From the IMG/VR virus record IMGVR_UViG_3300042317_001222, positions 1 through 34,583 of that record: a stretch of DNA of 34,583 bases; one strand, written 5' to 3'. The translations under genes were made by a program, and so were the position numbers. Positions 1 through 34,583 of the stretch are shown here, one piece after another; within the stretch, counting starts at the first letter, position 1, and each line of letters begins with the position of its first letter. The stretch is from a virus. The notes below the pieces were generated by a model. The model ran no database searches, was not told where the DNA came from, and saw nothing but the letters and a program-made list of their open reading frames with translations.

Positions 1-2
1 AT

Positions 3-164
3 GTTATGGCAGCACAGATTGCAAACAAAGAAGTTGATGCCAAAAATACAATGGCAGATAAAAAATTAGAAGCAGAGATTGACGATGCTAAAGCACGTAG
101 ATTATCTAAACCAGATGGTGCAATGCCTGAAGAACAACCAGTTGATACAGATTGGGATAAATAA
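3..164 (+). CDS. C-terminal end of an unknown protein (partial)
   Basis: The frame is open from the left window edge to a TAA at 162-164 and gives about 53 residues. They are polar and charged (rich in K, D, E and A) with a predicted helical stretch and an acidic, proline-containing tail ending DTDWDK. The start lies outside the window, or is an internal ATG at 6. The next gene, the lysin, begins 2 nt after the stop, so the two are co-transcribed. This composition is common in small phage scaffold or lysis-associated proteins, but no family is recognised. Confidence 0.6.
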   Translation, partial: VMAAQIANKEVDAKNTMADKKLEAEIDDAKARRLSKPDGAMPEEQPVDTDWDK

Positions 165-166
165 TT

Positions 167-742
167 ATGGCAGAGCAGGGTACAGCAGAAAGACTAATTG
201 AAGTAGCCTTAGCAGAAGTTGGTACGGTAGAAGGTCCAAAAGATAACGAAACCAAATACGGTAAGTTTACCAAGGCAGATTTTCAACCATGGTGTGGATC
301 ATTTGTTAACTGGTGTGCAAACGAAGCAGGAGTAAAAGTTCCTAATACTGTTTATACTCCAGGTGGAGCAGCAGCATTTAAGAAAAAGGGCGCATGGATT
401 GATGGAGATGTTGCAGATCCAGAGCCAGGAGACATTGCATATTTTGATTTCCCATCTGACGGGGTAGATAGAATATCTCACGTAGCAATAGTTGTAAAAG
501 ACAATGAAGATGGAACAGTCTGGTGTGTTGAAGGAAATACATCTGGAGATCCTAAAGGTAGCCAACGTAATGGCGGAGAGGTTTGCAAAAAACTTCGTGC
601 CTATAAAAAAAATAAAAAGGGTGTAATGATTTCTATTGTAGGGTTTGGCAGACCAAAGTTTGGATCTGCTCCTGCAGGTACCGCAAAAAAATCTCAAAAT
701 AAACCTAAAACATGCTCAGAATGTGGTCAAGTAATTAAATAG
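167..742 (+). CDS. CHAP-domain peptidoglycan hydrolase (endolysin)
   Basis: A 191-residue cysteine peptidase/amidase predicted to cut the host cell wall at lysis. A CHAP domain fills residues 5-165: the nucleophile is Cys43 in QPWCGSFVNWC, the general base His105 in RISHVAIV, and the third polar position lies in VEGNTS (Glu122/Asn124). The PGDIAYFDF strand before the His is typical. The C-terminus ends in CSECGQVIK (Cys183, Cys186), half of a zinc-ribbon-like motif that could bind the wall or be a remnant. There is no signal peptide, so release would need a holin; a holin-like gene sits far away at 23807. The CHAP call is secure; endolysin rather than virion hydrolase is inferred. Confidence 0.85.
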   Translation: MAEQGTAERLIEVALAEVGTVEGPKDNETKYGKFTKADFQPWCGSFVNWCANEAGVKVPNTVYTPGGAAAFKKKGAWIDGDVADPEPGDIAYFDFPSDGVDRISHVAIVVKDNEDGTVWCVEGNTSGDPKGSQRNGGEVCKKLRAYKKNKKGVMISIVGFGRPKFGSAPAGTAKKSQNKPKTCSECGQVIK

Positions 743-744
743 TA

Positions 745-776
745 TTGTTTGAATAACCAAAATCTTTTGGTATACT
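745..776 (+). promoter_or_regulatory. Promoter for the proteasome-like gene
   Basis: TTGAAT (749-754), a 16-bp spacer and TATACT (771-776), with an upstream TGG giving an extended -10. It lies in the 62-bp gap after the lysin. A leader with a GAGAGGA ribosome site (about 791-797) precedes the ATG at 805. Read by eye. Confidence 0.6.
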
Positions 777-804
777 TTAATAGAATAGTCTGAGAGGAAA
801 ATAC

Positions 805-1326
805 ATGACCTGTATTGCGGTTGTTAAGCAAGACGGAAAAGTTTACATGGCGGGAGATCGTGGTGCTTCTGATGAAGATAATATAATGTCTATTGTTGCT
901 CCTAAAGTTTGGAAAAATGGTCCTTACCTTTTTGGATATGCTGGAACAATGGATGGAGAAAGAATTAGGCATAATTTTAAACCACCACTACCAGAAGGAA
1001 ATTTAGATAAATTTATGTATACTAAATTTATTAAATCATTGCGTAAATTTTATGAAGAGTGGTGGGTAGACACAACTAAAGATGCAGATTTTGGAATGAT
1101 TATTTGTGTGCGTGGAAGAATATTTGAACATAATGCAATTGATATGTCTTTAACAGAATACCAACAACCATTTTTATGTATGGGATCAGGATCAGCATAT
1201 GCATATGGATCTTTGTATTCAACACAAAAACAAAAAAATCCTAGGAATAGAGTTAGGAATGCAGTTGCAGCAGCCATAGAATATTCTCCTTCTTGTAAAG
1301 GGCCAATAGATACAGTGAGTGCATAA
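805..1326 (+). CDS. Proteasome beta / HslV-like Ntn hydrolase
   Basis: A 173-residue protein of the N-terminal-nucleophile hydrolase superfamily. After removal of the initiator Met the chain starts T-C-I-A, and counting from that Thr gives Thr1, Asp17 (in AGDRGAS) and Lys33 (in APKVW). This is exactly the catalytic numbering of proteasome beta subunits and HslV. FLCMGSGSAYAYGSL matches the conserved GSG segment, and the C-terminal region (AAAIEYSPSCKGPIDTVS) is also family-like. There is no propeptide, as in HslV. It has its own promoter and overlaps the next gene by TAATG. It could assemble alone, or join or interfere with a host peptidase, possibly in head maturation or host takeover. The family call is strong and the target unknown. 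Confidence 0.75.
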   Translation: MTCIAVVKQDGKVYMAGDRGASDEDNIMSIVAPKVWKNGPYLFGYAGTMDGERIRHNFKPPLPEGNLDKFMYTKFIKSLRKFYEEWWVDTTKDADFGMIICVRGRIFEHNAIDMSLTEYQQPFLCMGSGSAYAYGSLYSTQKQKNPRNRVRNAVAAAIEYSPSCKGPIDTVSA

Positions 1327-1535
1327 TGAGTGATATGTTTGAAGATAAGCGAGAAGAACTATCAGAGTTGCAGGAATTTGAAATATGGCTTGAAAATGGA
1401 ATTGAGCGTGGATGGGTAACAGAACCATTCTGTAATACTCATGAAGGAGATTCTTATATGACAGATGAAGAACAGGCTGAGTGGGAAGAGGGCGGAGATC
1501 CTTGTCAGGTTGTGCTTAAAATAAAAAAGTATTAG
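1326..1535 (+). CDS. Small acidic protein, unknown function
   Basis: 69 residues, very rich in Glu/Asp with several Trp (WLENGIERGW, EEQAEWEEGGDP). Its ATG shares bases with the preceding stop (TAATG), so it is translationally coupled to the proteasome-like gene. No Cys pairs or membrane segment are visible. The acidic character and coupling would fit a partner or inhibitor of the hydrolase, or a DNA mimic, but nothing in the sequence proves this. Not recognised. Confidence 0.7.
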   Translation: MSDMFEDKREELSELQEFEIWLENGIERGWVTEPFCNTHEGDSYMTDEEQAEWEEGGDPCQVVLKIKKY

Positions 1536-1541
1536 GAATAA

Positions 1542-2981
1542 ATGTTAATTTTAGGTATTAACGAAACATCACATGATGCATCAGTATCATTAATAGATAA
1601 GGATAAAATTTTATTTGCTGGGCATGCCGAAAGATATAGCAAAGTAAAAAATGATTGGTATATAAATAATAGTTTAATTAATGATGCTTTACAATATGGC
1701 ACACCTGATTACATTGCCTACTATGAAAAACCCTTTCTAAAAGCCTCTAGGCTGTTTTTAAAAGGTGGCCTAGGAGATTGGAAACCACGTTTTTATTTAG
1801 ACAACATCCCAAGAGTATCATTTAAACATCATTATTCTCATGCAGCAGCGGGGTACTATACAAGCAAATTTGATGATGCAGTAATTGTAGTATTAGATTC
1901 AATAGGAGAATACAATACATCTACCATTTGGGTTGGAGAAGGATCTTCTATTACTTTAAAAGAAAAAATTAATTATCCCTTTAGTTTTGGATTATTTTAT
2001 TCTGCATTTACAAAATTAGTTGGTTTAATGCCCAATCAAGAAGAATACATTATGATGGGTATGGCTGCATATGGCGACTGGCAAAAATATTATCAAAAAG
2101 TTTCATCTTATTTTCCTTCAATAGATTATCAAAAATATAACTTTCATAAAGGTATTATTGACTGGGAACAAGAAATAACAGAACAAGATAAATTTGATAT
2201 TGCAGCAGCAGTACAAAAAGTATATGAATTAAGACTATTTGATTTTATGACTCATGCTAAAAAAATTACAGGTAAACATGAATTAGTATTTATGGGTGGA
2301 TGTGCGTTAAATTGTTCTGCTAATACAATGTTGTGGGATATTTTTGATGATGTTTGGATTATGCCTAATCCAGGAGATGCTGGATCATCTCTTGGTGCTG
2401 CAGCAGCCCTTTATGGAAAACATTTAGATTGGCAAACTCCGTATCTTGGCTATGATTTAGGTGGAAAATACCCTGTAGAAGAAATTATAAAAGAATTACT
2501 AAACAATAAAATTGCAGCGGTAGCCGTAGGAAGAGCCGAATACGGTCCAAGAGCATTAGGAAATAGAAGTATTCTTGCAGATCCAAGAGATCCCAACATT
2601 AAAGATAAAGTTAATCAAATTAAAAAAAGAGAATTATTTAGGCCATTTGCTCCAGTAATTATGGAGGAGTGTGCAGATAAATGGTTTGATATGGACTTTG
2701 ATTCTCCGTATATGCAGTATGCAGTGAAGTGTTTAAGGCCAGACTTAGTTCCCGCCATTGTCCACAAAGATGGCACATCTAGAGTACAAACAGTAAATAA
2801 AGATCAACATATAGGTCTCTGGAGAGTTTTAAATAAATTTTATCAGGCGACAGGAGTCCCAATGCTACTAAATACAAGTTTAAACATAAAGGGACAGCCT
2901 TTATTAAATGATTCAAATGATATACTTTTATGGGAGCAAACTTATAATACAAAAATTATTAAAGGAAATAATAATGAATAA
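1542..2981 (+). CDS. Carbamoyltransferase, NodU/CmcH/TobZ family
   Basis: A 479-residue enzyme that would use carbamoyl phosphate and ATP to carbamoylate a hydroxyl, usually on a sugar. The Kae1-like N-terminal domain (about 1-310) begins with ILGINETSHDASVSLI and carries the histidine cluster KHHYSHAAAGYY (His96, His97, His100) and LDSIGEY. The YrdC-like C-terminal domain (about 320-479) has the signature EYGPRALGNRSILADPRDP followed by RPFAPVI. Length is slightly below bacterial NodU (about 550). The start is set by AGGAATA upstream of 1542. It leads an operon of overlapping genes to 7170 that includes a glycosyltransferase and two oxygenases, so a glycan or modified residue is the likely acceptor. 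Confidence 0.88.
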   Translation: MLILGINETSHDASVSLIDKDKILFAGHAERYSKVKNDWYINNSLINDALQYGTPDYIAYYEKPFLKASRLFLKGGLGDWKPRFYLDNIPRVSFKHHYSHAAAGYYTSKFDDAVIVVLDSIGEYNTSTIWVGEGSSITLKEKINYPFSFGLFYSAFTKLVGLMPNQEEYIMMGMAAYGDWQKYYQKVSSYFPSIDYQKYNFHKGIIDWEQEITEQDKFDIAAAVQKVYELRLFDFMTHAKKITGKHELVFMGGCALNCSANTMLWDIFDDVWIMPNPGDAGSSLGAAAALYGKHLDWQTPYLGYDLGGKYPVEEIIKELLNNKIAAVAVGRAEYGPRALGNRSILADPRDPNIKDKVNQIKKRELFRPFAPVIMEECADKWFDMDFDSPYMQYAVKCLRPDLVPAIVHKDGTSRVQTVNKDQHIGLWRVLNKFYQATGVPMLLNTSLNIKGQPLLNDSNDILLWEQTYNTKIIKGNNNE

Positions 2982-3624
2982 TATACCAGATAAAATATAT
3001 TTAAATAACATGCTTTCAATAGGTAAAGGTATTGAAAATATAAAAATTATTGAAAATATAATTACAGAGGAAGAGTCTGCATTGCTTTATCAAGAGTGTA
3101 AAAATGAATTATTTAGTTATAAGGATAAAAATACTGGAAAGCAGTGGAAAAATAAAATATCTTCTGAAGACATGATTAGTTATAAATCTAACTTGATATT
3201 ATTAAATACTTGCAATAAAATTTTGAAATTAGCAGAAAGTTTATACAATGTAAAACTTGAATTTTCATCTAGTTTACAATTGGTTAAATGGCAAGAAACA
3301 GATAATATGGAACAACACGTAGATGACTTTGCAGTTTTTCATAATAATATATCTTCTATATTATATATAAACGATGACTATTCTGGAGGAGAAATTGTTT
3401 TTAAACAATACAACTATTCTATAAAACCAAAAAGTGGAAGTTTAGTTTTATTTCCAGGAAATAAATATTATGCCCATAGCGTAAATAAAATAATTTCTGG
3501 AAATAGATATACTTCTCCGTTTTGGTTTAAATATACAGGATCTGATTTTCATGGAAGAGGTCGCCCATTAAATTTTAAATCAATTAATGATTGGATTGAA
3601 AAGGACTGGGAGCATGGAAATTGA
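2974..3624 (+). CDS. 2OG-Fe(II) oxygenase, prolyl-4-hydroxylase-like
   Basis: A 216-residue double-stranded beta-helix dioxygenase. Iron ligands are His115 and Asp117 (EQHVDD) and His168 (YYAHSVN), with Arg178 (GNRYT) for 2-oxoglutarate. YSGGEIVFK and the GSLVLFPGN turn are the usual P4H-type core. I chose the ATG at 2974 over the in-frame codon at 2908 because AAAGGA precedes it and it overlaps the carbamoyltransferase stop by 8 nt. The substrate is unknown; candidates are proline in a phage fibre or host protein, an amino-acid or sugar precursor, or a nucleobase. Confidence 0.85.
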   Translation: MNNIPDKIYLNNMLSIGKGIENIKIIENIITEEESALLYQECKNELFSYKDKNTGKQWKNKISSEDMISYKSNLILLNTCNKILKLAESLYNVKLEFSSSLQLVKWQETDNMEQHVDDFAVFHNNISSILYINDDYSGGEIVFKQYNYSIKPKSGSLVLFPGNKYYAHSVNKIISGNRYTSPFWFKYTGSDFHGRGRPLNFKSINDWIEKDWEHGN

Positions 3625-4255
3625 TTTTTATATATGGGAAAAAAGTTTAACTCAGTCATTTTTATATATTAATGAAAGATCTAATTTAAAAAGTGATTGG
3701 CTAGATTATAAAGAAATTTTAAAAACAGAATATAAAGATTCTGTAATAAAACCTATAAACAAATATTTTTATAAATTATCTACTCCTCCAAAATTAGTAT
3801 CAATTATAAATAATGAAATTACTTTATGTCAAGAAAATTTTGCAGAAATTTTTCTATTAAAAAAATATAATATTGAAAATTTAACTGCGATGGAAAAAAT
3901 TCATATGAGACAATTTTATTTGTCTAATCAAAAAACAGCAGATAATTCATTATGTTTTGATGAAAAATTTAGATGGGCAATGCAATGGTTTATAGATTAC
4001 CCAGGAATAAAAGTTAATATACTTCCTGTAGAAAATTCTCCTTTTTGTTTTGAGAAATATTCTTATTATTTTCAAGCAAAAACAATAGATAGAATTGATC
4101 CAGAAATGTTATTTTTTAAATTTAAAAATCAGGGCGAACATATGGTAGACAAAGAATATGGACGGATTAAACGAAATAATCCAGCATATTTGATTAATTT
4201 TACAGGAGATGATATACTAGTTAAAAAGATAAAGGAGTTTTATGGCCAACATTAG
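3614..4255 (+). CDS. Unknown protein in the modification operon
   Basis: 213 residues, rich in aromatic residues and Lys/Asn, with no motif I recognise. Notable stretches are FDEKFRWAMQWFIDYPGIKVNILP and the C-terminal FTGDDILVKKIKEFY. No membrane segment, Cys pairs or nucleotide-binding loop are seen. The start at ATG 3614 is chosen because it overlaps the preceding stop by 11 nt; it overlaps the next gene by 14 nt. The context (oxygenase upstream, DUF6065-like paralogues downstream) suggests the same pathway. Confidence 0.7.
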   Translation: MEIDFYIWEKSLTQSFLYINERSNLKSDWLDYKEILKTEYKDSVIKPINKYFYKLSTPPKLVSIINNEITLCQENFAEIFLLKKYNIENLTAMEKIHMRQFYLSNQKTADNSLCFDEKFRWAMQWFIDYPGIKVNILPVENSPFCFEKYSYYFQAKTIDRIDPEMLFFKFKNQGEHMVDKEYGRIKRNNPAYLINFTGDDILVKKIKEFYGQH

Positions 4256-4967
4256 ATTTTATCCATTTAGCGAAGAAACAGTAGATATAACAAAGCCACC
4301 CACTCCAGCCTACAAAGAAGTTCCAGATTGGTATAAAAAACAACCAGGATATGCAGGGGATCAAAATCAGTTTCTTGCAAGGGGGCACTCTTCTTCTACA
4401 ATTAAGAGATGTATGCCAATTTACGACGTTCTTTCTAGCGGATATTTTCTTTATTTCCCATGTGATATTTACATAGATGCAACCAATCCTGAAAAATTAT
4501 TTTGGAGTTTGCCAGAAACAATAAAAGGAATGAAAAGAGATATGATTGCTTCTCATACCGAACAGCAAGTGTCTCACTACCCAAGAGAAGATGGTTTATA
4601 TCATAAAGAAATTTTTAGAATTATGCCATTTTGGTCTGTGGGAACAGATAGTGGCTATAGTTGTTTATTTACCCAGCCATTTCATAGAGAACCAGCACCA
4701 TTTAAATTATTTTCTGCAATAGTAGATACAGATAATTACATTTCTGACGGATATTTATCAATGTACATTAAAAAAGATTTTAAAGGTGTAATTGAAAAAG
4801 AAACTCCTTTTGTACAAATTATTCCATTTAAAAGAGATTCTTATGAGATGTCTTTGGTAGATTTAAAAACTTCTCAAAATGCTTTAAAAAAACAAAGATT
4901 TTTAGTTAGAAGCAAGTTTAGTAATTTTTATAGAAATCATATGAGGCAGTCTAAAGAATATAGATGA
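4242..4967 (+). CDS. DUF6065-like protein, paralogue 1
   Basis: 241 residues. It shares a clear architecture with the genes at 4964-5692 and 24121-24894: PxxAYKEVPDWYKKQPG near the N-terminus, KRCMPIYDVLSSGYFLYFPCD (about 63-84), a middle PFWSVGTDSGYSCLFTQPFHR, IVDTDNY, and a terminal GVIEKETPFVQIIPFKRD. The pattern (conserved aromatic residues, GIV-D-T/S-D, P-F-K-R) resembles the DUF6065 family; that name is a recollection, not a search result. No catalytic residues can be named. Strong AAAGGAG site; overlaps its neighbours, including ATGA with paralogue 2. Confidence 0.7.
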   Translation: MANIRFYPFSEETVDITKPPTPAYKEVPDWYKKQPGYAGDQNQFLARGHSSSTIKRCMPIYDVLSSGYFLYFPCDIYIDATNPEKLFWSLPETIKGMKRDMIASHTEQQVSHYPREDGLYHKEIFRIMPFWSVGTDSGYSCLFTQPFHREPAPFKLFSAIVDTDNYISDGYLSMYIKKDFKGVIEKETPFVQIIPFKRDSYEMSLVDLKTSQNALKKQRFLVRSKFSNFYRNHMRQSKEYR

Positions 4968-5692
4968 ATAAAAAACAAAAAATAACTTTTATACCTTCTT
5001 TAGAAAATTTTAAAGATTCTTATGTTGCTCCAGTTCCTGCGATATCTTTGGTTCCAGAATGGTATAAAAGCCTATCTCTTTATGGCAAGAGTAATGATGA
5101 AAAAGAATTACATCCTGTAAATCACATAGGTACAGACGGCACCCTAGTTGCAACTAAAAAATGTATTCCATTTTTTGATGCATTGACTTCTGGCTATTAT
5201 TATTTGCTTGAAGATGATTTACATGTTAATTTGAATGAAAATGGATTTCCAACGTTGACTTGGAAAGGGAACATTATGTTATTGGATAAGAGGCCAACAC
5301 TAGAAGTGCCAATTCCAACTAATTGCCATCAACTACACTTTGGATTCAGGATGAATTGGTTTTACAGAACTCCACCAGGATACTCGGTTTTAGTCACACA
5401 TCCAATGAATAGATATGATCTACCATTTTTTACACTGTCTGGGATTGTAGATTCTGATATTTGGGGATTGCCAGTGTTTTTTTCATTTTTTTTACGTAGA
5501 GATTTTATAGGAATAATTCCTAAAGGAACGCCAATAATGCAATTTATTCCCTTTAAAAGAGATGACTGGGAGTTGGAAATTAATAAAAATAAAGAAATTA
5601 TTGAAGAGGAAGAATTTAAAGCAGAAAAAAGAAGAACAATGGTTACTGGCTACTATAAAAAAGATGTTTGGCAACAAAAGGAATTTAAATGA
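4964..5692 (+). CDS. DUF6065-like protein, paralogue 2
   Basis: 242 residues, tandem paralogue of the preceding gene. It has PAISLVPEWYKSL, KKCIPFFDALTSGYYYLLEDD, FYRTPPGYSVLVTHPMNRYDLPF, SGIVDSDIWGLP and IIPKGTPIMQFIPFKRDDW. The ATG overlaps the upstream stop (ATGA) and the stop is 1 nt from the next start. Keeping two diverged copies side by side suggests the products act together or on different substrates. It could be a cupin-like binding protein or an enzyme; the sequence does not decide. Confidence 0.7.
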   Translation: MNKKQKITFIPSLENFKDSYVAPVPAISLVPEWYKSLSLYGKSNDEKELHPVNHIGTDGTLVATKKCIPFFDALTSGYYYLLEDDLHVNLNENGFPTLTWKGNIMLLDKRPTLEVPIPTNCHQLHFGFRMNWFYRTPPGYSVLVTHPMNRYDLPFFTLSGIVDSDIWGLPVFFSFFLRRDFIGIIPKGTPIMQFIPFKRDDWELEINKNKEIIEEEEFKAEKRRTMVTGYYKKDVWQQKEFK

Positions 5693-5693
5693 A

Positions 5694-6620
5694 ATGACAG
5701 AGCAACAAAATAATTCAATAGACAGTATAAACGTTGTTATGTATTCTTATAAAAGCAAAGATGCAATTAAAACATTAGAAAATTTAATGAAAACTTGGTC
5801 TAAAAAAATATTTATTTTTATTCATTGGCATGATCAAAATGGAGTTGATCGGTCAAAATTATTAATTGACCTAATCAATAGTTATGATTTATGCAACGGG
5901 GCATATATTCCAGTGCATTGGGACGACATAGATGGAGCGGTTTTATATAAAGATTTAAGACTTAAGGCAACATTTGGTGGAAGATATCATATGACAATTA
6001 CACCAGGAGCAGTTCTAGAACAAGACTGGGATTTAAAATTAATTGACTTTGTTGTTGATAAAAATATAATTGTCTCTGGAAATAAAAAAACAGAGATATT
6101 TCATAAAAATTTATTTTTTATTGATAAAAAATATACAGAAATAGATAACTTTGCATTAACAAATTATATTGACAGAAATTTTATTTTTGGCAATGTTACG
6201 ATGATGAAAAATAATTTATTTGGTCAGTATAATTTTCCAGGATGGTTAAAATATTATGGGGAGGAGGAAGTTTTGTCTTTGCAATATTTTAAAGATAGCA
6301 TAAAGGTATATGCAGCCCCCGAAAATATAATAAAAATAAATAGATATTCTACCCTTGATGATTTTAATTATTATGTTCCATTTTCAAAATATCATAATTA
6401 CAATGAAGCAATTAGTTTATTTAAAAATAATGAAAACAGTATAATAGGTAAAATAGACCCAGAAATAGTAAATAATTTTAATAAATTTCATAATTTTTCA
6501 TTTAATGGATTGCATTATTTACCATTTTCTACTAATGATGTTTCTTATAGCATCACTGACTCTAGATATGATAAAATGGATGGCAGAAGATTTATTAAAC
6601 AAATACAAAAGGTGGATTAG
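5694..6620 (+). CDS. Glycosyltransferase, GT60-like (Skp1 GlcNAc-transferase type)
   Basis: 308 residues starting at the ATG 1 nt after the preceding stop; an in-frame extension from 5562 would lie wholly inside the upstream gene and lacks family character. The N-terminus INVVMYSYKSKDAIKTLENL is a GT-A-like strand/helix. YKDLRLKATFGGRYHM and VLEQDWDLKLIDF (85-119) correspond to the donor and metal region, and FPGWLKYYGEEEVLSLQYFK (181-200) followed by VYAAPENIIKI matches the conserved GEE-plus-aromatic block of GT60 enzymes. The founding GT60 member adds GlcNAc to hydroxyproline of Skp1. The adjacent downstream gene is a prolyl-hydroxylase-like enzyme. GT-A fold likely; the GT60 assignment is moderate because the canonical DXD is replaced. 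Confidence 0.6.
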   Translation: MTEQQNNSIDSINVVMYSYKSKDAIKTLENLMKTWSKKIFIFIHWHDQNGVDRSKLLIDLINSYDLCNGAYIPVHWDDIDGAVLYKDLRLKATFGGRYHMTITPGAVLEQDWDLKLIDFVVDKNIIVSGNKKTEIFHKNLFFIDKKYTEIDNFALTNYIDRNFIFGNVTMMKNNLFGQYNFPGWLKYYGEEEVLSLQYFKDSIKVYAAPENIIKINRYSTLDDFNYYVPFSKYHNYNEAISLFKNNENSIIGKIDPEIVNNFNKFHNFSFNGLHYLPFSTNDVSYSITDSRYDKMDGRRFIKQIQKVD

Positions 6621-6621
6621 T

Positions 6622-7170
6622 ATGCACAGAATAACAGTAGTAGATAATTTTATTGAAGAAAAGGATGCATTAATTTTAATTAATGAAATTAATAGTCCTT
6701 CTGAAATTAATCCGTATCCTAATTATTATAGCCAAAGATACGGGGGAACGGCATTTCCATACAATCAAAATGTAATAAAAACTTTAGTTAAGTACGGTCA
6801 TAAATCAAACAACATGCACAGGGCATTAAGTGGATTTTTAAACAACATATACGTATTCAAGGCATTTGGATCACATTGGACATCTGGCACAAAAGGTGAT
6901 TTACATATAGATGCACAAGGTCCTGAGCCATTTATTGAATGGAGTACTATTATGTATTTAAATGATCCTTCGGAATATGAAGGAGGAGAAATTTATTTTC
7001 CAAATCAGGGCTTTACGTACAAGCCAAAAAAATATTCAGCAGTATTTTTCCCTAGTGCAGGAACAGAATATATTCATGGTATAACAGAAATTACAGAGGG
7101 CCATAGATATACTGCATTGTATATGCATACATCTTTATCGCAGCACCAAGATCCAGATTTTAAATTATAA
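6622..7170 (+). CDS. 2OG-Fe(II) oxygenase, prolyl-hydroxylase-like
   Basis: A 182-residue compact dioxygenase. His95 and Asp97 (DLHIDAQG), His152 (EYIHGITE) and Arg162 (GHRYTALY) give the complete facial triad plus 2-oxoglutarate ligand; YEGGEIYFP and AVFFPSAG are core strands. ATG 6622 is 1 nt after the glycosyltransferase stop and is preceded by AAAGGTGG; the in-frame start at 6505 is rejected because it lies inside that gene. Last gene of the 1542-7170 operon and best candidate partner of the GT60-like enzyme. Confidence 0.85.
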   Translation: MHRITVVDNFIEEKDALILINEINSPSEINPYPNYYSQRYGGTAFPYNQNVIKTLVKYGHKSNNMHRALSGFLNNIYVFKAFGSHWTSGTKGDLHIDAQGPEPFIEWSTIMYLNDPSEYEGGEIYFPNQGFTYKPKKYSAVFFPSAGTEYIHGITEITEGHRYTALYMHTSLSQHQDPDFKL

Positions 7171-7176
7171 GCACAT

Positions 7177-7252
7177 TGGCTCATAACTCAGTTGGTAGAG
7201 TGCCGAACTGTTAATTCGGATGTCCCAGGATCGAAACCTGGTGAGCCAGCCA
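7177..7252 (+). tRNA. tRNA-Asn (GTT)
   Basis: Cloverleaf: acceptor TGGCTCA/TGAGCCA, D-arm ACTC/GAGT, anticodon stem CCGAA/TTCGG with loop CTGTTAA (anticodon GTT), T-arm CCAGG/CCTGG with loop ATCGAAA, discriminator G and encoded CCA. It lies 6 nt after the oxygenase stop, so it may be processed from that operon mRNA. Confidence 0.95.
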
Positions 7253-7254
7253 AA

Positions 7255-7881
7255 TCAATAATAATATTTTTCTTGAATAAACATTCTTTGTTTTTCTATT
7301 TGCTCAATTAAGTCTGATGAAATTAAACTTTTATTATTTTTTTCAAAAAAACGAAAAATTAAAACATCATAAAATTCTTTATCTTTAAATATTTTAGAAG
7401 GTCTCCAATGAATATTATTGGTTACATTAAAAAATAAACATTCGTTATTTTTAAGATCATAATGTTTATTATTTACAAATATACTCCAATTATTTTTATT
7501 GTTAATTGGGACGGTAAAACATAGCCAGTATCCATTATCTATATGATCTGAATGCGGACGAACATTTGGATTTAAAACTCCAGTCTCTGCTGTATATCTT
7601 TGCCAAACTAAATTTGAGCCAAAATCAATATCAATTTTTAATATTTTTTTTATTTTTGCAGATATAGAATCAAATAGTTCTGGATATTCATTATTTTTTA
7701 TCCAATAATTAAAACAACCAAGCCAATCATTTTTTTCAAATCCATAATATTTTTCTTTATTATTAATAAGATTTTTGTTTATTTTATTTTTTATTATTAA
7801 TGAAATTTTTTTAATTTCTTCGTCAGTAAAAAAATCATTGACTATTTCTGGTTTAAATGATACAATATTAAAATTAGACAT
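7255..7881 (-). CDS. 2OG-Fe(II) oxygenase-like protein, HxD...HWRP subgroup
   Basis: 208 residues. The N-terminal VNDFFTDEEIKKISLII is the usual oxygenase lead-in. His110 and Asp112 (RPHSDH) and His158 (NIHWRP) are candidate iron ligands, with Arg160 or Arg177 (LIFRF) for the co-substrate. It resembles the products at 11135-11812 and 30196-30687 more than the GGE/FPGN oxygenases, so this is a distinct subgroup (HxD...H[WF]R). Leaderless: TGATATAAT ends 6 nt before the ATG. Convergent with tRNA-Asn and divergent from tRNA-Glu. Confidence 0.65.
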   Translation of the reverse strand: MSNFNIVSFKPEIVNDFFTDEEIKKISLIIKNKINKNLINNKEKYYGFEKNDWLGCFNYWIKNNEYPELFDSISAKIKKILKIDIDFGSNLVWQRYTAETGVLNPNVRPHSDHIDNGYWLCFTVPINNKNNWSIFVNNKHYDLKNNECLFFNVTNNIHWRPSKIFKDKEFYDVLIFRFFEKNNKSLISSDLIEQIEKQRMFIQEKYYY

Positions 7882-7887
7882 TAAATA

Positions 7888-7896
7888 ATTATATCA
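7888..7896 (-). promoter_or_regulatory. Extended -10, leaderless promoter
   Basis: Minus-strand TGATATAAT with a 6-nt spacer to the ATG at 7881. Transcription should begin at or next to the start codon. No good -35 is visible; that position falls inside tRNA-Glu. Confidence 0.65.
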
Positions 7897-7902
7897 GTCT
7901 TG

Positions 7903-7975
7903 GTCCCCATCGTCTAGTGGCCTAGGACATCGCCCTTTCACGGCGGTAACACGGGTTCAAATCCCGTTGGGGACG
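7903..7975 (+). tRNA. tRNA-Glu (TTC)
   Basis: Acceptor GTCCCCA/TGGGGAC, anticodon stem TCGCC/GGCGG with loop CTTTCAC (anticodon TTC), T-arm ACGGG/CCCGT with loop TTCAAAT, discriminator G. CCA is not encoded, unlike tRNA-Asn. It ends 3 nt from the stop of the leftward gene at 7978. Confidence 0.95.
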
Positions 7976-7977
7976 CT

Positions 7978-8658
7978 TCAATAGTTTGGATTTTCTAATT
8001 TACTGGGATTTGAAAATAAGTTTTTTAATATGTTATTTTTTAATGATATAAAAGACTTATCTTCAGTAGATATAAAGTCTATATTTTGATTATTTAAAAT
8101 ATTTTTTTCTGTACCATAAATTTTAACATCTAATATTTGTTTTCCACCTACTTTAGCAAAATTACCATAAGCGGATCTTGGAAAATATGCTAGTTCCATT
8201 GAATCTTTTAATTGTTTTTTATTCATTGTCATAGGAACGTGTATATCATAGTCTATTGGATTATATATATTGTTTTTTATTAATTGCTGATATGTTAATT
8301 CTAACAACTTAATATATTTTGATGGCATTCTTAGTTCTTTGTATCTTGTAATTTTTTCTTTAAGCGATCCCCCGTGTAATATAGGAACAGTGTCTATTTT
8401 TTTTAAAGCAAAAAAATCATCATTCATTAAGATAAAATTATCAGATATCTCTAAATTATTTGCAACAGTCTTAATACAATTCCTTATATTATCAAATTTT
8501 CCGCCAATATCTTTAACACGTATTAAATTTCCTATATACCAAATAGGCCTACTTCCTATTAACCAAACTTTTCCTTCTGGCATATTTTTTTCTATTGATC
8601 TTAGAGAATATCTTAATTCTTCGTTATCGCCACTGCGACAAATGTATACATAGTCCAT
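7978..8658 (-). CDS. Stealth-like sugar-phosphate transferase / glycosyltransferase
   Basis: 226 residues. The N-terminal VYICRSGDNEELRYSLRSI is a GT-A-like first strand, followed by VWLIGSRPIWYIGNLIRVKD and the diagnostic SDNFILMNDDFFALK (about 90-105), which matches the conserved block of Stealth capsular-polysaccharide phosphotransferases (F-x-Y/M-x-N-D-D-x-F). The C-terminal Stealth regions are poorly conserved or absent and the protein is short for the family. Likely role: hexose-phosphate or sugar transfer in surface-glycan modification. Leaderless, divergent from the two-domain glycosyltransferase at 8692. Confidence 0.6.
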   Translation of the reverse strand: MDYVYICRSGDNEELRYSLRSIEKNMPEGKVWLIGSRPIWYIGNLIRVKDIGGKFDNIRNCIKTVANNLEISDNFILMNDDFFALKKIDTVPILHGGSLKEKITRYKELRMPSKYIKLLELTYQQLIKNNIYNPIDYDIHVPMTMNKKQLKDSMELAYFPRSAYGNFAKVGGKQILDVKIYGTEKNILNNQNIDFISTEDKSFISLKNNILKNLFSNPSKLENPNY

Positions 8659-8664
8659 ATAAAA

Positions 8665-8684
8665 ATTATAGCATGCGGTATAAT
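8665..8684. promoter_or_regulatory. Back-to-back leaderless promoters
   Basis: In the 33 bp between the divergent ATGs lie a minus-strand TGCTATAAT (-10 at 8665-8670, 6 nt to ATG 8658) and a plus-strand TATAAT (8679-8684, 7 nt to ATG 8692). The two -10 boxes are 8 bp apart, so polymerase binding on one side should exclude the other. This would couple expression of the two glycosyltransferases. Confidence 0.65.
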
Positions 8685-8691
8685 AAAGAAT

Positions 8692-10602
8692 ATGGCTAAA
8701 ATATTAATTGTAAGTGCTAACCTACCAGAATGGTCAAAAAATAGTGGCGGAAAAGAAAGAACGCTGACATTAGTTGAAGCATTAGATAAACATGAGGTAA
8801 CATTTTTATCTTTTAACTGGAACAATGAATTTATAGATAATAAAATAGACAACAACTTAAGACATTTACAACCACGTATTGGAAACAGTATGTATAAAAG
8901 AAGAAAAAATCTAATCAATAATTTTGTGTCACAAAATCATGATGCTGTATTTGAAATACTAAAAGATGAATTAAATCATTTTACATTAACGGTTAAAGAT
9001 TTAGCCAAAGATTCTGATTTATTAATAGTGGACCACTATTCTGTTTCTCCTTTGATTGAAGGAATAAAAGGTATTCCAATCATATATAATTCACATAATG
9101 CAGAAATAGAATTAGGAAAACAGGTTCATCCAGATAATAAAGATTTATTAAAAATAGTTGACACAATGGAAAGAAGAATTTTAAATCAAGCCAAAGAAAT
9201 AACATATTGTTCGGAATTAGATTTTATAAAATTACAAAAATATTATGAAAAAAATATTCTTGGAACCTATATCCCTAATGGAACAGAAATACAAAATAAA
9301 ATAAATTATAAAGATAGGCTAAGATCAAGAGATATTATTTTTGTTGGGACAGGGCATCCACCAAATAAAATTGCAGCAAAATTTTTACTTAATTTGGCAA
9401 AAGATTTACCTGAATTTAATTTTATAATTATTGGTGGTTGCGGTAACTCACTTACAAAAAATTCTATACCAGATAATGTTCAGGTTGTTGGGCATGTGGA
9501 TGATAAAACATTAGACAAGTATTTTAAAACATCTTTTGCTTTTATTAACCCAATGAGTCAGGGATCTGGAACTCATTTGAAAATGATGAAAGCGCTAGGT
9601 TATGGCATTCCAATTATAAGTTCAGATGTTGGTGCAAGGGGTTTTGAAGACAAAGAAAAAGAGAATGCAATGCTAATTGCAAATACACAGGACACAATTA
9701 TAAATGCACTAAAGGTTTTAAAAAATGAATTAATATATAAAGAAAAATGTGAACAAGCATATGAGTATTCAAAAAAATATGATTGGGAAAAAATAAAACA
9801 ACAATATTCTTCTTTTATAGATGAATGTTTAAATAAATATGCCAAGCCTAAAGAAAAAACAAAAAACATTAAAAAAGAAAAAATATTAATATCTTCTATT
9901 GTACGAAATGATGAGAATTTTTATATTAATTATTATAATAGGCTAAAGTCTATAGTGGATTCTTTTCCAGAATATGAATTTTATTTATCAATTTACGAAA
10001 ATGACTCTACCGATAGCACAAAAAATTTAATATTAAAACAAGATTACTCTATGTTTAGCGGAGTCTCTATAGTATCTGAGACCTTAAATACAAAATTTTA
10101 CGGATCCAGCAAAGATGAGGATCGAGTAAAAAATCTTTCAATTGCAAGAAATAAGGCCCTTGTTGGTGGAAATTTTTTAGACCTTGTTGACTATATTCTT
10201 GTAATAGATATAGATGTTGAATTTAAAATGCCTGCTGTTGAAAAGATATTAAACTTTAAATTTATAAAGCCTGAATTTGATGTAGTTGCTGCTGCAACTT
10301 TACGCAAGAACGTTTTATACGATCAGTGGGCAACAAGAGAAGGTGCAGAGTATGACCCAAAAATTCAAGAAAGGTTTAACGAATACAGAAAATCTACTTA
10401 TAAAAAATATTACTCAGTTTCTAGTGGATTTTGTTTTTATAATGCCAAGCCATTTAAGCAGGGTATTCGATGGGATTACATTAACCAAGTAACAAATAAA
10501 CCAGACTGCGAAATGGTAGTGGTATGTCAACAACTCAGTAAAATAGGCTATAATAATATATATATGATGCACGAAGCAGAAATGTATCATAATCACAAGT
10601 AA
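8692..10602 (+). CDS. Two-domain glycosyltransferase (GT4-like plus GT69-like)
   Basis: 636 residues. Residues 1-385 form a GT-B enzyme of GT4 type: ILIVSANLPEWSKNSGG start, YNSHNAEIELG near 145, FVGTGHPPNK near 220, and GSGTHLKMMKALGYGIPII near 290-310 for nucleotide-sugar binding. Residues 400-636 are a second, GT-A-like domain: YLSIYENDSTDSTKNLI (about 430), RNKALVGG, YILVIDIDVEFKMP (about 500) and a final MHEAEMYHNHK, like the CAP59/GT69 mannosyltransferase family. A lysine-rich linker (385-400) joins them. Such fusions make two successive linkages on one glycan. Leaderless promoter; a strong AAGGAG follows for the next small gene. Confidence 0.8.
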   Translation: MAKILIVSANLPEWSKNSGGKERTLTLVEALDKHEVTFLSFNWNNEFIDNKIDNNLRHLQPRIGNSMYKRRKNLINNFVSQNHDAVFEILKDELNHFTLTVKDLAKDSDLLIVDHYSVSPLIEGIKGIPIIYNSHNAEIELGKQVHPDNKDLLKIVDTMERRILNQAKEITYCSELDFIKLQKYYEKNILGTYIPNGTEIQNKINYKDRLRSRDIIFVGTGHPPNKIAAKFLLNLAKDLPEFNFIIIGGCGNSLTKNSIPDNVQVVGHVDDKTLDKYFKTSFAFINPMSQGSGTHLKMMKALGYGIPIISSDVGARGFEDKEKENAMLIANTQDTIINALKVLKNELIYKEKCEQAYEYSKKYDWEKIKQQYSSFIDECLNKYAKPKEKTKNIKKEKILISSIVRNDENFYINYYNRLKSIVDSFPEYEFYLSIYENDSTDSTKNLILKQDYSMFSGVSIVSETLNTKFYGSSKDEDRVKNLSIARNKALVGGNFLDLVDYILVIDIDVEFKMPAVEKILNFKFIKPEFDVVAAATLRKNVLYDQWATREGAEYDPKIQERFNEYRKSTYKKYYSVSSGFCFYNAKPFKQGIRWDYINQVTNKPDCEMVVVCQQLSKIGYNNIYMMHEAEMYHNHK

Positions 10603-10610
10603 GGAGAGTT

Positions 10611-10724
10611 ATGCGTATTAAAATTATTAAATTTGTAGTTAAAGCACTAGGATATGAGTGGTCTGGAGATAATTTAAAATTACCAGTCTGGTATGTAAAA
10701 GAAAAGAAAAAAGAAGTTAAATAA
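10611..10724 (+). CDS. Small basic protein, unknown
   Basis: 37 residues (MRIKIIKFVVKALGYEWSGD start, lysine-rich end). AAGGAG lies 5 nt upstream of ATG 10611, and the stop shares bases with the next start (TAATG). The codon use and tight fit between two genes support real translation. Function not recognised; possibly a short amphipathic helix. Confidence 0.7.
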   Translation: MRIKIIKFVVKALGYEWSGDNLKLPVWYVKEKKKEVK

Positions 10725-11131
10725 TGTACGAATATCGAATTAAAAAGGTTACCAATGTGGTTGATGGAGACACGATAGACGTTGATATTGATTTAGGATT
10801 TAGTGTTTCATTTTCACAAAGATTAAGACTTGCTGGCATTGACACCCCAGAATCTAGGACAAAAGATAAAATGGAAAAGGTATTGGGTCTAGAGTCAAAA
10901 GAATATTTAAAATCAAAATTAAAAGATGCTAAAGATGTTATTGTAAAAACTGAAAAGCCAGACAGTTCAGAAAAATATGGAAGAATTCTTGGTTGGGTTT
11001 TCGTTAATGGATCAAACAAATCGATTAATCATCAAATGATAGAAGATGGATATGCTTGGGACTATATGGGCGAAACAAAAATTAAAGATTTTGCAGCCCT
11101 TGCTGAAATCAGAAAAAAATCTAATAAATAA
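10724..11131 (+). CDS. Staphylococcal-nuclease-like (thermonuclease) protein
   Basis: 135 residues, one SNase domain. NVVDGDTIDVDIDLGF holds the Ca2+-binding Asp residues, RLRLAGIDTPESR carries the first catalytic Arg and the D-T-P-E motif, and EKYGRILGWVF the second Arg. There is no visible signal peptide, so it would act in the cytoplasm, e.g. on host DNA/RNA or in repair. Coupled to the 37-residue gene by TAATG; convergent with the next gene. Confidence 0.85.
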   Translation: MYEYRIKKVTNVVDGDTIDVDIDLGFSVSFSQRLRLAGIDTPESRTKDKMEKVLGLESKEYLKSKLKDAKDVIVKTEKPDSSEKYGRILGWVFVNGSNKSINHQMIEDGYAWDYMGETKIKDFAALAEIRKKSNK

Positions 11132-11134
11132 AAA

Positions 11135-11812
11135 TTAATAAAATAAATCTTTATCGTAAATCATTTCATAAAACTCTGAAAAAAATTTACATCTTGAAAG
11201 AACTATATCTGACTGATCTTTGCTTAATGGCATGTCGTTAATATATTCTAAGTGACAAAAAATCATATCTTGCCGATTTCCATTTTTTAATTGTTTTTTT
11301 CTTCTCCAATGTGGCTGTTGTGTTCCACAAAAAACTAAGGCCTGATTGTTTTGTAAAAAATATTCTACATCTTCAACTACAACCCCCCACTCTTCATCTG
11401 CATAAAGTTGAATATCAAATGTAATTCTTTGCTTGTCTTGGTTATCTTTAAAAAAAGTATCTACGTGTGGATATAAATTTGTAGCGTAGCCATACTCTGA
11501 ACTATACCTGGCAAAATTTTGATCTTTGGACAATACAACATAATCCCCAATTTTTTCTTTAATTATGTCGCTTAATCTTTCTTTAATCTTAGGTCCAAAG
11601 TCTACGTGCCAAGCCTTCATTCCAGCCCATTTTTGTAAAGAGGTTTTATCTTCGTTTGTTGTGCTTATAATATTATATATATTTTTTATATCTTCTTCAG
11701 AAAAAATATTGTCAACAATAAATGGCTGAAAGTCTTGATTGGACACAAGTGGTTGTGATCTTTTAAACTCCATGTATTTTTCATATGCAGGCCCTTTTTG
11801 TGGAGATCTCAT
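11135..11812 (-). CDS. 2OG-Fe(II) oxygenase-like protein, HxD...HWRR subgroup
   Basis: 225 residues. FIVDNIFSEEDIKNIYNII (31-49) is the typical oxygenase N-terminal element. His116 and Asp118 (LYPHVDTFF) and His168 (QQPHWRRK) are likely metal ligands, between which lie strands DIQLYADEEWGVVVE and NNQALVFCG. Same subgroup as 7255-7881 and 30196-30687. Leaderless: minus TGATATAAT is 7 nt before ATG 11812. Could instead be a non-catalytic cupin; full metal ligands favour an enzyme. Confidence 0.6.
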   Translation of the reverse strand: MRSPQKGPAYEKYMEFKRSQPLVSNQDFQPFIVDNIFSEEDIKNIYNIISTTNEDKTSLQKWAGMKAWHVDFGPKIKERLSDIIKEKIGDYVVLSKDQNFARYSSEYGYATNLYPHVDTFFKDNQDKQRITFDIQLYADEEWGVVVEDVEYFLQNNQALVFCGTQQPHWRRKKQLKNGNRQDMIFCHLEYINDMPLSKDQSDIVLSRCKFFSEFYEMIYDKDLFY

Positions 11813-11819
11813 AAATTTT

Positions 11820-11828
11820 ATTATATCA
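11820..11828 (-). promoter_or_regulatory. Extended -10, leaderless promoter
   Basis: Minus-strand TGATATAAT with 7 nt to the ATG at 11812. It overlaps the tail of the intergenic gap behind the RsmI-like gene (stop at 11841). Confidence 0.6.
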
Positions 11829-11840
11829 TGTTTTGTGTTT

Positions 11841-12575
11841 TTAATGTATTACTATACATATTTGATCAGACATGTCTCTTTTTGTAGAGTTAAAATAATC
11901 AAACAACTCTTTCATTGTTCCATGAATGACTAATTCTTTATTGGTGGTTAAGTTATAGCAAAGAGATGCGTTTTTATTTTCTCCCCAGATTGAGCACGCG
12001 TTCTCTAAAAATTCTGGAATCTCATTATTAAATTCATTTTGATTTTTTGCATTTCTAAGCATTATAATCATAGGGTATTCATGATTTTTTTTATTTTGCA
12101 AAAAGGTAATTTTTTCAGTCTTATCAAATGGTAAAAATGATTCTAATATAAAATTATGCATTACGCCAGTAACGGCAGCAGCAGCAATAATAACAGAAGG
12201 GCCTGGAGTAGAAGACACATTAATTTTATTCTTAATACACTCTTTTACCATAAAAGATCCTGGGTCTGCTATCCCAGGCATTCCCTCGTCAGAAATAACA
12301 TAAAGATCTTCCCCAGATTTTAATAATGAAATAATTTTTTCTATATTTTCTACCTCATACTGTTTTCCTGGCTTAGTGCCATCAGACTCATATCTTATTG
12401 ATATTATATTTTTATTAAAATGTTCTATGTCAAAAATATTACAAATATTTATAAAAGTCTCTGAATTTTCTACGACTACATTTTTTGCAGATTGTATATA
12501 TTTTTTTGATCTGGGAGGCATATCTTCCCAGTTGCCCACGGGCAATCCAACTAAAAATAATGTTCCATAATTCAT
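11841..12575 (-). CDS. RsmI-like tetrapyrrole-methylase-fold SAM methyltransferase
   Basis: 244 residues. GTLFLVGLPVGNWEDMPPRS is the RsmI first loop (T-P-I-G-N-L-x-D in host enzymes), VENSET follows, VISDEGMPGIADPG (93-106) is the SAM/substrate loop and STPGPSVIIAAAAVTG the next conserved block. RsmI 2-prime-O-methylates C1402 of 16S rRNA; a phage copy could retune host ribosomes or act on another substrate. The C-terminal RsmI domain is partly present. I start at ATG 12575, not 12593: the longer version would translate the -10 box TATAAT as residues Y-N. Divergent from Hsp20. Confidence 0.8.
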   Translation of the reverse strand: MNYGTLFLVGLPVGNWEDMPPRSKKYIQSAKNVVVENSETFINICNIFDIEHFNKNIISIRYESDGTKPGKQYEVENIEKIISLLKSGEDLYVISDEGMPGIADPGSFMVKECIKNKINVSSTPGPSVIIAAAAVTGVMHNFILESFLPFDKTEKITFLQNKKNHEYPMIIMLRNAKNQNEFNNEIPEFLENACSIWGENKNASLCYNLTTNKELVIHGTMKELFDYFNSTKRDMSDQICIVIH

Positions 12576-12581
12576 ATTTTT

Positions 12582-12603
12582 ATTATACAGCATATGATAT
12601 AAT
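12582..12603. promoter_or_regulatory. Divergent promoters, RsmI-like gene and hsp20
   Basis: Minus TATAAT (12582-12587) is 6 nt from ATG 12575 and gives a leaderless mRNA. Plus TGATATAAT (12595-12603) drives hsp20 with a leader of about 53 nt. The two -10 boxes are only 10 bp apart. Confidence 0.65.
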
Positions 12604-12609
12604 TAATAG

Positions 12610-12661
12610 GTGCCTGCTCAAATGGGGGGCACATTAACTTATTCGCTTGAAGGAGGAATAA
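12610..12661 (+). promoter_or_regulatory. hsp20 5-prime leader with two hairpins, one holding the ribosome site
   Basis: Hairpin 1: GTGCC (12610-12614) pairs with GGCAC (12628-12632). Hairpin 2: TTATTC (12639-12644) pairs perfectly with GAATAA (12656-12661), placing the Shine-Dalgarno AAGGAGG (12650-12656) in its loop and 3-prime stem, directly before ATG 12663. A weak 6-bp stem masking the ribosome site of a heat-shock gene is a typical RNA-thermometer layout. Pairing is seen; the role is inferred. Confidence 0.45.
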
Positions 12662-12662
12662 A

Positions 12663-13094
12663 ATGGTAAGTACATTCGCTATGGATCTTTTTAAGGATCC
12701 ATTTTTTATTGGTTTTAACAAAGAGTTGAGTCGCCTAAATAGTGCATATAGAACAAACTCGCAGTCATATCCACCTTACAATATAGTCAAATTAGATGAA
12801 GATTCTTATCTAGTTTCTATTGCTGTGGCTGGATTTTCTAAAGACGATATAGAAGTCACTTTAGATGACAGAACTTTATTTATTAAGGGTGAATTAAAGG
12901 ATCAGACTGATGGAAGAAAGAAATATCCAGAGGTAGTTCATAATGGAATTGCAACTCGTCAATTTTCAAGATCCTTTGCTCTTGGAGAGTACATGGAAAT
13001 TACTAATGCTGATCTAAAAGACGGTATGTTAAAAATACAAATTGATCGTATTGTTCCAGAAGAAAAGAAACCTAAAATAATTAAAATAAAATAA
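12663..13094 (+). CDS. Hsp20 / alpha-crystallin small heat-shock protein
   Basis: 143 residues. The short N-terminal arm MDLFKDPFFIGFNKELSRL is followed by an alpha-crystallin domain: YNIVKLDEDSYLVSIAVAGF, FSKDDIEVTLDDRTLFIKGE and a beta-strand ending FALGEYMEITNADLKDGMLKI. A C-terminal KIIKI gives the I-x-I-type anchor. It would be an ATP-independent holdase for unfolded phage or host proteins; such genes are common in phages of aquatic bacteria. Start set by AAGGAGG 6 nt upstream. Confidence 0.9.
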   Translation: MVSTFAMDLFKDPFFIGFNKELSRLNSAYRTNSQSYPPYNIVKLDEDSYLVSIAVAGFSKDDIEVTLDDRTLFIKGELKDQTDGRKKYPEVVHNGIATRQFSRSFALGEYMEITNADLKDGMLKIQIDRIVPEEKKPKIIKIK

Positions 13095-13236
13095 TATAAT
13101 ATATATCTGCATCTCGTCACTGGGAAGTCGCAGATAAGTCGGGGGAGACAGCGACTATTAAATAACTGGCGTACACCTGAGCATGTGGATAAAAGGCTCT
13201 TTTCCTGATATAATAAGTTTAGAATGGAGAACAAAA
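13095..13236 (+). promoter_or_regulatory. Structured non-coding leader with two -10 boxes
   Basis: A 142-bp gap without a gene, visibly richer in G+C than its flanks. TATAAT (13095-13100) and TGATATAAT (13206-13214) are candidate promoters. Between them TCTGC (13106-13110) can pair with GCAGA (13130-13134), or AGTCGC (13126-13131) with GCGACT (13151-13156). The two helices share bases and exclude each other. This could be a small RNA, a riboswitch-like leader of the oxygenase at 13237, or a terminator/antiterminator. No known riboswitch is recognised. Confidence 0.4.
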
Positions 13237-13878
13237 ATGAAATATGAAATTATGGCTCCTGGTATGGTTTATTATCGAAATGCAATTATAGATCCAGAAA
13301 AAACTATTTCAACTATTGAATATATTCAAGACAAACTTATGTCTGGAATAAATTCTGTTGCTGATAAATGGCAAGAATGGAATGGTGCAAATCCAAATAC
13401 AGAAAAATTTTGTTTAAAACATTGGATTACTGACCCAGATAAGGTTTCATCAGATGATCCTCTTTACTCAGAAATATTTTTGATTTATAATAATATTTTT
13501 AATGGAATTAATAATGCCTTTAAACATTACTCTAATGAAATATATCCAGCAGCATCAAAAAACATAAAATCAACAGAGGGCATGTTAAGTATTTTAAAAT
13601 ATTCTAAAACTGGTTATTTGCCACCGCATCAAGATCAAGGGGTAAGTAGTAGAGTTTTATCAACTGTAGGATATTTAAATGATAATTATGATGGTGGAGA
13701 AATTAATTTTCCTTATGTTGGAGTTACAATTAAGCCAGAGGCGGGTAGTGTAATATTTTTTCCTTCTAATTTTATTTATGTTCATGAGGTAAGACCAATG
13801 ATTTCTGGCATAAGATACGCAGTTCCTCAATGGTATCACAGTCTATTGGAACCAAGAAGTTCAACTGGAGAAGAATAG
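13237..13878 (+). CDS. 2OG-Fe(II) oxygenase, prolyl-hydroxylase-like
   Basis: 213 residues with a full active site: His131 and Asp133 (PPHQDQG), His183 (YVHEVRP), Arg193 (GIRYA). YDGGEINFP and GSVIFFPSN are core strands. An extended -10 (13206-13214) gives a leader with GGAGA 7 nt before ATG 13237; the upstream in-frame codon at 13183 precedes this promoter and is rejected. Followed by a zinc-ribbon gene with overlapping stop/start (TAGTG). Confidence 0.85.
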   Translation: MKYEIMAPGMVYYRNAIIDPEKTISTIEYIQDKLMSGINSVADKWQEWNGANPNTEKFCLKHWITDPDKVSSDDPLYSEIFLIYNNIFNGINNAFKHYSNEIYPAASKNIKSTEGMLSILKYSKTGYLPPHQDQGVSSRVLSTVGYLNDNYDGGEINFPYVGVTIKPEAGSVIFFPSNFIYVHEVRPMISGIRYAVPQWYHSLLEPRSSTGEE

Positions 13879-14054
13879 TGCCTAAGTATGACTTTAGGTG
13901 CCTAATTTGTTTTGCAGAAATTGAATTTGAAAAATCAATAAATGATGATAAAACCCCCATTTGTTGTAATAAAACTATGCAAAAAATATGGACCGCTCCT
14001 GGAGCAATTTTTAATGGAAGTGGTTTTTATTCAACAGACAATAGAAAAAAATGA
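13878..14054 (+). CDS. FmdB-like zinc-ribbon protein
   Basis: 58 residues starting at GTG 13878, which overlaps the oxygenase stop (TAGTG) with GGAG 8 nt upstream. PKYDFRCLICFAEIEFEK followed by PICCNKTMQKIW is the FmdB pattern (Y-x-C-x2-C ... P-x-C-x3-M/T). The ending GAIFNGSGFYSTDNRKK is also typical of FmdB proteins. Family members are called regulatory but their target is unknown. The second Cys pair is C-C rather than C-x2-C, which may weaken zinc binding. Confidence 0.75.
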   Translation: MPKYDFRCLICFAEIEFEKSINDDKTPICCNKTMQKIWTAPGAIFNGSGFYSTDNRKK

Positions 14055-14572
14055 CAGTAATATCAAAAAAACAAAAATGTCAGGCATTTGATCCAATTAT
14101 GATATTGCCAGAAAAAACAAAAGGCATTATTGATAATCATATGGAAGCAAATACTTCCTGTGTGGCGCCAGCATTCATATTCTTAGAAGGCAGTAGGGGA
14201 AAACGATATTTATGTGACTATCACTATCAATATGAAAAAGATATAACAGTTTGCAGGACTCCAAATTTATGGCCAGAAATTGAAAAATTTATTATTGATG
14301 AAAGAGAAGAAATTAAAAAAACTTTTGCCAAAGATATTACAAGCATAGAAACTGTAAATAAAATATGCGAGTGTGGAAAACAGGCATATATTAAATTAAT
14401 TAATAAAGAGTCAGTTCTATCAGTGTTTTTTTGCAATTTTCACTTTCGTAAAATTTACTATAGAAATTATAGTAATAATATAATATTTGAAAATTTTTGG
14501 AATATTATTGACGAAAGGTATAAAATGACACAATCAATAGTTGAAGAGGCAAATAATATTAATCGAGTTTAA
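14051..14572 (+). CDS. Protein with two tandem Cys/His zinc modules (DUF7455-like twice)
   Basis: 173 residues. Module 1 (about 10-60) has CQAFD, SCVAPAFIFLEG and YLCDYHY. Module 2 (about 110-145) has CECGKQAYIKLIN and VFFCNFHF. Each resembles the single module of the following gene (CDQCSARAYV...FCSHHY), so this looks like a duplication with the first copy partly decayed at its leading Cys pair. ATGA overlap with the FmdB-like gene. Likely metal-binding and possibly nucleic-acid-binding. Confidence 0.6.
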   Translation: MTVISKKQKCQAFDPIMILPEKTKGIIDNHMEANTSCVAPAFIFLEGSRGKRYLCDYHYQYEKDITVCRTPNLWPEIEKFIIDEREEIKKTFAKDITSIETVNKICECGKQAYIKLINKESVLSVFFCNFHFRKIYYRNYSNNIIFENFWNIIDERYKMTQSIVEEANNINRV

Positions 14573-14574
14573 AC

Positions 14575-14603
14575 TTGACTAATTGCAAAAAGCCTTGTAT
14601 AAT
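14575..14603 (+). promoter_or_regulatory. Strong sigma-70/SigA promoter, leaderless
   Basis: TTGACT (14575-14580), 17-bp spacer, TATAAT (14598-14603), then 6 nt to ATG 14610. It differs from consensus at one base. Confidence 0.8.
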
Positions 14604-14609
14604 TAAGAT

Positions 14610-14831
14610 ATGATTACTAAAGAAAAGCCTCAAGTTTTGACTTCACTTGATCGTTGCGATCAGTGTTCAGCAAGAGCATATGTTTTAGTAAAAGGAACAA
14701 CTGGAGAACTTATGTTTTGTTCTCATCACTATAATAAAATTATAGACAATGCTGTCGGATATGACAAGATAATGAAATTTATGACAAATATTATTGACAG
14801 CCGTAATGAGTTAAATCAATCTAAGGAGTAA
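14610..14831 (+). CDS. DUF7455-like small zinc protein
   Basis: 73 residues. LTSLDRCDQCSARAYVLV followed by GELMFCSHHYNK is the pattern of DUF7455, small proteins common in Actinobacteria and their phages (C-x2-C, C-x2-H). The C-terminal part is helical and polar. It is served by a near-consensus leaderless promoter and sits 1 nt from the next gene. The family identification is from memory; function unknown. Confidence 0.7.
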   Translation: MITKEKPQVLTSLDRCDQCSARAYVLVKGTTGELMFCSHHYNKIIDNAVGYDKIMKFMTNIIDSRNELNQSKE

Positions 14832-14832
14832 C

Positions 14833-15051
14833 ATGGAAAGCACAAAAAGAAGTTTAATTAAGACGTTAAGTTGGGAAACCTTTCATTTAATTGGTGTGGC
14901 TGGTGTTTTATCAGTAGGAGTATATATAGCCACTGGAAAATGGGAGTATGAGTATGCTGCCCTTGGAGCGCTTGCTTATATTGTATGGGAAGCCATTGGG
15001 TACTTTCTTCATGAAAGAGTTTGGGCCAAGTGGGGAAAAAAAATTAAATAA
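14833..15051 (+). CDS. DUF2061 membrane protein
   Basis: 72 residues. KRSLIKTLSWETFHLIGVAG, a two-helix core and the closing FLHERVWAKWG match the DUF2061 family (R-S-x-x-K-T-x-S-W ... Y-x-x-H-E-R-x-W). Two membrane segments: about 17-34 and 40-58. Cellular members sit near sulfate-activation genes but the function is not established. AAGGAG lies 5 nt upstream. Confidence 0.85.
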   Translation: MESTKRSLIKTLSWETFHLIGVAGVLSVGVYIATGKWEYEYAALGALAYIVWEAIGYFLHERVWAKWGKKIK

Positions 15052-15073
15052 TCTATAGAAAGAAGGCTATACA

Positions 15074-15418
15074 ATGGAAGACAATGAAATTATTGATAAA
15101 ATGATTCAAAATTTAATTGCTGCTGGGGCAATTGAAATTGAAGGGGTAGATTCTGAAACTGGAGAGTTTTTATATAAAATAACTAGCAAAATGCAGCAGG
15201 TAAATAAAGAATTATACGATGCTCATTTAAACACTATCCATTCAGATACCATGTATTTTTGGGAAAAAGGGTTTGTAGACATAGACGATATAACAAGCAA
15301 CAATCCAATAATATATTTAAATAAAAAGGTTTTTGATAAGCAAGCATTAGACGAGTTACCTTCTGATAAAATACCAGTTTTAAATAACCTTATAAAGGCA
15401 TTAGAGCGCCGAAATTAG
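15074..15418 (+). CDS. Unknown 114-residue protein
   Basis: An acidic, helical protein. The N-terminal part MIQNLIAAGAIEIEGVDSET followed by GEFLYKIT resembles the end of a winged-helix (a helix then a beta hairpin with an E/D-x-E-T-G-E turn), and YDAHLNTIHSDTMYFWEKG follows. It could bind DNA, but no clear recognition helix is seen. AGAAGG about 6 nt before the ATG serves as ribosome site. Many phages carry similar small proteins beside structural genes. Confidence 0.65.
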   Translation: MEDNEIIDKMIQNLIAAGAIEIEGVDSETGEFLYKITSKMQQVNKELYDAHLNTIHSDTMYFWEKGFVDIDDITSNNPIIYLNKKVFDKQALDELPSDKIPVLNNLIKALERRN

Positions 15419-15427
15419 TGTTATAAT
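15419..15427 (+). promoter_or_regulatory. Extended -10, leaderless promoter
   Basis: TGTTATAAT with 6 nt to ATG 15434. The TG lies next to the stop of the preceding gene, so the promoter is carved out of the gene boundary. Confidence 0.65.
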
Positions 15428-15433
15428 GTTACT

Positions 15434-16447
15434 ATGCCATATCATGTAGGTGCTAAAGGTTCGTATGGGTGTTCGGGGTATCCCGCTGTAAAAGACACAG
15501 GTGAGGTTATGGGGTGCCATAAAACTCGTGCTAAGGCTTCTGCTCAAATTTATGCTATTAACGTGTCTGAAGGCAATATAGGAAAGGCTATGCCAGATTT
15601 AAAAGAAGGCGACTGGGCTCTTACTTCACATGGAGAAGAAAATGAATTTCATATTGGTCAAGTTGTACATGTGATGAGAGAAGGAATGCTTGGAGTTCCT
15701 GGTGGCGAATATACATTAGAAGCAAGTACAGAAAATCCAGCGGTATTGATTCAATTATATGAGCAAGATGAAGAAGGATATTGGGAAGCAACAAGAGAAT
15801 ATTCTGCATGTATGATGTCTTTAATGATTCAAATTGAACCATTGCCACAAGAGACAAAATTAGAAGATATAGATAAAGTTGATGGTTGCTGTCCAGAAGA
15901 AAACATTGAAAAGAAAGCACCATGTTGGGATGGATACGTTCAACGTGGAATGAAGCCTGGCAAGAACGGGAAAATGGTTCCTAATTGTGTCCCAGCACAA
16001 AAAGCAGACGATCTTTGGGAAGATGACGACACAGTTGTTTATGAAACAGATGATATGTCTAAAGCAGAAGGATATTCTCCGCCAGCAGGTGCAAGAGCAG
16101 CAGCACGTAAAGCAATTAGATTTAAAGAACAAGGAAAAGCAAAAGGTGCTGGAACTGCTGTAGGATGGACTCGTGCAGGACAACTTGCTCGTGGAGAAAC
16201 ATTAAGTTTATCAACAGTTAAAAGAATGTATTCTTATTTTTCACGTCATGAAGTTGACAAAAAAGGAAAAGATTGGGCAAACCAATCAAATCCATCAAAT
16301 GGATATATTATGTGGTTGGCTTGGGGTGGAGATGCAGGATTTTCTTGGTCTCGTAGAATTGTAAATGCTGAAAAAGATAAAGCATTATTTGCAGATTTTG
16401 GTAAAAAATATAACAAATCACAACGCATAGATAACTTATTTAGATAG
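15434..16447 (+). CDS. Multi-module phage structural-type protein
   Basis: 337 residues made of three short modules familiar as add-ons on phage capsid, portal or protease proteins. Residues 1-45: PYHVGAKGSYGCSGYPAVKD and GEVMGCHKTRAKASAQ. Residues 160-190: PCWDGYVQRGMKPGKNGKMVPNCVP. Residues 210-310: YSPPAGARAAARKAIRFKE, GTAVGWTRAGQLARG, MYSYFSRHEVDKKG and GYIMWLAWGGDAGFSWSRR. Residues 55-150 hold a small beta domain (EGDWALTSHG). It may be a virion-associated or DNA-binding protein; no catalytic residues are evident. Leaderless promoter. Codon use is somewhat less A+T-biased than its neighbours, in keeping with an abundant structural protein. Confidence 0.65.
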   Translation: MPYHVGAKGSYGCSGYPAVKDTGEVMGCHKTRAKASAQIYAINVSEGNIGKAMPDLKEGDWALTSHGEENEFHIGQVVHVMREGMLGVPGGEYTLEASTENPAVLIQLYEQDEEGYWEATREYSACMMSLMIQIEPLPQETKLEDIDKVDGCCPEENIEKKAPCWDGYVQRGMKPGKNGKMVPNCVPAQKADDLWEDDDTVVYETDDMSKAEGYSPPAGARAAARKAIRFKEQGKAKGAGTAVGWTRAGQLARGETLSLSTVKRMYSYFSRHEVDKKGKDWANQSNPSNGYIMWLAWGGDAGFSWSRRIVNAEKDKALFADFGKKYNKSQRIDNLFR

Positions 16448-16453
16448 GTTTAA

Positions 16454-16927
16454 ATGCAAAACATATATAAATATGCCGCTTTGGCCTTGACAATCTGGCT
16501 TTGTTTGTCTATAATATATATATTGGTAAAAACTAAAGCATTGCTTAATGAACAGAAAAAGTATATTCCTAAATTTAAAGGAAGACAAAGTACTATTCAT
16601 GAAATAATTCAAAACTTTTTACCAACAAATGCAGATTTTATTAAGGTTTTAATTGCTAAAAAAAGAGGAGATCACCCTTCTCAGCAATCAAGACAAAAAT
16701 ATAATCCTGATAGAATAAAAGTAGTAGTTGTTGGAGATAGAGCGTATTGGATACAAAACAATACATTTTATCAAACAGTTGTAACTGAAGATGGAGAGAT
16801 TGATCAAAGTCTTGCAATTCCAATAGATACAACTAATATGAAGCAAGAGGATATGGATAGGCTTATGCTTATTCTAGATGATTTAAGGAGGGATGAAGAA
16901 AATGATGGTAGTGGTTCAGGGAACTAA
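16454..16927 (+). CDS. Membrane-anchored protein, unknown
   Basis: 157 residues. One N-terminal transmembrane helix (about 5-26, KYAALALTIWLCLSIIYILV) followed by a cytoplasmic or external part with a beta-rich centre (RIKVVVVGDRAYWIQNNTFYQ) and a helical acidic end that repeats Gly-Ser (NDGSGSGN). The end of the gene overlaps the next start region and carries its AAGGAGGG ribosome site. Confidence 0.7.
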   Translation: MQNIYKYAALALTIWLCLSIIYILVKTKALLNEQKKYIPKFKGRQSTIHEIIQNFLPTNADFIKVLIAKKRGDHPSQQSRQKYNPDRIKVVVVGDRAYWIQNNTFYQTVVTEDGEIDQSLAIPIDTTNMKQEDMDRLMLILDDLRRDEENDGSGSGN

Positions 16928-17258
16928 CGAGTTCAATGACTATGCTATTTTTTTACGTGCAATGGGCGTAATGCTTTCTTCTATGGATCCAGAAGACAAA
17001 GAATTTACAATTTATTCTGTTGGATCTAAAGAAAGTAATATCCATCATTTTGCAATGGAATTTTGCAATCTTTCAGAAAAAGGTATGAAGGGTAGAGGGA
17101 AAAAAATTAAAACCTACAAGGCTGTTGATGATTGGATAAAAGAATATATCCTTGAAATGAACTACTTTGCATTTTTTAGTAAACCAAAACAACCGATATC
17201 TGCGTTAGCAAAAATTGCTAAAAATCAAAATATTGAATTAGGAATTTTTCAATACTAA
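16902..17258 (+). CDS. Possible SLOG/Rossmann-like small protein
   Basis: 118 residues from ATG 16902 (AAGGAGGG is 9 nt upstream; the ATG at 16893 is too close to it). VVVQGTNEFNDYAIFLRAMG is a strand-loop-helix start, then FTIYSVGSKESNIHHFAMEFC, and NYFAFFSKPKQPISALAKIA near the C-terminus. The order strand, G-containing loop, helix, strand, polar loop recalls YspA/SLOG nucleotide-binding proteins, but the signature Gly/Arg residues are not complete. Treat as a fold suggestion only. Confidence 0.55.
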   Translation: MMVVVQGTNEFNDYAIFLRAMGVMLSSMDPEDKEFTIYSVGSKESNIHHFAMEFCNLSEKGMKGRGKKIKTYKAVDDWIKEYILEMNYFAFFSKPKQPISALAKIAKNQNIELGIFQY

Positions 17259-17266
17259 GGAGAAAA

Positions 17267-17482
17267 ATGTTAATAACTAAAATAGAACAAGCAGAAAAAA
17301 TTGTTAAATCTTTTAAAGATCTTAGATGGGATGGATGGAATATAGTCTCTAGACATGAAACTCCAAACGGATTTAATAGTAAGTATGGATCTTTTATTAA
17401 TAATAAATGGGGTATCGATAAACTATATCCGTTAACAGAAAAGGGTTGGTATCTTCCAAATAATTACGGAGAAAAAAAATGA
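17267..17482 (+). CDS. Unknown 71-residue protein
   Basis: Helix (KIEQAEKIVKSFKDL) then an aromatic, polar tail (RWDGWNIVSRHETPNG, KGWYLPNNYG). AAGGAG lies 5 nt before the ATG; the stop overlaps the next gene (ATGA). No family recognised. The W-D-G-W-N/D motif recurs in small phage proteins of unknown role. Confidence 0.7.
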   Translation: MLITKIEQAEKIVKSFKDLRWDGWNIVSRHETPNGFNSKYGSFINNKWGIDKLYPLTEKGWYLPNNYGEKK

Positions 17483-18222
17483 TAAATTATGAGCCATACA
17501 AAAATTATTTTAATAAACTTGGCAAAGATAAAAGCAATATTCATTATATAGAAAATTTTATTGATAATCAAGATGTTATAACTATCGTTGACTATTTAGA
17601 TACTTACAGAGATAATGATGAGTTTATGGGGGGAAAAGATTTAAGGGAAGATACTGTTAGGGCAGAAAATTCACAAGTAGGACTATTGCTCGATAAATAC
17701 GAAAATAAAATTTATAACGAAGCCTATAAACTTTTTACTGAAAAATATAAAATTCCTATTATTCGTAAGGCCGTAAATTCTACTCATTTTGTTAAATGGA
17801 TTACTGGAATGAATTCCAAACTGCATTGTGATTGTGAAAAGCCAGATGGAAGTCCAGCAATTGCTGCAGATTTTTATAAGTATAATGTTTCTGTTTTGAT
17901 GTATCCAAATGATAATTATATCGGGGGAGAAATTACTTTCCCTGACTATGGTTTAGTAATTAAGCCAAAGGCTGGTAGCATGATTATGTTCCCTGGCAAT
18001 GGAGCATATAAACATACCGTAGAAAGAGTTAAAGATGGAACTAGGTACACAATGCCATCTTGGTATACGTTTAATGTTGAAGATAACTATACAAATAAAG
18101 AGCAAAAATCTTGGACATATATGGATTCTACACAACTTTGGGAAGGTTTACCAGATTACGAAAAAATTGATCCAGTTGGAATTGATGTGAAAGGCAAGGT
18201 TTTTGATGACAAAAAACCATAA
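17479..18222 (+). CDS. 2OG-Fe(II) oxygenase, prolyl-hydroxylase-like
   Basis: 247 residues: His116 and Asp118 (LHCDCEKPDG), His179 (YKHTVERV) and Arg189 (GTRYT) complete the site. YIGGEITFP and GSMIMFPGN are core strands. About 45 residues follow the core, longer than in its paralogues, and may cover the active site. The ATG overlaps the preceding stop; the WhiB gene starts inside its 3-prime end. Confidence 0.85.
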   Translation: MINYEPYKNYFNKLGKDKSNIHYIENFIDNQDVITIVDYLDTYRDNDEFMGGKDLREDTVRAENSQVGLLLDKYENKIYNEAYKLFTEKYKIPIIRKAVNSTHFVKWITGMNSKLHCDCEKPDGSPAIAADFYKYNVSVLMYPNDNYIGGEITFPDYGLVIKPKAGSMIMFPGNGAYKHTVERVKDGTRYTMPSWYTFNVEDNYTNKEQKSWTYMDSTQLWEGLPDYEKIDPVGIDVKGKVFDDKKP

Positions 18223-18499
18223 ATGGAAAGATAGTGGTCTTTGTGTAAATTATGACACTTCTTTCTTTTTTGAAAAGTACGAAGAAGGCAGCGTAGAATT
18301 TAAAAACAACATGGATCAATTTTGTTTAAATTGTCCAGTATTAAAAACATGCTTTGCAGTTGGGGTTTCTGGCAAAGAGTATGGACTTTGGGGCGGAATA
18401 TACCTAGAAGAAGGAGAACCTTCTAGAGAATTTAACAGTCATAAAACTAAAGAATCTTGGTCTGCCCATTGGCAAGCACTAACATTAGAAAGTAAATAA
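18206..18499 (+). CDS. WhiB-type Fe-S transcription factor
   Basis: 97 residues with the WhiB cluster ligands: Cys in SGLCVNYD, then C-L-N-C-P-V-L-K-T-C (C-x2-C-x5-C), followed by EYGLWGGIYLEEGEP, the G-[VIL]-W-G-G turn that contacts the sigma factor. WhiB proteins occur essentially only in Actinobacteria and their phages; they bind a [4Fe-4S] cluster and region 4 of the primary sigma factor. This is the best host indicator in the window. Start at ATG 18206, with AAGG upstream, rather than the TTG at 18203. Overlaps the oxygenase by 17 nt. Confidence 0.92.
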   Translation: MTKNHKWKDSGLCVNYDTSFFFEKYEEGSVEFKNNMDQFCLNCPVLKTCFAVGVSGKEYGLWGGIYLEEGEPSREFNSHKTKESWSAHWQALTLESK

Positions 18500-18729
18500 T
18501 GTATACAAATGAAATGCGTAAAGCCTTTAGATCTATTAGGGCACCACAAAATTTTACTGTAGATATTGTGGACAATGATCACTTTTTAGTAGTTCGTGCT
18601 GATGAAAAAGCCTTTACAAAATTAGCCCATGATGATAAAATAGAGGCAGTAAGATATATGATAACAGTTAAAAAAGCACTAGAAGAAAATGGTGCTATTG
18701 TTTTATTAACTAGAAAGGCTATACAATAA
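18499..18729 (+). CDS. Unknown 76-residue protein
   Basis: Small alpha/beta protein (NFTVDIVDNDHFLVVRADEK, then a helix and VLLTRKAIQ). Both ends overlap neighbours as TAATG, so it is coupled to WhiB upstream and the MSMEG_6728-like gene downstream. No metal ligands or membrane segment. It could be a WhiB partner, but that is context only. Confidence 0.7.
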   Translation: MYTNEMRKAFRSIRAPQNFTVDIVDNDHFLVVRADEKAFTKLAHDDKIEAVRYMITVKKALEENGAIVLLTRKAIQ

Positions 18730-19214
18730 TGCAAACATTTTTACCATCAACCAACTATGCTTGGGCTGCTAAAATGCTAGATTCTAAAAGGCTTAACAAA
18801 CAAATATTAGAAGGTTATCAAATATTAAATGTGCTATCTGGACAATCACCAACTGGTGGCTGGCGCAATCATCCAGCAGTGTTGATGTGGAAAAGTCATG
18901 AAGGTGCATTGTTAAGATATTTAAATTACATGATTTCAGAGGCAAAAAGTCGTGGGATTAGAACAGATAAAAATGAATCCAATATCAAAAGTTTATTCGA
19001 CAAGGTAGGAGACTCCTGGGATTATTCTGAGCCACAATGGTTTTATAATGACTTAGACTCAATGCGTATAATAACTACTCATAGGGCTAATCTTTTTAAG
19101 AAAGATCCAATGTATTATGCTAAGTTTCAATACGCCACTATAAGTCCATACAACACCCCCTGCTGCTCAACATGTCAGTATTATTGGGTAACACATAAGG
19201 ATAGAAATGGTTGA
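18729..19214 (+). CDS. MSMEG_6728-like / pyrimidine-dimer-glycosylase-family protein
   Basis: 161 residues. MQTFLPSTNYAWAAKMLDSK, RLNKQILEGYQIL, GGWRNHPAVLMWKSHEGALL and a later HRANLFKKDPMYY match the MSMEG_6728 family, which is related to T4 endonuclease V-type pyrimidine dimer excision proteins (Pyr_excise). The R-L-x-K-Q block contains the basic residues expected near DNA. Role is probably DNA repair or modification-related; catalytic function in this subfamily is not proven. The C-terminus (CCSTCQYYW) adds a Cys cluster. Confidence 0.75.
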   Translation: MQTFLPSTNYAWAAKMLDSKRLNKQILEGYQILNVLSGQSPTGGWRNHPAVLMWKSHEGALLRYLNYMISEAKSRGIRTDKNESNIKSLFDKVGDSWDYSEPQWFYNDLDSMRIITTHRANLFKKDPMYYAKFQYATISPYNTPCCSTCQYYWVTHKDRNG

Positions 19215-19380
19215 TTTAAGAGGTACGCCAACACATGTCTGTATTTGTGGATCAAAGGTTTGGAATATAAAAGCAATGTTTGAAAATGGTGCAATTGCTT
19301 TGTATTTTTTAGATATGAAATGTGCAGAATGTGGGGCACTCGCAACCGCTCCAACACAGGTGGATGGCGGAGAGGTCTAA
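19207..19380 (+). CDS. Small zinc-ribbon protein
   Basis: 57 residues with VCICGSKVW and MKCAECGALA, a C-x-C...C-x2-C zinc ribbon around FENGAIALYFLD. AAGGAT lies before ATG 19207; it overlaps the upstream gene by 8 nt and the next start by one base (TAATG). Probably a nucleic-acid- or protein-binding accessory factor. Confidence 0.75.
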   Translation: MVDLRGTPTHVCICGSKVWNIKAMFENGAIALYFLDMKCAECGALATAPTQVDGGEV

Positions 19381-20231
19381 TGACAAAAAATGAAGATTTT
19401 TTTAAAAAAGTAAACAATAGTGCACAAAAAACTAATGTTAATAAAAAAACAATTATAGAGTATAGATTTAATAAATATGATTATGCCCTAGATGTTTTTG
19501 ATAAAAATATTTTTAAACCCGAAGATTTTAAATATTTGCCAGAAGAATATAAAAAAGAATTTAATAATTATGGATATAGAAGCGATAACTTTTTAAAAGA
19601 ACATAAAGGAACCCATGTTTTATTTGCTGGATGCTCGCAAACATTTGGATTTGGATTAGATCAAGAAGAAATGTGGTCTAAAATATTATATAATAAAATT
19701 AATAAAAATAAAGAATGTAGTGGATATTTTAATTTATCTGCCTCTGGGTCTGGAATACAATTTATAATTTCAAATATTTTTAAATATTTTAAAAATTTTG
19801 GAAATCCAGATTATATATTTTTAAATTTGCCAGATGGTTTTAGATTTATTGCACATTTACCAGAAACAAATAACTATAGTAAAATAACTTTTAAAACAAA
19901 AAATTCTGAAATACAAAAGTTTCTATCTTTGATAAATTACCACTATTATTTAATGCTGGAAGAATATTGTAAATCAAATAGCATAAAATTATATGCAGTA
20001 AGTTGGGATACAAAAGATCCAAAACACTATAATACTAATGATTTTTTTTCTATATTTGAAACCTTTATTTCAATCAACTATAAAAAAATGCATGAAGACA
20101 TTATTAATGACGAAAATAAATATAAATCAAAATATTATTATTATGCTAGAGATGGTGTGCATGATGGGGCTGGCTATAATATTTGGCTAGCAAATTTTTT
20201 GTATGATAAATATTTAAAAAATAATGCTTAA
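19380..20231 (+). CDS. SGNH/GDSL-like hydrolase or acyltransferase, copy 1
   Basis: 283 residues. Nucleophile candidate Ser86 sits in VLFAGCSQTFGFG (block I, G-x-S-x-T/S), preceded by YGYRSDNF, which in bacterial SGNH proteins leads into block I. NLSASGSGIQ carries the block II Gly; PDYIFLNLPDG resembles block III; RDGVHDGAGYNIWLANFL near 262 supplies the D-x-x-H pair. Members deacylate or acetylate sugars and cell-wall polymers. There is no signal peptide. Start at ATG 19380, overlapping the zinc-ribbon stop; the longer in-frame start at 19320 lies inside that gene. Paralogue at 20967. Confidence 0.65.
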   Translation: MTKNEDFFKKVNNSAQKTNVNKKTIIEYRFNKYDYALDVFDKNIFKPEDFKYLPEEYKKEFNNYGYRSDNFLKEHKGTHVLFAGCSQTFGFGLDQEEMWSKILYNKINKNKECSGYFNLSASGSGIQFIISNIFKYFKNFGNPDYIFLNLPDGFRFIAHLPETNNYSKITFKTKNSEIQKFLSLINYHYYLMLEEYCKSNSIKLYAVSWDTKDPKHYNTNDFFSIFETFISINYKKMHEDIINDENKYKSKYYYYARDGVHDGAGYNIWLANFLYDKYLKNNA

Positions 20232-20243
20232 AAAATTTAACCA

Positions 20244-20252
20244 TGATATAAT
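20244..20252 (+). promoter_or_regulatory. Extended -10 before the first methyltransferase
   Basis: TGATATAAT; AAGGGAT (about 20263-20269) lies 8 nt before ATG 20277, so this promoter gives a short leader with a ribosome site. Confidence 0.6.
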
Positions 20253-20276
20253 ATTTAATAAAAAGGGATATGATAA

Positions 20277-20966
20277 ATGCCATTAATACCAGTAATGCCA
20301 CTCAATGGAGAAGATACGGCCAAAGATGGACAAATAGATTGCTCATATCCAATTTCGCAGGATCAATTGCTTAATGCAAAAATATTTCCTTCAAGAGAAG
20401 ATTACATCATTACTTTACCTAAGAATATTAGATATTTAGAGGCTGGAGTTGCATGGGGATATTATTCATTAATGATAGCAGATAGATTGTCTCCAACCTC
20501 TATTACTCTTGTTGATTGGTACAATCAAGATTTAAAGTGTTGGTCGTGGAGAAAATTTGGAGAGTGTAAGTGTACTCCAAAACATGAAATGAAATATGAT
20601 GCAACAAGCCATATGGAATATATTACAAAAGAGTTTTCTAAATTTAATAATGTTGAGTTAATCAAAGGGAATGCAGAAGAAATATTGCCAAAGTTAAATA
20701 AAGAATTTGACTATATTTATATTGATATCACAAATGAAAGAAAAGCAGTAAGGCAAACTTTAAATTATGCCACTAAACTTGTACCAATTAATGGAATTAT
20801 TGGCCTTAATGATTATTTAATTTATGATGGAATTATTGAAGATCAGCCCTATGCTACATATCAAGTGGTTAATGAATTTTTACATAATAATAAAAATTGG
20901 TCGGTAGATGCAATAGCCTTACATGTGCTTGGTTTTTATGATATTTATATTAAAAGGATTTTTTAA
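20277..20966 (+). CDS. Class I SAM methyltransferase (Methyltransf_24-like), copy 1
   Basis: 229 residues. RYLEAGVAWGYYSLMIAD (about 52-69) is motif I of the Rossmann fold; ITLVDWYNQD is the acidic motif II; ELIKGNAEEILPKL and FDYIYIDITNERKA carry the downstream motifs; GIIGLNDYLIYDG is the strand 5 region. Glycan O-methyltransferases of this type modify polysaccharides. Inserted Cys residues (CWSWRKFGECKC) are unusual. Paralogue at 26779; flanked by the two SGNH genes. Confidence 0.8.
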   Translation: MPLIPVMPLNGEDTAKDGQIDCSYPISQDQLLNAKIFPSREDYIITLPKNIRYLEAGVAWGYYSLMIADRLSPTSITLVDWYNQDLKCWSWRKFGECKCTPKHEMKYDATSHMEYITKEFSKFNNVELIKGNAEEILPKLNKEFDYIYIDITNERKAVRQTLNYATKLVPINGIIGLNDYLIYDGIIEDQPYATYQVVNEFLHNNKNWSVDAIALHVLGFYDIYIKRIF

Positions 20967-21884
20967 ATGGAATTAAAAAATAATTTAAATGAAAATTTAT
21001 TTTATAATCATATAAATCATCCTGTATTTAATGATTTACTAAAAAACGAATTTGATCTTGCTTGGCATTATGGCAGAGAAAAACAAACAACTTACTCTAT
21101 TGTTCCTGGAGAACACAAGCCAAATGATGATGGAACCGTAAGGTATATTTATAATTCAGAATACTTTAGGTCAGAAGAATTTACTAAAAATCACAATGGA
21201 CTTCATGTTCTTTTTTCTGGATGTTCAGAAAGCGAAGGGATTGGTGGAAACATAGAAGATAGTTGGAATCATATGTTATATAATAAATTACTACAAAAAA
21301 ATAAATGTTCTGGATTTTTTAATCTTTCTCGTGCTGGGTGGGGATGGAATAGAATTATATTAAATTGTTTAACTTATTTTAATAAATATGGTTGTCCAGA
21401 CATTTTATTTATTTTATTGCCCAATGCTCAAAGAAAATTTGAGTACTCTGAAATTAATTTTTTAGATGATAATGGAGAGCCTATTGGGCATTGGAAATAT
21501 GTACAAAAATATTTATCTAGCAAGCCAATAGAAAATTTAGAAAGAGCACATTCTGGTATAAAAGAATACAATGAAGATTTTGTTAATTTTTTAATTGCTT
21601 GGAAAATGTTTAATAAAATTTGTAAAGATAATGATGTTAGATTATTTTTTTCTACCTGGGATCCCAATGATTATAAATATTTTAAACATATTAATTTATT
21701 TGATAATTTTTGTTTTATACGTGAAAACGAAGATGAATACATGAAAAAATATTATTTATTAAATAAACCTAAAAAAACAGACATTAATAAGAGAGATGGA
21801 CATAACGGAGTTCTAGCACACTATTCTTGGGCAGAACATTTTTACAAAAACTATGAGGAGTCATTAAATGATAAAAATATTTAA
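20967..21884 (+). CDS. SGNH-like protein, copy 2
   Basis: 305 residues. VLFSGCSESEGIG places Ser87 as nucleophile, NLSRAGWGWNRIIL is block II, PDILFILLPNAQRK block III, and KRDGHNGVLAHYSWAEHF block V (D-G-H). It is clearly a paralogue of 19380-20231 with the same order, but block V is D-G-H instead of D-G-V-H, so the Asp/His spacing differs and catalysis may have changed. Overlaps the following small basic gene by 17 nt. Confidence 0.6.
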   Translation: MELKNNLNENLFYNHINHPVFNDLLKNEFDLAWHYGREKQTTYSIVPGEHKPNDDGTVRYIYNSEYFRSEEFTKNHNGLHVLFSGCSESEGIGGNIEDSWNHMLYNKLLQKNKCSGFFNLSRAGWGWNRIILNCLTYFNKYGCPDILFILLPNAQRKFEYSEINFLDDNGEPIGHWKYVQKYLSSKPIENLERAHSGIKEYNEDFVNFLIAWKMFNKICKDNDVRLFFSTWDPNDYKYFKHINLFDNFCFIRENEDEYMKKYYLLNKPKKTDINKRDGHNGVLAHYSWAEHFYKNYEESLNDKNI

Positions 21885-21969
21885 CAAAATTAAAATATTT
21901 TTTGTAATAAAAATTCAAAAAATTAAATTTAAAAAAAATCAAAAAAAACCAAAAAGGTTTATTTATTAA
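21868..21969 (+). CDS. Very small, highly basic protein
   Basis: 33 residues, nearly half Lys/Arg (MIKIFNKIKIFFVIKIQKIK start). GAGGAG lies 7-8 nt upstream of ATG 21868 and the frame exactly bridges two genes. The A/T-rich codons make chance an option. It could be a membrane-active amphipathic peptide or a nucleic-acid binder. Confidence 0.45.
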   Translation: MIKIFNKIKIFFVIKIQKIKFKKNQKKPKRFIY

Positions 21970-21973
21970 TAAA

Positions 21974-22723
21974 ATGATTTATGATCTTTCAAGAATAAAA
22001 TTACCACACACAAACCCTGTTAAAATATCAGATATAGAAATTATTTTTAATAAAAATAATAAATCATATACCTTATATCAAAATAACAATAAATGGATGA
22101 TTTTTTCTACATCAAAAGAATATGACAGCGTCAAAGAATTTTATCCTCAATATGATATGGCACATGGAAACGTTTTAATTACTGGACTTGGTTTTGGAAT
22201 AGTTGCTTCTTGGCTATTACAAAAAGAAACAGTTAAAAGTGTTACAGTTATTGAATTATCTAAAGAAATAATAGGTATTTTTAAAAAAAATAATCCAGAA
22301 ATTTATAATAAATTAATAATAATAAATGATGATGCAAGTAAATATATTACAGATAAAAAATATGATTGTTTATTTTTAGATCACTATGAAGATCAAGATT
22401 TTGAGTGGAGAATAAATGATATGAATCTTGTAATGAAAAATATTCCACATGATATTTTTTGGTCTTGGTCAATCGAGGAAATATATACACACAAAGAATA
22501 TAAATTTTATAGAAAGCATATAAATTATGATAAAGAATATAAACAATTATTTTATAATAATTATGATTTTTCTAAAAAATGGTCAAATTTTATTAAAAAT
22601 AATTTTAATAAACATTCTTCTTTTAATGTTTTAGAAGATAAATTAAACGAATATATATATTTATATTATCAACAAGAAAAATATTATATTGACAAACAAG
22701 GTAATGCCCCGTATAATATATAA
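21974..22723 (+). CDS. Spermidine-synthase-like SAM methyltransferase-fold protein
   Basis: 249 residues. NVLITGLGFGIVASWLLQ (about 66-83) is a glycine-rich SAM/dcSAM loop, SVTVIELSKEII the acidic strand 2, LIIINDDASKYI the next motif, and YDCLFLDHYEDQDFEW the D-H/Y strand. The order and I-x-G-L-G-x-G match the spermidine synthase superfamily used also by several methyltransferases. The C-terminal 90 residues are low-complexity N/K/Y-rich. Its 3-prime end contains the promoter of the protease gene. Confidence 0.7.
   Translation: MIYDLSRIKLPHTNPVKISDIEIIFNKNNKSYTLYQNNNKWMIFSTSKEYDSVKEFYPQYDMAHGNVLITGLGFGIVASWLLQKETVKSVTVIELSKEIIGIFKKNNPEIYNKLIIINDDASKYITDKKYDCLFLDHYEDQDFEWRINDMNLVMKNIPHDIFWSWSIEEIYTHKEYKFYRKHINYDKEYKQLFYNNYDFSKKWSNFIKNNFNKHSSFNVLEDKLNEYIYLYYQQEKYYIDKQGNAPYNI
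22689..22717 (+). promoter_or_regulatory. Perfect consensus promoter for the secreted protease
   Basis: TTGACA (22689-22694), 17-bp spacer, TATAAT (22712-22717), then 7 nt to ATG 22725. Both hexamers are perfect. It lies wholly within the coding end of the preceding methyltransferase, and would give a leaderless mRNA. Confidence 0.85.
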
Positions 22724-22724
22724 T

Positions 22725-23714
22725 ATGATAAAAAAAATACTTATTTCAACATTACTATTTTTATTTTTTATTCAAACAAACTTAGCCAACGCAGTATGGA
22801 AGGGAACTCCAAATTTAGAAAATAAGCGAGTTGTACCCATATTTGATCATCCAACCTTTGAATGGTGTAGCAGTGCTTTTTTATATTCACCACGCATAGT
22901 TTTTACCGCAGCACATGTTTTATTTAACTTAGATGATAGGCAGGAAAAGCACATTACTCCAATCTCAAATGCATGGGTTGGATTTCCCAATTCAATAGTA
23001 TCTCGCAATTCTAAAAGAATTAAATCGCAAAAAATACTTATCGCTCCTGAATATAAAAGTCGTGACTTTTGGCTGGGAGGAAACACAATTACAAGAGAAA
23101 ATGATTTTGCAGTGGTAGTTTTGGAGTCACCACTACCTATTGATGATAAGAAAGTTGAATTACTCACTCCAGAGTTACATCAACAATATATTAATTCAGG
23201 AGAGCAGATTGATATGTCAGGATACGGGCGTCAAACACCTGAGGATATGAAAAATAATTCTCCATGCAAGGATTATTCCAGTTTTCAATCTGAGGTAATT
23301 GGTAGCGATTTTAGTACAGGTGGCCCTAAGTGGACAGCGACGTTAAACACCAGAGTTGGAATCGGCATGCCAAATCTTTGTGATAGTGATAGTGGTTCAG
23401 GGTATACAAAAATTTTTCCTGACAAATATATCTACCTAGGTGCAGCGGGTGCAGGATCCTGGGATCAGCATAATTGTGCATCATGGGAGCCTAATATCAA
23501 TAGAGAGACTACTAATGGTGCTTACCCAGTTTATTTATATAAAGACCTAATTGCAGAAGCCGAAAAATATGTTGTAGATAACCCTTATATTGCAACCAAG
23601 ACAACAAATACTGGATTTAACAACAAAACTACAATCACATGCGTAAAGGGTAAAACTATAAAAAAAATTAATAAGATAAATCCAGTATGCCCCACTGGTT
23701 TTAAAAAGAAATAA
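22725..23714 (+). CDS. Secreted trypsin-like (S1) serine protease
   Basis: 329 residues. The signal peptide is plain: K-K, a hydrophobic core LISTLLFLFFIQTNL and a probable cut after ANA (residue 23). Catalytic His64 is in FTAAHVLF, Asp127 in ENDFAVVVLES and Ser223 in LCDSDSGSG, a variant of G-D-S-G-G. SGYGRQ precedes a Cys-linked region. The C-terminus has a Lys-rich tail with two Cys (CVKGKTIKK, NPVCPTGFKKK). The product should leave the infected cell, or sit in its wall, and cleave surface proteins. The start codon is the leaderless ATG; the in-frame codon at 22689 lies in the promoter. Confidence 0.85.
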   Translation: MIKKILISTLLFLFFIQTNLANAVWKGTPNLENKRVVPIFDHPTFEWCSSAFLYSPRIVFTAAHVLFNLDDRQEKHITPISNAWVGFPNSIVSRNSKRIKSQKILIAPEYKSRDFWLGGNTITRENDFAVVVLESPLPIDDKKVELLTPELHQQYINSGEQIDMSGYGRQTPEDMKNNSPCKDYSSFQSEVIGSDFSTGGPKWTATLNTRVGIGMPNLCDSDSGSGYTKIFPDKYIYLGAAGAGSWDQHNCASWEPNINRETTNGAYPVYLYKDLIAEAEKYVVDNPYIATKTTNTGFNNKTTITCVKGKTIKKINKINPVCPTGFKKK

Positions 23715-23726
23715 GATTATTATTCA

Positions 23727-23750
23727 TGCAAATATTTGCAATGCTATAAT
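23727..23750 (+). promoter_or_regulatory. Palindromic operator inside an extended -10 promoter
   Basis: The perfect 14-bp palindrome TGCAAATATTTGCA (23727-23740) fills the spacer in front of TGCTATAAT (-10 at 23745-23750). A dimeric regulator bound there would block polymerase. Confidence 0.5.
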
Positions 23751-23757
23751 AGTTATA

Positions 23758-23790
23758 TCCCCTTAAGCAGGGGGACGAAAGACAATTGTC
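23758..23790 (+). promoter_or_regulatory. Leader hairpins of the holin-like gene
   Basis: TCCCC (23758-23762) pairs with GGGGA (23771-23775) around TTAAGCAG, and GACAATTGTC (23781-23790) is a perfect palindrome. Both lie in the transcribed leader before AAGGAG and ATG 23807 and could delay translation. Confidence 0.4.
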
Positions 23791-23806
23791 AAAAAAAAGG
23801 AGAAAC

Positions 23807-24079
23807 ATGTCAAACATTGACACAGTACAATTAAAGGCTATGCTAGCATCTTATGGTCGTTCAGTATTAGGTGCAGGACTTGCTCTATATATGTCTGGAG
23901 TTACAGATCCAAAAGATCTGTGGGCTGCACTAGTTGCTGCAATTGCGCCTGTTGCATTGAGAGCAATTAATCCAGGAGATCAGGCTTTTGGCATCTTGCC
24001 AACAGTTGATTCCGTAGATAAGGCTTTAAAGGCTGCTAAGGCGCCTGTAAAGAAAAAGGCTGCAACAAAGAAAAAGTAA
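23807..24079 (+). CDS. Holin-like small membrane protein
   Basis: 90 residues. Two hydrophobic segments, about 11-31 (YGRSVLGAGLALYMSGV) and 36-53 (DLWAALVAAIAPVALRAI), are followed by NPGDQAFG and a very Lys/Ala-rich tail (KKKAATKKK). This layout is frequent among actinophage holins. I start at ATG 23807 (AAGGAG upstream) rather than the TTG at 23786 inside the leader palindrome. Own promoter and terminator. It is 23 kb from the CHAP lysin, so it could instead be a different membrane or head protein. Confidence 0.55.
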   Translation: MSNIDTVQLKAMLASYGRSVLGAGLALYMSGVTDPKDLWAALVAAIAPVALRAINPGDQAFGILPTVDSVDKALKAAKAPVKKKAATKKK

Positions 24080-24093
24080 TAATAAATTAAAAT

Positions 24094-24123
24094 GGGCCAT
24101 GCAGAAATGTGTGGCCTTTTTTA
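24094..24123. terminator. Rho-independent terminator, possibly bidirectional
   Basis: GGCCATGC (24095-24102) pairs with GTGTGGCC (24109-24116), with two G-T pairs, followed by TTTTTT. It separates the convergent genes ending at 24079 and 24121; A-rich sequence on the other side would supply some U residues for the minus transcript. Confidence 0.8.
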
Positions 24124-24894
24124 TTTAAAGTTTTTAGAGTTCCAAACAAATTTTTTATAATAATCATACAAAAATGAATCACGTTTAGAAATTTGCTTGT
24201 TGTATTCTTTAATCATTGCTTTATCTACTTTATTTTGCCAATTATCTCTTTTAAACGGTATAACTTGAAAGATAGGGGTACCTTTTTTAATTATGCCCTC
24301 CCAATCCTTTTTTAATAAAAATGGGTGACTGCCAGCATCGCCCCAGCCATCAGTATCTATTATGCCACCCAAAGTATAAAATGGTAAATCAATACGATTA
24401 ATTGGATGACAAAATATAGCGCTATACCCCTTTGGAGTTCTTACGTTCCAGGATGGAAACCAGTTAAATTCAAGTGGATCATAACCTTCTAAATCATTCC
24501 AAGCACAAGATTCGTCTACCTGTTGTTCTGAATTTTGTTTTCTTGATAAAACTGCAGCGGGAACTCCAAATTTAGTTCTATCGGAAGATATATTTCTATC
24601 TCCAAAGGCAGAGTTAATTTGAACAGAGCCATCACTATTTCTATTAACCTGAATGTCACAATTTAACACAAACATATATCCTGCAGTAAATGCATCTAAT
24701 ACTGGCAAACAAGACTTAACTGTTTGATTCCTTATATTATTTTTTAAACTAAATTTTTTATCTTTATTGACATATTTTGGAATATTTTTATACCAATCTG
24801 GAATATATTTAGAGGCTGGAATGGGAGGATCCGTTAAGTCTGCACAATCTTCATTTACAGGATAAAATAAAATATCTTTATATTTTTTAATCAT
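24121..24894 (-). CDS. DUF6065-like protein, paralogue 3
   Basis: 257 residues. Shares with 4242-5692: PPIPASKYIPDWYKNIPK, VKSCLPVLDAFTAGYMFVLN, FPSWNVRTPKGYSAIFCHP, NRIDLPFYTLGGIIDTDGW and IIKKGTPIFQVIPFKRDNW. I start at ATG 24894, whose N-terminus lines up with the paralogues; the in-frame TTG at 24924 adds 10 residues. It follows the oxygenase stop by 10 nt without a clear ribosome site, so translation probably continues from upstream. The pairing of this family with a 2OG oxygenase occurs at both loci, here and at 2974-7170. Confidence 0.7.
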   Translation of the reverse strand: MIKKYKDILFYPVNEDCADLTDPPIPASKYIPDWYKNIPKYVNKDKKFSLKNNIRNQTVKSCLPVLDAFTAGYMFVLNCDIQVNRNSDGSVQINSAFGDRNISSDRTKFGVPAAVLSRKQNSEQQVDESCAWNDLEGYDPLEFNWFPSWNVRTPKGYSAIFCHPINRIDLPFYTLGGIIDTDGWGDAGSHPFLLKKDWEGIIKKGTPIFQVIPFKRDNWQNKVDKAMIKEYNKQISKRDSFLYDYYKKFVWNSKNFK

Positions 24895-24904
24895 ATAATT
24901 AAAA

Positions 24905-25564
24905 TTATTCTTTATAGTTTTCAATTTTTAAAAAAATTGACATGGCATATCTACCATCTCCAATTGCTGGAAAGATTCCGTGTCTATTAAAAAAATTTCC
25001 AGGAAAAGACACAAACATTCCTTTTTCTGGCTTAATCATTAGATCATGTTCTGGAAAATATAACTCTCCTCCAGAATAATTATCATTTAAATAAATAAGG
25101 TTAGACAGCGTACCAGACCACATATACATTACATTTTGATAATCGCCAAAATTATCACAATGAATATCAGTAACAAAATTTTCATGTCTTTTTAAAATAT
25201 AAAATCTTTCATTGTGTGGTATATTCATAGAAACATCTTCTATTAATTTAAATCCAAATAAATCTTGTGCTTTATTTTTCATTTTTTCTAGAGTCTTATT
25301 TGCTAAATAATTTGCTTTTTTTAATTCTTCATCTGATAAAAATTCTTTTTTCTCAAAAATAAATTTTAAAAAATCCACATCTTCATTTGATATAAAATTT
25401 TTTATTATTTTTATAGTGTCCTTGCTATTGCCAATTTGTTCAGTAATTGGATCAATTTTAACATTCATATCTTTTTTTATATTTTCATACATTGAAAAAC
25501 TTGGAAAAAGTTTTGCTGGATCTCTTTCTTTTTTGTCTAAAATTTCAAAATAATGATTATTCAT
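24905..25564 (-). CDS. 2OG-Fe(II) oxygenase, prolyl-hydroxylase-like
   Basis: 219 residues. His135 and Asp137 (TDIHCDNFG), His195 (NRHGIFP), Arg205 (DGRYAMS); YSGGELYFPEHD and GMFVSFPGN are core strands. It has a longer N-terminal arm than most paralogues. The KDTIKIIKNFISNED segment is nearly shared with 26077-26739, so these two are close relatives. The ATG overlaps the thioredoxin stop (ATGA). Confidence 0.85.
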   Translation of the reverse strand: MNNHYFEILDKKERDPAKLFPSFSMYENIKKDMNVKIDPITEQIGNSKDTIKIIKNFISNEDVDFLKFIFEKKEFLSDEELKKANYLANKTLEKMKNKAQDLFGFKLIEDVSMNIPHNERFYILKRHENFVTDIHCDNFGDYQNVMYMWSGTLSNLIYLNDNYSGGELYFPEHDLMIKPEKGMFVSFPGNFFNRHGIFPAIGDGRYAMSIFLKIENYKE

Positions 25565-25812
25565 AGGTTAAACATCCCTTGCAATAAAAAATTAGTAGCA
25601 ACCCCAACATGCCTATCATATTGTTTTCCATCTTTATAAGAAATAAAAGTAGGAACCCCTAAAATATTATACTCTTTTGCTTTATCTGGAAATAAATCAA
25701 CATCAATTTGCTCATATTCAATTTTTGTAGAATTAATAAATTTATCTACTACTGGTTGACTTTTTTTACAAGGAGCACACCAATTTGCGGTAAAGTGTAT
25801 TAGTTTATTCAT
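25561..25812 (-). CDS. Thioredoxin
   Basis: 83 residues, complete minimal fold. HFTANWCAPCKKSQPV has the W-C-x-P-C active site; YEQIDVDLFPDKAKEYNI and the cis-Pro loop GVPTFISYKDG follow. The C-terminal helix is short. It could reduce a phage or host enzyme (ribonucleotide reductase, polymerase partner) or keep the iron of the adjacent 2OG oxygenase reduced. Overlaps both the upstream 50-residue gene and the downstream oxygenase, with AAGGGA 3-4 nt before the ATG. Confidence 0.9.
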   Translation of the reverse strand: MNKLIHFTANWCAPCKKSQPVVDKFINSTKIEYEQIDVDLFPDKAKEYNILGVPTFISYKDGKQYDRHVGVATNFLLQGMFNL

Positions 25813-25957
25813 GTCCCTTTTTACCTTTATACTCTCCGTATTTTCCTAAAACTTCTCGTACTCTTCCATCTGTACCAAGCCTAACAACCATTCCATTTTT
25901 TATTTGAATAGGATTAAACCCATCGTGTCTTTTATAACTTCCAGATGATTTTTTCAT
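25805..25957 (-). CDS. Small basic protein, unknown
   Basis: 50 residues, beta-rich and basic: GMVVRLGTDGRVREVLGKYG after a Lys/Ser/His start. It starts with a shared base after the upstream stop (TAATG) and ends over the thioredoxin start by 8 nt, so its place in the operon is firm. It resembles a short SH3-like or OB-like strand pair, but I name no family. Confidence 0.7.
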   Translation of the reverse strand: MKKSSGSYKRHDGFNPIQIKNGMVVRLGTDGRVREVLGKYGEYKGKKGHE

Positions 25958-26052
25958 TATCTTAATAGTGCATAAACTGCTGAAATAGTGCTAAAGGCAA
26001 CTATAAGCAACAATAACGCTGCAATACTTTTGTTTGCTTTTTTATTATTCAT
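25957..26052 (-). CDS. 31-residue single-span membrane peptide
   Basis: Positive start (MNNKKANKS) then IAALLLLIVAFSTISAVYALL, one membrane helix with a terminal Arg. AAGGAG lies 5 nt upstream, TATAAT at 26071-26076. It overlaps the next gene by one base. It heads the thioredoxin/oxygenase operon and might anchor it at the membrane or act as an antiholin-like peptide. Confidence 0.7.
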   Translation of the reverse strand: MNNKKANKSIAALLLLIVAFSTISAVYALLR

Positions 26053-26070
26053 GCTTTCTCCTTTCTTAAT

Positions 26071-26076
26071 ATTATA
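26071..26076 (-). promoter_or_regulatory. -10 box of the thioredoxin operon
   Basis: Minus-strand TATAAT directly abuts the stop of the oxygenase gene at 26077, followed by a leader with AAGGAG before ATG 26052. No clear -35. Confidence 0.5.
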
Positions 26077-26739
26077 CTATATTAGTTCGTTTTTAAAATC
26101 AGCAAATCTTGTCCACAAAGAAATGGTAAATCTAGTAGCGTTCGTAGTCTCCGTTACCCCATGCAAAAAATGAAGGTTGCCAGGAAAGCATACAAATAGG
26201 CCAGGCTCTGGAACTATTTCAATTTTATGCTCTGGAAAATACAAAACTCCGCCCTCATAATCTTTATTTAAATAACAAATTATCGATAAGTGACCACTCC
26301 ATAAAAATGGCCAATCTTTTTGTTGTTGCTCAAACAGGTTATCTTGATCATAAACTTCTTCTTGATAATAATCAATAATGTCTGTATGTGGATCTAAATG
26401 AGATCCCTCTGGATGAATAAATAAATCTAAGGGCCTATTTTTTTCTAATTTTAATCCATACAACTCTTCAGCCTTACTTCTTAGTTTTATTTCATATCCA
26501 GCAAATATTTTTTTAGTTTCTTCATCATGAACATCATCAACTGTAGCAGTAAAATGATGAGTTCTATTTTTTTCTATTCCAGAAATTAATTTGCCAAATT
26601 TTAAAAATTTATCAATGTCTTCTTGTGGTACAAAATTTTTAATAATTTTTATAGTATCCTTGTTAGTTCCTATAATTTTACTAATATTGTCCATTTGTTT
26701 TGGTGGAAGATTTATATTTATATAGTCTGATGTGTTCAT
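26077..26739 (-). CDS. 2OG-Fe(II) oxygenase, prolyl-hydroxylase-like
   Basis: 220 residues: His118 and Asp120 (DPHTDIID), His193 (FLHGVTE), Arg203 (ATRFTIS). YEGGVLYFPEH and GLFVCFPGN are core strands. I start at ATG 26739; the in-frame ATG at 26757 would translate the -10 TATAAT as Y-N. Leaderless and divergent from the methyltransferase at 26779. Confidence 0.85.
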   Translation of the reverse strand: MNTSDYININLPPKQMDNISKIIGTNKDTIKIIKNFVPQEDIDKFLKFGKLISGIEKNRTHHFTATVDDVHDEETKKIFAGYEIKLRSKAEELYGLKLEKNRPLDLFIHPEGSHLDPHTDIIDYYQEEVYDQDNLFEQQQKDWPFLWSGHLSIICYLNKDYEGGVLYFPEHKIEIVPEPGLFVCFPGNLHFLHGVTETTNATRFTISLWTRFADFKNELI

Positions 26740-26745
26740 AAAACC

Positions 26746-26772
26746 ATTATACAGCATTAGCCGTGATATAAT
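26746..26772. promoter_or_regulatory. Divergent leaderless promoters
   Basis: Minus TATAAT (26746-26751) is 6 nt before ATG 26739. Plus TGATATAAT (26764-26772) is 6 nt before ATG 26779. Together they control an oxygenase/methyltransferase pair from a 39-bp gap. Confidence 0.7.
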
Positions 26773-26778
26773 ATTTTT

Positions 26779-27384
26779 ATGCCAGATTTAATACCACAAG
26801 ATCAAATAAAAAATGCAACTCTATTTAGCAGTAGGTATGATTTTATTAAAACCCTGCCAAAAGAAATATCATATTTAGAGGCTGGAGTTCTTGCTGGAGA
26901 TTTTTCATTAAAAGTTATTGAAACTATTAATCCCAAAATATCTTATTTGGTAGAGCCCTTCTTTGAAATTGATTGGCATGCCCCAGAATATGGTGGCCCA
27001 AGATGGGGAAAAGCAGAAGACCATTACAGTTTTATTTTAAATAGATTTAAAAATATAAAAAATGTAAAAATTTATAAAGGAACTTTTGAGGATTTTTTTA
27101 AAGAAAATAAACAAGATAAAATAGATTTTATATATATGGATTACAATACAGATTATTTTTCTGTTGAGAAACAATTATTAATGGGAGCAGAAATATTATC
27201 CGATGATGGAGTTTTAGGTTTTAATGATTATAATATTTATTTTAATAATACCGTAACTGGAGAAAAAATGGGAGTTGTTCCAGCAATAAATGATTTTCTT
27301 CGTAATAATTCAAATTGGTATGTTTATGCTTTTGCATTAAATGATAACTTAACCTCTGATATATATTTAAAAAAATTACAATAA
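26779..27384 (+). CDS. Class I SAM methyltransferase (Methyltransf_24-like), copy 2
   Basis: 201 residues, paralogue of 20277-20966: both begin with a Met-Pro start, IP/IS-Q-D-Q motif and LPKEISYLEAGVLAGDFSLK (motif I). YLVEPFFEIDWHAPEYGG is motif II, KIYKGTFEDFF next, and KIDFIYMDYNTDY carries the strand-4 Asp. GVLGFNDYNIYFN matches the paralogue. Leaderless. Overlaps the end of the convergent small gene at 27376. Confidence 0.8.
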   Translation: MPDLIPQDQIKNATLFSSRYDFIKTLPKEISYLEAGVLAGDFSLKVIETINPKISYLVEPFFEIDWHAPEYGGPRWGKAEDHYSFILNRFKNIKNVKIYKGTFEDFFKENKQDKIDFIYMDYNTDYFSVEKQLLMGAEILSDDGVLGFNDYNIYFNNTVTGEKMGVVPAINDFLRNNSNWYVYAFALNDNLTSDIYLKKLQ

Positions 27385-27531
27385 TCCTTTTGTTTCGCTA
27401 ATAATCCTATCTGCTATAAGTTCATAATCAATTTCTAAAATAGAACTATTAGGATCTATTATATGAACTTTTATTTTTCCTACCTCTTCAAATAAAATGT
27501 TGGTAATTTTTTCATGCAATTCTGAGCCCAT
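27376..27531 (-). CDS. Small acidic protein, unknown
   Basis: 51 residues: MGSELHEKITNILFEEVGKI followed by a strand and an acidic helix (ILEIDYELIADRIISET). Starts 2 nt after the upstream stop and ends over the last 9 nt of the methyltransferase. Last member of the 27941-27376 micro-gene operon. No family seen. Confidence 0.65.
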   Translation of the reverse strand: MGSELHEKITNILFEEVGKIKVHIIDPNSSILEIDYELIADRIISETKGLL

Positions 27532-27533
27532 AG

Positions 27534-27713
27534 TTACGACTCAGATTTTTTTTCAGCAGCCATACGCACAATAGATTCATTTATAATGGCATTATATATT
27601 TTACTCTGCGCTTTTTCAAATTTTTCTAATTGATTTTTTTTTGCTAATCTTTTTTTATTTTTTTGTGCTCTTTTTCTTTTATTCTTAGAAATTAAATTAT
27701 TATTTTTTTTCAT
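27534..27713 (-). CDS. Small basic helical protein, unknown
   Basis: 59 residues, strongly basic first half (NKRKRAQKNKKRLAKK) and an amphipathic second half (FEKAQSKIYNAIINESIVRM). GGAG lies 6 nt before the ATG; it overlaps the zinc-finger stop (ATGA). Suits an RNA- or DNA-binding or packaging accessory peptide. Confidence 0.65.
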   Translation of the reverse strand: MKKNNNLISKNKRKRAQKNKKRLAKKNQLEKFEKAQSKIYNAIINESIVRMAAEKKSES

Positions 27714-27820
27714 TTATGCTCCGCTTTATAATGTCTTGAAAGAGTAGCGCTAGCAAAAATTCCTTGTCTAACTTCAATTTCTTTGCTGCATTTATCACAA
27801 ATAACAACCTTAGCGCTCAT
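27710..27820 (-). CDS. 36-residue C2H2-type zinc-finger peptide
   Basis: VICDKCSKEIEVRQG then SRHYKAEHK give Cys-x2-Cys-x16-His-x4-His. The spacing between the Cys pair and the His pair is longer than in a classical finger (x12), but the aromatic/Leu positions fit. It overlaps both neighbours. One-finger proteins this short are unusual in phages. Confidence 0.65.
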   Translation of the reverse strand: MSAKVVICDKCSKEIEVRQGIFASATLSRHYKAEHK

Positions 27821-27941
27821 CTTTAATTTCAAACCCTTTTTTAGAGACCCAGAATCCATCTTGATCTACTCCGTGAGTCATAACAAGAAAGCATACAATG
27901 TATCCTACAAAAAAACTAAATAGCATAAATAACGCTGTCAC
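27810..27941 (-). CDS. 43-residue membrane peptide
   Basis: GTG start at 27941 with AAGGAG 6 nt upstream; the in-frame ATG at 27926 would lack a site. One hydrophobic segment (ALFMLFSFFVGYIVCFLVM) then a polar tail ending KGFEIKDER. First gene of the micro-gene operon. Confidence 0.65.
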   Translation of the reverse strand: MTALFMLFSFFVGYIVCFLVMTHGVDQDGFWVSKKGFEIKDER

Positions 27942-27959
27942 TTTGTTCTCCTTTGTATC

Positions 27960-27968
27960 AGTATATCA
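27960..27968 (-). promoter_or_regulatory. Extended -10 of the micro-gene operon
   Basis: Minus TGATATACT; leader of about 12 nt containing AAGGAG before GTG 27941. Confidence 0.55.
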
Positions 27969-27990
27969 AAATTTCAGCGGGAAGTCAAGA

Positions 27991-27996
27991 TATAAT
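27991..27996 (+). promoter_or_regulatory. -10, leaderless promoter of the GIY-YIG-like gene
   Basis: TATAAT with 6 nt to ATG 28003. Divergent from the promoter at 27960-27968. Confidence 0.55.
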
Positions 27997-28002
27997 ATTC
28001 AC

Positions 28003-28335
28003 ATGGAAAGAACTTTATTATATTTAATATACTCTCCAGCCCTGAGAGCATTTAAGGTTGGTATTTCAAACCTATCTAATAGCAGATATGCTCAACATAG
28101 AGTAAAGGGTTGGATGATCATTAAATATTGGTATTTTTATAATAGAGATACAGCAAGGCGTGTTGAGCAAGAGGTTTTAAGGGTTCTTCGTAATCAATTT
28201 CCTGGGCAATATTTAAATAAAGAAGACATGCCACAGGATGGCTACACTGAGGCTTTTGATACTAGGAAAATATCATCTAAAAAAGTTATTAAAATTATTA
28301 ACAACGTTATAAAAGAAACTAGCCAACTTGATTAA
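28003..28335 (+). CDS. GIY-YIG / Mug113-like small nuclease-fold protein
   Basis: 110 residues from the leaderless ATG 28003; the in-frame codon at 27898 lies inside the divergent gene and before the promoter. LLYLIYSPALRAFKVGISNL corresponds to the two motif strands (Y-L-I ... K-V-G-I-S), RYAQHRVKGW supplies the catalytic-type Arg, and RRVEQEVLRVLR the metal-binding Glu. This is the T5orf172/Mug113 branch of GIY-YIG. It may be a homing-type or repair nuclease. Its end overlaps the tail-fibre end by 17 nt. Confidence 0.65.
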   Translation: MERTLLYLIYSPALRAFKVGISNLSNSRYAQHRVKGWMIIKYWYFYNRDTARRVEQEVLRVLRNQFPGQYLNKEDMPQDGYTEAFDTRKISSKKVIKIINNVIKETSQLD

Positions 28336-29125
28336 CAGTTAGGATGATAGATGGTATTGCGGGATGAACATTCCCATTAATTGTAACTTCTGGATCATAC
28401 TGTACAGAAGTATTTGTGCTAGAAGATGACCAGATAAGTTCGTAATAATCATCTGCTGCAGCATCTACAAAAAAGTTCCATGCAGCAACAAGATAGTGAT
28501 TGTTAGAATTAAGATTAACTTTTGTATTTGTGTTGGTTACTGGACTACCATTTTTGCTTAGCCATATGTTGACATTTCCAGTGTTGTTGGTTTGATATAG
28601 TTGAGCAGAAAAGGCAATGTTATACTTGCCAGCACTTAAAATTTTAATCCGACTGTTATTTTGAAGCAACACGCCAGTTTGCCAATCAGTGTTATTGTAA
28701 GTAAATGCTTGAATAGTATCAGCGGATGTTTGTGGACCTTGATCTGCAGTGCTGTAATAAGATGCAGAAGCACCAAATCCTCCAGCAGTTCCTGGTTCTC
28801 CTTGAGGTCCCTGCGCTCCATCTGCGCCGTCTGCACCATCTGCTCCGTCAGCACCTTTTGCTGCAAGTAAATCCCAATATCCTTCTACTCCACCAGGTAC
28901 ATAGCCAGCAGATGTATAAACATTTCTATACCAAAGTTGTCCGTTGTATGTAACAACATCTCCAGTTGTATATATTAATCCGCCGTTATATTCGCCAAGA
29001 TAGTTCCATAATGCATCTGCACCATCTGCTCCATTTGAGCCATCAGCACCTGCTGGGCCTGGATCTCCTTGTGGTCCTGGTAATCCAGAACCGTCACCAG
29101 TTGTAGGCTGTGTAAATCTTGCCAT
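28319..29125 (-). CDS. Collagen-like tail fibre / receptor-binding protein
   Basis: 268 residues in four parts. (1) Residues 10-38: Gly-X-Y repeats including GLP, GPQ, GDP, GPA. (2) Residues 39-88: a chitin-binding-like module (WNYLGEYNGGLIYTTGDVV, YNGQLWYRNV, YWDLLAAKG). (3) Residues 89-115: second Gly-X-Y run, mostly GAD, with GPQ and GEP. (4) Residues 116-268: a C1q/TNF-like jelly-roll head (IKILSAGKYNIAFSAQLYQ, IWLSKNGSPV, YYELIWSSSS). Proline falls in the Y position (GLP, GDP, GEP), the site collagen prolyl hydroxylases use. Less A+T-rich codons than neighbours. TAATG overlap with the upstream gene. Confidence 0.85.
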   Translation of the reverse strand: MARFTQPTTGDGSGLPGPQGDPGPAGADGSNGADGADALWNYLGEYNGGLIYTTGDVVTYNGQLWYRNVYTSAGYVPGGVEGYWDLLAAKGADGADGADGADGAQGPQGEPGTAGGFGASASYYSTADQGPQTSADTIQAFTYNNTDWQTGVLLQNNSRIKILSAGKYNIAFSAQLYQTNNTGNVNIWLSKNGSPVTNTNTKVNLNSNNHYLVAAWNFFVDAAADDYYELIWSSSSTNTSVQYDPEVTINGNVHPAIPSIILTVNQVG

Positions 29126-29409
29126 TACGAACCAGAGTCTAGGTTAGTAGTTATAACTGCTGCTTTTAATCCAGTTGTTGAACCTATTGCATATAATGCA
29201 TCAGTACCTGGTAATTCAAAAGATACAGCGCTGTTTGGTGAAATGCGGTAGCCATAGTTAGTAGATACCACTGCATTGTTTGCACCAATATAAACGTATC
29301 CATCTGCGTTAACATTTTGAATTGTAATGTCTACCCCTGAGTGTCTGCCAAACGGGCTTAAAAGTTCGGCGGTAGAATTGCTTAAATTGACTAATTTGTG
29401 TTGGGCCAT
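29125..29409 (-). CDS. Small beta-rich virion-type protein
   Basis: 94 residues: HKLVNLSNSTAELLSPFGRH, DITIQNVNADGYVYIGANNA, YGYRISPNSAVSFELPG and a final strand. Small beta-sandwich proteins of this kind often sit next to tail-fibre genes in actinophages and may join fibre to baseplate. Leaderless promoter TGATATAAT at 29416-29424. Coupled to the fibre. Confidence 0.7.
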   Translation of the reverse strand: MAQHKLVNLSNSTAELLSPFGRHSGVDITIQNVNADGYVYIGANNAVVSTNYGYRISPNSAVSFELPGTDALYAIGSTTGLKAAVITTNLDSGS

Positions 29410-29415
29410 TAAATG

Positions 29416-29424
29416 ATTATATCA
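29416..29424 (-). promoter_or_regulatory. Extended -10, leaderless promoter of the fibre operon
   Basis: Minus TGATATAAT, 6 nt to ATG 29409. Confidence 0.65.
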
Positions 29425-29478
29425 TTGTTATATTAAGTTTTAAAGTTCGGCGAAAAATAGAAAGAGTAAACTGATATA

Positions 29479-29494
29479 TGCACCTAGCGGTGCA
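29479..29494. other. Perfect 6-bp hairpin between two leftward operons
   Basis: TGCACC-TAGC-GGTGCA. It lies just after the stop of the small gene ending at 29495 and before the fibre promoter. No U-tract, so a terminator role is uncertain; it may be an RNA processing or operator site. Confidence 0.4.
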
Positions 29495-29626
29495 CTAATA
29501 GTTAGATTCTTCTACTTTAGCCAATATTCTTTTAATCATATCTTCACGATATTCTGGGGTAAGAATAAAGCCAGTATCTGTCTCAGTCATAAGAACAGAC
29601 ATTCTAACTATTTCATTAATATTCAA
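29495..29626 (-). CDS. Small protein, unknown
   Basis: 43 residues if started at TTG 29626 (MNINEIVRMSVLMTETDTGF), 35 if started at ATG 29602. Helical end YREDMIKRILAKVEESNY. The TTG start overlaps the upstream gene by 11 nt, with GGAT about 7 nt before it; the ATG has no ribosome site. No family seen. Confidence 0.5.
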   Translation of the reverse strand: MNINEIVRMSVLMTETDTGFILTPEYREDMIKRILAKVEESNY

Positions 29627-29762
29627 GGTTTATCCAGAAGCACACAAAGTCTATGCTCAGGTTGTATCTGTCTACACTAAAGCCTAATCCAAATCTGCGG
29701 GGATTAAAACCAACAGAAAACCATACACGATTACTAACACGCCACTCTTTAGTCTTAGCCAC
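29616..29762 (-). CDS. Small basic, aromatic protein
   Basis: 48 residues from GTG 29762 with AAGGAG upstream: MAKTKEWRVSNRVWFSVGFN, then a beta-like segment (RRFGLGFSVDRYNLSIDFVC, FWINLEY). Alternating hydrophobic and polar residues suggest a short sheet. Transcribed from the promoter at 29879-29907 with a leader of about 110 nt. Confidence 0.6.
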   Translation of the reverse strand: MAKTKEWRVSNRVWFSVGFNPRRFGLGFSVDRYNLSIDFVCFWINLEY

Positions 29763-29878
29763 ATAACTCCTTAATATAAGGGACAGTTTTAAGACTTGTC
29801 CAGGTCCTATCCTGATCAGTTCATTTAGAGACGTTGTCAGGCTCTACATTTTCGTCTGGCTTTTATTCAAGCATTATT

Positions 29879-29907
29879 AGTATATCGAAGGTAAAAAGGT
29901 TTGTCAA
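29879..29907 (-). promoter_or_regulatory. Leftward promoter overlapping an AAGGTTTGTCAAG repeat
   Basis: Minus TTGACA (29902-29907), 17-bp spacer, TATACT (29879-29884). The -35 box is the TGTCAA part of the plus-strand repeat word AAGGTTTGTCAAG. Confidence 0.7.
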
Positions 29908-29940
29908 GCCAAAGGCAATTTTGGGCGGTATAGCAGAAAA

Positions 29941-29949
29941 TGCTATAAT
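29941..29949 (+). promoter_or_regulatory. Extended -10 for the rightward zinc gene
   Basis: TGCTATAAT with 9 nt to ATG 29959; TTGGGC (29921-29926) lies 17 bp upstream as a weak -35. Confidence 0.6.
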
Positions 29950-29958
29950 ATCCCTAGT

Positions 29959-30153
29959 ATGTGTCCCAACTGTAACAAACCTCTTATCCCCATAGTCTAT
30001 GGTTTTTTAGGAAAGAAATACCTAGATGCCCACGAGAAAGGTTTGATATTTCTGGTTAGCAGGACATATCACCGAAAGTCTGATCCATTGTCATATTGCC
30101 CAGAATGCCATGAATCGTATGATGAGGATATTGCCTTACCCCCGCTTTTTTAG
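29959..30153 (+). CDS. Zinc-ribbon protein
   Basis: 64 residues. MCPNCNKPLIPIVYG and YCPECHESYDEDI give C-x2-C...C-x2-C about 45 residues apart. Near-leaderless promoter. It is the only rightward gene in the last 5 kb, opposing the oxygenase at 30196. Role likely nucleic-acid binding or regulatory. Confidence 0.75.
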   Translation: MCPNCNKPLIPIVYGFLGKKYLDAHEKGLIFLVSRTYHRKSDPLSYCPECHESYDEDIALPPLF

Positions 30154-30169
30154 AGTCTGTAATAGCCTA

Positions 30170-30193
30170 TAAAACCTCAATATAGGGGTTTTA
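30170..30193. terminator. Hairpin between convergent genes
   Basis: TAAAACCTC (30170-30178) pairs with GGGGTTTTA (30185-30193), loop AATATA, one T-G pair. The T-run is within the stem, so it is an atypical but plausible two-way terminator. Confidence 0.45.
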
Positions 30194-30195
30194 GG

Positions 30196-30687
30196 TTAGT
30201 CCTTGTTAAGATAGAAAAATACAATTCTTACAAACTCTCCATCTTGGAAGGTTTGATCTGGCCTGAAGTGAATAGAGGTTCTTGGATCAAAAATAATAGC
30301 CTCATTGTCTTTCATAATAAAGGTTTGATCATCGATAGAAAATGGCCAATCTACATTTGAATCCAATTGATAGTCAAAGGTCAATCCTTTTTCAGGATAG
30401 TGTGGATCTTTATGTGGTGGAAGGTTTGGATTTATATGATTGTTATTGTAATCTGAAAATGTGACATGTTGAATATAGTACCCTTCATCAAAATGAGTTA
30501 AAACTGCTTTTTCGATATCTGGGTTTAAGGTTTCGTTGTTAGATTTTTCAAAAAGATGTAGGTCGTCTCTTCCACGTTCAGGATCATTATTTAGTAGAAT
30601 TTTGTCATAATTTGATGATACCCACTCTTTTAGGTAGGAGGTTTGTTTATCAGAAAATACATTTGAAATGATTTGGTTTTTGTTAAT
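30196..30687 (-). CDS. 2OG-Fe(II) oxygenase-like protein with ATT start
   Basis: The reading frame is open from 30759 to the stop at 30196 but holds no ATG, GTG or TTG before a TTG at 30384. Starting there would cut off the metal site. An AAGGAG (30697-30702) sits 9 nt before an ATT at 30685-30687, which gives 163 residues. They include the lead-in IISNVFSDKQTSYLKEW, His92 and Asp94 (LPPHKDPHYPEKG), His140 (SIHFRP) and Arg142 or Arg154. It aligns in order with 7255-7881 and 11135-11812. TGTTATAAT (30715-30723) is the promoter. Confidence 0.6.
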   Translation of the reverse strand: MNKNQIISNVFSDKQTSYLKEWVSSNYDKILLNNDPERGRDDLHLFEKSNNETLNPDIEKAVLTHFDEGYYIQHVTFSDYNNNHINPNLPPHKDPHYPEKGLTFDYQLDSNVDWPFSIDDQTFIMKDNEAIIFDPRTSIHFRPDQTFQDGEFVRIVFFYLNKD

Positions 30688-30714
30688 TTTTAATATCTCC
30701 TTAATCTTAAACTG

Positions 30715-30723
30715 ATTATAACA
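30715..30723 (-). promoter_or_regulatory. Extended -10 before the ATT-start gene
   Basis: Minus TGTTATAAT; the mRNA would begin near 30708 with a 20-nt leader holding AAGGAG. Confidence 0.6.
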
Positions 30724-30759
30724 TGCTTTAATATTAAAAATAAATGTTACTGATGTTGA

Positions 30760-31073
30760 TTAGATCTGACTGATGAGTAAAGTGGAGGAAAGTGGTGGGT
30801 AATGGAGCATTTATAGGGGGCGTTCGTAATGTTTTTTTAAGGGGGGCGCTTCCAAACCTCTCTTCCCTATATCACTAAACCATCAAACCATCAAACCTTA
30901 TATGCCTCATATCCAGATTATATCCCAGAAACAATGGTTTGTCAAGTCCAAAAAGCCTATAAAAAAATAAAGAAAAAGTTATAAAACCATAGGATTTCCA
31001 GGATAAAAATTCGAATATCGTAATAAAAATAATAAAAAGGTTTGAAAAGATTAAGGTTTTATATAGGGTAGTA
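30760..31073. other. Gene-free A+T-rich region with G-runs and repeats
   Basis: No convincing gene. It contains two related G-rich words (GGGGGCGTTCG at 30816 and GGGGGGCGCTTCC at 30841), T- and A-runs, three clustered CAAACC copies (30853-30897), and a very A+T-rich stretch (about 30957-31050) with the word TCGTAAT (30824, 31018; again at 31466 and 31518). Candidates are a long regulatory leader or a replication origin. Confidence 0.45.
30917..30945 (-). promoter_or_regulatory. Perfect consensus leftward promoter on a repeat
   Basis: Minus TTGACA (30940-30945), 17-bp spacer, TATAAT (30917-30922). The -35 is again the TGTCAA of a GGTTTGTCAAG repeat. Its transcript would run about 220 nt before the ATT-start gene. 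Confidence 0.75.
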
Positions 31074-31259
31074 TTATGATTCAGATTGGCGGTTGTGGTT
31101 TGTAAATACCCGCTTTAATTTGCTCCAAGTCTTTCTTGGATGTGTCACTGGAGAGAAAGCAAAGGAAATTGCGTGCTCTATCTTCTGTTCAAGTTCCGCT
31201 TCACGTTCTGATTGGCGGTAACCTGAAGCAAATAATTTAGAAAAGTGGCGGGGACTCAT
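31074..31259 (-). CDS. Small basic helical protein
   Basis: 61 residues: HFSKLFASGYRQSEREAELE, then a helix and KTWSKLKRVFTNHNRQS. Leaderless, with minus TGTTATAAT (31266-31274) 6 nt before the ATG. Basic and coiled-coil prone (EREAELEQKIEHA), so DNA binding or oligomerisation is possible. Not recognised. Confidence 0.65.
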   Translation of the reverse strand: MSPRHFSKLFASGYRQSEREAELEQKIEHAISFAFSPVTHPRKTWSKLKRVFTNHNRQSES

Positions 31260-31265
31260 ATCATC

Positions 31266-31274
31266 ATTATAACA
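31266..31274 (-). promoter_or_regulatory. Extended -10, leaderless promoter
   Basis: Minus TGTTATAAT, 6 nt to ATG 31259. Confidence 0.6.
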
Positions 31275-31292
31275 TTATTTTTTGGGCGGGGA

Positions 31293-31418
31293 TCAACCAG
31301 AATACATATACTTAAAATGAACCCTACAAGTATCTATAACAAACCCTTCCTCATTAGTAGAGGTAAAGATAGCCTCTTCTTCACAATAATAACATTTGGT
31401 TTGACATATAGTGGACAT
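31293..31418 (-). CDS. 41-residue Cys-rich zinc-binding peptide
   Basis: MSTICQTKCYYCEEEAIFTS then VIDTCRVHFKYM: C-x2-C and C-x2-H, the same ligand order as the DUF7455-like products at 14051 and 14610. Leaderless promoter TGATATACT (31425-31433), 6 nt before the ATG. Confidence 0.65.
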   Translation of the reverse strand: MSTICQTKCYYCEEEAIFTSTNEEGFVIDTCRVHFKYMYSG

Positions 31419-31424
31419 AAAACG

Positions 31425-31433
31425 AGTATATCA
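31425..31433 (-). promoter_or_regulatory. Extended -10 within the repeat field
   Basis: Minus TGATATACT, 6 nt to ATG 31418. The repeats at 31442, 31458, 31475 (variant) and 31483 lie just upstream, where a regulator or activator could bind. Confidence 0.6.
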
Positions 31434-31559
31434 GATATAAAGGTTTGGGGATAAAAAGGTTTGGATCGTAATAAGGTTTAAAGGTTTGTCAAAAGTCCCA
31501 CGATTTTTTGATATCTTTCGTAATGTAAAGGTTTGGAATATAGGTACCCGAATCTGCTC

Positions 31560-31799
31560 CTATTCTTCTGAGCGATCTACCTCATGATTACTAGAACTAT
31601 CTAACATATCATCAAATGATTCAAACCCTTTATCCTCTAATTCTAAAGATGCCAAAAGCATATCAAAGGTTTCTGAAATATACAGGTCTGCTCTAGGTGA
31701 TGGCTCTACAATTTCAGAGTCAATAAAATAAGATAATGGTAAACCAATATCATTATATTCTGTGAATTCTTCAAAAGCATCATCATCACGATACTTCAT
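31560..31799 (-). CDS. Acidic protein, unknown
   Basis: 79 residues from ATG 31799, which has GAGG 5 nt upstream and lies 7 nt after the preceding stop; an in-frame TTG at 31847 would start within that gene. Very acidic: IGLPLSYFIDSEIVEPSPRA, LYISETFDMLLASLEL, ESFDDMLDSS. It has the look of small early-region proteins of actinophages. No family seen. Confidence 0.65.
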   Translation of the reverse strand: MKYRDDDAFEEFTEYNDIGLPLSYFIDSEIVEPSPRADLYISETFDMLLASLELEDKGFESFDDMLDSSSNHEVDRSEE

Positions 31800-31806
31800 C
31801 CAAACC

Positions 31807-32034
31807 TCAGATAAAATCTTTATCTTTGTCTGCGGTGAGGTCGTCAAGGCTGGTTATCCCCCTTTGCTGATTTCGTTCTAGTATAGCATAATCATACATT
31901 AACATCAACTTTTCCCATAAAGTAATTGGGGCAAGGCGTGCTAAATACCGCCCAATTTCTTCTTCGCCAAGTTCCCAATAATCTATTAAGTCTAATATCT
32001 TTTTGGCAACTCTCTCATTAGCAGATAATCTCAT
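31807..32034 (-). CDS. Unknown helical protein
   Basis: 75 residues, mostly helical: ANERVAKKILDLIDYWELGE, YLARLAPITLWEKLMLMYDY, with an acidic end. GGAG lies 5 nt before the ATG; minus TATAAT at 32043-32048 is only 8 nt from the ATG, so the ribosome site may lie at the extreme mRNA end. Confidence 0.65.
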   Translation of the reverse strand: MRLSANERVAKKILDLIDYWELGEEEIGRYLARLAPITLWEKLMLMYDYAILERNQQRGITSLDDLTADKDKDFI

Positions 32035-32059
32035 AACTCTCCATTATACATAATTAAGT

Positions 32060-32092
32060 GGTGGAGGGCAAGTCCCACAACTGCCCCCCACC
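32060..32092. other. Long G/C hairpin between leftward operons
   Basis: GGTGGAGGGCA (32060-32070) pairs with TGCCCCCCACC (32082-32092), 10 of 11 bp. It stands out from the A+T-rich surroundings, behind the operon ending at 32111 and before the promoter at 32043. No U-tract follows, so a structural or processing role, or a terminator needing a factor, is possible. Confidence 0.45.
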
Positions 32093-32110
32093 TGTCGCAA
32101 TGGGTGACCC

Positions 32111-32506
32111 CTACCCTTGCGTTGATAAAGCCCCAACGGCTGATTGTTGGTTAGCGACGTGTACATCGCTTGGCAAATGATAGTTAATAAATGAGCCAAT
32201 TGAATGGGTACCTGTCTCATCACTAATAGTATTAGTAGTTAAGTCAATTAATATTGGATGATCCATAAAACCTAAGTCATTAGGATCGCAGGCATAGATG
32301 CCAAACCCTGTCTCATCCATAATAGAATCCTTTAGTAGATAACTAATAGCCATACGTGTATAGTATTCAGTGTCTCCTTTACGTACCGCTGCATGCTGCA
32401 GGGCCAGGGCTAGATCCTTATGCATGTCATACTCACCCCAATGGCTATATAGCGCTACTGCAAGATCTTCCTTTTGTTTAAAAACGAATGTGCAACGTGC
32501 TCCCAT
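32111..32506 (-). CDS. Unknown early-region protein
   Basis: 131 residues. The start GARCTFVFKQKEDLAVALYS followed by HWGEYDMHKDLA is typical of phage proteins of unknown function that begin M-G-[AT]-R. The centre ISYLLKDSIMDETGFGIYAC is mixed alpha/beta. TAATG overlap with the upstream gene and GAGGAA as ribosome site. Last gene of the operon running from the CRP-like site. Confidence 0.65.
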   Translation of the reverse strand: MGARCTFVFKQKEDLAVALYSHWGEYDMHKDLALALQHAAVRKGDTEYYTRMAISYLLKDSIMDETGFGIYACDPNDLGFMDHPILIDLTTNTISDETGTHSIGSFINYHLPSDVHVANQQSAVGALSTQG

Positions 32507-32664
32507 TACTCTTCCTCGTTTTTCTCTACTAGGTTAGGTACGATTGATAGTTGATTACTTATCTCATTAAAGATGCTGTCTTCATCTTCATTGTCAGTCT
32601 CATATTCAAAATTCATATAATCACCTGTGGGTTCAAATATGACTTCAATTTCCCATCTTGCCAT
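32506..32664 (-). CDS. Small acidic protein, unknown
   Basis: 52 residues: MARWEIEVIFEPTGDYMNFE, then a run of Glu/Asp/Asn and a helical end. Both ends are TAATG overlaps, so coupling is strong. Beta-strand start followed by an acidic stretch; no motif. Confidence 0.65.
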   Translation of the reverse strand: MARWEIEVIFEPTGDYMNFEYETDNEDEDSIFNEISNQLSIVPNLVEKNEEE

Positions 32665-32852
32665 TAGTTGGTCTCCTCAATGGTTTCATTTAGAAACACA
32701 TAGCCCAGCCCAGTGGGTGTGTTATTGTCTAGTATTTTGTATCTATCGTGCACAATATCCTGAGCGATATTAAATGCTTGCTCCTCATTATTTGCATTAA
32801 CTGCAATGTCGACATTGTCTCCAATGCTTAGAGAAACTATATATTGTTTCAT
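32664..32852 (-). CDS. Small protein, unknown
   Basis: 62 residues: QYIVSLSIGDNVDIAVNANN, EEQAFNIAQDIVHDRYKI, FLNETIEETN. Alpha/beta pattern with an E-E-Q-A-F-x-x-A helix that is also found in the neighbour at 32862 (NKQQAFDKVV), suggesting related small domains (a strand then this helix). AAGGAG lies before the ATG. Confidence 0.65.
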   Translation of the reverse strand: MKQYIVSLSIGDNVDIAVNANNEEQAFNIAQDIVHDRYKILDNNTPTGLGYVFLNETIEETN

Positions 32853-32861
32853 TGGGTCTCC

Positions 32862-33428
32862 TTAGAAATGAAAATCTACTGGGACTAGATATTGTCTCAC
32901 GGCTTGCTCAGGTTTGTCAAGTCGCTCTTTAAGATAAGTCGTTTCAGCGATATGTTCATGAAGGTCGTAAAACCCACTGTCAGGTATCCACTGACCCATT
33001 AGCATATTTGCTGCTTCTTTAATAGCATAGATATTCATTAGTTTGTTACCGTCAAAATGATTGCTTGGTCTACCGCCCTCTGAAGCGTAGTCAACTAAAT
33101 CACTAACAAACCTATCAGTGTTAATGTTTTTGATTGCTCTGTTTACGGCTTCAGCCTTCCACTTAGCAATACCACCTATGGTTTCTTGGAACTTTTCCTT
33201 GTCTTCAGAAAAGCCCAGTACATCAGTAGGGTCATCGTTATAACCCCCCATAAGGTTGTTTTCACTTTCTTTGTTGGCATTGGTGCTCCACCTTCCTCCT
33301 CCTACTACGTGCCAGTCAGACCAATCTGCTGGACTGTATCCGTCTTCTCTTGATAAGGATACTACAACCTTATCAAAGGCTTGTTGTTTGTTATCTGCTT
33401 CAACTGCTATATAGTGTAGGGTATGCAT
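32862..33428 (-). CDS. Unknown 188-residue protein
   Basis: HYIAVEADNKQQAFDKVVVS starts like the neighbour at 32664. SPADWSDWHVVGGGRWS is striking and Trp-rich, followed by helices (GGIAKWKAEAVNRAIKNINT) and YLKERLDKPEQAVRQYLVPV. Many actinophages carry such a W-H-V-V-G-G-G-R-W protein of unknown role. TAATG overlap upstream. A GGTTTGTCAAG repeat (32911-32921) lies inside its coding sequence. Confidence 0.65.
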   Translation of the reverse strand: MHTLHYIAVEADNKQQAFDKVVVSLSREDGYSPADWSDWHVVGGGRWSTNANKESENNLMGGYNDDPTDVLGFSEDKEKFQETIGGIAKWKAEAVNRAIKNINTDRFVSDLVDYASEGGRPSNHFDGNKLMNIYAIKEAANMLMGQWIPDSGFYDLHEHIAETTYLKERLDKPEQAVRQYLVPVDFHF

Positions 33429-33748
33429 TACTCTTGCTCCTCTGGGTCTATGATTGTTATTTGATAGTACTGTTTGTCATCGTATGGAACGGTAGTTACA
33501 AAGTAACCAATCCTATTAACTATATGATATCCGTCACAAATATAAGTCCCACCGTCATCTCCGTCAGAGTATGTCCATATAGTTTTAGGGTCTTGTAATT
33601 TAATAAACTCTAACTCTTCGCCATAGGTTTCAAACATATAGCCTATGCCCTCATCAGTTTGGAAGGAGGCATTGTCGTCTATATGGTTTGGAATAGGTTT
33701 ATATGTATTAAACCATTCCTCCTCTGTGAGGATTTTTAGGTTTGGCAT
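33428..33748 (-). CDS. Unknown 106-residue protein
   Basis: Acidic and aromatic: KILTEEEWFNTYKPIPNHID, GYMFETYGEELEFIK, WTYSDGDDGGTYICDGYHIV. First gene of the operon 33748-32111. The promoter at 33781-33809 gives a leader of about 25 nt, with GAGAC before the ATG. Not recognised. Confidence 0.65.
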   Translation of the reverse strand: MPNLKILTEEEWFNTYKPIPNHIDDNASFQTDEGIGYMFETYGEELEFIKLQDPKTIWTYSDGDDGGTYICDGYHIVNRIGYFVTTVPYDDKQYYQITIIDPEEQE

Positions 33749-33780
33749 TCTTGGGTCTCTTTCTCTAGGCTCTTAATGTA

Positions 33781-33809
33781 ATTCTACAATATCCCACAAA
33801 TTTTTGCAA
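33781..33809 (-). promoter_or_regulatory. Promoter of the 33748-32111 operon
   Basis: Minus TTGCAA (33804-33809), 17-bp spacer, TAGAAT (33781-33786). Confidence 0.6.
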
Positions 33810-33817
33810 GATATCTT

Positions 33818-33837
33818 AATGTGATCTTAATCACATT
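33818..33837. promoter_or_regulatory. CRP/GlxR-type palindromic operator
   Basis: AATGTGAT-CTTA-ATCACATT, perfect arms of 8. The inner TGTGA-N6-TCACA (33820-33835) is the consensus for CRP-family regulators, including actinobacterial GlxR and the mycobacterial CRP. Its near edge is 8 bp upstream of the -35 box. It also overlaps the stop of the gene ending at 33831. Confidence 0.6.
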
Positions 33838-34001
33838 GTGGCGTTCTGCTTATTAATCTGAATAATGTTTGGAGATCCACAAGAGCACCAGCCCCTGTAG
33901 GAATCTAAATTTTTCACGGTAGTTACCTCAGTCAATGCATCACAATCATTACATAGATAATCATACTTAAACCAGGTCTTATCCATAGTAAGTGTTTTCA
34001 T
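33831..34001 (-). CDS. Small zinc-ribbon protein
   Basis: 56 residues: WFKYDYLCNDCDALTEV (C-x2-C) and RGWCSCGSPNIIQI (C-x-C). Typical phage zinc ribbon. Overlaps the upstream gene by 23 nt; its stop lies in the CRP-like site. Confidence 0.7.
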   Translation of the reverse strand: MKTLTMDKTWFKYDYLCNDCDALTEVTTVKNLDSYRGWCSCGSPNIIQINKQNATM

Positions 34002-34155
34002 CTATATACCCCTCTGCTAGTAGTCCCTCAAAGAAGTCCCATACTATTAGTAATTGTTTATAGTTTTGTTCATCCCCCTGGTTTTTGGCGGTATCAATAG
34101 CCCAGGTTAAACTATTACCAAAGGCCTGTATATCTTTATATGTATAACCTAACAT
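33979..34155 (-). CDS. Small protein, unknown
   Basis: 58 residues: YTYKDIQAFGNSLTWAIDTA and LLIVWDFFEGLLAEGYIDE, two helices with conserved-looking aromatics. Overlaps the genes on both sides by 7 and 23 nt, so translation is coupled. No motif known to me. Confidence 0.65.
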   Translation of the reverse strand: MLGYTYKDIQAFGNSLTWAIDTAKNQGDEQNYKQLLIVWDFFEGLLAEGYIDENTYYG

Positions 34156-34319
34156 TCTATACCCCCATATTCAAAGATAACTCCAAAGGTAGTGCATAGT
34201 CTGCAATCACAATCGCCATTAGCCATTTGTGATATATATTCAAAGTGTTCTAGATTTTCTTCCCATATGGTTTGACAAAGTTCGTCTATGGTGTAAGGTT
34301 TGTTAATTGTTTGGGTCAT
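34149..34319 (-). CDS. Small Cys-containing protein, leaderless
   Basis: 56 residues: PYTIDELCQTIWEENLEHFE then GDCDCRLCTTFG (C-x-C-x2-C). Start at ATG 34319, 6 nt after the -10 box; a longer in-frame start reaching into tRNA-Asp is rejected. Heads the three-gene operon to 33831. Confidence 0.7.
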   Translation of the reverse strand: MTQTINKPYTIDELCQTIWEENLEHFEYISQMANGDCDCRLCTTFGVIFEYGGIEC

Positions 34320-34325
34320 ATATAA

Positions 34326-34354
34326 ATAATACCAAGTTTCAGGAAAAAAATCAA
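34326..34354 (-). promoter_or_regulatory. Leaderless promoter with -35
   Basis: Minus TTGATT (34349-34354), 17-bp spacer, TGG plus TATTAT (-10 at 34326-34331), 6 nt to ATG 34319. Confidence 0.65.
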
Positions 34355-34407
34355 GTGCTACGTAATAGAAAAATAAATAACATTTTTGTTGTACTCGGCC
34401 CCCCCTG

Positions 34408-34481
34408 CGATCCCAACGGGACTTGAACCCGTAGCCTTTACCGTGACAGGGTAACGATCTAACCAATTGATCTATGGGACC
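34408..34481 (-). tRNA. tRNA-Asp (GTC)
   Basis: Acceptor GGTCCCA/TGGGATC, D-arm GATC/GATC, anticodon stem TTACC/GGTAA with loop CTGTCAC (anticodon GTC), T-arm ACGGG/CCCGT with loop TTCAAGT, discriminator G. CCA not encoded. One G-T pair in the acceptor. Confidence 0.92.
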
Positions 34482-34517
34482 AGAGAGCAGTTTTAAATCT
34501 TGCTCAGGATTTATTTA

Positions 34518-34583
34518 CTAAACTAATTGTAGCGTATTACGCACAACATCTAGTAAGCGATTTTTTTCTGCATTGGTAGCAGC
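34518..34583 (-). CDS. C-terminal end of a leftward gene (partial)
   Basis: The frame is open from the right window edge to a TAG at 34518-34520 and gives 21 residues ending RLLDVVRNTLQLV. Likely helical. Nothing more can be said. Confidence 0.5.
   Translation of the reverse strand, partial: AATNAEKNRLLDVVRNTLQLV

Follow-up and report, generated by a model that had tools for sequence, protein, structure and literature searches.

The window, by which we mean the whole 34,583-base stretch of DNA analyzed here (virus record IMGVR_UViG_3300042317_001222, probably a fragment), carries the following features.

1542-2981, plus strand: CBT, an O-carbamoyltransferase of the NodU/TobZ/GdmN type (PF02543, 4e-36; PF16861, 8e-52).
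2977-3624, plus strand: OXa, a 2OG-Fe(II) oxygenase (PF13640, 1e-10).
3614-4255, plus strand: HYP1, a conserved cassette protein (29-sequence alignment).
4242-4967, plus strand: DUF6065-type protein a (DUF6065a; phrog_7084, 8e-45).
4964-5692, plus strand: DUF6065 protein b (DUF6065b; PF19541, 2.6e-6; dUTPase-like predicted fold).
5694-6620, plus strand: GT, a GT-A glycosyltransferase-like protein and distant GT60 relative (by fold and family profile).
6622-7170, plus strand: OXb, a 2OG-Fe(II) oxygenase, prolyl-hydroxylase-like (PF13640, E 1.8e-8).
13183-13878, plus strand: OXc, a 2OG-Fe(II) oxygenase (PF13640, 5.8e-14).
19320-20231, plus strand: an SGNH-hydrolase-like protein, so named by eye (phmmer relatives lie between OXc and CBT).
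28319-29125, minus strand: a collagen-like fiber with two short Gly-X-Y runs (PF01391, 2e-6).

The genes from CBT through OXa, HYP1 and DUF6065a to DUF6065b lie on one strand, most with overlaps of a few bases. GT begins with an ATG at 5694 and ends at 6620, and OXb runs from an ATG at 6622 to 7170, leaving one base between the two, with AGGTGG just upstream. An earlier note on this DNA had described a glycosyltransferase followed 1 nt later by an oxygenase with a complete site, in an operon with another such oxygenase and a carbamoyltransferase; its coordinates are right, the additional enzymes are there (OXa by PF13640, CBT by PF02543 and PF16861), and the iron- and 2OG-binding site of OXb is complete, with H95, D97, H152 and R162 invariant in 35 aligned relatives. 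The host of the virus is probably a member of the Actinobacteria, as suggested by a WhiB-family gene in the window (18203-18499, PF02467), and the low-GC freshwater Actinobacteria, whose phages are treated in PMC10202952, are a plausible host group.

Scans of IMG/VR yielded 71 loci that encode relatives of GT, at 28-72% identity; these relatives form 22 clusters at 70% identity and eight at 40%. OXb directly follows GT in 61 of the 70 loci that have a next gene and is one gene further along in 7 of the 70; among the GT loci it is missing only from L064/L071, and the two genes lie within two genes of each other in all but one of the 22 clusters. An independent sample of 39 contigs, chosen solely for encoding PFGFTPFGF, includes 18 with a strong GT match; 17 have a strong OXb match, every one of them among these 18. 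GT and OXb are a real, long-conserved pair and not a chance juxtaposition. The surrounding gene order likewise recurs in numerous uncultured phages, running HYP1-DUF6065a-DUF6065b-GT-OXb and continuing in most lineages with OXc, SGNH-like genes and CBT; DUF6065a is kept in the cassettes of relatives, and HYP1, which matches nothing in Pfam, has invariant residues in its alignment. Comparison of the window GT with that of locus L002 gives a dN of 0.18, a dS of 1.18 and a dN/dS of about 0.15, and values between other relatives range from 0.06 to 0.18; GT is under strong purifying selection. All contig counts are limited by the fragmentary nature of the records, none of which is reported to be at least 90% complete. 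A search of isolated phages gave no match to GT, and a conserved-motif scan found none in the bacterial and archaeal genome collection. To our knowledge, and within the literature searched, the cassette is undescribed.

The earlier note called the glycosyltransferase GT60-like, GT60 being the family of the enzyme Gnt1, and this description holds for the family but less well for the window protein. PF11397, the GT60 domain, is matched by 27 of 49 GT relatives (best 2.1e-6), and hhalign links the profile of the GT family to true phage proteins of PF11397 (97.3%, E 1.6e-11, 189 columns). The window GT itself has no match in Pfam (PF11397 included), PHROGs or NCBIfam, and a profile search of PDB sequences found none. 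In the alignment its acidic metal motif is replaced by TPG (residues 103-105), which occurs throughout the window clade except for NPG in L019 and which aligns to the IDAH of phage PF11397 proteins, so that neither DxH nor DxD is present there; elsewhere the motif is SD[N/D/E] or GDG in the wider GT family and DxH in the true PF11397 proteins. The window GT is a distant relative of GT60, and we do not file it as a member.

The AlphaFold model of the window GT (pLDDT 87) has a GT-A fold like that of GalNAc-T2 (GT27). The closest PDB fold is that of ppGalNAc-T2 (Z 20.0, rmsd 3.3, 246 residues), a likeness in fold only, at 11% identity; chondroitin polymerase (Z 16.2) and the lysyl hydroxylase LH3 (Z 15.5 over LH3 residues 293-520) rank lower, and TarP, a teichoic-acid GT, is also among the matches. 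The nearest named viral models (BFVD, ranks 2-4) are called "Glycosyltransferase, GlcNAc". The C-terminal ricin-type lectin domain of GT27 was not found in the window GT, a protein of 308 residues whose alignment stops near residue 272 and which has no Pfam domain. From these models it is plausible that the GT family works like a protein O-glycosyltransferase. With the metal-binding Asp motif gone from the window clade, the window GT is a putative enzyme that may be inactive or metal-independent.

The solved relatives ranked highest by the OXb profile are prolyl 3-hydroxylase 1 (6e-7) and bacterial P4H, and PKHD enzymes are also near. OXb is prolyl-hydroxylase-like and may have a peptidyl-proline substrate. 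It is one of six PF13640 oxygenases in 34.6 kb (2977-3624, 6622-7170, 13183-13878, 17479-18222, 24905-25564 and 26077-26757). OXa is peculiar to the window, as HYP1 directly follows CBT in the window-clade relatives, and in most other lineages the gene that immediately follows OXb is a relative of OXc. By eye, two more ORFs of the window (7255-7881 and 11135-11812) are oxygenase-like, as are proteins of about 216-235 residues with an HDH motif in another locus (L065:5285-5992 and 6822-7472). These HDH-motif proteins belong to no convincing Pfam family, and a search for the type among isolated phages found none.

CBT carries both domains of the TobZ/NodU type of O-carbamoyltransferase, and its best solved relatives are decarbamoylnovobiocin carbamoyltransferase, GdmN and TobZ. 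Enzymes of this type act on sugars and hydroxyls. The loci contain 47 CBT relatives. A further relative, in cyanophage S-CAM1, is encoded between tail-fiber genes and together with sugar-nucleotide genes, a context that fits glycan decoration. Relatives of the SGNH-like protein, which has no Pfam match, are found beside CBT in other cassettes. True PF11397 proteins with IDAH or IDSH are also encoded (L042:11130-12122, L045:9619-10608 and L060:8102-9055); a true GT60 with an intact IDAH follows CBT in several cassettes, and in many, such as those of L042 and L045, it overlaps the end of CBT. Phages with this overlapping gene therefore have two GT60-related enzymes each.

In the L065, L069, L049 and L064 lineages, the cassette starts just after the gene for an FN3-(TPFGF)n protein and ends near LamG/portal genes. 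The repeat has the consensus [T/S/A]-P-F-[G/S/A]-F, with T preceding P in 75%. The repeat protein is found on 8 of the 10 cassette contigs of at least 60 kb, a lineage-level count in which some contigs are close relatives; G001, the contig closest to the window, is one of the eight, two contigs lack the protein, and the gene is not present on the 34.6 kb window record. Three HDH-type oxygenase-like genes adjoin the repeat protein in G001. Elsewhere, as many as three HDH-motif proteins come after the PFGF protein, and some contigs have DUF6065 or HDH-type genes behind the repeat gene but no GT. We consider this ([T/S]PFGF)n protein of the virion region a better candidate acceptor than the Gly-X-Y fiber. 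Its association with the cassette is what a target and its modifying enzymes would show, but an insertion hotspot or shared descent would explain it just as well. FN3 or PASTA proteins with ([T/S]PFGF)n and a Hint-like C-terminus are encoded at L065:607-1986, L069:2-1495, L216:16220-17452 and L217:6885-8412; the Hint likeness was seen by eye, and this end has no match in Pfam or NCBIfam. In the second repeat copy of G001, the Hint-like part is a separate ORF. The repeat protein was not found among isolated phages.

The explanation that we favor, tentatively and with real doubt, is that the cassette post-translationally decorates a phage virion protein by hydroxylation combined with glycosylation/carbamoylation. 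The prolyl-hydroxylase-like oxygenases would hydroxylate residues in a repetitive protein, one or more GT-A enzymes of the GT60/GT27 neighborhood would attach a sugar, either at the newly made hydroxyl or at a Ser/Thr beside Pro, and CBT and the SGNH-like enzymes would cap that sugar; in related phages, the acceptor would be the protein with ([T/S]PFGF)n repeats encoded among the structural genes. What the computations show is a conserved cassette, the families and folds of its enzymes, purifying selection and its co-occurrence with the repeat protein. We infer the sequence of reactions, which sugar is used, the identity of the acceptor and that the window GT itself is active. A more specific version, to which we give a small chance, is a mucin-like or RiPP-like maturation in actinobacterial phages, in which several 2OG oxygenases would hydroxylate a virion protein at its ([T/S]PFGF)n repeats, a GT60/GT27-type enzyme would O-glycosylate them, and carbamoylation would take place as well. 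If decoration of the virion is correct, phages whose hosts are probably Actinobacteria would be applying eukaryote-like hydroxylate-then-glycosylate chemistry, together with carbamoylation, to their own particles. The cassette would also give a role to the surplus 2OG oxygenases of aquatic phages, the substrates of which are mostly unknown, and the TPFGF repeats offer a concrete candidate acceptor for testing.

We know of no hydroxylase/carbamoyltransferase cassette of such composition in mycobacteriophages. Capsid glycosylation has been put forward for these phages (PMC11256854), which resemble the window virus in encoding GTs thought to decorate capsid or tail proteins and probably in host phylum (Actinobacteria). 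In Dictyostelium, Skp1 is hydroxylated by the P4H PhyA and then glycosylated by Gnt1 (PMC3515798). The likeness lies in the combination of a PHD-like prolyl hydroxylase and a GT60-type transferase, which there act in order; that pathway, however, is eukaryotic, modifies one Pro and serves oxygen sensing, whereas the phage GT lacks DxH and is encoded beside DUF6065 and carbamoyltransferase genes. The earlier note knew of no described phage system of this kind, a statement that needs qualifying for viruses: mimivirus encodes the collagen lysyl hydroxylase L230 and a collagen glucosyltransferase (PMC5802723, PMC9546862). Here, too, the enzymes that hydroxylate and glycosylate a structural protein are encoded by the virus, but the mimivirus enzymes act on collagen Lys, and Gly-X-Y sequences do not track the phage cassette. 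A search of the literature for phage prolyl hydroxylases with collagen-like proteins found no paper that appeared to describe a phage system.

That the pair hydroxylates and then glycosylates was itself proposed in the earlier note; as protein modification this is plausible, given the conserved pair, the fold and OXb, but the collagen-like fiber as the target is not supported. In that scheme, OXb would hydroxylate Pro at Y in the Gly-X-Y fiber and GT would glycosylate it, on the model of collagen or Skp1; we now regard this as very improbable. The fiber is as it had been described, with two runs (8 and 10 triplets by regular expression) that include GLP, GDP and GEP, and with Pro at Y in three triplets and at X in three; it is on the same contig as GT and the prolyl-hydroxylase-like OXb, and in lineages L065 and L069 a collagen-like S74 fiber with Gly-X-Y is encoded downstream of OXc, at a distance of one or two genes. 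Yet a survey for co-occurrence of GT, oxygenase and Gly-X-Y fiber, which the earlier note had suggested, went against it. A run of seven Gly triplets is absent from 11 long contigs with GT and oxygenase (G016, G023, G033, G040, G050, G051, G054, G055, G075, G076 and G083; 54-125 kb, and fragments, so the absence is not absolute), and contigs without the cassette have such runs just as often, among them several that lack GT (G057, G062, G065, G069 and G078). PF01391 is carried by one of the 19 PFGF contigs that have a GT match and by 10 of the 20 that have none. G001, the nearest long relative, has no match to the window fiber gene in the parts read, and its sole collagen run has Y-position Pro in 0 of 12 triplets. 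DNA or nucleotide hypermodification, in which DUF6065, the oxygenases, GT and CBT would together produce a modified base in the manner of the 5-carbamoyloxymethylcytosine system, seems to us quite unlikely, though less so. The top PDB matches of the DUF6065b model (pLDDT 83) are all dUTPase/dCTP deaminase, but the scores are modest (Z 7.6-9.0; Foldseek E values exceeding 1e-3); a DUF6065 gene lies between class II RNR and tail-fiber/adhesin genes in haloviruses, and related contigs have an RNR gene in the vicinity of DUF6065 or HDH-type genes. The predicted fold and the halovirus RNR neighbor point to nucleotides rather than protein, and DUF6065 could also bind a nucleotide-sugar or be structural; our literature search on DUF6065 found none. 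Against this, the window oxygenases match PF13640 and nothing of TET/JBP above the cutoff, and T4-type DNA GTs have another fold, GT-B. A phage-type PF02543/PF16861 carbamoyltransferase does act on 5hmC, but that enzyme goes with a thymidylate synthase/dCMP hydroxymethylase homolog, and the carbamoyltransferases of unmodified contigs adjoin glycosyltransferases (PMC8670742). No such homolog was found here: PF00303 is absent from 36 of 36 records (fragments, with a working positive control), and because of this absence we judge DNA modification less likely.

Modification of a host surface glycan, a teichoic acid-like polymer or a small molecule, for superinfection exclusion or receptor masking, is also on the unlikely side. 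It would accommodate the Stealth-like protein, the GT4/CAP59-like fusion and the Methyltransf_24 enzyme of the window, as well as TarP among the fold matches of GT; on the other hand, no lipid-carrier enzyme was recognized in the cassette, the best fold matches of GT are peptide-acceptor enzymes, and several lineages have the cassette among structural genes. A different doubt concerns the window-clade GT, which with a similarly low probability is a noncatalytic paralog, a scaffold or acceptor binder, with a second GT doing the chemistry. The change of the acidic motif to TPG or NPG would agree with this, as would the true GT60 proteins with IDAH in cassettes of other lineages and the other GTs of the window at 7978-10602. 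Weighing against it, WD, GEEE and other family residues are still invariant across the GT alignment, purifying selection on GT is strong, and GT-A enzymes without DxD exist, such as GT14.

Some further features of the window deserve mention. The Stealth-like protein and GT4/CAP59-like fusion (7978-10602) adjoin the cassette and are kept in the window clade, and the Methyltransf_24 enzyme is encoded in the window as well. DUF6065 proteins are also encoded at 24121-24924 in the window and at L073:8914-9750. There are three tRNA genes, for tRNA-Asn (7177-7252), tRNA-Glu (7903-7976) and tRNA-Asp (34407-34481), the first two of which flank the ORF at 7255-7881.
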